Notes under the pieces: model-generated
Seen by the model: the letters and a program-made list of their open reading frames with translations, nothing else
Database searches by the model: none
Told to the model about the DNA's origin: nothing
NCBI GenBank assembly: GCA_937923605.1
Contig: CALDTY010000003.1
Span: 62,001 to 126,000 of the forward strand
Reading direction: 5' to 3'
DNA length: 64,000 nucleotides
DNA from: Candidatus Absconditabacterales bacterium
GTDB taxonomy: Bacteria; Patescibacteriota; Gracilibacteria; Absconditabacterales; Absconditicoccaceae
In this document: positions 1 through 64,000 of the stretch, piece by piece
Numbering within the stretch: the stretch's first letter is position 1
How the letters are laid out: each line of letters starts with the position of its first letter
Program-made: the position numbers and the translations under genes

Positions 1-683
1 TGAGGAAAGAAAAAGAATTGACTTGGGTAAGACCAGATAGTAAATCTCAAGTGACAGTAGAATATGAAGATTGAGTTGCAAGAAGACTTGATGCAGTAGT
101 TATCTCTACACAACATGATCCTGATGTTACTCATGACCAAATTGTAAAGGACGTCATGGAGTATGTTGTTATGCCAGTTTGTTGAGATTGGATTGATGAG
201 AATACCAAATTTCATATTAATCCTACTTGAGCATTTGTTATCTGATGACCCCATGGTGATTCTTGATTAACTTGAAGAAAAATTATTGTTGATACATATG
301 GTGGAGTTTGAAGGCATGGAGGCTGAGCTTTTTCTGGAAAAGATCCTTCAAAAGTTGATAGATCTGCTGCTTATATGGCAAGGTACGTAGCTAAAAATGT
401 GGTTGCGAGTGGAGTATGCGACAAATGTGAAATTCAATTATCTTATGCGATTTGAGTTGCGCAACCTACATCAGTATATATAGATTGTTTTGGTACAGAA
501 AAAAAATCATTAGAAGAAATCGAAGCAACCATCAGAGAAAAATTTGATCTTTCCCCGGCATGAATCATTAGAACTCTAGATCTAAAAAAACCAATTTATG
601 CAAAGACAGCAGTATATGGGCACTTTTGAAGAGATGATGTTAGTTGGGAAAAAACAGACATGAAAAATATTTTTGATAATTAA
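1..683 (+). CDS. metK: S-adenosylmethionine synthase, C-terminal part
   Basis: Makes S-adenosylmethionine from methionine and ATP in the cytoplasm. The gene enters from the left edge; the reading frame starts at base 3 and ends with TAA at 681-683. The visible 226 residues contain the family's GGPHGDSGLTGRK stretch (near base 243) and the Gly-rich [19 protein letters not shown] stretch, both typical of the central and C-terminal domains. Several of these glycines are TGA codons, so the standard code would cut the gene many times. It lies 23 bases before ahcY, which removes the S-adenosylhomocysteine made when SAM is used. Confidence 0.96.
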
Positions 684-706
684 ATTTTAATTTTTTATAC
701 CATCTC

Positions 707-2011
<1,305 letters not shown>

Positions 2012-2060
2012 AACTTATCAATTTTCTTATTCTTTTTGAATTGATTCCTTATAGAAAACT

Positions 2061-3062
2061 ATGTCAAAACTTCTTATAACCTGATGAACTTGATTTATAT
2101 GATCTCATGCAGTTGTTGAATTGCTTCAAGCATGACATCAAGTAGTGATACTGGATAACTTAAGTAATAGTGTGCAAGAAGTGACAGAAGCAATTTTTAC
2201 TATCACCTGAATACATCCACTATTTGAATATGCTGATATAAGAGATATTCAACAGGTAGAAACGATTTTCACAAAACATGTATTTGATGGGGTGATTCAT
2301 TTTGCTTGATTAAAATCAGTAAAGGAAAGTTGTGATAAACCATTTAGTTATTATGAAAATAATATCTTAGGAACCATAAATCTATTACGTTGTTTGGATA
2401 CATATAACGTAAGAAATATTATATTCTCATCTTCAGCGACGGTATATGACGCATCTTCGGAAGACGCACCTTTTGAAGAACAAATGAAAACAGGAAACAC
2501 AACAAATCCATATGGGACAACAAAGTTTATTATAGAACAGGTATTGAAAGATATGGCCCAATGGAGACAGATGAATATTACCTGCTTGAGGTACTTTAAT
2601 CCGATTTGAGCTCATCCAAGTGGTTTAATTTGAGAAGATCCACATGATGTTCCAACAAATTTACTCCCAATAATGATGGAAGTTCTTGAGGGGAAAAGAG
2701 AAAAATTATTTGTTTTTTGAGATGATTATAATACGATGGATTGATCATGTATAAGAGATTTTATACATGTAGTTGATGTTGCTCAAGCTCATAAAATTGC
2801 GTGGGAAAATTTAGCAAAGTGATTCAATATCTACAATATCTGAACTGGAAAAGGTACGAGTGTTTTAGAAATGATCTCATTGGTAGAAGAGGTCACATGA
2901 GAGGTGTTCCCATATGAAATTGTGTCAAGAAGAGATGGGGATGTATCAATTAGTATTGCTAAAGTTGCTAGAATTAAAAAGGCTATAGGTCGAGAGGCTC
3001 AACTATCAATAACATCTGCGATTAAAGATGCTTTAATTTTTAGAGCTAATATATATAACTAA
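2061..3062 (+). CDS. galE: UDP-glucose 4-epimerase
   Basis: Interconverts UDP-glucose and UDP-galactose for glycan synthesis. The 333-residue protein is an extended short-chain dehydrogenase: NAD-binding GGTGFIGSH at residues 7-15, SSSATVY around 123-129 and the catalytic YxxxK as YGTTK near residue 151. RYFNPIGAHPSG and RDFIHVVDVA are typical of GalE. It opens the surface-glycan locus that continues downstream. A related 4-epimerase acting on another UDP-sugar cannot be excluded from sequence alone. Confidence 0.93.
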
Positions 3063-3123
3063 TAAGATGATTACATTTCTGTCGCAAAAGTTACATAACT
3101 TCGTATAAGAATATATCTACTTA

Positions 3124-4065
3124 ATGATTATGAAAAAGATAATTTCGATTGTTATACCTGCATATCATGAAGGTGCTTCATTGCATTCCTTTTTTTTGTC
3201 GTTACGTAAGGTATTGAATTCTATTTCAGAGTATGATTTTGAAATAATTTTTGTAAATGATGGTAGTACAGATAATACATGGGATACAATCAAAGATATT
3301 TCCTTACACCATGATAATGTAAGGTGACTTAATTTAAGTAGAAATTTTTGAAAAGAAGTAGCACTTACTGCATGATTAGAATACGCAAAAGGGGACGCTG
3401 TCATCACAATTGATGCTGACGGTCAACATCCAGTAGAAAAAATTTCTGAGTTCATAGAAGAACGAAAAAATTGATACAAAATTGTATACAATAAAAGACC
3501 TCAAATTGTTGGAGCAACCTTTATTAAAAAGATGTCTTCTAGATTGTTCTATTCTATTTTTAATAAAATTTCCGATTTCAAACTAGAGCCTTGAACCACC
3601 GACTATAGATTGCTGGATAGAATAGTAGTTGATCAATATCTTAAATTTTGAGAAAGAAACAGACTATACAGAGGACTAGTGGATCGAATGTGATTTTCTA
3701 AGAAAGCTCTTGTATTTGATGCTAAGCAAAGAATTTGAGATCAATGAGCTTCATATTCATTCTCTAAATTACTGAGGTTAGCAATGGATAGTGTAACTTC
3801 ATTTTCAATATTTCCATTAAAGTTAGTGTGATATTTATGATTACTTGTTATGATAATAGCAATCATACTTATAGTATTTATGGCTATTGATATTGTTATG
3901 ATGGATAATAGTAGATGATTTACAAATACATCTTTTTTGGTTATTTTTTCTATATTTCTTTCTTGAATTACTCTTTCATCGTTATGAATGATAGCTCTGT
4001 ATATTGCAAATATACATGAAGAAGTAATGGAAAGACCGCTTTATATTGTTAAAGAAAATATTTAA
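3124..4065 (+). CDS. Membrane-anchored family 2 glycosyltransferase (GtrB/ArnC-like)
   Basis: Predicted to transfer a sugar to a polyprenyl-phosphate carrier at the inner face of the membrane. The 313-residue protein has a GT-A domain: VIPAYHEG near the N-terminus, VNDGSTDNT, and the DADGQHP metal-binding stretch near residue 97. Two hydrophobic segments follow near the C-terminus (about 236-290), the arrangement of bacterial dolichol-phosphate-mannose-synthase-like enzymes. The stop overlaps the next start by one base (TAATG), so translation is probably coupled. The sugar is not predictable. Confidence 0.88.
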
Positions 4066-4538
4066 TGAAAAAAACGTATGTTATAATTTCTGGTTACTTT
4101 AATCCTGTTCATCCAGGACATATAGATTACTTTGAATTATCTAAAGATCAAGGAGATGAATTGCGAGTCATTATAAATAATGACATCCAAGCTGAATTGA
4201 AAAGATGAATACCTTCTTTTCAAGATAATGATTTTCGCATGAGAGTTGTGAGTTCAATGAAACCAGTTGATAATGTGGTTTTAAGTATCGATAAGCACCA
4301 GCTCCCCTGATGAGAAATCCCAGTCACAAAATCTTTAGAAAAGGTGGCACAATTGATTCGCGAGTCAGATGAAGATGCTAGATTAATTTTCGCTAATTGA
4401 GGAGATAGAAATAAAGACTTAGGAAATATACCAGAAGCAGAAGTTTGTAGAAAATATAATATTGAGCTATTAGATTGAATGTGAAAAAAAACACATAGCA
4501 GTAGAGATTATGTTGTTTTAGATGATAAAACATCATAA
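4065..4538 (+). CDS. Cytidylyltransferase-like nucleotidyltransferase
   Basis: A 157-residue protein of the HxGH nucleotidyltransferase family, which forms nucleotide-activated intermediates such as CDP-glycerol or ADP-heptose. The signature HPGH is at residues 16-19 (YFNPVHPGH). The usual C-terminal ISSTxIR-type motif is represented only by THSSRDYV. The gene overlaps the preceding glycosyltransferase stop by one base and lies one base from the next glycosyltransferase, so it belongs to the glycan operon. The substrate cannot be named. Confidence 0.8.
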
Positions 4539-4539
4539 C

Positions 4540-5727
4540 ATGAAAAAGGTATTGCATATATCAATTTATCCTGAGAAATGAAAGTTATATTCAAAAAAAT
4601 GATGAGTAGCTTCATATACTAAAAATCTTATTACATCATTTACTGATAATGAGACAGTGATGAGTATATTTTGTGATATTGACTCAGAGCCTGAAACTTA
4701 TCTAGAAGATGGTGTAAATATTATAAGAGGTCGAACGTTTTGAATTAAAAGTTTTTTCAAAATTGTATCTCATCTTCTAAAGTACTGATCTAATTATACA
4801 ACAGTTCATGTTCAACACGAACTTCACTTATTTGGTTCACTGTTTGTAGGATATTTAATATTATTTCTTCCGATAATATTTTTTAAAAAGACGTGGGTGA
4901 TCACTAGTCATCATGCAATTGATTATAATGATATTGATGCGAATTTTATAAAAAATCATGGTCAATTCTTACCAGTTTTTGTAGTGAAATTTGCTTTTAA
5001 GGTATTATACTTTTTATATTGATTACGAGATTCAATAATAGTTCATGAGTATGTGCATAAAGAAAGGTTATACTCTCAATATGGTTTACGTAAAGATCTT
5101 ATTCAAGTTATCCATCATTGAGTAGAAAATAAAAAAAGGATTCCTACAATTCTTGCAAAAGAAAAACTATGACTTGAGTCTTATGAAAAAATAATATTCT
5201 ATATGGGATATGTGACTTGATATAAGGATCTTTCTGTACTTATAAAAGGATATTCTCAATGGGTAAAGTATAATCCCGACAGTATTTTGATTATATGAGC
5301 GGGTCCAGAAAAAAAATCACTTAATAATCAAGAATATCTTGCTTATTATAATTCACTCCAAGATTTAGCAAAAGAACTGATTCCGAAAAGAAATTATAAA
5401 TGGTTATGATTTGTAGCTTCTGAAGATATACCTGCTTATTATTCTGCAAGTGATGTGCTTGTTGTGCCTTATAGGTATACTTTGAGTGCCAGTGGACCAA
5501 TGGCGATAGCTATATCATATTGATTACCATTTCTTGCGAGTGACTGTTTTGAAGAGTACTTTGTAAATTTCTCTGAATGTATTTTTAAACTATCTCCTGA
5601 TGGTTTGGAAAAGTGATTAGTAAATTTCTTTGTAGATCAAAAAAAATATATGAAGACGATAAACAAAATGAAAATTGAAAGACAATATAGAGTTTCAATG
5701 GAAAAAACATTTTCAATTTATAAATAA
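4540..5727 (+). CDS. Family 4-like glycosyltransferase (GT-B fold)
   Basis: A 395-residue soluble glycosyltransferase. It has an N-terminal acceptor-binding half (KKGGVASYTKNL, VHVQHELHLFG) and a C-terminal nucleotide-sugar half with IFYMGYVTGYKDLSVLIKG, LIIGAGPEKKSL, SASDVLVVPYR and an acidic E near SASGPMAIAISYGLPFLA. This order is typical of GT4 enzymes. It follows the cytidylyltransferase-like gene by one base. Donor and acceptor are unknown. Confidence 0.87.
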
Positions 5728-5730
5728 TTA

Positions 5731-7497
5731 ATGTTTAGAAAATTAAATAATACATTTGTTTTTCTTCTGTATTTAATCTTTAATTTTTTTGCTTGGAATT
5801 TTTTTTTGCCGATTAAAAATTTTTGAAGATTAACATATAATTTTGAAGATAATATATGATATTTTAATAAAATCAAAGTATTCTCGGATGTAATTAAGGA
5901 CTTTAGTGTTGAAAGATTGGTAGATTTCTATTCATCTTATAATATGGTTGCACCATTGCGAGAATATATGTGATCTTTATTGTCAATGTATTTCACACCA
6001 ATTCTTGTTGGAAATATCTTCATTTTTATGAATACGCTTTTGTCTGCTTTCTTCACTTACTTACTTATTAAACGATTAAGTAAGTGAGATGTATGATTAT
6101 CGATCCTATGAGGAACTTTCTTTTGATTTTCCTCTTTGTTAATTTATATTCAACGATTCAACTTAGTCTGAATTTTCTTCTTACCTTTAATTGTGCTATA
6201 TCTTTTAAGAACTCTAAAGCAGGGGAAATTATCAAATTTTTTATTATTAATTACATTTTCGACATTATTAATATTATCTTCAACCTATTACATATTATAT
6301 CCCTTTATAATATTGTTCGTTTGATTGCTTTCAGTAAATAAAAGTCGTATATTAAAATTTATCAAGATTAGTTTTGTTACTTGATTAGTTTCCTATGTGA
6401 TATGATGATCAGTTTATATGTTGCCTTATGTTATTTCAGATAATAACTCAAGAATTAACCAGGTAGTAAGTGAAAGAGCATTAGATTTTTATGGTTATGA
6501 CTATTGAAATTTATTTGTAACTAATATTAATAACCCTTTTACTAACAATGATTTATATACAACTTTGAAATGAATTTTTTATCAATGAGTAGAGGCAAAA
6601 AGATTTAGATATAGCTCTTACGTTTGAATCACATCGTTATTAATTTTATTGTACATAGTGTTTATGTACTTTAACAAGACTGTAACTTTAAAAGAAGAGA
6701 AGTCTACAGAAATAAATATCAATACTTTTGCTATATTATTGATGATTTGTGGAATTATGTTATACTGATGAGAATACTTAGTTTTCCTTTGAAACCATTA
6801 TGAATGAATTAAACTACCATTATACTATCTTCATCAATTGCCTTATTGAGAGATTTTTAGAAAATGAGTTTATTTTTTTAATTTATTTGCTTTTTGATGA
6901 GCATTGCTTATTGCAAAGAACTTTAAAAATTTATCATTATCATTTGCAGTATTAATTTCTATCATTCTTTTTCTTGAGAATAATTTTTCTTTTAAGAGAC
7001 CCTATTTTGAGTTTATAGATATGAGTGATTATAATAAGTATTTAAATGATAGTGATAAATATTATTTATCTTTACCAAACTCATGATTCACAACTCACTA
7101 TTATAATTTATATCATAACTTAAACGATTTCGAGTCGAAGATTTACACTTATCCTTCATTCTTTCATAAGGAAGATTCAAATTTTCATTCTAAAAAACAT
7201 AAGGAAATAGATTGAAATTGTATTTTGAATAATTTAATAAAAGATTGAACATGTGAATACTCATTGAATGATTTTAAATATTTACTAGATATTTGATTAG
7301 ATAGAATTATTCTACATAAGAACTACATACATTGATTTTTTTTCTTTTCAAAAGAGTGATCATGAAATAAATTTCTCAACAACTTGAATTATTTGTCAAG
7401 TATTCCAGAGATTCAGGTTATATACGAAGATAAAAATATAATTGTCTTTAATATTAGAAATCGACTAACTAAAACTATTGCCGAGTATTCAAATTAA
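5731..7497 (+). CDS. Polytopic membrane protein of the glycan locus
   Basis: A 588-residue protein with many hydrophobic segments through about residue 420, then a C-terminal soluble region rich in aromatic and charged residues. The architecture resembles large YfhO/GT-C type membrane glycosyltransferases, but I see no diagnostic motif and do not name a function. It starts three bases after the GT4 gene and probably ends the operon. Its 3' end overlaps by 23 bases the end of the convergent sulfotransferase gene. Confidence 0.8.
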
Positions 7498-8401
7498 TGT
7501 TTAATAACTTTTCTAGTTTTTGGATTTCATCTTTATAAATATTATTTAAAAATTTAATTTCTTCTTCATTAATCAATGATGTTTTTTTATTAAAGAATCA
7601 TTTAATTTTCTCAATTTGTTCTCATGTTAATAGTTTACGCAGGTATGGCATTATTCATAATTTATTTATTATCCAATTAAAGAAAGGATATTTTGGTATT
7701 CATCATGAGTTATATACCTTATCATCATTTAATTGCGTTCTTTTGATTCACAAAAAATCAGATATATCGTTTAGTATAGTTAGTTTATCTTTAAATAAAT
7801 CTTCTGCAAAAATGATTTTAAAGTTTGAGCGAGGAAATAAATCAAAATATCTTTTTAGTTGAGAAGAGTAAAATCAAGGTTCTATGTATAGATGAGATTG
7901 TCATCGTCATCTTACTTCTTTTGTCATATCGTTTTGTATAGATTCAATCATTCTTTTCGTAGTTTTTCAATCTCTATATGCCATTGCTCGGTGTGAATAT
8001 GCTCTAGATATAGGGTTGCGGAGTATAACTAGGAATTTTGCATCAGGATACTTTTTATAAATTTCACTGCTTGCAATCTTTGAAAAGAGATAACTTGTAC
8101 TTGCTTCTCAAAAAATTTGATTCTCTTTTCTATGCTCAAACAATCTTTCGTAATGTTTAGTATTAGATATATGTGCTGCATGAATATTTGGTAGTACTGT
8201 ATGAGAAAAATACCATCAGAGATCGACTCATGTATTTCTTTTATACTCAGCACTTAGCGATTCTCGTATTATATCTTTTGAAAAGAAATGAGGTTCCTTG
8301 ACTGATGACATACAAATTTCAGGATGTAATTGTAAATAATGATATAGGGAAGTTGTTCAAGATTTTGGAGCTGAGAGTATGAAGAACCTGTTTTCTCACA
8401 T
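7475..8401 (-). CDS. PAPS-dependent sulfotransferase
   Basis: Predicted to move a sulfuryl group from PAPS to an acceptor hydroxyl. The 308-residue protein begins with the 5'-phosphosulfate-binding loop APKSGTTS (residues 11-18), followed by YLQLHPEI and KEPHFF; GEASTSYL precedes the 3'-phosphate-binding RNPISRAYSH (about 127-136). These features match bacterial and heparan-type sulfotransferases (Sulfotransfer_1/3). Five kilobases away are cysC, cysD and cysN, which make its donor. The last 23 bases overlap the convergent membrane-protein gene. The acceptor is probably a glycan, by context only. Confidence 0.9.
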
Positions 8402-8490
8402 TATTATTTATTTTATAAAAAGAATTCTTTTAAAGAGAGTATAAATATGTATATTGCTAATTCAAAAAGAAGATTTACTTAAATACATTC

Positions 8491-9255
8491 ATGGGTATAA
8501 ATGTTAAGGAAATTTATCGGACTTGATATAGATTATCAGTCCATATTAGGCCAATAATGTTATTATTATACTGAAATTATGCTCCTAATGAGTTTATAAT
8601 TTTTCCTAATAAGAAAATGTCTTATTTACCGATCTCTAAGGTAGCGAATTCTTCATTAAAGAAGTGTTTGCTGCCATTGCAGGAGTTAGATTCATTTGAC
8701 ATAAAAGATAATTATTCAATTCATTCATTACCATGGGTAAAGAAGTTTTGATCACCTCCACAAGATTATTGGACCTTTACATTTGTTAGAAATCCATTTG
8801 ATCGTTTAGTTTCAGCGTATAAAAGTAAATTTTTAAAGGACATTCAAGATGGTTGAAAATTTCAGCTGAGGTATTATCCATTTTGAAATCTTAACGCATG
8901 AATAACATTTGACGAATTTGTTGACTCAATTTATGCTATACCAGACTATTTAGCAGACACTCACTTTAAATCACAATATAGTACTGTATACACAAAACAG
9001 TGAACATGCTTAGTAGATTATATTTGAAAATACGAGACACTTGATACTGATTTTAAATTGATCCAAGAAAAGTATGATTTAGATTCGTTACCAAGCTTTA
9101 ATGTAACTAACAAAAGTTCAAGTGATACTTATTTGAAATATTATACATTGGAATCTTTTGAGAAAGTATATCAAAGATACAAAAATGATGTCATTAATTT
9201 TTGATATCAAGATCAATACTTAGAGGATCTCGCATCTCTTTCATCATTTGTATAG
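8491..9255 (+). CDS. Carbohydrate-type sulfotransferase (Sulfotransfer_2-like)
   Basis: A 254-residue protein of a family distinct from its divergent neighbour. KVANSSLKKCL (about residues 47-57) fits the 5' PAPS site of carbohydrate sulfotransferases, and FTFVRNPFDRLVSAYKS (about 98-114) is the classic 3'-phosphate site. DTHFKSQYS is also typical of this family, which sulfates sugar hydroxyls. No signal peptide is visible. It is transcribed away from the first sulfotransferase with 89 bases between starts, and lies four bases before the next membrane-protein gene. Confidence 0.87.
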
Positions 9256-9259
9256 CATT

Positions 9260-10804
9260 ATGTTCCCATTTTTTTTAGATCAAGTGTTTTATGAAAATCA
9301 GTATTCGATATATGACTCTTTTCTCTGGCAATTCTTAGATATAATTGTGAAATCTTTTTGAGAATTATCATGATTTATATATCTAGTTATAGTTATTTGT
9401 TGATGAATATTTTTCTATTATTTTCCGTTAAAAAGAATCTTTTTTGAAAATAAGAAAAAATATCTTTTAATATTATTGTTTCTGACTTTTCTCATATTTA
9501 GTCCATTTTTTTATGAAAGATGATTAACCCAACCTAATGTTCTTATCAGCGCTATATATATATGACTTTGACTGCTTTTATTGCAAAGACAAAGTCCAAT
9601 AGATTTGATCTATGTGTGATTATCATTTTCAATAGCGTTAATGGCGAGGCCACACTCACTTTTTATGATTCTTTTGATATATATTGTCTGGGCAATCATA
9701 TATCTAAGGAAAGTTAAGCAGCTCAAATACTTGATTTTAAGTTGATTTATCATCTTGCTTACAAATAGTAATCGAATCTTTTCAGCAATCACATGAAACA
9801 ATAATACATTAAGTAAGACTGTTGAGATTGATAAAACTAACATTGAAGTATTTCAGATAACAAATTTAGATGGACTTGGGAGCGAGTTAACATGACTACT
9901 TCAGTATTGATTTTGGTGAGAAAGGGCAGGCCACATCTTGGTGCCTTGAGAGGTGTATCAATATCGATGGATTTGAGGCATCATTATTGTCTTTTGTTGT
10001 ATGGTTTGATGGCTAATATTATTGTGGGGCACTAAAACACGCAAACGAGGATTATTTGTAGCGATCTTATGAGTGCTGTCCTGGGTGTTGTGAGTTTGAG
10101 TTTGATCAGATATACGATGAAGTGTTATATGGCGAATGTGAGACAATATTCCTTTGTATAATGGAATGAGAGATTCTCAAAAACGAATTTGAATGCTTAT
10201 GATATCACAACTCGTCTGATGGATAGTTTTTTGGAAATATATTATACTAAAAATCGAAGATCATCATGTTCTATGAAAAAATAATACTATGTTAAATTGA
10301 ATGATCGTTTTATTGAGTTTATTGTTGCTGCATATACGAAATCCTCATATGCCTCAGGCTATATGAAATCAAATTTTATGGACAAATCGACCTCAAGAAT
10401 ATTACGAATTTAAGGATTATTTATCTAACCATAAAGGAGATGGAAATATTCTCATCATGCCTTGGCATAGCTATGTTGCATGTGAATGGACTAATAAAAA
10501 AATCATTCCTCTAGTATTAGATAAATTTATATGAGATTCCCGCTTAATAAGATCTGACAATATTGAAGCTTTTCACTTATATTCAAATTCAACTAACCCT
10601 AGATCAGTCGACATTGAATTGTGGAGAAAAGATATGAAAAATTTTTCTATCTTGAAGAAGTGGGATATAGAATTTATTTTACTGATTGATGATTGTAGTT
10701 TTGAATGGGAAAGAGAAGAATTGTTAAATGAATTTGAAAATTCAGATATTTTATTAAAAAAACGAAAAAATTGAGCACTCAATCTATATTTTATTGATTT
10801 GTAA
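9260..10804 (+). CDS. Uncharacterised membrane protein with C-terminal soluble domain
   Basis: A 514-residue protein. Roughly the first 390 residues hold many hydrophobic segments, often Trp- and Gly-rich, with a large share of glycines written TGA. The last 120 or so residues are soluble and begin with FKDYLSNHKGDGNILIMPW. The layout recalls membrane glycosyltransferases of the GT-C type, but no signature was found. It follows a sulfotransferase by four bases, so the two are probably co-expressed for glycan building. Confidence 0.75.
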
Positions 10805-10823
10805 ATAATTTTAGTTGAAACAG

Positions 10824-12152
10824 TTAACTCCAAAAAAATGTTGTTAATTTATCTGTTTTCCAAATATAGCTTACATAAGAAATGTTCCAAAATGAAAGAC
10901 TAATGCAACTTGCTATTGCGGCTCATGTTAATCAATAGTTAGGAATAAGAATAAAGTTTAATACCACGTTCAAAATAGCTCAAGCAATAATTATATATTG
11001 CATCACAACTTGTTTACCCGTCATATTCATGTAAATTCATGCGCTTCAAGCTCGAGAATTAACTAACTGTCATCCGGCTAAAATCATAAGAGGAGTACTT
11101 CATATGAGGAATTCTTTTCAAATAATTCACAAAAAGAATCATGGGAAAATCATAAAAAATAAAAATATCGGAATTCAAACTAGAATTGATACTAGACCTC
11201 ATAATTTTAAGATTGATTGTAGTTTTTTGATATTATGAGATCGATATAAGTTAGCAATTTGTGGAGCTATGATACTATTTACCATATTCAATCAAAATCA
11301 AACAAGTATTGATAGAGAAATGGCCATTTGATAAACTCAGACATCTGACGTATCCATCATCATCCCTAACATAAATATATCAGTTTGTGCAGTAATAAAT
11401 GCTGCAATAGAGGTTATCATCATCGGTAAAGAAGTTATGATGAATTGTTTATTATCAATAGGGATTCTTTTTGGCAGATTCTTTAGTGGTTTATATAGGC
11501 CAATAATTGCAATAAAAGCTAGAATTATTATAGCTGCTAGAAAACCATATGCAGGACCATAAATAGTTCAAGTAGTTAGATAAATAATAATGAGAGTTGT
11601 GATTTTAGTTAGAAATAATCATATCTTTTTTACAAATTCATACCATGTTATCATCTTGAATCATCTCAGCATTTCCATTCAAATTGTGTAAATGGGAGCT
11701 ATAGGCAATATGATGATTATTATTTCTAATAGATTCTCAAGACGTGGCTCGTTAAAGATGTTAATTGCTATGTACGACTTTGTAAAGTAAAGTATAACCA
11801 TCATGATTATTGTAACACTTCACACATACATTAAAGTAGCTTTTAACATAGATCTTATCTTCCCAGTTTCATTATGAACAATATTCTGATTAATATATCT
11901 AACAATAGATCATTGTATTCACAGACCTATCATGGCTGATATGAGAGCAAATATCATAACAGTAAGACTATATAATCAAACTGCTTCATCTCCAAACCAT
12001 CTTCAAGCTAAGATCAAGAAGAGGTATCAAAATCACATTCCAAGAACTGAAGCAATTCAAGAAATTCACGCTCATCTGAATAATTCAGCGTAATCCTTAT
12101 CTCAAAGGATGATGTTTTTGTACTTTGTAAATAGTGATATCAGTTTTTTCAT
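10824..12152 (-). CDS. Oligosaccharide flippase (Wzx/MOP superfamily)
   Basis: Predicted to flip lipid-linked sugar units across the cytoplasmic membrane. The 442-residue protein has about 12 hydrophobic segments and the family's usual features: LFRGAGISGIASVLGMGFG at the N-terminus, a central PMMITSIAAFITAQTDIFMLG segment and TGAAIASCISL near the end. It lies inside the glycan locus on the opposite strand, divergent from cysC. An in-frame ATG nine codons upstream (12177-12179) is an alternative start; MKKLISLF at 12152 looks more like a natural N-terminus. Confidence 0.88.
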
Positions 12153-12266
12153 AGTGGCAAAGATACTATATATATTCATGTTTGTCACAAGTCTTTATTG
12201 CATTAGTATTATACTTGCATATAAATATTAAGACAGTTGTCGCACATTTTTTTTTGAAAAATAGAT

Positions 12267-12797
12267 ATGAAGTGATATGTTCTACGATTTACGTGACTAT
12301 CTGGAGCCGGTAAAACAACTCTTTCAGATGCAGTTTTTGATCATCTACAGAAGTCTTGAATCCAAAATATTCAGCAATTAGATTGAGATCTAGTAAGAGA
12401 ACATCTCACTAAAGATTTATGATTTTCTAAACAAGATAGAGAGGAAAATATAAAAAGAATAACATTCGTTGCTTGATTGCTTACCAAACATTGAGTTTGA
12501 GTTCTTGCAACATTCATTTCTCCTTATGTAAATTTGAGAAAATATGTAAGAGATAATACAACGAACTTCATAGAAGTGTTTGTTAATGCACCCTTGAATA
12601 TTTGTGAAGATAGAGACGTAAAGGGTTTGTATGCAAAAGCTAGAAAATGAGAAATAGAGAATTTTACTGGAATATCTGATCCATATGAGACTCCGGAGAA
12701 TCCAGAAATTGAAGTCAGAACGGATCTTTGTAGTATCCAAGAGTGAGTAAATCAAGTAATTGCCTACCTTCAAGAACATAATTATATTGCTAAATAG
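12267..12797 (+). CDS. cysC: Adenylyl-sulfate kinase
   Basis: Phosphorylates adenosine 5'-phosphosulfate to PAPS, the sulfate donor. The 176-residue protein has Walker [10 protein letters not shown] at residues 10-18, [16 protein letters not shown] and the lid/substrate stretch [15 protein letters not shown] followed by FTGISDPYE, all diagnostic of APS kinase. Two of the Walker A region glycines are TGA. It heads a run cysC-cysD-cysN-DUF2061-cysQ that makes PAPS and clears its by-product PAP. Confidence 0.95.
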
Positions 12798-12835
12798 TAT
12801 ACCTTACGAAATTATTATCTTATTAATTTGTTTCC

Positions 12836-13741
12836 ATGAACTACAATCTTAAACATCTACAAGAACTAGAAGCTGAATCAATTTATGTACTACGTGAAGT
12901 TGCGGCTCAGTTTCAAAATCCTGTATTACTTTTCTCTGGTGGGAAAGATAGTATTGTAATGTCTTATCTAGCCAAAAAAGCTTTTGCTCCTGGCAAAATT
13001 CCGTTTCCAATGATGCATGTAGATACGGGACATAATTTTCAAGAAGCGTTAGATTTTCGTGACGCATGGGCGGAAAAAATTGGTGCTAGAATTATTGTAA
13101 AACTTGTACAAGATAGTATAGACAGTGGAAGAGCAGTCGAAGAAACCTGAGTCAATGCAAGTAGAAATGGACTCCAGATAGTTACACTTCTAGATGGATT
13201 GGAAGAAGAAAAATTTGATGCCGCAATGTGATGAGGAAGAAGAGATGAAGAAAAAGCACGTGCCAAAGAAAGATTTTTCTCACACAGAGATGAGTTTGGA
13301 CAACGAGATCCCAAAAATCAGCGTCCAGAACTATGGAATCTTTTCAATGGAAAGAAAAAGATCGGAGAGCATTTTAGAGTATTTCCAATATCCAACTGGA
13401 CTGAAATGGATATTTGGCAGTATATACTACAAGAAGATATTGAAATTCCTAGTTTGTATCTGAGCCATACGAGAGATTGTTATGTAAGAGATGGTGTAGT
13501 TTTGGCATATGATGAAAGATTTATTACGCTCAAAGATGATGAGGAAATAACTCCTATGCAAGTGCGTTATAGAACACTTGGTGATGTTACCTGTACTGGA
13601 GCAGTCCATTCTGATGCTGATACGATACAGAAGATAATAGAAGAGGTAGCTTCTACTAGAGTGACCGAAAGGTGATGAAGATCAGATGACAAAAGATCAG
13701 AAACTGCGATGGAAGATAGAAAGAAACAAGGTTACTTTTAA
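12836..13741 (+). CDS. cysD: Sulfate adenylyltransferase small subunit
   Basis: With CysN, forms adenosine 5'-phosphosulfate from sulfate and ATP. The 301-residue protein is full length for CysD. The PP-loop SGGKDS lies at residues 34-39; [16 protein letters not shown] and [17 protein letters not shown] are conserved family stretches, and the C-terminus ends [10 protein letters not shown]. Glycine TGA codons are used sparingly. The next gene, cysN, begins 18 bases later. Confidence 0.96.
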
Positions 13742-13759
13742 TTGATTTATAGTGTTGTA

Positions 13760-15016
13760 ATGACGTATGCTGATATGGAACTTCTTCGTTTTACTACTGC
13801 CTGAAGTGTAGATGATGGAAAAAGCACCTTAATAGGGAGACTTTTGTATGATACAAAATCAATTTTTGCTGATCAAATGGAAGCAATAGAAGCAACTTCT
13901 AAGCGTAAAGGCGAGGAAGAAGTTAATCTTGCGTATTTAACTGATTGACTCAAGGCAGAAAGAGAACAATGAATTACTATTGATGTAGCTTATAGATACT
14001 TTGCTACACCAAAAAGAAAATTTATTATAGCAGATACTCCATGACATCTTGAATATACTAGAAACATGGTAACTTGAGCTAGTACTGCAAATGTTGCACT
14101 CATATTAATTGATGCTAGAAAAGGGGTTATAGAACAAACATCTCGTCATAGTTTTATAGCATCGTTGCTAGGTATCCCTCATATTATCTTTTGTATCAAT
14201 AAGATGGATCTAGTTGATCGATCTGAGGAAGTATATAATGGTATAAAAGATCAAGTTGAAGGAATGACGTCGAAACTTAATATTCAAGATATACATTTTG
14301 TTCCTATGAGTGCATTAACATGAGACAATGTTGTGCATAGATCAGAGCATATGAATCGATATCAAGGATCTCCTTTGTTATATCTATTGGAAACAATTCA
14401 TATTTGAAGTGATGAAAACCATATAGATCGTCGTTTCCCTGTTCAGTGGGTAATCCGTCCTCAAAGTGATGAATATCATGATTATAGATGATATGCCTGA
14501 AGAATAGCAGGAGGAGTGTTCAAAAAAGGAGATGAGGTTGTCGTATTACCTTCATGATTTCAAAGTAAAGTAAAAGAAGTTGAACTTGATGGAGCACCAC
14601 TAGCAGAATCATTTGCACCAATGTCTGTAGTAATGACGCTTGAAGATGATATTGATATTTCAAGAGGAGATATGATTGTAGGGAAAAACAATCAGCCTGA
14701 AGTTAGTCAAGATATCGACGTTATGATCTGTCGATTTCATAAGAAACCTCTTCAGGAGAATTGAAAATATACAGTAAGACATACAAGTAAAGAAACTCGT
14801 TGTGTTATAAAAGATATCACCTATAAGATTGACGTAAATACTATGCATAAAATGGAGTCAGTTTGAGAAATCACGATGAATGATATTGCAAGAATTTCAA
14901 TAAGAACGATGAGTCCATTGTTTTTTGACCCATATAGAACCAATAGACATACCTGAAGTCTTATACTTATAGATGAGAGTACAAACGAAACAGTAGCTGC
15001 AGGAATGATTTTGTAA
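13760..15016 (+). CDS. cysN: Sulfate adenylyltransferase GTPase subunit
   Basis: GTPase that drives APS formation by CysD. The 418-residue protein has G1 GSVDDGKST (15-23), G3 DTPGH (about 92-96) and G4 NKMDLV, followed by beta-barrel domains like those of EF-Tu. It has no fused APS kinase domain; that activity is the separate cysC. The G1 and G3 motifs each rely on a TGA glycine (the first Gly of GSVDDG and the Gly of DTPGH). Confidence 0.96.
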
Positions 15017-15023
15017 TATACTA

Positions 15024-15293
15024 ATGATGTTCACAGATCTAATTAAGAAACGACGAATTTCTTCACATCCTGAAAGAGATAGTAGAAGAAAATCATTATT
15101 AAAAGCTCTTTCTTGGAGGGCAGTTTGAACCATTGATACCATTTTGCTTTCCTGGTTACTAACATGAACCTTAATGATAGCATTAAGTATTTGATGATTG
15201 GAATTAATTACAAAAACTTTTCTGTATTATATTCATGAAAGAGTATGGTCTAACTATGATATACAGTCTTACAAGGATTTAGAGCAAAATTAA
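15024..15293 (+). CDS. DUF2061 small membrane protein
   Basis: An 89-residue protein with two hydrophobic segments. It shows the DUF2061 pattern: RRKSLLKALSWRAVGTIDT, a hydrophobic stretch with TG, then ELITKTFLYYIHERVWS. Its role is unknown; I recall DUF2061 proteins being encoded beside or fused to sulfate-activation genes, as here, eight bases after cysN. A second ATG at 15027 would shorten it by one residue. Confidence 0.85.
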
Positions 15294-15319
15294 TTTTAAT
15301 TTTTTGATTATTGTTATAT

Positions 15320-16096
15320 ATGTTGGAAGAAATAATCAAAATAGCTAAACAAGCCTGAGATGAAGTCATGAGAATTTATCAAGACCCTAGTGAAGATTTT
15401 GAATTGGATAAGAAAGATGATAATTCTCCAGTAACTAAAGCAGACATTGCAGCTCATGATATAATAGTTTCATGACTTAAGGAATTAGATTATTGATTTC
15501 CACTTTTGTCAGAAGAATGAGCTTCGATTCCATATGAAGAAAGAAAAGAGTGGGACACCTATTGGTGCATAGATCCACTGGATTGAACAAAAGAATTTAT
15601 TAATCGTAATTGAGAATTCACAATAAATATTGCGCTTATTCAGGACAATAAGCCAGTCTTATGAGTAGTGTATGTGCCTGCACTAGAAAAAACATATGCT
15701 GCCGATAATAAGTGAGCATTTCTAAGAACACACAAAGAACAAATTTCATTACAAGTAAATAAGAAGAAACCAGGAGATGAACTTAATGTAGTTTGAAGTC
15801 GTTCTCATCATTCTGATGAAGTAGATGCTTTTATAACAAATTTAGAAGAAAAGTGATATAAGACATCTTTTGTTTCAGCAGGAAGTTCACTAAAATTTTG
15901 TTTGATTGCTGAAGGTAAAGCAGATGTATATCCACGTTTTGTTCCAACAATGGAACGAGATACGGCTGCAGCTCACTGTATATTAGAGCAATCTTGATGA
16001 TCTATCCATTTAGTAAATGGATGATTGCTTTCTTATAATAGAGAAAATTTACGTAACTGATATTTTATTGCAAAAGGGTATTTAGATTATTCTTAA
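15320..16096 (+). CDS. cysQ: 3'(2'),5'-bisphosphate nucleotidase
   Basis: Removes the 3' phosphate of PAP, the inhibitory by-product of sulfotransferases, giving AMP. The 258-residue protein belongs to the inositol-monophosphatase superfamily: [17 protein letters not shown], the metal site [20 protein letters not shown] (about 80-100) and [10 protein letters not shown], with [11 protein letters not shown] near the end. In the metal site the Gly of LDGTKE is TGA. It completes the sulfate-activation set and overlaps the next start by one base (TAATG). Confidence 0.94.
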
Positions 16097-16611
16097 TGAT
16101 GATATTTCATGAAAGTATCAATTTAAAATTTAAGTTGTGAATCATTTTTTTTATACTAAATTTTATTGTTATATTAGTTCCTACTATTTTCAAAATTGAT
16201 ATAACTAACTTGATATCATCTTGATGGTTACATATTTGATCTTTGATAATAATTTCACTATGAGGTATAATATTGGGTACTAAATGAATGATCTCCATGA
16301 ATTTGAAGCCAAGTAGAAGTACTTGGTTAGTAAGTTTATTCTTATTTTTCATTTTCATGTGATTAACTTTTATATTCTTCTCGAATTATTGAGTTATATT
16401 CTTTTACTTTTATCTGGTATTACTTGGAAAGTTATTTTGATTTAAGCCTTATTACTTTATGTTAACTGCCTTAATCTTTCTTCGATATTCAATTTGGTTT
16501 AGAATATCTGGTCAAATTGTATTAGTAAACGAATTCACTACATATATATATTATAGTGTACTTGCTGGTATTTTTCTATATTTATTTCAAATTAATCCTG
16601 ATAATCTATAA
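16096..16611 (+). CDS. Uncharacterised membrane protein
   Basis: A 171-residue protein made almost entirely of hydrophobic segments, about five. It is translationally coupled to cysQ (TAATG), so it may work with the sulfation module or simply end that operon. No family was recognised. Confidence 0.65.
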
Positions 16612-16658
16612 CACATAGGATATATAGATATTAGTTTTTAAATCGTTATTTTGTTCTT

Positions 16659-18392
16659 ATGAAAACGCTCTGAAAAATAGAGAAAATAATTATATGAATC
16701 ATTGTTTTGAATCTATCCTTCTTTGCTTTTTGGTATACTTTTTATAAGCCTACTAGTCAAAAAGACATTATACAAGAGCATTTCTTGGCTTGAGAATACC
16801 TAGATGTGATAAAAAAAAGTAGCGATAACTTTTCAAAGTATTGAGATTCCATCTATTGGAGAGGAATTAGTTTTTTAGAGTTGTGAATGTATGATGAAGC
16901 TCGTAGAATGTTCTCAATAGTATATAAACATGATAAAAACCCTAAAGTAATATGACTCATTCAAAGTATTTTATTTTTTGAAAAACACGATTATGTGTCA
17001 TCTGCAAAAGTCTTATCAAATGTAGAAAGTGCAAATATTTTTGAGCAATCTGCAATAGATTTGATGAGGTGAATTGCATTGTATCATCAATGAAATACTG
17101 ATGCTTCACTATCACATATCAGATCTAGTATGTCTTATGATCCAGTTTCTCCAATTTGAAATTTATACTTAGCAAAGATATATTTAGGTCAAAATAATAT
17201 TCTCAGAGCTCAATCATTTTTGGATATTGCAAAGAAAGAGTGATTAGATACAAAAGATATTGATTTCGTAAAAGCTTGAATTCTGTATGCACAGCAAGAG
17301 TATGAAGCATCACTTCAGCTGTTAGAATGACAGATTGTGGGGAAAATTGATAGTGTTGATCATATAGATTTACTGACCTTAAAAGCTAGAAATTATGAAG
17401 CACTATGAAATGAAAAAGAGGCAATAAATATCTATTTAGAAATGTTTGAGTCTGATAATTCAAGGGTTTCATTACTTGAAAAGATCTTTCATATTTACAA
17501 AAAAGACATGAAGTACTCTTCAGCGTCTTTGATTATTTCAAAAGCGCTTGAGATGGATGAAACAAACGTTGATTTTCTCATCGAAAAATATCTGATTGAT
17601 TCATTAATAGATGCAAATAAAGAGTCTATCTTATTCCAAGAATTACTACAAGATTTGTGAGTCAATTGAAAATGATATGAGGCACTCGTAAAACGTTTAT
17701 ATGAGGAAAGAAACTTAGTAAGACTTAATGAATCATTAAAAAGATTATTTACAATTTCACCAAGAAATCAGATTGGAAATATTGTGCAAAAATCATTGCT
17801 AGTTGAAGATATTCTATGATCATTAAAAGACAACAACATAGAATCACAAGATATTGCCTATCAGTCCTTGATATCTACATATCCAAATGATAGAATTACT
17901 CATCTCTTTTTTAGTATAAGGCGACTGTTATCAGGAGATAGAGAAAGTGCAATTGGTGAATATCAAAAAATATATCCAAACCTAAACAAGAAAATTACTT
18001 CTTTAGAGGTCTTACGCTTAGGCTACATATATTCACTATTAGAAAAGAATGTTTCTCTAGCTGACGAATTCTTTGAAGACTATCTCGAACAATTAGAATT
18101 AGCTATGACTAAGCTTCCAGCTATTGAATATGATGAATATGGTGCACCAATTGAGTATTCAATTGAAGTTTTAGAAAAGTTTGAAGAAGACAGAAATGCT
18201 TTCTTGTCTCTTTCCAAGCTATTACCTTGGTATCACAGGTATATACTGTATTGAGAATCAAATAACGGCTTATTAGATGATTTAATTGAAGAAGACTTTC
18301 GTATGGAAGATATATTATTAGCTATTGATAAATCTGAAGCACATTTCTCATTTGAACTCAACCATTTATCGAAATTTTATTCAACAGAGTAA
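16659..18392 (+). CDS. TPR-containing membrane-anchored protein
   Basis: A 577-residue protein with one N-terminal hydrophobic segment (about 10-28) followed by a long helical region with tetratricopeptide-like repeats, for example the stretches around YDEARRMFSIVYKHD, AQSFLDIAKKEG and KEAINIYLEMF. Probably a scaffold at the outer face of the membrane. It starts 47 bases after the preceding gene and runs into another membrane protein four bases later. Function unknown. Confidence 0.75.
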
Positions 18393-18395
18393 CGT

Positions 18396-19253
18396 ATGAA
18401 GCATCTGATATTATGATTTTACTGACTACTATCTTTGCTGTTGATGACAAGCTGAGTACCTTTTTTTATGCTTTTATGACTAGTGAATTTTGTTACTTTC
18501 TTGTATTTGTGATATATTCAGCTGATACAAAATAGTCACAGAAATCACTTTCTTTCTATTAAGAAGTGAATTTCTCCCTTGTTTATTGACATTATCTATC
18601 ATTATATATTTCCATTAGTTACTGTCTGATTAATTTTTAGTTTACTCTGATTTTTAATCTACTGAATTAGTAAATGAAGTAATTTATTAATTGTACTTAT
18701 AATACGATTGTTAACTTTGTGGCCTAACTTAAATAAAACAGTAGAAGAATGACTCGTATTTGCTAACCAAAAGATCACGTGATATTGATATGCATTTATA
18801 TGAGGGTTTATAATTTTTGTGTTTGCTCTATATAATTTATATTTTGTGTGAGAATCATTTATTGTTGTTATTGTTTCTTGGATTACCTGATACTTTTTAT
18901 ATATAGTCTTTTGTTTATTAGCTTGAAAGAGGGCTAGAGAGATTGTAACCCATATTACGCATAAATTGTTTCTGATACTTCTGTCTTTAATTCTCTTTTT
19001 CGGATGTATAGTTTATATTCCTTCTTGGCTTGATGGTATAACTCTTGAAAAGAAAGTCTTCGTGGAAAGGAAGGATATTAGTGAACTAATGAATGATGTG
19101 GTGTTTGAAGAAGATCAATTTACTGAGCAAGAATCTAATGAGATCAGAGTATTAAATTTGCTAGATCAAGAATCATTACGTGAACCAAGTACTGATATTT
19201 TCTTAGACACAGTAGAGCAAGAATTTAGTGAGAATGAAGATGATCAATTCTAA
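18396..19253 (+). CDS. Uncharacterised membrane protein with acidic tail
   Basis: A 285-residue protein. The first 210 or so residues contain about six hydrophobic segments; the last 70 are strongly acidic (stretches such as DVVFEEDQFTEQESNEIR and ENEDDQF). It lies four bases after the TPR gene, which suggests a two-gene operon. No family recognised. Confidence 0.7.
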
Positions 19254-19480
19254 TGTCTAAGTTTTTCTCACTTTTTTCTAAATTGTCATTCACTTTAATT
19301 GTTGTATTTTGTCACAATATCAATAATTATTCGTAAACATTAGTACTTACGTATGTTTTCAAACATAATGTGACAATGATGTATAACTATGTGATATCAT
19401 TGAAGACACATTTTCTCTTGAAATATCAAGAAATGTTTGTATACACTCACGTATAAGTTTTATTTGCTTATGTTTTGCTT
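19254..19480. promoter_or_regulatory. Intergenic region with inverted repeats
   Basis: The stretch before the poly-Gly surface protein gene holds several dyads: TTGTCACA (19309-19316) facing TGTGACAA (19369-19376), the near-perfect palindrome TATGTTT-TC-AAACATA (19352-19367), and ATGAT facing ATCAT around 19376-19400. They could be operators or an RNA leader. No ribosome binding site is visible before the ATG at 19481. Confidence 0.35.
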
Positions 19481-19954
19481 ATGAAAAAAGTTATTTCGCT
19501 ATTAAGTGTTATGGCACTTCTAGCTTCTAGTTGAGTTGCACTTGCTCAGTATGGTTACTCTACTCAATATTGATGAGGATGAGGATGAGGATGAGGATGA
19601 GGATGAGGATCTTCTAGTCTTCAAAGAGATTACTGTACAGTTCCTGATGTATCATGATCTTATTATGATGGAGAATGTGCTGTTGGAGTTGCTGCTGAAA
19701 CAGTAACAACTACTACAACAGGTACAACAGGTACAACAGGTACTACTAGTACTGTATCTTCTACATGAGGACCACTTACTGTTGTTACTACTACTACTGC
19801 TACTGAAGGTGGTACAGTTACTGCTGAAGACAACGAAATAGTAAACACTATTAAGGACACATTGATGAATAATAACTCATCAAATACAAATGTTCCTGCA
19901 GTTGAAACTATCAGTCTTCCTGCATTCTTGCCTGAAACTGGAGCTTCATTGTAA
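19481..19954 (+). CDS. Secreted poly-Gly/Thr-rich protein with truncated LPETG signal
   Basis: A 157-residue protein with a clear signal peptide (MKKVISLLSVMALLASSGVALA), a run of 13 glycines (19571-19609) written by alternating TGA and GGA, a Cys pair, a Thr-rich linker and a C-terminus SLPAFLPETGASL. LPETG is the classic sortase motif, but the protein stops three residues later with no membrane segment or charged tail. A sortase gene lies 9 kb downstream. The same SLPAFLP-x-TG string is near the end of the Cys-rich protein at 30523. Likely a surface or secreted structural protein. Confidence 0.85.
19571..19609 (+). repeat. Tandem TGA-GGA codons encoding 13 glycines
   Basis: A six-base repeat (TGAGGA) gives a Gly13 tract only if TGA is glycine; with the standard code this would be seven consecutive in-frame stops separated by Gly. 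The tract lies right after the mature N-terminus and may act as a flexible spacer. Confidence 0.9.
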
Positions 19955-19992
19955 TCGAAACTTATTTTCTGTAAACATACAGAGACGTCTCG

Positions 19993-20032
19993 AAAAAAAA
20001 ATACCCCTCGCGCGAATTGGGGGTATTTTTTT
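19993..20032 (+). terminator. Intrinsic terminator
   Basis: ATACCCC (20001-20007) pairs with GGGGTAT (20020-20026) around a TCGCGCGA-containing loop, flanked by an A-run and followed by seven T. It ends the poly-Gly surface protein gene. Confidence 0.85.
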
Positions 20033-20185
20033 ATAAGAAAAAAATAGGAACATTTTTTGAGTTTCTGGCAAGGTAAAACATTTTTTTGCTTACTTATTAG
20101 ATTGATTTTGATATCTAATTTCCTATTCTGTCTATGTTAGACAACCTAACAGATGCATTTTTTTATATTTATATGTATTGTAATT

Positions 20186-20941
20186 ATGTCAAAAGAAACA
20201 TGAACAACCTTATCATGGGTTGCATTAGTATTAGCTGCATTAGCACTTATTCTATGATTCACAGGTAAATTTGGAGGAGGAAGTGCTCAAATCGCTCAAG
20301 CTCCAGCAGCTGTTCCAGCAGCTGTTCCAGCAGCGGCTCCAGCAGCGGCTCCAGCAGCAGCTCCAGCTCCAGCAAACGTAAAAGTTGCAAAAGCTGATTA
20401 TGACAAATTTCTTGAAGGTGCTTACGTAAGTGGAAATAAAGATGCAAAAGTAACTGTAATTGAATTTTCAGATGTACAATGTCCTTTCTGCCAAAGACAT
20501 GTAAACAACTGAACATTGGATCAAGTACAAGAAAAGTATGGTGATGATGTAAATGTAATCTTCGCTCATTTCCCACTTAGTTTCCACCAAAATGCTCAAA
20601 AAGCTGGTGAAGCAATTGAATGTGCAGGTAAATTAGGAGGAGATGACAAGTACTTCGAATTCAAGAAAGCTTACTTTGCAGCTTGATGAGATTCAAATCT
20701 AGATATAGCTAAAAAGGCTGCTACTGAAGTAGGTCTAGATGGTGATGCTCTTATGGGGTGTGTAGATTGAGGTGAGTTCGCTCAAAAGGTAAAAGATCAA
20801 ATGGCATTTGGTCAAGGACTTTGAGTAACAGGTACTCCTGGTAACATTGTTGTAAACAATGAAACATTAGATACACAAAAAATATCTGGTGCGGTTCCAG
20901 CTAGTGCATTTGATGCAGCAATTGGTTGAATCATTAACTAA
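20186..20941 (+). CDS. Membrane-anchored DsbA-like thiol oxidoreductase (CPFC)
   Basis: A 251-residue extracytoplasmic protein: an N-terminal hydrophobic anchor (about 8-27), an Ala/Pro linker (about 36-64, AP repeats), then a DsbA-family thioredoxin fold. The active site CPFC is at residues 99-102 in [12 protein letters not shown], and the cis-Pro loop is [12 protein letters not shown]. It probably forms or shuffles disulfides in exported proteins. Two further DsbA-like genes and three Cys-rich secreted proteins follow within 11 kb. It has its own terminator. Confidence 0.92.
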
Positions 20942-20964
20942 GTTACTATAGTTTGACTAATTTT

Positions 20965-20996
20965 AAAAAAACAAGATCCTAGGATCTTGTTTTTTT
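20965..20996 (+). terminator. Intrinsic terminator (perfect palindrome)
   Basis: A7-CAAGATCCT directly followed by AGGATCTTG-T7, a 32-base perfect palindrome 23 bases after the DsbA-like gene. It could act on both strands. Confidence 0.9.
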
Positions 20997-21072
20997 GTTA
21001 TCTTAATGTATGTTTAGATTGCATATTGGAGAGTAATCAAGATGATATACTTATATTTACTACCATACACAA

Positions 21073-21558
21073 ATGACTAAAAAGCAGAAATTAAGATCAT
21101 TAGTAAAGCAAAAGATATTATCATGTCACAATAAAGATACTCAGTCAAAAAAAATTTGTCATAGGTTGAAACATAATCCAATTATAAAAGAATCCAACAT
21201 TATAGCTTGTTTTGATCCATTATGAACTGAACCAAATATTAAACCTTGTATAGATCAACGAGAAAAGGAGGGTAAGATAATAGTTATGCCAACAAGCACA
21301 TCAAAAAATAGTCCAACATTTAGATTAAAATGATTAGAAGAAGTGTATCTGTGAGAAATACATGCATTCATTATCCCTTGAATTGCCTTTACTAAGTCAT
21401 GAAAAAGATTGTGAAGAGGCTGATGACGATATGATCGCGCATTGTCCCATTATCCAACTTCTTATAAGATATGAGTTTGCTTTGATATACAAATATATTG
21501 ATCTTTTGATTCTGAAAATCATGACATTGATATGAATCTTGTGATTTCATGACCTTAG
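21073..21558 (+). CDS. 5-formyltetrahydrofolate cyclo-ligase family protein
   Basis: Converts 5-formyl-THF to 5,10-methenyl-THF using ATP. The 161-residue protein carries the family signature GRGGGRYDR near residue 116 (usual form GxGGGYYDR), the PGIAFTKSGKRLG lead-in and an N-terminal Lys/Arg-rich helix. It is slightly shorter than typical members (about 180-200). Three of the signature glycines are TGA or GGC/TGA. Confidence 0.85.
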
Positions 21559-21618
21559 AGGTTGATTTCTTACTGTGTATTTTTAAACTTCAAAAAGTGT
21601 TTATTTAATGTAGAAACG

Positions 21619-23985
21619 ATGCCAGCAAAAAAGAAACGAAAATTAGATATTGATACATCTCAGAGGAATCTTGTGATAGTGGAATCTCCTGCTAAAGCTA
21701 AGACGATCAAGAAATATCTGTGACCTTGATTTGAAGTTGTTGCAAGTATGTGACATATTAGAGACTTACCCAAAAAAAATGCCATTGACGTGGATAATAA
21801 TTTCGCCACAACATACGAAGTGTCTCCTGACAAGAAGAGTATAGTAACAAGTCTAAAAAAAGCAGCTAAAGAAATGGAAGAAGTATGGATTGCAACAGAT
21901 GAGGATCGCGAATGAGAAGCTATTTGATGGCATCTTTGTGAAGCGATGTCACTTGATCCATCTTCTACAAAAAGAATTGTTTTTCATGAAATAACTGAAG
22001 ATGCAATCAAAAAAGCAGTATCAGAGCCTAGAACTGTTGATCTTGATTTAGTTCACGCTCAGCAGGCTAGAAGAGTTTTAGATCGCTTAGTTTGATTTGA
22101 TCTGAGTCCAGTATTACGAAAAAAAGTTAAAACTTGATTGTCAGCATGACGTGTACAATCAGTTGCTGTTAGATTGCTTGTTGATCGTGAAAGAGAAATA
22201 ATGAAATTTGATCCAGAAGTATTCTTTAAAACTAAGTGAACATTTGTAACTGATTGATGAGATATATTCGAAGCAGAGTTAGATTCTCAATTTGCATCTT
22301 TACATGATGCTCAAACGTTTTTAGAAGAATCTGTATGAGCAGCATATACAATCAAAAAAATCTCTCAGACTCCATGAAAGAGAAAACCTTGAGCACCATT
22401 TACAACTTCGTCATTACAACAGCAAGCAAGTACAAGATATTGATTTCCAGTTGCAAGAACTATGCAAATAGCTCAGCGTTTATATGAATCAGGTCACATT
22501 ACCTATATGAGAACTGATAGTATGAATTTATCTCAGTCGGCATTGAAGGCATGTGAAGTAGAGATTAAAAAGAGTTATGGAGATAAATATCATAATCAAA
22601 GAACATTCAAGAGTAAAAAGAAATGAGCACAAGAAGCACATGAGGCAATCAGGCCAACGAATATGGCAATTAGTAGAGCAGGTGACGATGAAGATCAAAA
22701 GAAATTATATCATTTAATTTGGCAACGCACAATTGCTAGTCAAATGTCTGATGCGAATACAAAAAAAACAAGTGCGATTATTGATATTTCTACTAGATCA
22801 GAAGAGTATCAAGCAAAATGAGAGATAGTCACTTTTGATTGATTTCTTGTGGTTTTTGATAAGAAAAAAGATGATACATTATTACCGAAACTTACTGAGT
22901 GAGATGTTGTCAATTCGGAAAGGGTAGTGTCAACACAGCAGTTTTCAAAGCCACCTGCAAGATACACAGAAGCAAGTTTAGTTAAAAAACTTGAGGAACT
23001 ATGAATTTGACGTCCATCTACATATGCACCAACAATCAATACTATTCAAAAAAGATGATATGTTTCAAAATGAATTGGTGAGTGAACAGCTACAGATTTT
23101 CAAGTATTAACATTGGTGTGAAAAGATATAGAACAAGAATTTATAACTAAAAAAATACAAGCAACTAAGGGTAAATTAGTTCCATCTGATGTGTGAATAG
23201 TAGTGACAGATTTTCTGAAACAACATTTCGAATCAATAATGGATTATCAATTTACCGCATCAGTAGAGCAAGAGTTTGATGAAATTGCTAGTTGAAAACG
23301 CGTATGGCACGAAATGTTGCATGAATTTTATTTGCCTTTTCATAAGCAAGTAAATGAAGTGACTGAAAACGCCGAAAGAGCGTCTTGAGAGAGAATTCTT
23401 TGAGATGATCCAGTATCATGAAAAGTTGTGAAGGTTAGAGTATGAAGATATTGACCATTGGCCCAGATTTGAGAATCTGATGATGAAGAAGTTAAATTTG
23501 CCTCATTGAGAGGAGATGTTCATTTGGAGAGCATTAGTCTAGAACAAGCTTTAGAATTGTTCGCCTTACCAAGAGATTTATGAGAACGAGAATGAAAGAT
23601 GATAAAAGCTAGTATTTGAAGGTTTTGACCATATGTACAATGGTGATCAGTTTTTATGTCATTAAAAGAAGATGATCCATACACAATTGAGTTTGACAAA
23701 TGACTAGAGCTGATAGAGTTAAAAATTGAGAAAGAAAAACTTGCGCTTCTTCAAGAATTCATATTTAAGGATAAAGAGGGAATAGTAAAAATGTGAAGAT
23801 GGTGACCATTTATAAAACGAAACAGATTGAATATTAGATTACCAAAATGAACTGATTGAGCTACAGTTTCTCAAAGTGAGATTGAGGAATATATTGAAAA
23901 TGAACTGTGAAGCAAAAAAAGTACTTCAAAGAAGAAGAAAAAAAGCACGACAAAGAAGAAGGCAACCAAAAAGAAGACAAAATAA
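21619..23985 (+). CDS. topA: DNA topoisomerase I
   Basis: Type IA topoisomerase that relaxes negative supercoils. The 788-residue protein starts with the Toprim domain (VESPAKAKTIKKYLG near 20, ATDEDREGE near 92), has the active-site tyrosine in YMRTDSMNL near residue 296 and RPSTYAPTI near 470. The C-terminus has repeated KVRVGRYGPLAQIG-like units (GRFGPYVQWG) and a Lys-rich tail. I see no Cys4 zinc-ribbon motifs, so the C-terminal domain is of the repeat-only type. Confidence 0.95.
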
Positions 23986-24018
23986 TGTAAATTTACTGTA
24001 AATTTACTGTAAATCTAT
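23986..24018. repeat. Three 11-base tandem repeats
   Basis: TGTAAATTTAC occurs at 23986-23996 and 23997-24007, with a diverged third copy at 24008-24018. Each unit contains the palindrome GTAAATTTAC. They start right after the topA stop and could be a binding site or part of a terminator. Confidence 0.7.
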
Positions 24019-24139
24019 TGTATAAATATATTTATTCTGTCTGTATTTGGCATATATATGATCTTCAGTGCTATTATTATATATTATATATTTTTTTTTT
24101 AATAATTATTTCATTATTTTAAAAATAGTAAATATATGC

Positions 24140-24167
24140 TTGACATTAGTGTTGATAAAATTAATCT
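24140..24167 (+). promoter_or_regulatory. Candidate promoter
   Basis: TTGACA (24140-24145) and TAATCT (24162-24167) with a 16-base spacer resemble a sigma-70 promoter about 42 bases before the next start codon. Inferred from consensus only. Confidence 0.45.
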
Positions 24168-24209
24168 ACTCTTTACTTAGATTATTTTTATTATATTCAG
24201 TTCATTCTC

Positions 24210-25463
24210 ATGATTCGTTCTTGATCTACTCTTAAGTTGCTATCGCTAACACTTTCATTGTTTATGTTTTTATATTGGTCTACAGTTATTGCCCAATGAT
24301 TTGTTGCATGAAGAACTAATCATTGTTGAGATTGAATCTTACGTACTGATCTTTGAGAGGTATGTGATGACTGAAATTATAATGATGGTGATGGTTGCGA
24401 TCATAATTGTCAGGATGAATCTAAAAAGACTATGATGCCAACAAATCAAGAAATCCAATATGATCCAAGTAGAGTTAGTGAAACTACGACATATAAAGTA
24501 TTTATGCATTGAAAATTTTCCCATACAGTCCAGATAAACAGTGGTCAAGAAATATGTGATTATGGTTCAGATAATTGAGTGCTTTGTGAACCAGGGTATG
24601 GCGGTGCATGTTATTATTGTTCATCTACTTGTAAACTTGAAAAAGTTCAGTGACATGTTTGTTGAGATTGAGTAGTACATCATTTGTATGAACAATGCGA
24701 TGATGGAAATTCACAAAATTGAGATTGATGTAATTCCCTATGTAATAAAGAAAATGTATTTGTAGTTCAACCAACGAATACCTCACAAACTTGAATCACT
24801 GATATTGTCATTAATATTCAACCAGAAAAGAAAGATGATGTGAAAGTAACGATACCAAATAAAGCGTTAACTCTTCCTAGTGATATTCCTGCTTCAGATA
24901 CATCTTTACTACTTCCATCTAGTAAAGATATTTCTGTGGTTGAAAAGAAGCCTGTTAATACGACAACAACAACTAAAATTGTAATCTGAAGTGCTACTCC
25001 TAAAATAACAGAAGTTGCTGATAAAGTAAATAATAATAATGTTCAACAAACTCAACCTGTTGTTAAAAAAGAAATCACAAAGAAGGAAATCACAAAGAAG
25101 GAAATCATAAAGAAAGAGGTAACAGTTGGAATTTCAAACACAAACGAAACTAAGGTGATGAGTCCGTTGCAATTGCCATTAGTGGAAACAGTTGATACAG
25201 GGGCGCCAAAAATGTCATTAAAAGTAGAAGCTGATAGCTGAATTAATGACTGACGTATTGTGCAATGAGATATGCAGATGCGTCAAAATATTTTGGTAAG
25301 GACATCGCCTACTAAGGCATGAATATGAATAACCTCTCCTTACCCAGATAAGTTATCAATGACATGAGCTTCATTATTGATTTCTTCATCAACTATATTT
25401 ATGTGGATACTGAGTTTATTTTTAAGTATCTATTCATTTTGATTAATTTGGAGTAGAGATTAA
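24210..25463 (+). CDS. Secreted Cys-rich repeat protein with sortase-like C-terminal anchor
   Basis: A 417-residue exported protein. After a signal peptide come repeats of the DUF4215/Myxococcus Cys-rich type: HCGDGILRTDLGEVCDDGN, then DGDGCDHNC, CEPGYGGACYYCSSTC and VCGDGVV. A long Thr/Lys linker follows, with KKEI(T)K repeats near base 25070. The C-terminus has DKLSMTGAS, a hydrophobic segment and a final SRD: this looks like a sortase signal with LSMTG in place of LPxTG. Eleven kilobases of similar genes and a sortase follow. Probably a surface-anchored disulfide-rich protein. Confidence 0.85.
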
Positions 25464-25530
25464 AAAAAGTGTATAGAATCTAGAAATATGTAATGAAAAA
25501 TGTAAAGATTATGCTCTTGAAATAACTTCT

Positions 25531-25554
25531 AAAAGCCCAATTGGGCTTTTTTTT
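25531..25554 (+). terminator. Intrinsic terminator
   Basis: AAAAGCCCAATTGGGCTTTT is a 20-base perfect palindrome followed by more T, 67 bases after the Cys-rich gene. Confidence 0.88.
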
Positions 25555-25658
25555 ATGTCTTTACGTCATGATTAAATTTAGTTGTAAAATGTATTGACTT
25601 TATTTCAAACTTGACTACAAAAGTCTTGTGTAAATTTTATTTATTATTAATTATACGT

Positions 25659-26984
25659 ATGAATAACTTTTGAAAAGCTCTTATTGCAATGTTACTTGCA
25701 TGAGTTATGTGAATGAGTATTTCAACAGCAGCAAATTATTGTTGAGATTGAGATTACCGTCCAGAATTATGAGAAGAATGTGATGATGGGAACTATACAA
25801 ACTGAGATGGATGTGATTCAAACTGTCAAAGTGAGACAGCTGATACATCTAACACAAACACAACAACTACTACTACAACTACAACATCAGTAACTCCATC
25901 TCCAACAACATTTTTGGGAGGGATAACTACTACAACTAACACAGCAAATACTGTGATAAGTTGAAATAGTAACTCTAATTGAGTTAGCAATTCTAATGTG
26001 CCTGCTCACTTAGCTGAAGCTTGTGACGCAGGAAATGAAAATGGAATTGTATGTGAACCAGGATACGGTGGACAATGTTACTACTGTAGTAATGCTTGTG
26101 AAGTTGTAGCTGTAGCATGACCAGAATGTGGTGATGGAACTGTACAATCTTCATTTGGTGAATCATGTGATGAAGGATCAAATAATGGATCAGTATGTAC
26201 ACCAGGATATGGAGGTACATGTACTTATTGTAGTACAAGCTGTGAAGTAATGACAGTAAATGGAGCAACATGTGGAGACGGACTAGTAAATGGAGGAGAA
26301 GCATGTGACGAAGGAGGAAACAACGGATCAGTATGTACACCAGGATACGGAGGAACATGTAGTTACTGTAGTACTTCATGTCAAGTAATGAATGTAAACG
26401 GAGCAACATGTGGAGACGGACTAGTAAATGGAGGAGAAGCATGTGACGAAGGAGGAAACAACGGATCAACATGTACACCAGGATACGGAGGAACATGTAG
26501 TTACTGTAGTACTTCATGTCAAGTAATGAATGTAAACGGAGCAGTATGTGGAGACGGACTAGTAAATGGAGGAGAAGCATGTGACGAAGGAGGAAACAAC
26601 GGATCAGTATGTACACCAGGATACGGAGGAACATGTAGTTACTGTACATCAAGCTGTCAATTAGCTAATGTAAATGGAGCAACATGTGGAGACGGACTAG
26701 TAAATGGAGGAGAAGCATGTGACGAAGGAGGAAACAACGGATCAACATGTACACCAGGATACGGAGGAACTTGTTCTTTCTGTACAACTAGCTGTACTCT
26801 TCAAAACGTAAACGGAGCAACATGTGGAGACGGATTAATAAATGGTACAGAACAATGTGATTCAGGTGCAATGAATGGATCAGTATGTACAGCTCCATAT
26901 GATGGACAATGTAACTATTGTAACTCAGATTGTAGAACTGTAACAGTTAAAGGTGCTTTCTGTGGTGATTGACTTAACCAATAA
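25659..26984 (+). CDS. Secreted Cys-rich protein with 46-residue tandem repeats
   Basis: A 441-residue exported protein: signal peptide, one CGDGDYRPELGEECDDGN-type unit, a Thr/Asn-rich linker, then five near-identical 46-residue units of the form CGDGLVNGGEACDEGGNNGS, CTPGYGGTC, SYCSTSCQV, preceded by one diverged unit and followed by a partial one. Each unit has seven or eight cysteines, so heavy disulfide bonding is expected. In the array all of the more than 50 glycines use GGN codons and none TGA, unlike the homologous gene at 30523. No LPxTG motif is seen at its end. It has its own terminator. Confidence 0.9.
26250..26965 (+). repeat. 138-base in-frame tandem repeat array
   Basis: The TGT of CGDG recurs at 26271, 26409, 26547, 26685, 26823 and 26961, always 138 bases apart (46 codons). 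Copies two to four are nearly identical even at synonymous sites, pointing to recent duplication or gene conversion. An upstream diverged unit starts at 26127. Confidence 0.95.
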
Positions 26985-27002
26985 GACATAAGTTTAAAAT
27001 AT

Positions 27003-27034
27003 AAAAAAACCCTGACATCTGTCAGGGTTTTTTT
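27003..27034 (+). terminator. Intrinsic terminator
   Basis: A7-CCCTGACA, two-base loop, TGTCAGGG-T7, 18 bases after the Cys-rich repeat gene. Confidence 0.9.
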
Positions 27035-27087
27035 ATTGTTATTTATTATATCAACTATATAGTTGTCCTATTTATTTAACTATTGCT

Positions 27088-27972
27088 ATGATAAAAAAAC
27101 TCTTATGAATTCTGTCTTTAGTGTTGCTTACTTCTTCAGTATTATGATTGACTTATCAACAGATCAATAATGATCAATTATTACTCAATTGAGTAAAAAA
27201 ACAAATCAATACTATTCATGATTCAAATCCTGAAAAGATTAATAGAATTCACCAAAAGTTACCAGTGGTGATTTCATTATATGAACCTTCAAGTAGAGAG
27301 TATTATATATTGCAAAATGTATATGAGTATATCACAAGCATCAAGTATGAAGATATATATCTTTCAGAAGAAGTAGATTTAAGAGATTTCCCATACTCTC
27401 AGATGGTTAATAGTTTACTTCGTGATATACCGATATATAAAAACATGATAACAGATTTTACGATTTTGGAAATCACAAGCCTTTCTTGTGGCTATTGTAC
27501 TGATTCAATAGAGACTTTACTTTGAGATATGCAAGAGATTTATAAAGACAAGATAAGTATTGCTCTTGTAAATGCGCCTTGGAATAAGGCTCAAGATGAT
27601 GATCTAGATGATTGAAATTCTCTTTGAGCTAAAGCAATGATATGTGCAAAAGATCTATGATCTGATTGATATTATGAATTTGCCATGAGACTTCAGAAAT
27701 TGAAACTCAAAGAATGATCTATAGTGAATCTTTATGATGATATGTCCAAAGAATATTATTCTTTCAATTCTGAAAAATTTAAACAATGTCTATCTTCTGA
27801 TAAAACAGAATCTGAAGTGAGACAATTAATTAAGTTGAGAAAAGATGTGGGTACTTGAGCACCAACTCATATTTTTTATAATAATAAAACATGACAATAT
27901 CAAGGATTGCATGGAAATATGAGTATAAATGCTTGGATACATGTGATTGAAAAATTAGAACCTACTTTGTAA
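27088..27972 (+). CDS. Exported DsbA-like thioredoxin-fold protein (CGYC)
   Basis: A 294-residue protein with an N-terminal signal/anchor, a helical spacer of about 90 residues and a thioredoxin-fold domain. ITSLSCGYCTDSIETLL places the CxxC pair at residues 134 and 137. VGTGAPTHIFYNNKTGQYQG near the C-terminus fits the cis-Pro region. Gly-Tyr between the cysteines differs from the usual Pro-His or Pro-Phe, which should change its redox potential. The next gene is a third DsbA-like protein. Confidence 0.82.
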
Positions 27973-28036
27973 GTATTGATATTTAAAGTAAAAGATATAT
28001 AGTATCGTAATAAGATTTTTATCTTTTTTGTGTGTT

Positions 28037-29128
28037 ATGAAACATTTAATTAGTGTCATTATTGGAACATTTGCTTTTGTTGGTATACTGTTTGCTTCTT
28101 ACACTCCTACATCAACAGACCAAGCATTGATCAGTGGATTCTCAGCAAAAATTACAACAATGTATCAACAAAACCCGACAAAAATTGAAAATATAGCTCC
28201 GAAACTACAAACTATAGTTGCATTATATAGTGATGATACAAGAGAGCATTATGTCTTAAATGGACTTTATATGCATATCATGAGTTTGCTTAACACTGCA
28301 AATGCAATTACAAATCAAATGACAACTACAACTACAACAACAGTACAAGCTCCTGTGATAACTACAACTACACAAACGCAGCCTACACAAACTACTGTAA
28401 ATACTGCTACTACATCAGGTCCAGTTGGACATCTTGTTTTAAATGAACCATTTGTTGACAATAATTGATCAGTGGTAAGTTATGTATCTCCATGAGTATA
28501 TTCTGACCCAAATATTCAAGCTTTATATGATGTAATCACTTCATCTCAGATCAAATGAAATCCTGATGCAGAATTTACGATCGTTAAATTTTCAGATTTT
28601 GAATGTCCTTTATGTCAGCAATATCAGTTAGCATGAACATCAGATGCTGTTCTATCACATTATCAATGAAAAATTAATTATGTTCTTACTCATTTAGTTG
28701 CATCTCCTAGACATAACTTAGCGCCAAAGGCAGCTGAAGCCGCAGAATGTATTGGAAAATTATGAGGATCAACAGCGTATTATAGTTTTGTAGATGAATT
28801 ATTTTTATGAGATGCATCAAGAGCAAGAGTGATCGATACATTTGATTACATTAGTAACTGAGCATTAAATAAAGATGAATTTATTTCATGTATGGATTCT
28901 GGAGAAATGAACCAGAAGGTAATTAATTCTCGTGTTGTATGAGTCAAATTTCTAGAAAATCTGGCAGCAAATTGGGATTATAACAAATATCCAGATAAAA
29001 CATTTTGAACACCAGTTCATGTTTTCTTTAGTCATAAGACAGGACAGTTTGTTGTTTTAGATTGAGCTGAGATAAGTCTAAATAGCTGGAAAGTAGAAGT
29101 AGTTTGAAGAGTGGAACCAACACTATAA
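28037..29128 (+). CDS. Exported DsbA-like thiol oxidoreductase (CPLC)
   Basis: A 363-residue protein: N-terminal signal/anchor, a helical region sharing its style with the preceding gene, a Thr/Gln-rich linker, then a DsbA-type domain with FSDFECPLCQQYQ (Cys190 and Cys193) and FGTPVHVFF at the cis-Pro loop. I chose the ATG at 28037; an in-frame TTG at 28028 adds three residues. It follows the CGYC protein by 64 bases and is convergent with the sortase gene. Confidence 0.9.
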
Positions 29129-29146
29129 TAGATAATAAATTTTAAT

Positions 29147-29181
29147 AAAAAAAGTGAGAAATAATTTTCTCACTTTTTTTT
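29147..29181. terminator. Bidirectional intrinsic terminator
   Basis: A7-GTGAGAAA, short loop, TTTCTCAC-T8 lies between the convergent DsbA-like gene and sortase gene and can serve both. Confidence 0.9.
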
Positions 29182-29193
29182 ATTCAAATAAAT

Positions 29194-30309
29194 TTATAGT
29201 AATTGAATGTAGTAATATATAAATTCATAAATCGGAAGTACAGATGCATCAGATCAAGAAGACCTCAAATTCTCAATTTTTGTAACCAAACGGGTATATA
29301 CACGATCGTATAACTGAGGTTCTTCCTGAAGACGTTGTTGAATAATGAGAACGAGATTTTGTAATTTCGGAAGTAGCTCTGGAGAAATTTTGTTTGTAAT
29401 TTGGACCAGTTCAAGAGCAGAAATGACAATTTTATTTGATGTTGTTATTGTGTCTTGTTCATTGTTTGCTAATAGAGCAGGGGCAACATCATGAGATGTG
29501 TCTAGTGTAGGTGAATCGCTATTTGCAACTCATTTCATGGTATTCAGATCTATATTTTCTGTGATAGACTCTAATATAGCCTGATTTACTCGTCTTTCAG
29601 AGTTGTCTCATATAATATAGCATCAATAGGTGGTAAGATATTTATGATCTCTATTTTGAGCAAGCACACTAACATCAGTAATTTCAGTACGAAATGAGTC
29701 AGTTATGATATAAGAATATAAATCAAACGTTCACGAATCATTTTTTAGATAAACAAATATGTTGTCTCATTTTTTTGATATAGGCAATACTTGGAATATA
29801 GTTTTATATCTACCTGGTGCGTCTTTTAAATATGAACTGTGGGCTGCTACAACCATATTTCAATTGCCTTGTGTCGGATTATTTCATCGGTAATGTAATG
29901 CTCAATTATCTAAGTAAGGATAGTGATTAAACATTTCTCAGTTTTCAATTTTTTTTGTATCATCATTACTTGGAATTGAAATTGGACTAACCATTCAATG
30001 TTTTGGGTACACTATATAGCTTTCTCTGGTTTTATCTTCATTAAATGGAATTAAGTTTACCCAATGTTGTAAGTCTTTTATAGACTGTGATTCATCAGGT
30101 TGAAACCAATTTGGGTATTCACTTTCAATATCTGGATGTCTAATGGATTCTATATTAAAAAGTTCGAAATAATATTCTCGATGTTCTTTTTCGCTTTGAA
30201 CAAAAAATCAATCATTTGTTGATGCATCTGTAAATATGTAGTGACGGATTAGTCCCGCACTAAGTATAATACATACTAAGATTCAGAATATTTTTCGAAA
30301 TGTATTCAT
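29194..30309 (-). CDS. Sortase family transpeptidase
   Basis: A 371-residue membrane-anchored protein with one N-terminal hydrophobic segment. The sortase fold is shown by YRGNNPTQGNMVVAAHSSY with catalytic His155, a KKGDNIFVYLKND strand, ITDVSVLA, then YLTTYGCYIIGDNSERR with catalytic Cys228 and Arg237/238. Sortases cut LPxTG-like signals and join proteins to a surface acceptor. The C-terminal 110 residues after the catalytic domain are extra and helical. Three neighbours carry LPxTG-like C-termini. The usual TLxTC is here TTYGC. Confidence 0.85.
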
Positions 30310-30522
30310 TTTTGTTTTTAAAAGAAGTGAACTATATACCATAATTTTATCTAAAACCCCTTGATTTGTCAATATTCTACAAATAATTAAGAAATACTGC
30401 TGTATATATAAAACACAATAAAGTCAAATCTTTCCTTGCACTAAAATACAAAATATGTATAAGAATAGTGATATTTTTCTTAGGAGCTGATCTTAAGATA
30501 TTTTTATTATTTATTATTACCT

Positions 30523-31512
30523 ATGAGACCTATTAGAACTCTTTTGTTAGCTGCTACAGTTGGTACTGCTGTTTATGCATGAATTTCATTATGTGTATTA
30601 TGAGCAAACTGACTAGGTTCTCAGTATTGTGGAGACGGAGTTGTGCAAGAAGTATATGAATTTTGTGGAGACGGAGTTGTGCAAAAAGATGAAGCTTGTG
30701 ATGTATGATCAGTTAATTGATCAGTTTGTGTTCCAAGTTATTGAGGTTCATGCACCTATTGTAATAGCGAATGCCAGCGTGCAGTAGTCAATTGACCAAG
30801 CTGTGGAGATGGAATTGTAAATGAAAACGAAACGTGCGATGATGCAAATAAAGTTGATACTGATGAATGTAACAATCTATGTCAAAAGACTTTTTGTTGA
30901 GATAATGTTGTACAAGCAGGAGAAGTATGTGATGCTTGATCAAGTAATTGAGTAAAATGTAATCCATGAACATGAACTTGTACTTTTTGTACAAATAAAT
31001 GTAAGCAAAAGACGTTAGTTTGAGCAAGATGTTGAGACGGAAAAGTTAATGCTTGAGAAGAATGCGATGATGGTAATTCAAATAATGCTGATGCATGTAA
31101 TAATAGTTGTAAAACTACTTTTTGCTGAGATGGTGTAGAACAAGCATGAGAATCATGTGATGAATGATCAGCAAATGGTATGGTATGTACGCCATGAGCT
31201 GGAAAAAATTGTAATTACTGTTCATCAACTTGTAGTCAAGTCACTTTGACATGAGCAATGTGTGGTGATGGAAAACGTGATGCATGAGAAACATGTGATG
31301 ATTGAAATCTAGCAGATTGAGATTGATGTTCATCTACATGTCTAAGAGAGCCTACAATACTTTTAGATACATGAGCTTGAGTTCCAGAAAAAGTTGCACC
31401 ACCTTCAGTTACAAAAATAACGTTTGGTGGAGAACCAGTTTCATTGCCAGCTTTTCTTCCAAGTACGGGGTGACCAGAAACAACGTATCGTTGGGTTGAA
31501 TTAAATAAATAG
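30523..31512 (+). CDS. Secreted Cys-rich repeat protein ending in LPSTGG without a membrane tail
   Basis: A 329-residue exported protein with a signal/anchor segment followed by about six Cys-rich units of the CGDG...CDDGN...C type, related to the two upstream genes but with many TGA glycines. The C-terminus contains SLPAFLPSTGG followed by a 13-residue polar tail. The motif matches SLPAFLPETG of the poly-Gly protein at 19481. Neither has the hydrophobic segment and basic end of a normal sortase substrate, so retention before cleavage must differ, or the motif has another role. Confidence 0.85.
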
Positions 31513-31570
31513 TATAAAAAGATTTGAAAAATAATGTAGCATCTATATACTTTAGGTGCTACAGCTAAAT

Positions 31571-31644
31571 AAGCCATTTATATAGTTACGTAGCGCAAAG
31601 GACTTCGTCTTTTGAAATATTGTGCTTATGAAATGGCTTTTTTT
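31571..31644 (+). terminator. Large nested hairpin ending in a T-run
   Basis: AAGCCATTT (31571-31579) pairs with AAATGGCTT (31631-31639), followed by more T. Inside, GCGCAA faces TTGTGC and AAGGAC-TTC-GTCTTT forms an inner hairpin. It is more elaborate than the other terminators here and lies between the Cys-rich gene and dnaJ. Confidence 0.65.
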
Positions 31645-31659
31645 ATTGATACATACTAA

Positions 31660-32715
31660 ATGAATTTAGATTTTGATCCACAAAAAAATTATTATGATAT
31701 TTTATGAGTCTCTGAAGACGCTACAGAAGATGATATTAAAAAAGCATATCGTAAAATGGCTATGAAATATCATCCTGATAGAAACAAATGAGATGATGTA
31801 GCTGAAGAGAAATTTAAAGAAATCAACGAAGCGAATGAAGTTCTTAGCGATCAGCAAAAAAAAGCACAATACAACGCATATCGTAACTGATGATGAGGTT
31901 TTTGATGATGAGATTTTTGATGATTTTGATGATCTCAATTCTGAGGAGTAGATCTTTGAGACCTTATATGAGGTATGTTCTGATGATGATCTAGAAGAAG
32001 ATGACCATCTAGGTGAGATGATTTAATACTTCAATTAAATATATCATTTGAACAAGCATATCATGGTATGAGTAAAAAAGTAAGCTATGCAAGGCTAGTA
32101 CAATCAGAGGATCTTGAGGAAAAAACATGTGATACTTGTTGATGAGCATGAGTAAGCGCACAACAGGTTAGAACACCTTTTGGAGTTATGCAAAGTCAGA
32201 CAACTTGTCCTACATGTCAATGAGCATGAAGAGAGTACTATAAGGACTGAGTAAAAATGTCTTGAGCCTGATTTGAAGAGATGAAACAAGAAGTAGAAGT
32301 AAATATTCCAGCATGAATCAAATCTTGAAGTAAGATAAGATATGCTGAAATGTGAAATGCTTGAAATCTATGATGACCTCATGGAGACCTTTTTATCAAG
32401 ATTGTCGTAAAATGATCTGATAAACGAAGAAGAGATTGAGATAATATACATGTATGAGTAGATATAACTCTATTTGATGCTGTATTAGGATGAGAGGTTG
32501 AAGTGCCACACCCAGATGGAACTGTCAAAGTAAAGGTGCCAAAATGATTACAAGTATGAGAATATATTCGTGTAAGTAACAAATGATTTTGAGAGAAATG
32601 ACTTCTTAAAAGTGCAGGTGATATGATAGTCTCACCTGACATAAAAATACCTAAAAGATTAAGTAAGAAGCAAGAAAAGCTATGGAAAGAACTGCAATCA
32701 GAGAAGGCGAAATAA
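31660..32715 (+). CDS. dnaJ: Chaperone protein DnaJ with a reduced zinc domain
   Basis: Co-chaperone that stimulates DnaK. The 351-residue protein has a J domain with HPD at residues 38-40, a Gly/Phe region (YRNGGGGFGGGDFGGFGG) written almost wholly with TGA, then C-terminal substrate-binding domains. Only two of the normal four CxxCxGxG zinc motifs remain (CDTCGGAG and CPTCQGAG); the position of the fourth reads MSGAGFEE. The protein therefore could bind one zinc at most. It ends before a bidirectional terminator. Confidence 0.93.
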
Positions 32716-32717
32716 TA

Positions 32718-32754
32718 AAAAATCCTTTCACACAAATCTTGTGAAAGGATTTTT
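32718..32754. terminator. Bidirectional intrinsic terminator
   Basis: AAAAATCCTTTCACA pairs with TGTGAAAGGATTTTT around a seven-base loop, between convergent dnaJ and the 211-residue hypothetical gene. Confidence 0.9.
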
Positions 32755-32769
32755 AATAAACAACTAATT

Positions 32770-33405
32770 TTAGCTGTTATCTATTGATTCTGCATGTTTT
32801 TCATCAATTGTTAGATTTAATTTTTTGAAAAAAGAAATAAGTTCAATGAACTTAGTAGTTCCCATTCCTTGAACATTATCTATAAAATATCTTCCGCTTT
32901 TTTGACGATATATATCATATACCTTTCGTAAAGTAGTGTCGCTTCCACTAAAGTTACTGTGCTCTTCAATGAGTTTAATTAAGTTAGGAGGAAATGAACC
33001 TAATTGAAAACATTTTGTTCCTAAATAACTTTGCTGATCTGAAGAAAAACTATCGTCATTTTTACTGGAGTATCCTTCGTTAAAGAAAGTATCTTCAGTG
33101 TAATAAAGCATTTGTCTAAGTACATATCTTTTGTTTTTTTTATCTTTAATTAATTCATAGTTAACTGAACCTTTTAAAGAGAATATAAGTCCAAAATATA
33201 TACCATCGAAAGAGTAGTACTGATAAGTATCACTTTCCTGTTCTATATCTGTTATAGATATTAAAGATCCTTCTTGATTGATATAAATCTTTTTTTGATT
33301 GAAGTCAGTCACATCTGGTATCGAAATGCTTCCATAATGCTCAACTTCTCTTTTAAATCCAGATTCTGCTGAGTAGCTTACTTTTACTTTTCTTTTAGTT
33401 GCCAT
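32770..33405 (-). CDS. Hypothetical protein without TGA glycine codons
   Basis: A 211-residue soluble protein starting MATKRKVKVSYSAESG. It has no signal peptide or recognised motif. All 13 glycines use GGN codons, so it reads equally well in the standard code, which is unusual beside neighbours that use TGA freely. This could mean high expression with TGA avoidance, or recent acquisition. Base composition does not obviously differ. Confidence 0.8.
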   Translation of the reverse strand: MATKRKVKVSYSAESGFKREVEHYGSISIPDVTDFNQKKIYINQEGSLISITDIEQESDTYQYYSFDGIYFGLIFSLKGSVNYELIKDKKNKRYVLRQMLYYTEDTFFNEGYSSKNDDSFSSDQQSYLGTKCFQLGSFPPNLIKLIEEHSNFSGSDTTLRKVYDIYRQKSGRYFIDNVQGMGTTKFIELISFFKKLNLTIDEKHAESIDNS

Positions 33406-33557
33406 ATTTTTATTGTTTGTTATTTTATTTTTATCTTAAATTAAGTTTACACTATATTTACATAAAGTCAATATTTTTTAGTATTAGATAATTGAGTTTC
33501 ATTGTTAGATGAGTAGTGTCTATATTAGGTAAAGTCTTTAGAATTTATTTGAAACAA

Positions 33558-34547
33558 ATGTCATTCTACCTCAAATATCGTCCTGATTCATTTGACACAC
33601 TTGTTGGGCAAAAACACATTGTTGATATACTCAAAGCTCAGTTATCAACATGAAAAATTAATCATAATTATCTTTTTTTTGGTCCTAGAGGTACAGGAAA
33701 GACATCTACAGCAAGGTTACTTGCAAAAGCAGTAAATGATGAGAATTTCTTAACTGATCCAGATAAAGATTTAGCAGAACGTCTTGATTCTGGCAAGATA
33801 TTAGATTATGTCGAAATTGATGCTGCTTCTCACACATGAGTAGATAATATTCGTGAAGAAATTATCGAAAAAGCTCTCTATGTGCCAACAATTCTTAAGA
33901 AAAAAGTCTATGTGATTGACGAGGTACATATGCTTTCTAAATGAGCATTCAATGCATTGCTGAAGATAATGGAGGAGCCTCCAGAATATCTTATGTTCAT
34001 CTTGGCAACAACTGAAATTCATAAGGTGCCAGATACTATAATATCTCGTTGTCAGGTATTTAATTTTCGTCATCATACAGTGGAAGATATCGTTTGATAT
34101 CTAACGTATATTGCAAAAGCTGAATGAATAACGTATCAAGAGGATGGCTTACATATGATTGCAAAATTAGCTCAATGAGGTCTACGTGATGCTATCAAGT
34201 ATTTGGAACAAGTGAGTATTTTATGAGAAATTACAGCAAAGAATATAAGTACTTTTCTTGGGGTAGTTTCAGATCAAACTCTTGAAGAAATTAATCTTAC
34301 TCTAAAAGATAAAAATTTTGATAAAATTGTTCAAGTATTAACTGATTTATATCATTGATGAACTGATTTAAACGCTCTATGTAAAGACATGTTACAATAT
34401 GCTGATCAACATTTTATGGAAGATCAAGCGCGGTGGAGTTCAATGGTATACATTTGGTCAGAAATTATTCGTGATATAAAAGTCAGCAAAATGCCATTAG
34501 TTGTTATGAAATCCAAGTTACATACCTTTGTGAATCAAGAATGATAG
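33558..34547 (+). CDS. dnaX: DNA polymerase III gamma/tau subunit (short form)
   Basis: Clamp-loader ATPase. The 329-residue protein has [16 protein letters not shown] at the N-terminus, Walker A GPRGTGKT (42-49), [10 protein letters not shown] (about 117) and the [18 protein letters not shown] sensor region. The four-Cys zinc module normally after Walker A is missing, and there is no tau extension, so it is a minimal gamma-type subunit. The stop overlaps the next gene's start. Confidence 0.93.
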
Positions 34548-35167
34548 CGCCATGAATTGCATTAGATATAGATGATGTATTGAGTATGACTACAATTTTG
34601 TGGCTGAGGTTACTAATTGATGAATTTTGATGTGAAGAATGATTGTCAGCACAAGAATTAAGAGATAAATATTTTTATGTACAACATGTGCCTTATTCTT
34701 CTCGAAAAAAAGATGAAATCCGAAGTAAGATTGATTACTGGATCAATGATCCTGATTTTCAAATTTCACTAAAACCAGTTGAATGAGCACTAAGAGCTTG
34801 TGAGATACTAGAAATGTCGTGAATAAAGATCTCATGTTATTTATCTAATCGTCCAATAAGAGTATATGATGCCACTGCACAACGATTGTATTCTAACTGA
34901 TTTCCTGAAGCTCCAATTATCCTAAGACCTGAAGGCATTGCTAAACAAGATTGAAACCAATGGAAATCTAATTTTTTGATTAAAAACAAACAAATACAGT
35001 GAATTGTAGATGATAATCCACATTTAATCGAAGTGTTATCATCAGAGTATGACTGAAAAGTTTTTCTTTTTGAAACAGTAAAATTTAAGAACCCAAATAA
35101 AATTGAAGTTCACCAATGTAATTCATGGTATGAGGTGCTTGATATACTTTGAGTAAATGAAACTTAA
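34541..35167 (+). CDS. HAD-like hydrolase
   Basis: A 208-residue protein with the first HAD motif as IALDIDDVL near the N-terminus, SNRPIR for motif II and GIVDDNPHLIEV for motif IV. This fits small phosphatases related to 5'-nucleotidases. The ATG at 34541 overlaps the end of dnaX by seven bases, suggesting coupling. The stop overlaps the convergent gene by four bases. The substrate is unknown. Confidence 0.72.
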
Positions 35168-37290
35168 TCGATAAGCTTTCTAACTGAAGTAATGTATGTA
35201 CGAATTTTTTCAATTCCTTGTTCTAATTCTGTAGCATCTAGCTCAGAAGGTGTTTCTTCTAGTCTGCTTACTAGATTATCTGCTTGTGAATAAGCTGCAA
35301 TAGCATATCTTAATGCATCTGCATTATTTATGAGTCTTGCTTTATTTAGAATTGAACGAGAATCTTTCTTCAGTACTTGTAATGTTTTTTCTAATTCTAA
35401 CATATATTCAGGGGATACGGCTACTATATCTTCTTGATTCTCTTCGATAGTATTATCAGGATTTCATTGTTCGATATCATTATCATCTTGCTCTGGAAGA
35501 GCAATTAAGTCATCATAACCTTCTTTTTTTACAGTATCGTTCGTGTCACTATCTTTTCCTGGGATAGTCACTACATCAGAGACAGGTCCTTTCAGATCTA
35601 AATCGTTTCTTTCTCAAGGAGTGCCTCAAGAAAACATAACTTTCCAAATGAGCCATCCTAATCATACAAGGATAATTAAGAAAAGTAGTCCCAATAGTCT
35701 AATTAGCCATTTTCTCCAGTTAAATCAATTATTATAACTAGGAGATTCATCATCATCTTCTTCATCGAAAAAATCTGCACTGATACTTTCAATATCTTTT
35801 TTGGTAGATACAATTGTTTCTGGAGTTTGCATAGTATCAATCGGTGCTTTTAATGAGATATCTTCTTTTATTATGGCTGAAGTATCAAGTTCATTACGAA
35901 CTTCAATATTTTTTTCAGTTTTCATCTGTTGCTTAGTAGATAAATCATCAATTTGAGATGACTGTGTGTTAATATTTGAACTTTCAATATCATCAAGTGA
36001 GGATATATCTATTTGGTTTTCAGATCACTTTTTGATTGGAGCTATTTCTCCTAGCTCAATTTCAGGTATAGATGTAATTTTTTCTAATCAAGCATCAACA
36101 GCGCCAATATTAGTAATATCTTGAATATTGATAGTAGCATCATCATTTATTCAGCTAGCTTCAGGAATTATACTAGATTCTTCCTTAAGTTTTTCTTCCT
36201 TAAGCTTATCTTCCTTAAGCTTATCTTCCTTAAGCTTATCTTCCTTAAGCTTATCTTCCTTAAGTTTTTCTTCCTTAAGTTTTTCTTCCTTAAGCTTATC
36301 TTCCTTAAGCTTATCCTCCTTAAGCTTATCTTCCTTAAGTTTTTCTTCCTTAAGCTTATCTTCCTTAAGTTTTTCTTCCTTAAGCTTATCTTCCTTAAGT
36401 TTTTCTTCCTTAAGCTTATCTTCTTTAAGCTTATCTTCTTTAAGCTTATCTTCTTTAAGCTTATCTTCCTTAAGCTTATCTTCCTTAAGTTTATCTTCCT
36501 TAAGCTTATCTTCCTTAAGCTTATCTTCTTTAAGCTTATCTTCTTTAAGCTTATCTTCTTTAAGCTTATCTTCTTTAAGTTTATCATTCTTGAGTTCATT
36601 TTCACTTATCTCTTTCTTGCTTCAGATTTTTTTTCAAATAATGATAGCTTCTTCAAAATTCTTTCATCATCACATTCCATTTTTAATCGCTTTAATTTGA
36701 TCTTTTAAATCATCTTCTTCATCTATTAGCCAAACATCAAAACGATTTCCTTCTTGATTCTTATGCAGAGAGTGTCTCTTGAAGTCTACATGCACATTAT
36801 AGATTTTTGTACCATTTTTGATATATTCTGTTCATTTTGTTCTTCATTTATCATCTTCCCAAAGATCTTCTGGCTGATCATCTTTGAACCATACAAGTTT
36901 ATGCTCTCATTTCTTATGAGGCACAATTGCATAAATCTTCTCTAAATCTTTAATATCAACTCATTCTAGGGTGAGGTAATTTAACTGAGGTGATGCGTTA
37001 TTTTTAGATGATTCCTTTCTTTTTTGAATATATGCATCTAGATCACCTATATCATCAATCATATGACCTGAATCTTTTATATTGATATTTGGTTTTTTTG
37101 ATTTCTTTTCAGTATCTTTTATCACAGTTTTCTTGCTAGATTTAAATTTCTTAGCAGATTTTTTTTCGCTAAGTTCTCATTCAATTTTTCAATCAATGTC
37201 ATCAATATTAATTGATTTCACAATATCATCAAATTTTTGTGTTTTTTTAGAAGAAGATTTCGAACCTTTACCTGTTTTTTCGTCAGCCAT
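35164..37290 (-). CDS. Membrane protein with a long KLKE(D/E) repeat
   Basis: A 708-residue protein starting MADEKTGKGSKSSSKK. A Lys/Asp-rich N-terminal part of about 235 residues contains EHKLVWFKDDQPEDLW. About 27 tandem copies of KLKED or KLKEE follow, then an acidic linker, one transmembrane segment (WLIRLLGLLFLIILVGLGWL, near residue 530) and a soluble C-terminal helical domain. It lies downstream of ftsK on the same strand. No family recognised; the repeat should form a long charged helix. Confidence 0.8.
36181..36585 (-). repeat. 15-base tandem repeat (about 27 copies)
   Basis: Units of TTCCTTAAGCTTATC on the plus strand code for DKLKE on the minus strand. Variants are C/T changes and a TTTTTC form giving EEKLKE. 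All three plus-strand or minus-strand frames remain open through most of the array, an effect of the 15-base period. Confidence 0.95.
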
Positions 37291-37352
37291 AGCTATAAAC
37301 AAAAATAAATTTACTCGTTATACTAAGTATAATTAAAAGAAATTATTTTGTC

Positions 37353-37375
37353 AAAAAAAGACATCTAAAGATGCC
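37353..37375 (-). terminator. Intrinsic terminator of ftsK
   Basis: On the minus strand GGCATCT-TT-AGATGTC followed by seven T lies right after the ftsK stop. Confidence 0.75.
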
Positions 37376-39577
37376 TTATATAAGTATTTCTCTTCATTTA
37401 GAACCAATTTGCGGTCCAACAACTCATCTTTCTTCTAAGATATCAATCAATCTTGCTGCACGTGGGAATCATACTCATAGTTTTCTTTGTAACATAGTAG
37501 CAGAAGCCTTTCTTGTCTGTGCTATAATTTGCATTGCTTGTTCAATTAATTCTTCGTCACTGTCGCTTACATCTCATCAAGCTCATGCTATTCAAGATCA
37601 TTTATTTTCTAGTATACGCATTATCTCTGGATGATAGATATCTTCTTCCGTTAGGTTAGACATATATTTTTCTTTGATTGCTGAAACAATTTTTTCTGTT
37701 TCAGTTGTGTCTATAAATGGTCACTGAATTCTAATCGGATATTTGCTTTTTGGGTCCATATATAACAAGTCTCACTTTCAAACAAGATCCTCAGCTCACT
37801 TCATATCTAATATAGTTCTACTATCAATTTGAGATACAACTCAAAATGAAATTCTAGTTGGTATATTCGCTTTTATCAATCATGTAATAACATTCACACT
37901 TGGTCTTTGGGTTGCTAATATTAGATGAATTCATACTGCACGAGCCATTTGAGCAATGCGTGCAATATATTGTTCTGTATCTTTTTTATTTCAACTCATC
38001 ATCAAGTCGGCTAGTTCATCTATAATAATAACTAAGCGATACATTTTCTCTTTTTCGTCTTCTACTTTATCATTATATTCATCTATATTTCTTACTTTTG
38101 CATCTTTAAGAAGTTTATATCTTTCGTTCATATATCAAACAGCTCGTTTTAAGATTTTGACTGCTTTATCAGGTTGGGTGATGATCGGAGCTAGTAAATA
38201 GGGTATTCATTCGTAAATCCCCAACTCAACTTGTTTTGGATCAATCATGATAAATTTAAGTTCACTTGGTGTATTTTGATACATTAAGGAAGCAATAAAT
38301 CAATTTATACCAACAGATTTACCAGATCATGTGGCTCAGGCAACTAATAAGTGAGGCATTTTTTCTAATGGTTTAACAACTTGTTCTCATCAAATTCCTT
38401 TTCATATAATGAGTCATGTTCGGTTTTCTTTCATTGATTGTGAAAATTCTAGTGAGTTATAGCTATCTCATAATCTCACCATTTGAGGTCTAGGGTTTGG
38501 TATTTCAATACCAACAGAATCTGTTCAAGGGATAGGAGCTAGTACTCTCAATGATTTAGTTCTTAGAGAAAGAGCTAAATCTTTCTTGAGGTTCTCAATC
38601 TTTGAAACTTTGATTCATGCTTGTGGTTTTATCTTGATTTGCATAACTGTAGGCCCAATATTGAATCATTCTATATCGACATCAATTCAAAATTCAGCAA
38701 GTTTGTTTTTAATTCATTGTGCTTTTTTTAATAACCGATCTTCATCTACAGTTACATCCTGTGTAGGAGCTTTTTCTAGGATATCCATAGAGTAGGTAGG
38801 TTTGTCTTTTGGAAAGCTAACATGAATATCTTTGATCATTTGTAGATCTTCTTTTTTCTGAACTGATTTGTTCAATTTGTTTTTTATCAATGTCTTGAGT
38901 GTTTGTTTGTCTTCATCTTCATTTCTAATTTCTTTTACTATGTCGTTTGTTATTGCTGCAGTTGAGACTTGTTTGACTGCAGTATTTTTTGTTGCTACTA
39001 CTTTTTTGGTTGATCTTTTGACTGTTTCATAACTATCTTTCATACTTTCAAATTTGATTGATGGAATTTTGACCTTATAGTATAGTCAGATTGCAATCAA
39101 AGTTGCAACAAGAGCAGCTATAAAAAATCATTTAATTGCATTTGGCGATCATCAAAACAGATAATCAGCCGCTAGAATTCATAGGTATCAAAGTCGTCAA
39201 CCATGAGCTTCAATTGAATTTCTAACAGTCTCTGAAGACCAATCTGCAAGATTGATTCCAATTAGTTGGAAATTTAAGATCGACGAAATGAAAAATAAGA
39301 GAAAAAATGCAAATTTAAACAGCCATGATGTATAAAAACGTTGTCTAAATAAGATGAAACTTCATGTTATAATAAGGAACGCAAAAAAAACAAAACTTCA
39401 TTGGTATCAAAAAAGTTGGATTGTTGGATATGATAACACTCTAAAAAGAGGGGATTCTTGAGCAGTGTAGAAAGAAAAGAAAAAAAGCGCTCATAAGATG
39501 ATGAGCAATCCTCATAATTTATATCTATCTAAGACTATACTAGCTGATTTTCTACGAGTTGTTTTGCGACGAGCCAA
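37376..39577 (-). CDS. ftsK: DNA translocase FtsK/SpoIIIE
   Basis: Hexameric DNA pump that clears chromosomes from the division septum. The 733-residue protein has four or so N-terminal membrane segments, a charged linker, Walker A in GATGSGKSVGING (about residue 416), FIMIDPKQVELGIYE and a C-terminal gamma winged helix (MLQRKLGVGFPRAARLID). No ATG lies between the upstream TAA and the linker; TTG at 39575-39577 (MARRKTTRRK) is the likely start. Confidence 0.92.
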
Positions 39578-39682
39578 AGCGTTTTATATAAAAATTAAAA
39601 TATAGTAATATTTGTACAAAGCAATGCCCATAGTAAGGTTCTTTATAGGCGTTTCAAGATTTAGGACATCAATTTTATTGAC

Positions 39683-39766
39683 TTATCATTTTAAGTATTT
39701 TTCGAATACAATATATGTTTGATTATTGCACAGTTCTAGGCAAGAGATTTTACCTACATGTCTCAT
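39683..39766 (-). pseudogene. Possible small ORF or remnant before ftsK
   Basis: A 27-codon reading frame begins MRHVGKISCLELCNN and ends at TAA (39683-39685). The same frame continues as gene-like sequence (KIDVLNLETPIKNLT) to another TAA near 39590. The two halves may be remnants of one small gene. Evidence is codon appearance only. Confidence 0.25.
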
Positions 39767-39778
39767 ATAATCTCATTA

Positions 39779-40351
39779 TTAAAGTGGTTTTTTTAAAATA
39801 TAAATACATTTTTTAGTAGTATCTTGTTCATAGATGTGTTTTTTTACTACATTTCGTTTATGATCTTCTAAATATTGATCTTCGTCTTTTGTAAAAAGTT
39901 TGTATAATACAGTTATTCATCAAGGCTTAAGTATATGATCTATTCGAGGAAGTAGTTTCTCTGAGTATGCAACAGATCTCGCTGTAACTATCTCATAGCT
40001 ATTTTTATGTTCTTCAATTCTTCAATGATAATTTTTACAGTTTTTTAACAACAAGGTGTCGACCATTGAATTTATTGCTAAGATTTTCTTTTTTCTAGCA
40101 TCTATTCCATGTCGCTGTATATCTTTGTATTCAATTGCCAATGGTAAAAGTGGAAATCCTCATCAAGTTCAAACATCACATGCTTTACATGATCAATATT
40201 CATGCAAGTCTATGACATTTTTAATTTCGAGTGCATCTAGAATATGTTTTTGATATATTTCATCTTGAGTTCTAATTGCAGATAGATTGATTTTACTGTT
40301 TCGTTCAATAAAAACATCAATAAGATTCTGCCATTTGCTATCAATTTTCAT
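39779..40351 (-). CDS. rsmG: 16S rRNA (guanine-527) N7-methyltransferase
   Basis: SAM-dependent rRNA methyltransferase (GidB family). The 190-residue protein has INLSAIRTQDEIYQKHILDA, the SAM-binding DVGTGGGFPLLPLAI (about residue 68-82), DARKKKI and TARSVA. Four of the glycines in the SAM loop are TGA. It is slightly short for the family (about 200-240), missing part of the C-terminus. Confidence 0.92.
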
Positions 40352-40391
40352 AATGTAGCATAAAAAGTAAAGATTTTATTTTTCTTAGACA

Positions 40392-40991
40392 ATGATACGA
40401 GAGGAGGCAAAGCGTTTACTAGCAATTTTATGTATCACAGTTATTGTTTGATGATTATTTCTAACACTAATTTCATATGCGCCTTTATTTAACGATAAAG
40501 AATTTGAAGAAGCAATTGAATGGGCTTGAGATATATGAATTCCTAACGTAGAGTTGCTTCAAGCAAAACCATTTTCATATATAAGTAGATCAGATGCTTC
40601 CGCATGGTATGTAGCTTTTGCTCAAACCAATGACATGCTATTATATAATGATGATATCTGTTCTTTCAATGATATTGATACACAAGATTGATCTACAAAG
40701 GATTTAATTATGTTGTCATGTATGTATCGCTTTTTTTGGGGAAGTAAGTGAGGATTTTTCCCTGAAGCCTATCTCACAAAAGCTTGATCCCTTGTTGCAT
40801 TAATGAAATGATTTTATCCCAAAAGAGACTTTGAAAGTACTGAGCCATATTGGGAACCATTTGTTAATGAAGCTAAAACTATGTGAATAACAAAACGCGA
40901 CAGTGATGAGTATATGATGTATCTCATAACAAAATACGAACTCTTACTCCAGTTATATAGGGCATGGAAATGGAAGGAATGAATTAGTTAG
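40392..40991 (+). CDS. Exported protein with SLH-like region
   Basis: A 199-residue protein with one N-terminal hydrophobic segment (about 9-30). The rest resembles S-layer-homology-type repeats: EEAIEWAGDIGIPN, GGFFPEAYLTKAGSLVALM and PFVNEAKTMGITKR. The match is by appearance and not strong. It lies 20 bases before rnpA. Confidence 0.6.
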
Positions 40992-41011
40992 AATTTTATA
41001 TATAGATACAA

Positions 41012-41392
41012 ATGGTAGAAAAAAAGTATAAATTATCTTGAAAAGAAATAAATTACATGCTTAAGCGTGGGAAAAGATACTTTGGTGAGTATTTCATTTT
41101 TTGGGTAATTCCACAATATCCTAACATATCATTTAACCAACGAGCATTTCAAATCCCATTAAAAGTAGATAAAAGAGCAACGGTTAGAAACTTACTAAAG
41201 AGATCTTGCTATAAATCTATAAGTAATTCTACATTTGTTTCAAAAACATATGTAAAGGTATTCGCATCTATTAATAAAAAGAATGTTGAACCGTTAAAAG
41301 AACTTATTGCAACCCAGAATAAAACTACTATAGTAAAAACCTGGGAGTCCTTAATTAGTAAGGATCTCACATTATTGTCTCGTAAATTATAG
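41012..41392 (+). CDS. rnpA: Ribonuclease P protein component
   Basis: Protein subunit for tRNA 5' processing. The 126-residue product begins MVEKKYKLSGKEINYMLKRG and has the family's RGKRYFGEYF, VDKRATVRNLLKR (RNR-like motif) and a basic character. The start at 41012 includes one TGA glycine; a shorter start at 41057 would remove the first strand. Confidence 0.88.
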
Positions 41393-41396
41393 TTCT

Positions 41397-42707
41397 ATGA
41401 CTCAAATAAATGATCCACGTGATCACACAATACTAGATCGATTTGATCAAATTCTTGAAGAATTTCATGAATGGCTTTGAGATATTAAAGATCGTCGTGA
41501 AGAATCTATAGCACTGTATGAAGAAGAGGATCTACAGGAACTTTCACAAGAAGTTGCGTCTTTGAATAAGAAAAAGGAATATGTATCTATTCCTACATCA
41601 ACGTTCCGAAATTTTTGGATTGTTTGATGAATTGTATCTTTAGTTAGTTACTTCTTTTTTCAATCTTTGGACTTATTCTATTTGGTTCTTACATGAATCA
41701 TAGTGTCCATGGCATCTGAAAAATTTATTCGCTTCTTTCAAATTTGGTTACCTAGATGATTCGCTATAGCATTAACGTATTTTTTTCTAGTACTATTCTT
41801 ATTTTGAGGTGTTATCTTGGTTGTTCCTTTCTTGATTCAACAAACTGCAGAGTTGAGTTCAATCATAATTGATCGGGCATTAGTGATGCAATCAACAATT
41901 CAAAATCAATGAATTGCATCTATGGTACAGGATAGTATATTGCCTGACTCCTTAAAAAGAAGATTACTAGAGTTTCTTAGTTGATCAAATTTACAACAAA
42001 GTCTTCAATCAACTTTAGTAGAGAATATTTCTCAGATCATAACGATGTGATCTTCATATGTAAAAAATGCTGGAGATTTTGCTGTTTGATTATTGGCCAA
42101 AACTTTTTCAGCATTATTTCAAATTGCAATAGTGTTTACAGTTGCAGTATTTGGATCAATAGAGAAACAATGAGTATCTAATTTTATCTCTTCACTGTCT
42201 TCAACACCACATCATATGAAAAAGACGGTAAATGGCTTATATGATAAGCTATGAGACTGGTTAGTGTGACAAATCTTATTATGCGTAGCGGTAGGATTAT
42301 TGGTTGGTATTTGACTCATGATATTGAACTGGATTGGCTTAGGACTGCCTAGTAGTTTTACATTAGCATTAATAGCTGGTTTGACGGAATTTATACCTTA
42401 CTTATGACCAATACTATGATCAATTCCATGAATTTTTGTCGCAACACTTACTTTTTGATTTAAATGATTTATTGCAGCTTGAATAATGTATATGATTGTG
42501 CAGTGGACTGAGAATAATATACTTGTTCCATTGATTATGTCTCAAACCTTATGAGTCAGTCCAATGTTAATATTTGTGACTATGCTAGTTTTATGATCAT
42601 TACTTGGTTTGTTAGGAATAATAATTGCGGTCCCTATTGCTGTAATTTTCAATATAGTATATAAAGAGTACTTAAAAAGATCATATGTAAAAAATGATCA
42701 ACTTTAA
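41397..42707 (+). CDS. AI-2E family transporter
   Basis: A 436-residue polytopic membrane protein of the AI-2E/PerM permease family. It shows a soluble charged N-terminus of about 60 residues, several membrane segments, a central amphipathic region with NFISSLSSTPHHMKKTV, then GLTEFIPYLGPILGSIPG and QTLGVSPMLIFVTMLVLGSLLG, the family's signatures. Transport substrate is unknown. It starts five bases after rnpA. Confidence 0.88.
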
Positions 42708-42724
42708 TTTACGTTTAATTTGAT

Positions 42725-43327
42725 ATGCAAAGATATGTATTTCTCATGCTAACTTCATTTCTAATGTCATTGTTATGATCATATAGTTTCTCATATTTTG
42801 AATCAAGATATTGGTGTAATGTAGAATCTTGATCTCTTACAATTTCAATGAATTCTGGTCAACATAAATGTTTTGACTATCTTACTGTGATCAATAATGA
42901 ATTAATCCAAGTTGGTTCTGATTTAACTCAAGCAAGTAATTATATTACATGGTGAACTGACATAGATTATTGGAAATGAGTACAAACATCACTCCTAACT
43001 CAAACTAAGAGTTTAAAGGCACAGCAAACACAAGCATTGATAGCTATAAGAGACTTTGAAAGATCATTATTTAACCAAATAAAAAGTCTTTTAAATTACT
43101 ACTTAGCAGATCAGAGAACGGATCTTTTACAAACAATAGATAGAGTCAGGGTAGAGTTAGAGGATAGTAAAAGAGTATGAAATGAAGCTCGTTTTCAACA
43201 ATACTTAAGAAATATGGAAACCTTGCAATCTAAATTATTTCTTATAGATCGTATTCAATTTGCTCATGATTTTGAAGAAATGGTTCCCTTTTTGAAAGAA
43301 TTTCTTTATGGAACTCCTCAATTATAA
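42725..43327 (+). CDS. Hypothetical exported coiled-coil protein
   Basis: A 200-residue protein with an N-terminal signal-like segment, a few cysteines in the first 50 residues and a Gln/Leu-rich helical remainder (QTKSLKAQQTQALIAIRDF). Starts 18 bases after the permease. No family recognised. Confidence 0.65.
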
Positions 43328-43360
43328 GAATAATATTTAATAATTTCATACTACTGTTTA

Positions 43361-44173
43361 ATGAAAATATGAATTATAAGTTCAGGATATGAGATGATGC
43401 CTTTAATGAAGTTTTTGAACAAAACTAACCATGAAGTGCATTTTTTTATTGATTGGAAGTATTGGCCATGGTGAGATAAGTCAGATAATGTAAGAATTGA
43501 AAGAATTCAAAAATGAATAGAGTATCTATCACAACAATGAGTTAAACATTTCATTGTTCCTCCATTTGCAGAAAGCTTATGTATCTCTAATTGAGAAATT
43601 ATACCTTTGTTTAAGAAATATTTGTTAGATTATGTAAGTCGTTTTTCAATCGTTTGAAAATTTTGAGTATTATGTGAACAAACTGATATGAGTAACAACA
43701 CCGAAGAGTTACTATTACAAATGATGTGAGAATATAAGCTTTCAGATAATCAATTGAATACTAAAAAATTTAATACTTCTTATCCGATGTGGAAAAAAAA
43801 TGTTAGGATGCGAAGCTATTTTATAACAACCTATGGGAGCAGAGACTCTATGCTGCGTAAAACGCTCAAACATGATTTAAGATATTTCACTGATGCCTGA
43901 ATAGATACGTTGATTCCTATGTCTCGATGATTTCTTTTTTATCAAAAAATAATTAAAACAAGATTTAATTGGAAAAAAATGAGATTTCATGGCTTGGATG
44001 CAGTTGAAGATTGTTTCAAGACTATTATTAGTGATGAAGTATCTTGAGAGTATAGTTTAACCTTGCATTATACAGATACTCCAAAACCTCTTCTTGAAGA
44101 ACAGAAATGGATGAGAATACTAACAAAATGAGATAAAATTAATGTACATCAAAATTTAATTACAATCTCATAG
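43361..44173 (+). CDS. Aspartate/glutamate racemase-like protein
   Basis: A 270-residue protein. FIDWKYWPWGDKSDNVRIER followed by GIEYLSQQGVKHFIVPPFAESL resembles the N-terminal half of glutamate racemases (PYGxKS, then the CNTAS site). However the catalytic Cys position reads VPPFAES, so it may lack racemase activity. The stop abuts the convergent giant gene (one base apart). Confidence 0.5.
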
Positions 44174-47100
44174 TTATTCTTCTTCATCTTTTTTTAGATA
44201 ACGTTCATCAGGCACTATCATGGATTTAGATTTCCTTGGTTTAAATTCAGAGACATGGTAGATAGGTTTTGGATACTTAGTTGTTTTAGTTTTTTGTATT
44301 TCAAATGTTGTTGGGAACGTGTTAGGATCGATCATAATTCATTTTTTTGCGCATACTTGTTTATATGTATTTACTACTTTTGGATGTATATCATCATTTT
44401 TTAACACATTAATTAGACATTCTAGAATATCTAATCCATCTACATGTTTAAAATAATCTCATAGTGAAATAAATCTTTCTTGAAGACTTAGGAGATAATC
44501 TTTTCTTTTTTGATCTCATGTGAAACTACGAATCTTCTGGGTAAGATTAGTCATAAAAGATTGAAAATTAGAACTATCCTGCACGTTTGGGTTACTTGAT
44601 TCGTTTGAGCTAAATCCATCTACCATGATCTCAATAAAGGTATCGATCATTCGATCTTCTTGCTTATTTAGTTGCATTCATCCTAGATCAAATATTCACA
44701 CAGTTGTTGTTGATTCATCATATCTTACGTTTTCTCCATGACGATCGACATCTACAAACGCTCAAGTAAGCTGTAAGTAGAGTTCAATTATGATTATACA
44801 TTTCGCAATTTGCTTCGTTGATAGGGGCTTATCTATATTCAATTGATTAAAGTGTGGACCTAATAATTGGTTCATGTATGTAAATCTATCTCAATAGTGA
44901 AATATCTTTGCAGTATCAAAACGGATAACAGTATCTCATATTTTGATTTCTAATTCTGAATATTGTTGGTGTGCAATTGCATGTTTCTGTAAATGTGTGC
45001 TTGGGTTAATTTCTTCAAATGTTGTTTTTTGAACTTGTGAAACTAGATTCTCCATGTCGGTCAAGATGGTTTCTGAGATATGTAGTTCAGTTTTATCCCT
45101 TACTAGATTTGATCTGAGTTGTGATATAGTGTTCTTTATATCTGTAAATCATTGTAAAGCAGTCTTTTCAATATATTTTGGTTGAAGAGTAAGGAACTTT
45201 TTTTCATTATCTTTAGTGGTTATTTGCACTCAAACGTCAATTGAGGCTCTAAACACTTCACAGACCCTATCTATATAAGGATCAATGACATCTCTAGGCA
45301 CATTTTTCTTAATTTCATTAAACATAATTTTACGAGTTGGAATTCATGCTTTACTTTTTAAATTCTTAAATTCAGTTGTAATGTCATTGTACATATCTGG
45401 TAGAGAATGCATTTTCTGTGCTGTTTTTATTGTAGCAGTTCCCATAGTTTCAAAAATCGTCGCAAGCACTTTTCATTGATTGAATCAATCATTTCTATTT
45501 TTTTCTTGAGCTGCCATCATCCCACATAAAAATAAACTCTTCTTATATGGAGGGATTACTTGTATATAAGCACGTAATATTGCTTTCATCTCTTTTTTAT
45601 TTGCCATTTTTTTACTAAATAACTTATTGGAAATGAGGGTAAATGCTTGTTTTCGATTGTTAGTTTTTGATTTTAAAATTCTACTAATTATTAAAGTTCT
45701 AAGACTGATCTGTAATCATCGAAAATTATAATATGTATTTGTAAGTAGAGTATCAATTCAATTAATTAATTTTTTTTCAAATTTATCAAGATTCGAATAG
45801 TCATCATTTTCTAAGGCAAGTTTCATTTCTTCTAGTGATTTTTGATCAAAATTCTTATCTATGTATCCTAAGTTGTTTTTTCCTTTAAACCCAAGTGCAT
45901 TATGTTCACTTGAACTCATTCCAATCATTGCTTTTTCTAATACATAGTTAATCATCTTGTTTTTTTCTTTTTTATTGCATGAACTATTCAAAAAATTAAG
46001 CAATATATTAACATTTCAATAAACTTCAAAACTATTGATTACAGCTTGATATCAAGTTATTGCTTTAGAGCTAGATCAAAGATAATCAACTCATATCTTT
46101 TCATAAAACAATATTTCATAAATACTATTAGTAAGTTCAATCTGGGATTCAATTCTATGACATATTTCATTGATGAGATTCGTTCAGTCAAGTGAATTGA
46201 CTGTATCTGAAATTTGTTGAATAATAGTAAGTATCTTTTTCTTATATGAATCAGACCTATCATCAGATCAATATGTTTCTTCAATGGTCGATACTATACT
46301 ATCGATGAGTTCTTTTCTTGTATCAAAATTCTCCAATCTTTTTCAGCTTAATAGCTGAATATAGTACTTTATTTGCTTTTCTTTATTCTCATTGTCGTTA
46401 ATATTTTTGATGAGTAAGTGTATAAACTCATCCATTGTTGAGTTTCAATAATCATTAAACCTATTTTCGAGAATCACCTTACAGAATATGATGCTACGGT
46501 GCAGATCATCAAAATTCCATAAAGAGCGATCTTCAAATCAAGATTTCACAATTTTACTAAAGTTATTCATATCTTCCCTATCTATTCAATTTGGAAATCT
46601 ATTGAAAAAACTAGTCGCAATGATTACCCAGTCAAAAAAATATTTCTTTGTCAAGAAACTAGGTGACAATATAACTAGTTCTGCAAAATGAATCATTGAA
46701 GTTAATTCCGTCTCTTTTCAATAAATCTCTTCAGTTGGATTGAGTACATTAGCTTTAGTTATTCAGCAGATCTCAGAAAGAGATTCTTTTATTCTTAGAA
46801 GAAACTCAGGATCTTCATTAAATCATTTTTTTAAAAATAATGATTTAACTCACAATAAGTCAATAAAATTTAGAAACTCACTTTTTTCAATTTCTCAATA
46901 ATTTTCTAGACAAGTATTTATAATGAATTCAATTTGTTCTGTGTATAAACACGCATTCATTATATTGTACTCATTTAATAATCTTGACTTGGATCACATC
47001 TTAATTTCTTGGTTCCTTTTTGCATTAGCTATATATTTTTGATCATCATAACCCAGTAACTTACTACTAAAATAAGTTCATATTATTGATTTATCCATTT

Positions 47101-47605
47101 CATCAAGTCAGTTCAATTTTTCTACTATACCTTTGAGTGAAGAGTGTGTTTTCAGTAATAGAATGAAATCTTTCATAATTCAAATATTTCATTCTTTATT
47201 TACTTTGGAAGTATCTTTAATATGTTGAATAACATTCTCTAAGCTTATAGATTTAGAATTTGTTTCATTAGAGTTGATCTTTTTTGATAAGAGTAGCTTT
47301 TGTAGATCATTTCTAAATCAATTCGGCAAACTAAATATATTTCAGTATATATCAATTGTTAATGGATTTTGCCAACCTCCTGATATGTTTTCAAATACGT
47401 GTTTTACTTGATACTCTGGAGATGTAAGGTTAAATGTATTTTCTTGATTATATATATCAGTTATTACCTTGTTTGGTGCATGTTCTATGGCTCTAATATC
47501 TTTTACTCATAGTAAGATAAGAACTTGGGATATAAATGTCGTGTTATCTTCTTCAATTTCTTCATTCATCCAAATGATATGTTGTTTTCGTGGTATTGTG
47601 GACAT
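44174..47605 (-). CDS. Giant protein, C-terminal portion with ABC1/UbiB-like kinase domain
   Basis: This 1143-codon frame carries helical repeat-like sequence and, in the last 350 residues, a UbiB-like domain: FETMGTATIKTAQKMHSLPD (compare GPTFIKLGQ..STRPD), PRDVIDPYIDRVCEVFRASI, then the catalytic loop FVDVDRHGENVRYD and the metal-binding IFDLGGM. The frame is open upstream to 47668; the first ATG is at 47605 (MSTIPRKQHIIW). The upstream gene continues into it if two one-base shifts are allowed, so it is probably the C-terminal two thirds of one protein. Function unknown. Confidence 0.75.
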
Positions 47606-49349
47606 ATTTTTGATTACAAATGTCTCGCATCACCCCTTGAAGCATCTTTTCTGAGATTCATAATTTTCTTACAAGTAGAACTATGTTTTCAGCTAATTCA
47701 CTTGCTTGATAACTATCTTTCACATGAATGAAGTCAGATATATGACGATTTATTTGACTAAGAGTTCATATGGGTAAAGGTGAGTTTTGAGTGTCAAACC
47801 ATCTACAAACATGCGGAATTATTGATGTAGTTAAATTTAGTTTTGAAGCTTTTATTAAATAGTTATCTTTGTCATGATCATCTAAAGTCGTAGTGAATTC
47901 TGCGAATATATAATTGAATTCTGTAAACTTTCTTTCATCAAAGTTGTAATACGATGGAAGTTTATCAATCTCTTCAAAAGCTTGATCAATCATTGTATGG
48001 TTGTTAGAGAATGTGATGACACTTTGAAGGTATAATTTATATATAATTTGATCGAAATGTTGCACAACTAAGTTTTCTTTATTTTTTTCAACAAACGAAC
48101 CTCGTCTTTGATACGATCTAGTTATGTCACTGTCATCTGTTGTTTCTGGAAGTGATTTTATTATACGGTCTAATTCATTTCTCCTTCTGTATTTCTGTGA
48201 ACTTTTATTGTCATCTTCTGAAAAATACGCAATCGGTACTTGTTGAAAAACATCTGTAATTAAGTCAATTGCCTCTGAACGTGAACTTAGACGCTTAAAT
48301 GTCTTCTTTAGATACTTATATAATGGAGCAAGTAATTCTTTTGAATATGGAGTAGGATCTTCTTGAATAAACTGGTTTAGTAATTCATAATATATATATA
48401 AGTCTTCATCATTGATTTCTATCAATCAAATTAGGGTAATTAAATATTGTTTGTTGTATTCTGAACTAGATTTTTGTGAAACATTCTCTTTTACATATGT
48501 TATTTGTTCATTAGTCGATAGTCTTCAGTAATCTGTTAATCTTAATGTTTCTTGGAAATGAGAGACAAAACTAAAATCATCAACCTCATTAATAAATTTG
48601 GTATCTATTTTACTATTTTCACCATCAAGTCATCCATGAAAATGATCTAATCAAGCTATACATGCTTCAATATTAGTTAATCTTTGCTTTACATCACCAT
48701 GTACTCAAAATATATCTACTACTATTTGTTGAAAATCTCTTTTCTTATATGGGTTTGTTATTTTTATAACAAAATTATATATCTTGCTGACATCGTATCC
48801 TGCATCAAAAAGTGCAAAAATACTTCTTATATCGGAACTTCGTTCTTCTGTTATTGAGTTATAGTGATCTCAGTAATCATTATAAAATCATAAATGAGTA
48901 AGTTCATGTCATAAGATAAAAGCAAGTTCTGTTTCGTTATCTGCTGATAAAAATAATCATTTGCTTATTCATATGATTTGTTGATTTTCAATTAATTTAT
49001 GTGAAAAAAATGCATTAATTTTATCGGTATCTCGAATCAGAAAGTGAACATTATCTATATGCTGATGGTGATCTGGAAATAGCCTTTTTGCAATATCTTT
49101 TAAATATTTTTGAGTTTCTATTGTTTCAGGATCTTCAGGGTAGGAAAGTTGATAGTTCTCGCATACATTCTGTTCAGATTGAGGATATGAGAGTTGTTGA
49201 TTTATAATGTTTGGTTTAAATTTTCAATCTTCTTGATTTCAATTTCATTCTTTATTGTTTTTTAACGTTAGAAAAGGTTCATTCTTCATTTCATTGAATG
49301 AATTTCTTTTTTTAGGAGATTCTTCATATCATTGTTCAAGAGGAGTCAT
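47544..49349 (-). CDS. Giant protein, N-terminal portion with HExxH metallopeptidase motif
   Basis: A 601-codon frame whose last 40 or so codons run out of frame. The region near residue 148 reads FLSADNETELAFILGHELTHLG, with zinc-binding HELTH (48894-48908) and a downstream EERSSDIRS that could supply the third ligand, as in M48-type gluzincins. No signal peptide or membrane segment is seen. Frame changes near 47661-47668 and 47614-47622 would join it to the UbiB-like part, giving about 1,720 residues. Either the gene is broken or the sequence has two missing homopolymer bases. Confidence 0.75.
47612..47668 (-). other. Double frameshift in the giant gene
   Basis: Coding sequence runs in one frame to VLLVRK, switches to a second frame reading IMNLRKDASRGDARH, then to a third reading VIKNMSTIPRKQH. 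Adding one A in the AAAA run (about 47664) and one T in the TTT run (about 47618) restores a single frame. Confidence 0.75.
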
Positions 49350-49452
49350 GGTTTGACAAATATAGATAGTCTAATATACACTATATCATACAAATGTCAA
49401 CAGAATCTTTCTAGAAAAAGGTGATGGGCTTAATGTATTACAATCAATTTTT

Positions 49453-50409
49453 TTAAACGACATCTAGTATCTTAGGATCTTTCCCTTGCACAAATTGATC
49501 TGATCCTCATCATTTTAATCATTGTTGCTTTGCGAAATCTTTCGCTGAAAATCCCTTATTTCCTACATAAATTGCAAAGTTTCATTCTTTATTGTATATA
49601 ATCCAATTGCGATCTGATCGTCTTGATTTTGCAGCATTTATAACCTCTTTAAAATCATGATGGCTGAGGTCTGTATCAGTAATATTTAAGACACATCAGT
49701 TTCACCAATCACTTCCCACTGAGGGAAGAGAGCATTCCAAATGAAAATCATCTAAATGTGTACAAATTATTTTTCATTGTAGTGATGCATGGTCATCTTG
49801 AAGATGGTGATAGGATGAGAGAATCTTTTCTAATTTGTCTTCGAGTTGTTTTGGTTGACAGTCCAAGCGCTTTGATATATCAATAATACGCATTTCGTTT
49901 CTTTGTGCTTCTTCAATAACTTTTGTTCCAGTAACAGCAACTATCCTTCTGATTCAACTAGCTACGGAGCTATGTTCAATAATTTTCAAAGCACCTATAT
50001 GAGCAGTATTGTTTACGTGAGTTCATCAACAAAATTCTACTGATTCGATATCTAATCAATTATCAACCTCTGAAACAATAGTTACAATACGGACTATATC
50101 TCAGTACTTTTCTTCAAAAAATGCTTTTGCTGAAGTTTTTTGAGCTTCTTCTTTATCCATTTCCTTTGTGATGACAGCTATTCCTTGTTTAATTCGATCA
50201 TTGATTGTCGACTCCAACAACTGAATATCTCATTCTTCTATTGGATTTTTACATGCAAAATCAAACCTTAAATAATCATCATCAACTAGAGATCATGCTT
50301 GTTTTGTAGAGTTCAACATCTTATCTAAAGCGAAATGCAAAAGGTGCGTAGCAGTGTGTGCACGCATTTTCGCTTCTCTTTGGACTTTATTAACAGTTAA
50401 TTTTGCCAT
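49453..50409 (-). CDS. Stand-alone alanyl-tRNA editing protein (AlaX-like, with DHHA1 region)
   Basis: A 318-residue protein lacking the AlaRS catalytic and tRNA-binding domains. The editing site is clear: HTATHLLHFAL at the N-terminus and CGGTHVNNTAHIG further on, giving the zinc ligands HxxxH and CxxxH. The C-terminal 140 residues resemble a DHHA1 domain and end with KGGGSDQFVQGKDPKI. It should deacylate mischarged Ser- or Gly-tRNA(Ala). Both glycines of CGGTH are TGA. Confidence 0.88.
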
Positions 50410-50416
50410 AACAATA

Positions 50417-50668
50417 TTAGTTTCAAGTTCCAACTAGAGTATCATTTAATGCTCAAGTAATAATGTCACCCGATCAAGTTGTAATACTTACAGTTCCACC
50501 AGTAATATTTAAATTATTCAATGCATCTTGATATGCAGCTTGTTGAACTGCTTGATTTTGAGTAGGTCATGATAGGTATACCGTAATAACTCATATAACA
50601 GAGAATAACAATACAGCGATAATGAGAACTATAAATGCAAATAATAATTTTTTCTTCTTCTTAATCAT
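50417..50668 (-). CDS. Small exported or membrane protein
   Basis: An 83-residue protein with a Lys-rich start, one hydrophobic segment (about 8-32) and a short polar domain rich in Gly, Thr and Asn. It is transcribed in line with the TPR gene upstream and alaX-like gene downstream (eight bases apart). Function unknown. Confidence 0.65.
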
Positions 50669-50695
50669 AATAATCAATTGAATAGTAAATATATT

Positions 50696-51640
50696 TTATG
50701 AGTCCAGGCGTTGTAATCATTTTTTAGCATCATCTTGTAGGGGATCTAGTTCTATAATCTTTGAATAATACATACGTGCTTTACTAGGTTCACTGTTCTC
50801 TTCGTGTAAGGCAGCAATTCAGATTAAGTAGTCAATTTTAGTAGGTCTTAGCTTTAGTACTTTTTCCATTGATTTTATTGCGTCTTTGACGTTTCATTTT
50901 GCATATAGTATATCAACTAATGATATATGATATTTTGGATTATCTCCTTGTACACTAATTGCCTTTTCTATCAATATTTTTGCTGTATCCAAGTCTTCTT
51001 GGTTAAGATACACTTGTCATATTTGCCAAATAGCTTTATGGTTTGTTGGATCGCGATTTACTATTTTTTTCAGAATGCTTTGCGCTTTTACGTAATTTCC
51101 TTGGTTAAAATATAGATCTGACAATCGTTCTTGAAACTCATGGTTGTCTGGATCTAACGCAAGTCATTCGATAAGTTTTTTTTCATAATCTTCAGTTTTT
51201 CCTCTTTCTCTATTTGTAATTGCAGACATCTTAATTTCATGTAATTTCTTTTGATTTTTTTCTTTCTTTTTTTGTTCTTCAATTAATTGTTCTTGTGTCT
51301 TTACAATTTTATCTTTTCTAGCCTGTTGACGTTCTTGAACTATTTCTTTTGTATATATAACTTCTTTTTCTTTGATGATATCTTGAATTGGGGATTGAAT
51401 TTCTTTTTTTTCTATTTTTTTAGGCTCTGGTATTGCATTGTCTTCAGAAGTACTTGGAAATGATTCTTTGAGATTGTTTCGAGTAGTATTTGAGGTTTGT
51501 TGAAATTTGCTGACATATAATTTTCGTTTTTCTTTCCAAGATTCATTCAAAAAATTGAAATTTTTGATCAAAAATATAAGAGGCGAAAGAAGAAGGACTA
51601 AAGTGAGCAGCAACCAAAGTAAAATCTCTCATTTAATCAT
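50696..51640 (-). CDS. TPR-repeat membrane protein
   Basis: A 314-residue protein with one N-terminal membrane segment, a charged Glu/Lys coiled-coil region (about 50-160) and four or so tetratricopeptide repeats (LALDPDNHEFQERLSDLYFN, VNRDPTNHKAIWQIG, LKLRPTKIDYL). Likely a scaffold. It leads the run that includes the small membrane protein and the editing protein. Confidence 0.8.
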
Positions 51641-51682
51641 ATTGTATTGAAAGTATAAATAACTTCTTTTATAATAATAATA

Positions 51683-52633
51683 TTACTTTTGTCAACCTTT
51701 CACAATTCTCTCTTTTTTCACTATTGATTTCTTAGCTATTGATTTGGTAGCTATTGGTTTGTTAACTGTAGTTTTAGATTTTTGATATTCATCTAAAGTG
51801 ATTGTCATGTATTCTCATGTAAAGAGTCACTTTTTTTCTGAGTCTTCTCATCTTAATTTAATTTCTTGTGTGAGAATGTTATATCAAGAGCACTTCATAG
51901 ATTTGTTGTCAAATTTAATAACTGTTCATTTTTCTGGATATTTTGGAATTTCTTCATTATAAATATCCATTTCAAATGCTAGAGTATGATCTAATTTTCA
52001 AGATCGGTCTTTGAGTCTTTCTACGTCTCTTCAACGTAATCATTGCTGAATTACAACGTCATTATTTACCTGAGGTAATGGATGTCTAAATACATGGTAC
52101 ATTAAGGGTAGTCAATTTGAATCATATCGTTCATCTAAATTTGGATGTAATCTGATTCTATCTCTAGCTCAAACTTGATAAATAAAGAATCTTAAATTTA
52201 AGTTTTCTCTAAATTCTTTTACAAATGCCGAAAAATCATATCTTTGTTCTGCAAAAAAATAGAAGTATATTTGATTTCAATATAAGTTCATTCTTGCACT
52301 TATAGGTTTTGCATCTTTAAATTCTTTTACAAATGCTATTTTAAATTTCTTAAAGATCTCATCTGCTTTTATCTTATTTTCATGGAAACGCTCAAGTTCG
52401 CGTCAAGCTAATACACGCACGAAATTTCCACTTTTTTCTGTTTTAGTAGTGTACCCGAGATATTCTCATAAGTATTCCTTTTTTTCTTTATCTTTATAAA
52501 CAATCAAATCTCATTTCTTAAATTGTTTTTCTGCAGGAAAAACAACATCAACTGGTTTGTTGAGAAGTCGGTCTAATACGCTTATGTGACCTTGATTTGA
52601 TGATTTTATACTTTTCTTTTTTTCAGATTCCAT
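51683..52633 (-). CDS. PSP1 domain protein
   Basis: A 316-residue soluble protein. The segment AEQRYDFSAFVKEFRENLNL followed by RFFIYQVGARDRI is like PSP1/YaaT proteins (usually F.R.D.R.L...L...F..RIE...IG.RDEA). Roles of PSP1 proteins in bacteria include regulation of sporulation and RNA turnover complexes. The C-terminus is Lys/Thr-rich. Moderately sure of the family. Confidence 0.7.
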
Positions 52634-52745
52634 GTGAGAACTTTATTGAATTACATACTAAAATCAATACGCTAGCTTCGTTTGAGGATATATTATATAA
52701 TCTAATATTATCTATGTAATTTAGATGTTTATTTTGTATCTTTTG

Positions 52746-53087
52746 ATGATATCAAAAAAAGAGTTATGAAACAAATGAGAAATGATTGCAACTAAATGGT
52801 TACTAGACAAATGACGAACCATTTTGAAGTGCAATTATACTATTAGGTGATGAGAAATAGATATAATAGCTGAAAATGATGAATTTTTACTATGTGTCGA
52901 AGTGAAAACAATATCTGATCTAGATAACTTTTCATGATATGTAAGTGATAAAAAAATATCACACCTTATATATACATTTGAATCATTTATGTGGAGATTC
53001 TATACGAATAAGCAGCCTAGAATAGACGTAATTTACGTTACAAATGATAAAGTACGAAAAGTCTTTGAAAATATTACTTGAGAGTAA
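52746..53087 (+). CDS. UPF0102 (YraN-like) endonuclease-fold protein
   Basis: A 113-residue protein. From the ATG at 52746 it reads GNKGEMIATKWLLDKG, then GGEIDIIAENDEFLLCVEVKT, the UPF0102 signature with nuclease-like E-x-D-x(n)-E-x-K residues. The start was chosen because the GxxGE motif lies before the next ATG (52782). The function is not established for the family. Confidence 0.88.
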
Positions 53088-53135
53088 TGCTTGATCTTAA
53101 AGTTTGTAAAGATTATTATTTAATAATATTGTAGT

Positions 53136-54401
53136 ATGAATAGATTTTCAATATGATTGTTAGTGGGAATATTGCTAACTGGTTGGTTTACTAAGCAAAT
53201 TCTGTGAGATTGATATTATGAATCTTACGTAAGTAACCCACTTATACAGAAGGTTGATATTTTTGATTTCATTCCTGACTCTCAATGAGAAGAAATTGAT
53301 GATAAACAATCATTTAACCCAGGAATTTTTTCTAAATACGAAGAAATTTTTACAATTTTAGATAATCAATATATAGAGCAAGAAGATATAGATTTTTCTG
53401 AAATGCAGGACAATGCGTTAAAATGATTTGTTGAAGCTCTTTGAGACCCCTATACGAGTTATTTAGATATAAAAGAGAATACAGCCTTTGACGAAGCTAT
53501 TCAATGAACCCAAAATTTTGAATGAATTTGAGCTGTTGTTATGAAGAAAAAAGATGGTGTTCAAATAGAAGAAGTCCTAAAAAATTCTCCAGCTTTTAAT
53601 GCGTGATTACAGGCATTGGATTTGATTTTAAGAATTGATGATGAACCTATTCAAGAATTAGATCTATTTGATGCTGTACAAAAAATTCGTGGCCCAAAAT
53701 GAAGCGAGGTTACATTGACAATCTTTAGAGAGAAAGCAGAAGAAATTCTAGAAGTTATTGTTACTAGGTGAACAATAGATGTTCCTTCTGTATCTGGAAA
53801 TATTATGCCCTTATGAGATAAAAATATTATGTATTTGGAGATTGCAACATTTGGTGAAGATACTGCAAATAAAATGACGCAAGTTATAGCAGAAATGTGA
53901 AGTCAAGTCGATTGAGTCATACTTGATTTAAGAGGAAATTGAGGTTGAATACTACCTATTTCAGTAGACGTCGCTTGATTCTTCCTGCCAAAATGAGAAG
54001 TTGTGACATCAGTAGAGTATTCCATCTTTCCAAATGAAACTCTAAGATCGTTTTGATGATGAGTCTTTGAGTGACTTCCTGTAGTAGTTTTGATTGATTG
54101 AATGTCAGCTAGTGCTTCTGAAATTGTGGCTTGAGCATTTAGAGATAAACTTAAATCACCATTAGTTTGAACTAAAACATTTGGTAAAGGATCAGTACAA
54201 ACAATTAAAAATCTAGAAGATTGATCATCACTAAAGTTTAGTGTAGGAAAACGATACACTCCAAACTGAGATAATGTAAGCGATGTTTGACTAGCACCAG
54301 ATGTAGAGATTGAATTTGATAGAGACCTTTATATTTCAGAAGGAACTGATACACAGTTAGATCAAGCAATGCTGCAAATGGAATTAATGATGAGTAAGTA
54401 A
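53136..54401 (+). CDS. S41 family C-terminal processing peptidase
   Basis: A 421-residue exported serine protease. An N-terminal signal/anchor precedes GDPYTSYLD, a PDZ domain (FEGIGAVVMKKKDGVQ, SPAFNAGLQALDLILRIDD) and the protease core with GVILDLRGNGGG-like sequence, catalytic Ser324 in DGMSASASE and Lys351 in FGKG. It trims exported proteins. It stands 48 bases downstream of the UPF0102 gene. Confidence 0.93.
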
Positions 54402-54422
54402 GTTTTTTATGATAATTATATT

Positions 54423-55466
54423 ATGTATTTTTGAATCCTTTGAAAAACACCTGAACTATCACTTTTAGAGTTATACATGTTAGAACCCTCTGAGCTTACA
54501 ACTTCATGAGGAATAGCTTTTTTTGAAACCAATAAACCAGAGAAAATTTGACAACTCTGATGACTTATAAAGTGGTGAGTCGTCTCAGATTGAGAGCAGT
54601 TGTGATGACATTTAGAATGAGCTAAGATTGTATGAGTAGATTCTCAAGAGTTGTGACTCATGATGAAAAGAAAGTATAACATAAGAAGATATAAAGAGTT
54701 AGATCTGCGAAAAAGTGATTTAGAAGTCAAAAAGAAATGAGTAGAGGTTCGTTTCTTTTGAAAATGAAAATATTGAGTAGTAAAAGGTTGGCAGAATATT
54801 GATCTATATAGTACAATAGATTTTGACAAACCAGCTCATGGTATGCAAATTGGGATGATGCCAAGCAAGTTAGCGCATATTCTTTTAAATATCTGATGTT
54901 CACTTGTAGAAGATAAAGAGAAAGATATTACAATATATGATCCATTTTGTGGATTTGGGACCACTAATTTTCTTGCTAATTATTATGGTCATCATACAAT
55001 TTGATCAGACATCAATATTACTCCCAGTAAGCAAAATATGAAACGACGAGAAAGAACAGATAAGTATAACAATGAAAGGATGATGACGTTTTTTAAGCAT
55101 GATGTAAATGACTCATTTACTAAACCATTTCTTAAAGAAGTTGATGTGGTCGTGAGTGAAGGTTGGCTTTGACCAGTCATTAAATCAGAAATGCATAAGC
55201 ATCAAGATCAAACTGAAACAATTCTAAAAGAATATATTCCTTCAATAGTTGATGTGTATAAAATATTTTTAGAGAATTCTCGCGAAAAAATGTTATGAGT
55301 TCCACTTGTGATGACAATTCCAGAATATCTTCGACTAGATCATCCGATAATTGCTGATCGTATAGCCGAATATGCTAGATTAATATGATATAAGGTAGAT
55401 TATGTTTGAGAAGTATATCAAAGGAAAAAACAACAGATCGGTAGAAGAGTTGTGTTATTCACATAA
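54423..55466 (+). CDS. Trm11-like RNA (guanine-N2) methyltransferase
   Basis: A 347-residue protein. HGMQIGMMPSKLAHILLNI, the SAM-binding DPFCGFGTTNFLAN and a catalytic motif SEGWLGPV (in place of the NPPYG/TEPYLGP) match the COG1041/TRM11 group that modifies tRNA. The N-terminal 150 residues are less conserved and may be a THUMP-like RNA-binding part. Followed by a bidirectional terminator. Confidence 0.85.
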
Positions 55467-55469
55467 ACT

Positions 55470-55505
55470 AAAAAAAGATCGTACATAATTGTACGATCTT
55501 TTTTA
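55470..55505. terminator. Bidirectional intrinsic terminator
   Basis: AAGATCGTACA pairs with TGTACGATCTT around TAAT, with A- and T-runs at each side, between the convergent methyltransferase and hypothetical genes. Confidence 0.9.
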
Positions 55506-55533
55506 AATAATACTATTTTAATGTATTGAGTTA

Positions 55534-55848
55534 TTACTCAGACACTAAAACAGAAAATAATTTTTTAGGAGCTGGGTACTTTACATCAAGTAAATGATCT
55601 GTTTCAAAGACTCTTGATGCAAGTCCATCATTGATTTTTATATACGCCTTAACTGCAAATTTTTTCCTCACAAGACAAACATTTACATTAGGGTTAGATA
55701 AAAATTCTTTTGGGGCATTGTTCCCTTGAGATTCCTTATAGCCTGTAACTTGAGGAATGTTCTTTACTTTGTAATATATAAATGGTTCTCCATTTAACCT
55801 AGATAAGGCTTTTTCAACTGTAGATTTCTTTTCTATTTGTGCTGGCAT
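55534..55848 (-). CDS. Hypothetical protein
   Basis: A 104-residue soluble, basic protein (MPAQIEKKSTVEKALSRLNG). Its four glycines are GGN, none TGA. It ends at the bidirectional terminator and appears monocistronic. It reads equally well with the standard code. No family recognised. Confidence 0.72.
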   Translation of the reverse strand: MPAQIEKKSTVEKALSRLNGEPFIYYKVKNIPQVTGYKESQGNNAPKEFLSNPNVNVCLVRKKFAVKAYIKINDGLASRVFETDHLLDVKYPAPKKLFSVLVSE

Positions 55849-55974
55849 AAATAATTATTTAAGTTTTATGTGATTTTAGAATTTTATTTTCATGTTTGCT
55901 GAGAGTATGAAATCAAGAATGTATTTCAAGTTAATCATATTGACATTCACCATTAAATTAATATAAAATTTTGT

Positions 55975-56481
55975 ATGAATCAATGAAATACTATCAACGT
56001 ATCTGATGATTGACAAAAAAGTTATTTTGTCGAAAAAATATCAAAATGTTTGGATCCAAATATTAATGGGCCAGATTTTTTGATGCATTTAGATAAAAGT
56101 TTTTTGCATTTAAATAACATTTCTGTTGCAGATGGATTTCCAAGAGTAGACGTAAAATTCGTTTTACCAGTTGAAGATGAAATTTTAAAAGAAATCATAA
56201 AAAAATGTAACTCTACGTTAGCTACATATGTATGATTGTCTGAAAAAGAAGAAAAATCTATAACGTACTATTCTAGACTTTGTAGGTTATTAGTATATTT
56301 AAAGCCTGTGCATAGTTTACAAATTGCATTGGATAATAAGAATCATGTATTGCTTAAAGAATCTCAGAAACAAATATTAACTATTTTAAATAAGTCGCAT
56401 TTGGTGCCTTCAGATCTTTTTCCTTCACAGAATAAATTGAAGAATCTTTTGAAAGATAATATTGATCAAATTAATATTTAG
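55975..56481 (+). CDS. Hypothetical protein
   Basis: A 168-residue soluble helical protein (DGQKSYFVEKISKCLDPN). It contains three TGA glycines, so the frame is longer than the standard code shows. Its stop lies two bases from that of the convergent rlmN. No family recognised. Confidence 0.7.
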
Positions 56482-56483
56482 CA

Positions 56484-57662
56484 TTAAAGTTCATTTTCCA
56501 TGTCTTCAATTCTACGCTTCATGATCACCTCATATCATAATTGACCACAAGCTCCTTTTACATCTCTTCATAATGTGTCACGTACAGTGACAGTGACTCA
56601 ATGAGATTCCACAGTATGTTTGAAGGCAATAATCATATCATATTCTGAGGTTTCTAAGTCCGGCATAGCTGGATTTTCATTATAAGGTATGAGGTTAACA
56701 TGAGCATTTCTTTTTTTCAATAGCTTTCAGAGTTGATGTCAAATGTCTTCTGAATCAGTTTTGTCTTTGATCATTATGTACTCATAGAAAAGCCTATTTC
56801 CCGTAGCTTTGGTGTAATAATCTATGGTTTCCATTAATTCATCGATATCCCATCTACGAGCAATCATTGGAATTAATTCAGCACGTAATTCTTGATTTGG
56901 AGCATGTAAACTTAACGCTAATCTAACATCAATCTTATCATCTATCAATTGTTTAATTTTGTCTGCTACACCTGATGTAGAAATTGTTATATGTCTTTTT
57001 GATAAACCTAGACCATGTTGATCTTGCATATATTTTATTGAACCTACCATTTCATCGTAGTTCAACAAGGGTTCACCCATGCCCATAAATACAACATTTC
57101 TAACTCTATTTCGTGTGCCATCTTCTTTTTTGCCAAACTTCTGCTTGATATAATTATTTGCATAAAGTATTTGTAAAATAATTTCTTGCCAAGGAAGATT
57201 CTTTTTGAATCACAATTTTCATGTTACGCAAAATATACATCAAACTGCACATCATACCTGGCTTGAAATGCAGATTGTAATTCTGTTTAATTTATGAGTC
57301 TCAGGAGAGATGTCATGATTAGTTCGTGATCTTAAAATTTTACGTTGTTTGATATCATCTTCATATTCTGGCTTCACATGCCAATGATACATGATCACAG
57401 TCTCTATTATCTTTCCATCTGCTAGTTCAAAAAGAAATTTTGTTGTTTCTGGTCCTTCAACTTTATCCTTAAGCTTAAAATCATTGATAACGAAATCTTG
57501 TTTAAGTTGATCTCTTAAATCTTTGGAGAGAGTAGTAATCTCATCAATATCTATAATCGCTTCTTTATTGATTGCTTGTTGAATTTGTTTCAAACGAAAA
57601 GAAGGAATTTTATGTTCCTTAAGATATGAAGATAGAATCGAAGTGTTAAATAGATAGTTCAT
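56484..57662 (-). CDS. rlmN: 23S rRNA (adenine-2503) methyltransferase
   Basis: Radical-SAM enzyme that methylates A2503 of 23S rRNA and A37 of some tRNAs. The 392-residue protein has the cluster-binding CAVGCIFCVTGKLGF (about residue 136), VFMGMGEPLLNY, ISTSGVADKI and the C-terminal catalytic Cys in KGACGQLGYE. Two glycines around the cluster motif are TGA. I chose MNYLFNTS as start; an in-frame ATG at 57704 adds 14 residues. Confidence 0.94.
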
Positions 57663-57764
57663 AGTGAATGAGAAGGTAGGGAAAAAATGTAAAAGGTCAA
57701 GCATTGAATTACTTCTGCCTATTTGAAAGTAAATATAATATGAAATATAACATTTTACTTAAAG

Positions 57765-59261
57765 TTAGAATCCATTTACAATCTCTTTAGTTTGTCAGTC
57801 AGTTTTTAGGCTCTTTTCAAATGTTCTGATAGCATATATTACTGAACTATGATTTTTTCATCAAAAGTAGTTTCAGATCTTTTGGAGAGACCGATTGAAC
57901 TGAGTTTTAGCTATGTACATAGCACACTGTCTTGCAAAAGAAATATCTTTAGTTCTACTATTTCATTTAATCTTTTCAATTTCAATGCCATAGTAAGAAG
58001 CTATATTCTCTAATTTCTTTTCATAGGCACTAACAGAAGTATTTGTAATAGTCTGAATTGGCGGAGCAGTGACAACATTAGTGTTTGTAGATACAATATT
58101 GGACCCTGGATATATAACATCAGTTATTCATAAAGTATCTAATGATTCAAATATATCTAATTCTGTTAATTCTCTTTTGAGGAGTTGTTTTTTTGTCATA
58201 ACTATATTGAGTGCTCATTCTAGTTCTCTAACATTTGAGTTGACTGATTCTGCAATTATTTCAACAAACTTTTTATCTATTTGGATATCTTTTTTTTGAC
58301 ATTTAGATTGCAATATTGCTATTCTTGTTTCTAGGTCGGGAGCTTTGATGTCAGCAACTAATCATAATGAAAAGCGACTTTGAAGTCTAGGTTCCAATAA
58401 GGTTAGAGCTTTTGGTGATTCATCACTAGTTATTACTATTTGTTTTCACTTAGAATAAAAATCATTGAAAATATTATGAAAGATTTCTTGTGTTTTGTCT
58501 TTACCTGCTAAAAACTGAATATCATCAATCATAAGAACATCAACTTCTTCAAGCCTTTGTTTGAATTGTTCTAATTTATTGAACCTAACTGCGTGAATGA
58601 TCTTATCTATAAATTTTGTACTAGGCAAGTAAACGATAACTTTGTCTGAGTCATTATTTATGATGTGATTTCAGATTGCTTGCATGAGGTGAGTCTTTCC
58701 AAGTCATACATCTCAATAGATGAAGAAAGGATTATATGCTTCTCCTGGAGCATCTGCAATGGCCTGAGCTGCAGAGGATGCTAATTCATTAGTGGCTCCA
58801 ACGACAAAAGTATTGAAGGTATATTTTTTTTCAAATAAGATTCAAAAATAATCTAAGGATGCACTTTTTGTTGTAGTTTCTATGGTTGGAACTGTTTTTT
58901 TAGGTTCTAGTGATCAAGAAAGATGTTTTTTTACATCGATCTGAAGATCGTGATCAGTCTGCTGTAAATCAGCGTATATGACTAAGTTCAAATCATATTC
59001 TTTATTGTAAGTGTCATGAATTGCATCTATTAATGGTTTTTTGAAGAATTTCTTTACTTGTGAAAAAACAAATTCATTTGGAACTCAAAGGTGTATAATT
59101 TTCTCTTTTTCATCAATTCAAATAAACGCACACTTATTTAGAAAGGTTAATATCTTTTTACTATCATGCGTTGCATCTAGAAATTTTATAACCTCAGTCC
59201 ATAATTGAATGAGATGATTTTTTGTATGAGTATCATAAGTTGAGATGATATCAATTAGCAT
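57765..59261 (-). CDS. dnaA: Chromosomal replication initiator DnaA
   Basis: AAA+ initiator of replication. The 498-residue protein has domain I ([14 protein letters not shown]), Walker A in [16 protein letters not shown], Walker B in [13 protein letters not shown], and the DNA-binding domain IV ([28 protein letters not shown]). The basic loop before the final helix is typical of DnaA-box recognition. An in-frame ATG at 59312 would add 17 residues; the inner start is more usual for the family. Confidence 0.94.
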
Positions 59262-59312
59262 AGATCGCGTTCAACAGGAAGACAAAAGGGGAGTAGTTCT
59301 AATGTGTTTCAT

Positions 59313-59449
59313 GCTTTTTTCTTAATGTGGTTGCATCTATATATATATGTCATGCTGAAAAAATAGTCTAAGGAAAAGTTTTCAACAGCCAAATTTAAAT
59401 AAATAATAAAATCTATTGACAAGCATGATTTTACATTTATATATACATT
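59313..59449. other. Divergent intergenic region beside dnaA
   Basis: An AT-rich 137-base stretch with TTTTCAACA (one mismatch from a DnaA box) near 59380 and long A/T runs. It could be part of an origin, but no cluster of boxes is visible. Confidence 0.25.
59416..59444 (+). promoter_or_regulatory. Candidate promoter of a leaderless gene
   Basis: TTGACA (59416-59421) and TATATA (59438-59443) with 16-base spacing. The start codon is at 59450, six bases past the -10 box, so the transcript would begin at or very near the ATG. Confidence 0.5.
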
Positions 59450-60067
59450 ATGGAAATCAAGTTTATTGATAATGAATTAGCCTGAAATTCTTGATATAAC
59501 CTCAAGAAGATCAAAGCATACTTGAATAAAGTCTTATCCTTTGAACAAATAAAAAGTAAAAGAAAATTTTCTAGGTGGGAACAATTCACTTGAATAGATT
59601 CGCATCCCTTTTTTCCAGATGTTTCATTTGATGAGAAACGCATATTTTTGAAACCATATAAAAAATTAGATCTAGAGGAATTGAGCACATATTATTATTC
59701 TGGTCATAAAAGAATTGCAGAACAACTCCCAGAATGATGATCATTTACTGTAAATGATAAGAGATACACTGTAGGAGTAGTTTGAGATCCATTAATGTAC
59801 ATGAAGACAAAAAACTATATTTACAACTGAGATTGAAATATTTTCTGGTCTGTGATGCCATTTGAAGAAGGAGAGACAGTATTGTTTCTCAAAGATTGAA
59901 GAAAAATAATAGATTGTTTGAAGAAATATGTAGCAATAGTCTTATGAGGAAATATTCATGAATTTATTTGTGCAGCAAATGTGAAGTTGGTACAAAATAA
60001 TCATTTGGTTATTACAGATATTGGACCATGAATGAAAGATTTCATAAATAACTGAAAATTTAGTTAA
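59450..60067 (+). CDS. Hypothetical protein
   Basis: A 205-residue soluble protein (MEIKFIDNELAGNSGYNLKK) divergent from dnaA. It has no membrane segment or known motif. TGA glycines occur through its length (for example NGDGNIF, LGGN). The promoter and start appear leaderless. Confidence 0.72.
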
Positions 60068-60113
60068 TAATACAATTCTATAAGCAAACATACTTTTAAT
60101 TAATATTCTAAAA

Positions 60114-60290
60114 ATGCACGAAACTCATCTGCAAGATAATAATTATGTTTCACATTGAAAATATTTTTCAAATGTAAATAAACAAACTAAGAGTTTATCG
60201 AAAGTTTTACTCTTAGAATCAATAGAAAGAGAGAGAAGTACTTATGAGGTAAAAAGAAAAGAGCATCATGAGCAATCTCTAAAATTATAA
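60114..60290 (+). CDS. Possible small protein
   Basis: A 58-codon frame (MHETHLQDNNYVSHG), basic and helical at its end, with one TGA glycine. The codon pattern resembles real genes, but nothing else supports it. Confidence 0.45.
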
Positions 60291-60497
60291 TCAATAGACA
60301 TAATCAATAGACGATCTAGATGAACAATTAAACATAAAGCTCATTGATTGAGAGACCTATAATCAAAGAGAAAAGTTCTAACTGTACGAGGAGAGTGAAT
60401 AAAGAAATTAGGGTTTAATTCTCCCAACAATTGGGCTTGATGATTTCCTATGTACAGCTTATACATGGAGAAAATGACTAATAATGAGGGAGTAGTT
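60291..60497. other. Intergenic region with possible structured RNA
   Basis: No open frame stands out. CTGTAC (60382-60387) can pair with GTACAG (60452-60457), enclosing a second hairpin CCCAA-CAA-TTGGG (60423-60435). This might be a small RNA or a convergent transcript end; no known family was matched. Confidence 0.3.
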
Positions 60498-61568
60498 TTA
60501 TGCTCAAGCATTTTCTAATAATTTCGTTTGATTTTCAACTATAATCTGACTCATAATATCTTCTATTTCACCATCTAGAATTCATGGTATATTAGATCGT
60601 GATTGTTTGATACGATGATCTGTAACACGATCTTGAGGGAAGTTATAGGTACGTATTTTTTCTGATCTGTCTCATGATCATACTTGATCGAAACGTTTAT
60701 CTTTTTGTTCTTTTATTTGTTTATCTAGCTCGGTCTGATAGAGTTTTAAACGAAGCATCTTTCGAGCATTTTCTTTATTTTGCATTTGTGATTTACTATC
60801 TTGTCACATAACAATTACTCAAGTGGGTATATGGCGAAGGCGAACTCATGTTTGATTCTTATTCGCATTTTGTCATCCTGAAGAACTGGCTGCAAAGGTA
60901 TCCATCTCTACATCATTTGGGTCCACATTAACTTCTACATCATCTACTTCAGGCATTACAGCAACAGTAACAGTAGAGGTGTGAACTCTTCAATTTGTCT
61001 CAGTATCAGGTATTCTTTGGACTCTATGAACTCAACTTTCAAATTTCAGTTTTGAGTAAACTTTGTCTCCTGCAATCTTTACCATTGCAAACTTAAGACC
61101 TCATATACCAGTTCTGTCATGTTCAATAATTTCTGATTTTAATCATTGTCTTTCTGCATACCTAAGATACATTCTAAGTAACTGAGCTGCAAATAATCAT
61201 GCTTCATCTCAACCTGCAGCTTGTCTAATTTCTAGATAGACATTTTTTTCATCATTTGGATCTCTAGGCAATAGTGCTAACTTTACTTTTTCATCCATAC
61301 CATCTAATTGCTGTTCAGCTTCATCAAGTTCAGCTTTTGCCATATCTATCATCTCGGAATCAGTTTCGCTTTCAATCATTTCTTTGGCTTCATTTTTTTG
61401 GTCAGTATACTTTTTTAGATGTTTGTATAACTCATACGCTTCAGATAATGAGGAAATTTCTCTCTGAATAGAGATCATTTTTTTATGATCAGCTGTGATA
61501 TTAGGATCATATAATTGTTTTTGCAAGTTTTCAACTTTATCTGCTATGGATTGAAGTTTTTCTAACAT
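60498..61568 (-). CDS. prfA: Peptide chain release factor 1
   Basis: Reads UAA and UAG stop codons and releases the protein. The 356-residue product has domain 1 coiled-coil sequence, [18 protein letters not shown] and the catalytic GGQ at residues 231-233 (60870-60878). Its own GGQ is encoded GGA-TGA-CAA. RF1 rather than RF2 is shown by overall similarity and by context: a UGA-reading RF2 would conflict with the code, and none is seen in the window. Part of the run M50 protease-prfA. Confidence 0.96.
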
Positions 61569-61638
61569 AGTATTAAAAAAAGGAACAAAAAATAAGATCT
61601 AAATGGAATATTTTGAAAATGTATCCGTAAGATAATAG

Positions 61639-62298
61639 TTACCAGAAAAATAATGATGCAACTAAGGTATTTATAATCCCATAGATTATCTGTGATGTGG
61701 AAGAAATGAATCACATTAGTATATGAGATACTCAAGGAAGAAATATTAATCAAAGCAAGATAACCCCAAAATACATAGTGTATTTCTGTAAAAAGGCTTG
61801 AGACTTAGGAAAGAAGAAAACTAGAAGTCTGTATCAATCTAAAGGCGGTATTGGGATCATATTAAATACTGCTAAAGCAACATTTAACCATCAGAATACT
61901 GTCCAAAATTGAATAACAGGATCAGTTCAAGCATATAAATTTTCAACTCCAACTAAAAGCATATATATATGCATAAATATCGTACCAGCAAACGCTAACA
62001 TAATATTTGATATTGGTCAGGCTAAGGCAACTAGTAACTCATCTCTAATTGGATTTTTATAATAACTTGGGTTCACAATTACTGGTCTACCTCGTCAAAA
62101 TCAAATTATAAAGATTAGTATAAATCAAATTGGATCGATATGAACAAGGGGATTTGGAGTTAGTCTACCTTGTAGCTTAGGAGTAGGGTCTCATAATTTC
62201 GTACTAGTTCGAGCATGTGCAAATTCATGAATAGAAATCGATATAACAAAAGTTATTGCTAGGTATATCAATTGCATAATATCAAGATTAGCCAACAT
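61639..62298 (-). CDS. M50 site-2 protease family protein
   Basis: A 219-residue membrane protein with the zinc motif HEFAH at residues 24-28 inside the first hydrophobic segment, and NMIPIPPLDGY around residue 150, the second metal-binding motif. This matches the small S2P-type proteases of rhomboid-like size. It probably cleaves membrane proteins. Transcribed with prfA (70 bases apart) and directly behind the binding-protein gene. Confidence 0.9.
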
Positions 62299-62299
62299 C

Positions 62300-64000
62300 T
62301 TATAAGTTTCTAATAAATGAAATGAAGTTCTTTCGTTGGAACACTTCTGATCGATCAATCGATGTGTGATTCACCATTGATATATCCTTTATGTAAGGTT
62401 TTCTTCGTCATAGTACATATAATCTTTCTGGAAAAGGAGATATATCATATGATTCATTAATTAAGTATGATTCTAATTTTTTTCCAAGAATGATAAATGG
62501 TATGTTTGCAGTATATAAAGTATCTAACCTAGATTTAACACGGGTTTTCTTTTCTTGAGATCCAAAGAAATATTCTTGAATAAGGGATCCCATTTCTTCA
62601 CTTGTGAATCCAGATGGATTTATATAGCGATCTTCAGATAAGAATATATTTGATAGATCTCTTCTGAGTCACATATCTAATGTTCTGATCACTATATCAA
62701 AATCTCAGGCTGATATCTTCCCATCTAATTCGTCTGTATTATCAAATCAAATAAATTCAAATAAGTATCATAAATCATTATTTTCCAATGTTTCTTTGAA
62801 AATTTTGATACTAGTTGTATTGAGTTCATCTGAGAAATATAGAAATTTAAACTTCTTTTCAATTTCTTTTTCTACTTTTTCTTCATCTTCTTCTTTTTGA
62901 TTGTCGTTTAAATACGCAATCTCAATCTTAAAGTTTTCTATCGTTCAATCATTATTAATTCAAACTATTTCGTACGTATTCTGTCAGGTAATTATGTTTC
63001 TAAATGTAGGATTTAGGTTGTAAGATGCTGATTTTGACGAAGTAGAATAAGATTCAGGTGTATATATAGGTCAATTATTATGTTTTATTGTGATAGTATC
63101 ATAAGCTTTTTCAAAAGATAAGCGCAGTGGAATACTAGTTCAAATAGCTGTATCAATATTGAAAATGTAACTTGGGTTATCTTGACCCAGAGTGATATTA
63201 GGTGGAACATCAAATAGTGTAGAGTCTGCTTCTTCAGCTTCATCAATTTCTAAAAAAGGATTTATCTCATTCTCTACCATTTCATCAATGCTATTAAACA
63301 AGAATTGGTCAGGGGCAATATCTGGGTTTCAAATGCTAGCGTTTATAAATAACTTTGCGAGATATGACCTTTGTTCTTTATTTATTTTGGAATCTAATGT
63401 GTTGAAAAATAATGTACTAAACTTGTTGCTGATGTATTTAACTCTATTAAATCATGGTATATCAATCTGTGAATGAACAAGATCTACAGTTCATGCTTTA
63501 TCTTCTGAATAGCTTACAATACCGTTGGTATCTTCAAAGTATTTCACTTGAAAGAATTTTAGATTAAAGTCTTCACATTGACTCAAATCAAATATCGCAC
63601 TATTTTTGTCGCTAGAATTAGTATTGAGTTGGTTGCAGGTGCTTGATATTAAATTGTTTGCAAATGTAGAAGTATACCATGAGTACTCTTGATTTGCTAG
63701 AATATGTTGAGGGAGAATAAAATTCGTAAAAAAGATCATATTGTCGATACTTGCTGAAGGAAAGGTGAAAATTAATTCTGATCCATTAACTTGTGAAGTA
63801 ATATTTTGATATTTTTCTAGATAAGGAAGATTTCGTATATTTTGTGTGAGAATAGTTATGTAAGTAAAATATACATCTTCAATAGTTAGTGGTTCACCAT
63901 CAGACCAAGTATATTTTGAAGGGACTGATACTGAAAAAGTTTGGTAATCATCAGTGGTTATGTCACATAATCAATTTTCATATTCTATTAATGATCCTGA
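62300..64000 (-). CDS. ABC transporter substrate-binding protein, family 5 (C-terminal part)
   Basis: The gene continues past the right edge. The visible 566 codons include YTWSDGEPLTIEDVYFTYI, typical of oligopeptide/nickel-binding proteins (SBP_bac_5), and RVKYISNKFSTLFFNT. It would bind peptides outside the membrane for an importer. An unusual Glu/Lys-rich insert lies near base 62870-62910. The stop and the M50 gene start are one base apart. Confidence 0.82.

Follow-up and report, generated by a model that had tools for sequence, protein, structure and literature searches.

Positions 7475 to 16096 of the window (the whole 64,000-nucleotide stretch of DNA analyzed here) probably enable an Absconditabacteria (SR1) bacterium, a tiny organism that probably depends on a host, to sulfate a glycan that it exports, with PAPS as the sulfo donor. 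The identities of CysC, CysD, CysN, CysQ, and two sulfotransferases (ST1 and ST2), together with their intact motifs, are established at the level of predicted protein sequence. A search of one open-access library, which by itself cannot prove absence, returned no report of a sulfation system in Absconditabacteria, in agreement with the initial annotation, which knew of none described in this group.

Genetic code and host

The genes of this segment read with intact motifs under a code in which TGA is Gly and CGA and CGG are Trp. Across window genes, TGA faces Gly in 73% of 1255 aligned residues, and CGA (11 sites in seven window genes) faces Trp in 129, Tyr in 28, and Arg in 0 of 167 aligned residues, so that it is decoded as Trp and not as Arg. 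The Trp assignment for CGG is read not from window genes but from a relative in a second recoded Absconditabacteria genus (G124), where this codon lies opposite Trp in 25 of 25 cases. In the passages of the source that describe it, UGA as Gly combined with CGA as Trp is the Absconditabacteria code (PMC8629427), and the host shows both reassignments and was assigned by them. Annotation was mostly run under table 25, with CGA taken as Arg; once TGA was translated as Gly, Pfam and NCBIfam profiles recovered the genes originally named, at their positions. The genome is 83.5% complete. The window contains no tRNA and no Rfam match, and scans of it returned 90 promoter sites (115 expected) and 3 terminators (4.1 expected).

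PAPS supply and PAP removal

PAPS synthesis is complete in the locus, with ATP sulfurylase and APS kinase all above their model cut-offs. The APS kinase gene cysC (12237 to 12797, forward strand; TIGR00455, 215.7 bits, cut-off 138.7; PDB 5cb6, 4e-57) has a possible later start at an ATG at 12267. On the same strand lie cysD, the small subunit of sulfate adenylyltransferase (12836 to 13741; TIGR02039, 414.2 bits, cut-off 396.6), cysN, its large GTPase subunit (13742 to 15016; TIGR02034, 538 bits, cut-off 336.1), and the PAP phosphatase gene cysQ (15311 to 16096; TIGR01331, 285 bits, cut-off 228.8; PDB 3b8b, 1.5e-67). Between cysN and cysQ the cassette encodes a DUF2061 membrane protein (15024 to 15293, forward strand; PF09834, 78.5 bits), a gene missing from the initial annotation; it is present in the same block in G124, and of the 78 other CysD loci drawn from the best 80 CysD matches, 8 have it directly ahead of cysC. 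A SulP transporter is encoded elsewhere in the same genome (contig C1).

Sulfotransferases

ST1 (7475 to 8401, reverse strand) belongs to the Sulfotransfer_1/3 families (PF13469, 6.1e-14; PF00685, 4.4e-12), scoring above the curated cut-off and carrying the PAPS-site motifs PKSGTTSL, KEPHFF, and RNPISRAYSH. In the PDB it matches 3rnl (3.9e-34) and heparan-sulfate sulfotransferases; its score to 3rnl rose from 116.6 to 121.6 bits after CGA was reread as Trp. Its match to NoeE spans 25 residues and falls far under the cut-off. ST2 (8491 to 9255, forward strand) belongs to Sulfotransfer_2 (PF03567, 2.1e-23; 84.2 bits, curated cut-off 22) and has both PAPS-site motifs. Its predicted model (pLDDT 81.3; residue 10, encoded by CGG and modeled as Arg, falls inside the low-confidence N terminus) adopts a sulfotransferase fold, with heparan 6-O-sulfotransferase as the top structural match (VIA-align against the PDB, Z 9.3). 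Foldseek returned nothing for this model at E 0.001 and plain phmmer against the PDB nothing relevant; a six-sequence profile reached steroid sulfotransferases in the PDB at 7e-4. The two enzymes had been described as unrelated members of distinct families: they do fall into two Pfam families, but structure and profile comparison places them in one common fold. All 18 of the 18 motif patterns sought were found, and the loss of PAPS-site residues that had been proposed as grounds for refutation was not seen. A third sulfotransferase lies in a second glycan locus of the same genome (contig C11).

Glycan-assembly neighbors and the acceptor

The surroundings bear out the glycan-assembly setting first proposed. 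Upstream on the forward strand are galE, encoding UDP-glucose 4-epimerase (2061 to 3062; TIGR01179, 373.2 bits, cut-off 262.3), a family 2 glycosyltransferase (3124 to 4065; PF00535, 4.6e-30), a cytidylyltransferase-like nucleotidyltransferase (4065 to 4538; PF01467, 1.6e-9; TIGR00125, 46.2 bits), a group 1 glycosyltransferase (4522 to 5727; PF00534, 3.8e-12), and mem1, a large membrane protein with no Pfam match and no assigned family (5731 to 7497). A Wzx-like flippase (10824 to 12188, reverse strand; PF01943, 4.9e-17) is found on the same strand adjoining cysC in G124. The cluster thus holds genes for both assembly and export (galE, two glycosyltransferases, Wzx); no polymerase or initiating transferase was identified in it. 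PAPS modules are flanked by glycosyltransferases, Wzx or Wzt/Wzm, epimerases, and UDP-sugar dehydrogenase.

A second membrane protein, mem2 (9248 to 10804, forward strand), overlaps the end of ST2 and is weakly similar to the GT-C type family PMT_2 (E 0.0042; 17.7 bits, cut-off 26.1). It showed no significant similarity to mem1 and had no relatives in viral_contigs or the PDB, and BLAST at E 1e-5 against ORFs from 20 neighbor regions and 80 CysD loci found none either; its single-sequence structure model, with a pLDDT of 41, is too poor to use. The small membrane protein mem3 (16096 to 16611, forward strand; no Pfam match) overlaps the end of cysQ by 1 base, and by position its membership in the locus is uncertain.

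The acceptor of the same enzymes could instead be some small molecule, lipid, or glycan attached to protein and not a free polysaccharide, the product then being a Nod-factor-like signal, a sulfolipid, or a sulfated glycoprotein. PF00685 and PF13469 enzymes as a group also use small-molecule acceptors; the family 2 glycosyltransferase has as its nearest NCBIfam models PgfS, a named glycosyltransferase, and an ArnC-type undecaprenyl-phosphate transferase, under cut-off (NF047588, 222 bits, cut-off 500); and PMT_2, which mem2 weakly resembles, is a protein-mannosyltransferase family. We nevertheless consider such an acceptor unlikely: the nearest solved structures to ST1 and ST2 are 3rnl and heparan-sulfate sulfotransferases, and all three sulfotransferases of the genome sit in glycan loci that also encode a flippase, an epimerase, or a polymer transferase.

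At the edge of the window, which truncates it, lies metK (S-adenosylmethionine synthetase; 3 to 683, forward strand; PF02773, 7.6e-71), followed by the adenosylhomocysteinase gene SAHH/ahcY (707 to 2011, forward strand; TIGR00936, 629.8 bits, cut-off 497.6). Because metK recurs beside PAPS genes in another genome (G077), it is a possible partner of the sulfation system as a supplier of methyl donors, and ahcY possibly is as well. An upstream PfkB gene was considered as a candidate adenosine kinase; none of the NCBIfam models matched it above cut-off.

Sulfation versus assimilation

CysD, CysN, CysC, and CysQ work in assimilation in many bacteria, and because the genome is only 83.5% complete, a reductase may have gone unseen; the Cys genes could on these grounds be a remnant or a working part of assimilatory sulfate reduction, with the adjoining sulfotransferases incidental. 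That pathway takes an APS or PAPS reductase and a sulfite reductase. In the genome, PF01507 (PAPS_reduct) matches one gene only, cysD itself, and PF01077 (sulfite reductase) has no match. The absence of APS, PAPS, and sulfite reductases first noted at the locus thus extends to the 83.5%-complete genome, as does that of the cysH/cysI pathway that would have offered another explanation of the module.

We also compared 288 sampled genomes of the class. Only one has a PF01077 match, and it lacks a CysC match. Sulfotransferases occur in 23 of the 32 genomes with an APS kinase match and in 6 of the 256 without, and in all 14 CysC-match genomes that also have ATP sulfurylase (searched for in the 32 genomes only). 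Where CysC and a sulfotransferase are both present, they lie at most 10 kb apart in 15 of 23 genomes. PF01583 matched in 44 class genomes; the 12 that scored under 54 bits were excluded from the CysC count. Of the 32 counted matches, 20 are weak and partial (about two-thirds of the model), and a check of two of these 20 put both under the TIGR00455 cut-off. Genomes with under-cut-off sulfotransferases (1 of 13 for PF03567, 5 of 28 for PF13469) did not enter the Fisher tests as positives, and these tests ignore shared descent; positives are spread over eight family labels (f1, f5, f7, f10, f14, f20, f23, f27). The association has counter-cases: 9 of the 32 CysC-match genomes lack a detected sulfotransferase, 6 sulfotransferase genomes lack a CysC match, and in the phylum sample PF03567 is missing from 13 of 18 CysC-match genomes and present in 7 genomes without one. 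Both samples were drawn from larger groups.

Given this co-occurrence, the physical linkage, and the single sulfite reductase match, the data fit sulfation and not assimilation, as first proposed; we rejected assimilatory reduction as very improbable. Because PAPS genes and sulfotransferases are linked across the class, sulfation can be predicted as a trait from genomes. The trait is patchy, since the four other sampled genomes of the same genus lack PF01583, PF03567, and PF13469.

Origin of the cassette

The same block is kept in G124. Among its best 80 matches, CysD shares as much as 76% identity with Bacteroidota proteins, and it falls among Bacteroidota sequences in a tree, while CysC does not; the cassette therefore looks like a mosaic, in part apparently borrowed from Bacteroidota. 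The CysD tree was built from the best 80 of more matches, so that there may be other donors, and its bootstrap had not settled; L058 and L059, read in the wrong code, were left out, and L109 had no CysD label.

This similarity and the patchy distribution might also be expected if the locus were misbinned or dead Bacteroidota DNA. Conserved Gly and Trp sites of the cassette are, however, written in the altered codons of the host, which argues strongly against misbinning: with 47 in-frame TGA codons across five cassette genes and CGA at conserved Trp sites, only a recoded host could read it. The contig is 214 kb long, frames and motifs are intact, and a second recoded genus carries the block. 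We rejected contamination, which is scarcely credible.

Proposed mechanism and implications

In the sulfation system as we picture it, SulP would import sulfate, CysD/CysN would make APS, and CysC would convert it to PAPS. ST1, ST2, and the third sulfotransferase would transfer the sulfo group in the cytoplasm to a glycan, lipid-linked or still nascent, that the adjoining epimerase, nucleotidyltransferase, and glycosyltransferases would assemble; Wzx would move the sulfated glycan outward, and CysQ would turn the by-product PAP into AMP. We infer that an exported glycan is the acceptor and that it reaches the outside of the cell, as well as the sequence of the steps and the part played by SulP.

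More speculatively, and with considerable doubt, one locus that unites the two donor cycles (metK/SAHH and CysDNC/CysQ), was assembled from Bacteroidota and further sources, and was recast in a doubly altered code might give some of these small epibiotic or predatory Absconditabacteria a sulfated and methylated glycan coat, whose negative charge might govern how the bacterium recognizes a host or prey cell or is protected from it. If so, such a coat would be a surface chemistry so far unreported from the candidate phyla radiation, as far as our literature search reached. Little is understood of how this group attaches to hosts, and the locus offers a concrete, testable surface chemistry for it; it is also an instance of a borrowed cassette that was adapted to a doubly reassigned code.

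Comparison with known systems

Nod-factor sulfation (NodP/NodQ/NodH, NoeE) likewise pairs PAPS supply genes with dedicated sulfotransferases, but its acceptor is a secreted lipochitooligosaccharide, a signal for which the window locus gives no evidence. This kind of locus is already known from sulfated capsule loci. In the capsule cluster of Vibrio sp. KMM 8419, cysC, cysD, cysN, and sulfotransferases likewise lie among glycosyltransferases, a hallmark of sulfated polysaccharide according to the relevant passages of its authors (PMC11641403). As those passages describe it, that cluster differs in its 80 genes, free-living marine host, ABC-transporter capsule export, second cys set, and solved polysaccharide structure; cysQ and DUF2061 are not named in them (PMC11641403).

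Bacteroidota loci, for example in Winogradskyella (L098, L105, L106, L107, L132), resemble the window in having DUF2061, CysC, CysD, CysN, and CysQ adjacent, in some cases with Wzx or galE nearby, and their CysD proteins are the nearest relatives of the window CysD among its best 80 matches. They differ in using the standard code and in placing DUF2061 before cysC and not after cysN, and their CysC is less similar to the window CysC than that of other members of the class Gracilibacteria. Within that class, a TGA-recoded genome (G182, locus L057) resembles the window in carrying consecutive genes for a sulfotransferase, Wzx, CysC, and CysQ, but with the ATP sulfurylase Sat (PF01747) in place of CysD/CysN and with a UDP-sugar dehydrogenase adjacent.

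A recoded sulfation locus with two sulfotransferases

The genome carrying the window at C3:62001-126000 (G000; 1.31 Mb in 34 contigs, completeness 83.5%, contamination 2.64%) encodes a real, intact, recoded sulfation locus whose acceptor is, as judged from sequence, most likely an exported glycan. In window order, its genes are metK (truncated at the window edge), SAHH, galE, a GT2 glycosyltransferase, a nucleotidyltransferase, a group 1 glycosyltransferase, a membrane protein, the sulfotransferases ST1 (reverse strand) and ST2, a further membrane protein, Wzx (reverse strand), cysC, cysD, cysN, DUF2061, cysQ, and a small membrane protein. CysC, CysD, CysN, and CysQ all surpass their curated NCBIfam cut-offs, and a motif scan found all 18 patterns (CysC, 4; CysD, 3; CysN, 3; CysQ, 3; ST1, 3; ST2, 2), so that the PAPS-site residues of both sulfotransferases, whose retention the initial annotation had treated as critical, appear intact.

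These genes are broken under the standard code, and long frames open once TGA is read as Gly. Aligned to standard-code relatives, TGA in window genes corresponds to Gly at 73% of 1255 aligned residues, while 11 CGA sites in 7 genes face Trp 129 times, Tyr 28 times, and Arg 0 times (167 aligned residues). In the portion of their article consulted here, Shulgina and Eddy (2021; PMC8629427) report that Absconditabacteria (SR1) read UGA as Gly and both CGA and CGG as Trp, which together with this codon usage makes the host most likely a member of that group. Codon counts in 23 genes across window positions 707-54401 (47 CGA, 4 CGG, 71 TGG) put CGA at about the frequency of the other CGN codons and at two thirds that of TGG; CGA is therefore a substantial Trp codon here, and translations under table 25 read a few Trp residues as Arg.

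ST1, the single PF13469 match in the genome, is most similar among solved structures to 3rnl (3.9e-34) and also matches heparan-sulfate 3-O- and N-sulfotransferases. ST2 matches PF03567, and its predicted model (pLDDT 81.3, pTM 0.79, 36 sequences) has a heparan 6-O-sulfotransferase as its top structural match (Z 9.3, rmsd 4.0, 183 aligned). Sulfotransferases filled all 50 of the best rows listed when this model was compared with 414 chains, and a Foldseek search gave no match with E < 0.001. One of the structural matches is a protein that we take to be StaL. The two enzymes had been described as unrelated members of distinct families; the separate Pfam families stand, and "unrelated" overstates the difference, since both have a single fold. 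A second PF03567 protein (ST3, G000:C11:22777-23367) is flanked by a Mur-ligase-like gene on one side and a SAM methyltransferase on the other, followed by Stealth-type and CDP-glycerol-type transferases. The genome also carries a SulP-family transporter with 23 in-frame TGA codons (G000:C1:106986-108077). ST2-like (PF03567-type) sulfotransferases are common on IMG/VR viral contigs (L206-L283), where 255 of 431 pattern-matched stretches encode a relative.

No sulfate reductase found in the draft genome

PAPS genes could instead serve assimilatory reduction, and the initial annotation had found no APS, PAPS, or sulfite reductase beside them. By the two domains searched, this absence extends to the whole draft genome (83.5% complete): cysD is the sole match to PF01507 (PAPS_reduct), and PF01077 (sulfite reductase) has none, in a search positive in 11 of 14 control genomes. 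Across 288 genomes of the class, PF01077 occurs in one (G023), which has no CysC match. Strong PF01507 matches in 9 of the 32 genomes with a CysC match (PF01583 at 54 bits or more) all align with full-length window CysD (266 to 682 bits); the remaining matches in these 32 are below 30 bits, mostly in frames of ~600 residues.

Gene order and distribution in relatives

The conserved gene order that the initial annotation proposed to look for was recovered in a second genus. G124, from a different genus of the same family and also reading CGA and CGG as Trp, keeps the block Wzx (reverse strand)-CysC-CysD-CysN-DUF2061-CysQ; its ST2 relative (41% identity) lies on a separate contig amid four glycosyltransferases, a CDP-glycerol-type transferase, and an FkbM methyltransferase. 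PAPS genes also lie with sulfotransferases in other genomes: TGA-recoded G182 has a row of sulfotransferase, Wzx, CysC, Sat, CysQ, and UDP-sugar dehydrogenase; in G219 a sulfotransferase adjoins CysQ, CysD, and a fused CysN-CysC, followed by Wzx, an epimerase, and a methyltransferase; a 13-kb stretch of G150 contains CysD, CysN-CysC, a Wzt/Wzm-like exporter, a sulfotransferase of each type, and CysQ; and G077 combines a PF03567 gene with a methyltransferase, CysN-CysC, CysD, CysQ, GT2, metK, and SAHH. In G268 (L070 6221-9394), an ST1 relative adjoins a NeuB-family gene and an APS-kinase-like gene below the curated cut-off, and the product is possibly a sulfated nonulosonic acid.

PF01583 occurs in 44 of the 288 class genomes, in 32 at 54 bits or more and in 12 of those at 116 bits or more; PF03567 and PF13469 exceed their cut-offs in 12 and 23, respectively. 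One or both sulfotransferase families are present in 23 of the 32 CysC-match genomes versus 6 of the 256 others (Fisher 1.9e-21), with the two genes on one contig in 16 of these 23 and less than 10 kb apart in 15. A sulfotransferase accompanies 11 of the 12 strong CysC matches (exception, G273) and all 14 CysC matches found with an ATP sulfurylase (nine via CysD, five via Sat); in none of the nine CysC-match genomes that lack a sulfotransferase was an ATP sulfurylase detected. The weak CysC matches, 20 in number, may represent another kinase, because both of the two checked fall below the APS-kinase cut-off. In a phylum-wide sample (n = 361), PF03567, the sulfotransferase family searched there, was found in 5 of the 18 genomes whose CysC match reached 54 bits or more versus 7 of 343 others (p 1.1e-4). 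The class sample includes four more genomes of the same genus as G000, and none of them matches PF01583, PF03567, or PF13469. In G273 (L061 8939-14909), a gene for a sulfatase-family protein (PF00884) and one resembling CysQ lie close to the CysC-like gene.

Origin of the cassette

Among the best 80 matches of a CysD search against a named genome collection, 74 carry Bacteroidota titles, and one (L095) shares its block with the contig of G124. An 80-row CysD tree pairs the window with G124 (100/100) inside a Bacteroidota-rich group, closest to a Winogradskyella-Algoriphagus clade (92/78) and separate from G150, G077, and G219. DUF2061 lies immediately 5' of CysC-CysD-CysN in 8 of 78 other CysD loci, five of which have CysQ after CysN (L098, L105, L106, L107, and L132; in L098, CysD and CysN are separated by an ORF called on the other strand). 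Window CysC is closer to copies from its own class (59% identity with G182) than to those of the Bacteroidota neighbors of CysD (49%), so that the block is probably a mosaic. Bacteroidota relatives have Gly opposite TGA at 93 of 100 aligned residues in CysD, 237 of 260 in CysN, 44 of 56 in DUF2061, 112 of 198 in CysC, and 163 of 266 in CysQ, and CGA falls at sites in CysC, CysD, CysN (two), and CysQ where 25 of 25 relatives each have Trp. This codon pattern argues that the cassette is an old import rewritten into the host code.

Possible methylation and other window features

Two lineages have metK and SAHH next to PAPS/sulfotransferase genes (window 3-2011; G077 L054 14159-17319), so that the SAM cycle adjoins the PAPS cycle; the standard-code G077 proteins are 63% and 66% identical to those of the window. 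Since methyltransferases also occur close to PAPS or sulfotransferase genes in G000 (C11), G124, G077, G219, and G276, the glycan may carry methyl groups besides sulfate.

Elsewhere, window positions 24210-31512 hold a cluster of Cys/Gly-rich, likely secreted proteins, including two DUF4215 proteins (24210-25463 and 30523-31512), a sortase (29194-30441), and a 457-aa ORF (25611-26984) in which a 138-bp unit is repeated 5.3 times at 26160-26891, together with thioredoxin-like genes at 20153-20941 and 28028-29128. A 15-bp repeat (27 copies, 36179-36585) lies within a 712-aa ORF (35164-37302, reverse strand) that has no Pfam match.

Comparison with known systems

The initial annotation knew of no sulfation system in this group, and our search agrees: titles and abstract openings in one open-access library yielded no report of sulfation in Absconditabacteria, Gracilibacteria, Peregrinibacteria, Patescibacteria, the candidate phyla radiation (CPR), or Parcubacteria. 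The passages retrieved from the Vampirococcus lugosii study (PMC8080830) describe an elaborate surface with glycosyltransferases and type IV pili and leave sulfation unmentioned. A Gracilibacteria metaproteogenomics paper (PMC11452946) contains none of the five terms sought, a paper on freshwater CPR (PMC9166423) does not mention sulfate, sulfotransferase, or PAPS, and the 12 of 16 matches listed from a sulfide-spring paper (PMC10811913) describe no CPR sulfation. A role of the G000 locus in host contact is conjecture. In Vibrio sp. KMM 8419, PAPS genes and sulfotransferases inside a polysaccharide cluster are, in the authors' words as excerpted (PMC11641403), a hallmark of sulfated polysaccharide; the kind of locus is already known, and its bearer, the Absconditabacteria, appears to be new.

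What the first reader, a model, noticed from the sequence alone, without database searches (positions are those of the whole stretch)
44174..49349. Giant HExxH-peptidase/UbiB-kinase gene
A reading frame of about 1,720 codons joins an M48-like HELTH metallopeptidase region at the N-terminus, long helical sequence and an ABC1/UbiB-like domain (IKTAQKMHSLPD, DVDRHGENVRYD, IFDLGG). I know of no such combination. It has no signal peptide, so it would act inside the cell or be delivered by another route, perhaps as an effector against a host or prey.
Basis: partly seen in the sequence, partly recalled or inferred. Interest (0 to 1): 0.75.

Follow-up and report, generated by a model that had tools for sequence, protein, structure and literature searches.

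The report
Giant protease–UbiB-like kinase protein family

Summary
The combination is real, but the window does not hold one 1,720-codon frame. With code 25 (UGA=Gly) there are two minus-strand frames: ORF-A 47544-49349 (601 aa, M48 zincin) and ORF-B 44174-47605 (1,143 aa, helical region plus ABC1/UbiB-like domain), overlapping by 62 nt in different frames. I found 30 homologues with HExxH and the UbiB-like domain in a single open frame (1,200-1,930 aa), so fusion is the family's normal state and the window copy is the exception (assembly indel, recent fission or break: undecided). M48 is supported by Pfam, motifs and fold (BepA); UbiB-like by NCBIfam on relatives and by fold (COQ8A, E=9e-8) on ORF-B itself. 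The UbiB-like domain keeps the KxGQ Lys/Gln, ExD Glu, catalytic Asp and DFG Asp in 30/30, but lacks both the beta3 Lys and the alphaC Glu in 29/30. No signal peptide or membrane helix. Most likely a cytosolic protease controlled by a non-canonical nucleotide- or ligand-binding UbiB-like tail. The genes are patchy, sometimes duplicated, often beside recombinases, in Gracilibacteria/Peribacteria, Bdellovibrionales, Micavibrio-type alphaproteobacteria and Caenarcanales: a role in attacking other cells is plausible but not shown.

The parts
47544..49349 (-). ORF-A, 601 aa (code 25): M48-like gluzincin domain (about residues 66-200) followed by a helical region
   Evidence: open only with UGA=Gly; Pfam Peptidase_M48 2.4e-9; AlphaFold2 confident at about 66-200; Foldseek BepA 3.1e-6, 3c37 9e-5
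48831..48908 (-). HELTH zinc-binding motif (residues 148-152) to third-ligand region TEERSSD (Glu168, Glu169)
   Evidence: H148, E149, H152, E168 and E169 invariant in 11 aligned N-termini
44174..47605 (-). ORF-B, 1143 aa (code 25): long all-helical region and C-terminal ABC1/UbiB-like domain (about residues 700-1000)
   Evidence: AlphaFold2; Foldseek COQ8A 9.4e-8, Rv3197 5.8e-5; homologues NCBIfam UbiB 5.6e-11 and Pfam ABC1 1.6e-5
45416..45427 (-). KxGQ-equivalent motif KTAQ (residues 727-730)
   Evidence: K727 and Q730 invariant; Lys and Gln 30/30
44681..44752 (-). catalytic loop DVDRHGEN (D954, H956) to the DFG-equivalent DLG (D973)
   Evidence: both Asp invariant in 30/30
47544..47605 (-). 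62-nt overlap of ORF-A and ORF-B in different frames (+1); no Shine-Dalgarno-like sequence before the ORF-B ATG

Best explanation
The locus is a copy, split into two overlapping frames, of a family of giant cytosolic proteins with the order M48 zinc peptidase - long helical scaffold - UbiB/ABC1-like domain. Shown here: the order, the intact zinc site, the retained KxGQ/ExD/Asp/Asp set, the coupled loss of the beta3 Lys and alphaC Glu, no signal peptide or membrane helix, patchy accessory distribution. Inferred: the N-terminal zincin cleaves proteins inside a cell; the helical region binds the substrate or a partner; the UbiB-like tail no longer phosphorylates by the usual chemistry but binds a nucleotide or another ligand (its KxGQ Lys and ExD Glu filling the pocket) and switches the protease on or off. 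The genes are probably accessory functions used against, or in response to, other microbes.
For: 30 homologues with HExxH and the UbiB-like domain in one open frame. Zinc-site residues invariant. Independent fold matches for both of the window's own proteins. Pocket residues tallied in 30 domains: KxGQ Lys 30, Gln 30, ExD Glu 30, catalytic Asp 30, DFG Asp 30; beta3 Lys 1 and alphaC Glu 1, both in the same sequence (L075). Giants with a canonical pocket also exist (L075; L085). No transmembrane or signal segment in about 30 members, whereas the ordinary UbiB found alongside has a hydrophobic C-terminal tail. Accessory pattern: 1 of 49 genomes in the window's family, 11/142 in the Micavibrio-labelled order, 14/46 in the Bdellovibrionales-labelled class, two copies in G580, G685 and G953, and an integrase, resolvase or transposase as close neighbour in 5 of 11 loci inspected.
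Against: No substrate, activity or localisation is known. No conserved neighbour gene points to a pathway. The AlphaFold2 models are weak outside the two domains (mean pLDDT 55 and 61). Some kinases without the usual beta3 Lys are active (WNK1, listed as active in PMC4718504), so loss of the Lys-Glu pair does not prove loss of catalysis. Seven of 30 sequences have Arg at the Lys position.
Confidence: 0.5

Rival explanations
1. It is an effector: made by a predatory or epibiotic bacterium and delivered into the prey or host, where the protease destroys targets and the UbiB-like tail senses the prey cytoplasm.
For: Named records with the gene belong to Peribacteria/Peregrinibacteria, Bdellovibrionales, Micavibrio and Caenarcanales, groups that contain or neighbour known predators (PMC8080830, PMC7034301, PMC4451040); accessory, fast-evolving, sometimes duplicated genes next to mobile elements.
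Against: No secretion signal recognised, no adjacent secretion genes, the lifestyle of these particular genomes is unknown, and the gene is absent from most members of the same groups.
Confidence: 0.25
2. It is a defence or abortive-infection protein of the producer itself, with the protease let loose when the sensor tail is triggered.
For: Large helical sensor-like scaffold with an enzyme at one end; patchy; near recombinases.
Against: No PADLOC match; no defence neighbours identified; not found in phage, plasmid or IMG/VR collections.
Confidence: 0.12
3. It is a housekeeping protein of lipid or quinone metabolism (as UbiB/COQ8) with an added quality-control protease.
For: Fold and motif relation to UbiB/COQ8.
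Against: Absent from nearly all relatives; lacks UbiB's hydrophobic tail and the Lys-Glu pair.
Confidence: 0.08
4. For the window copy only: it is a broken gene or an assembly error in an intact gene, not two functional genes.
For: Fused state in all 30 relatives and a 62-nt overlap in another frame without a Shine-Dalgarno-like sequence; end branch of the window row long (2.62).
Against: Both frames are otherwise open and keep the invariant residues, so any break is recent or not real; gene fission with coupled translation is not excluded.
Confidence: 0.6

Closest known systems
M48 metallopeptidases: BepA/YfgC and the Geobacter protein Q74D82 (PDB 3c37)
   Same: zincin fold, HExxH plus downstream Glu, NAxF and VH(P/G) motifs; Pfam PF01435 above its cut-off; helical repeats follow the protease in BepA as here
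   Different: BepA is a secreted periplasmic protein of about 490 aa; this family has no signal peptide, a much longer helical part and a UbiB-like tail
UbiB/ABC1/COQ8 atypical kinase-like family (COQ8A/ADCK3; Rv3197)
   Same: fold (Foldseek 9.4e-8), KxGQ motif, ExD Glu, catalytic Asp, DFG Asp
   Different: mostly GSAS/GSGS in place of the Ala-rich loop, no beta3 Lys and no alphaC Glu in 29/30, no hydrophobic C-terminal tail, and part of a 1,200-1,930-aa protein
Giant proteins of the predatory CPR bacterium Vampirococcus lugosii (PMC8080830)
   Same: very large proteins in related host-dependent bacteria
   Different: those were inferred to be membrane/surface proteins with binding domains; this one is predicted soluble with enzyme domains

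Membership tests
Peptidase M48 | HExxH with a third zinc ligand Glu downstream | tested here: met
   H148, E149, H152, E168, E169 invariant in 11 rows; HExxH in all 30 single-frame homologues
Peptidase M48 | profile match above the curated cut-off | tested here: met
   window ORF-A 37.7 bits against 20.3; G159 protein 23.0; L029 32.4 and L022 27.2
Peptidase M48 | fold | tested here: met
   BepA 3.1e-6, 3c37 9.2e-5
Peptidase M48 | proteolytic activity | not testable with these tools
   needs a biochemical assay
UbiB/ABC1 (COQ8) | UbiB-type kinase-like fold | tested here: met
   COQ8A, ADCK3 and Rv3197 are the best PDB matches of the ORF-B model
UbiB/ABC1 (COQ8) | KxGQ and ExD motifs | tested here: met
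   K and Q 30/30 (the G varies), ExD Glu 30/30; motifs as described in PMC4718504
UbiB/ABC1 (COQ8) | Ala-rich loop | tested here: not met
   first position Gly in 27/30, mostly GSAS/GSGS; window F-R-A-S
UbiB/ABC1 (COQ8) | beta3 Lys - alphaC Glu pair | tested here: not met
   Lys 1/30, Glu 1/30; window Thr and His; canonical in L085
UbiB/ABC1 (COQ8) | catalytic Asp and DFG Asp | tested here: met
   30/30 each
UbiB/ABC1 (COQ8) | curated Pfam/NCBIfam cut-off | tested here: not met
   window ORF-B no match; only the L012 protein passes Pfam ABC1 (24.6 against 22.9); UbiB 41.7 bits against 487.55
Delivered effector of predatory bacteria | transfer into prey and harm to prey | not testable with these tools
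   no signal or secretion neighbours found
Anti-phage defence protein | match to known defence families | tested here: not met
   no PADLOC match for five members

The most novel reading that the evidence does not exclude
A previously unnamed family of giant signal-less proteins, shared by unrelated lineages that include predators and parasites of microbes, in which an M48 protease is controlled by a UbiB-type fold that has given up the kinase Lys-Glu pair for a KxGQ/ExD-based pocket: a shared weapon or sensor-protease of cell-on-cell predation.
Probability: 0.25. Interest if true: 0.85.

Novelty: new variant of a known kind. Interest (0 to 1): 0.6.

Why it matters
It defines a protein architecture that I found described nowhere (no whole-protein family in Pfam or NCBIfam; nothing in the held papers) and that recurs in several distant bacterial groups. 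It links proteolysis to the poorly understood UbiB fold, offers a natural experiment on what that fold does once its kinase Lys-Glu pair is gone, and gives a testable candidate for a factor shared by bacteria that live on other microbes.

Tried and rejected
Single 1,720-codon gene in the window: rejected. Codes 11 and 6: no long frame here; code 25 fits. PhnJ match to ORF-B (0.022, below cut-off): rejected as chance. Lit phage-exclusion match to ORF-A (0.071): rejected as an HExxH coincidence. Viral, plasmid and phage origin: no matches. Defence: no PADLOC match. Conserved operon partner: none. Sequence searches of the PDB gave nothing useful for ORF-B or for the N-terminal alignment; only fold comparison did. 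The 'Euryarchaeota' hit L022 was rejected as archaeal: it shares its neighbour genes with G209, a genome of the window's class. The tree does not place the window row firmly and does not prove horizontal transfer.

Full report
1. The observation. Under the standard code the region shows only a 219-aa fragment. Under code 25 (UGA=Gly) the window is densely coding. The finding's stretch resolves into ORF-A 47544-49349 (601 aa) and ORF-B 44174-47605 (1,143 aa), both on the minus strand. They lie in different frames (+1) and overlap by 62 nt. The stretch is 5,176 nt, so it cannot be one frame. UGA makes up 18 of 24 glycine codons in A and 38 of 53 in B; random sequence of the same dinucleotide make-up gives at most 244 open codons in 300 trials. 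So the coding is real, the code is right and the 'one gene' statement is wrong for this assembly.

2. Domains. ORF-A matches Pfam Peptidase_M48 (2.4e-9, cut-off passed), and its predicted structure matches E. coli BepA (3.1e-6) and 3c37 (9e-5). ORF-B has no family match above cut-off, but its predicted structure matches COQ8A/ADCK3 (9.4e-8) and Rv3197, and its relatives match NCBIfam UbiB (5.6e-11) and Pfam ABC1 (1.6e-5). In the other direction, the profile of the family's C-terminal domain picks up an ordinary 525-aa UbiB (2.4e-11; 1.4e-18). The rest of both proteins is predicted helical, at low confidence.

3. Relatives. Neither ORF has a relative in 48 other genomes of the same family. In the same class, G159 and G180 carry relatives of ORF-B in open frames of 1,678 and 1,719 aa; reading these shows HEMTH or HELVH near the N-terminus and KFGQ/KAGQ, DRHGGN and DF near the C-terminus of one protein. 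A profile scan of 84,980 genomes gave 12 loci: Peribacteria/Peregrinibacteria, a record labelled Euryarchaeota, Caenarcanales, Bdellovibrionales, Micavibrio and other alphaproteobacteria. Further searches found the family in 14 of 46 genomes of the Bdellovibrionales-labelled class, 11 of 142 in the Micavibrio-labelled order, 4 of 289 in that class, one of them ordinary UbiB, 2 of 146 in the Caenarcanales-labelled class and 3 of 211 across the window's phylum, including another class. Thirty homologues hold HExxH and the UbiB-like domain in one open frame of 1,200-1,930 aa; those lacking one end stop at or near a contig edge. I saw no homologue with the two parts as separate genes; only the window copy is split.

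4. Key residues. Eleven N-termini keep HExxH and the downstream Glu pair. Thirty C-terminal domains aligned with a true UbiB keep the KxGQ Lys and Gln, ExD Glu, catalytic Asp and DFG Asp without exception, but the beta3 Lys and the alphaC Glu survive only in L075; both are lost together everywhere else. L085, in the window's class, is a further giant with a canonical pocket; it and L075 fall with true UbiB in the tree, on long branches. In ADCK3 the KxGQ and ExD motifs fold into the active site, an Ala-rich loop replaces the Gly-rich one, and a single Ala-to-Gly change reverses the ADP preference and enables autophosphorylation (PMC4718504). Here the loop is mostly GSAS/GSGS, so the pocket combines a glycine-type loop with loss of the Lys-Glu pair: neither a standard UbiB nor a standard kinase.

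5. Context. Hydropathy shows no signal peptide or clear membrane helix in the family, unlike the ordinary UbiB. No neighbour gene is conserved. Close neighbours include a phage integrase (L021, L032), a serine recombinase (L022) and transposases (L028, L030). Three genomes carry two copies. The family was not found in the IMG/VR, phage and plasmid collections by the searches made, nor in PADLOC.

6. Mechanism. Shown: architecture, intact zinc site, altered but constrained UbiB-like pocket, soluble, accessory. Inferred: a cytosolic protease whose activity is set by the UbiB-like tail through nucleotide or ligand binding, with the helical part as scaffold. Use against prey or host fits the taxa, which include groups with known predators (Vampirococcus, PMC8080830; Micavibrionales as Bdellovibrio-like organisms, PMC7034301; Vampirovibrio, PMC4451040), but lifestyle was not tested for these genomes, and the scan's short exact patterns favour relatives of the query.

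7. The split. Because the fused state is universal in the relatives seen, the two-frame arrangement is an assembly indel, a recent break or a recent fission. These cannot be told apart from one assembly; reads are needed.

Noticed in passing
49453-50433 (-): A 326-aa frame holding only the editing/C-terminal half of alanyl-tRNA synthetase (tRNA_SAD 3.6e-14) with no catalytic half beside it: a free-standing AlaX-type protein or a split AlaRS.
   Followed up: no
36001-38000: Sharp strand-composition anomaly (GC skew -0.25, AT skew -0.25) with long frames open on both strands.
   Followed up: no
L022 (NYYK01000002.1): Record titled Euryarchaeota archaeon ARS80 shares several neighbouring genes with G209 of the window's class, so the title or the binning is probably wrong.
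   Followed up: partly
L085 (G258) and L075 (G651): Giants with HExxH plus a canonical UbiB pocket (beta3 Lys and alphaC Glu kept), possibly the ancestral state or separate fusions.
   Followed up: partly
L073, L074: Members with the textbook DRHPGN..DFG motif of ABC1 kinases yet without the beta3 Lys, bridging the family to ordinary ABC1 proteins.
   Followed up: partly
G580, G685, G953: Two diverged copies of the giant gene in one genome.
   Followed up: no
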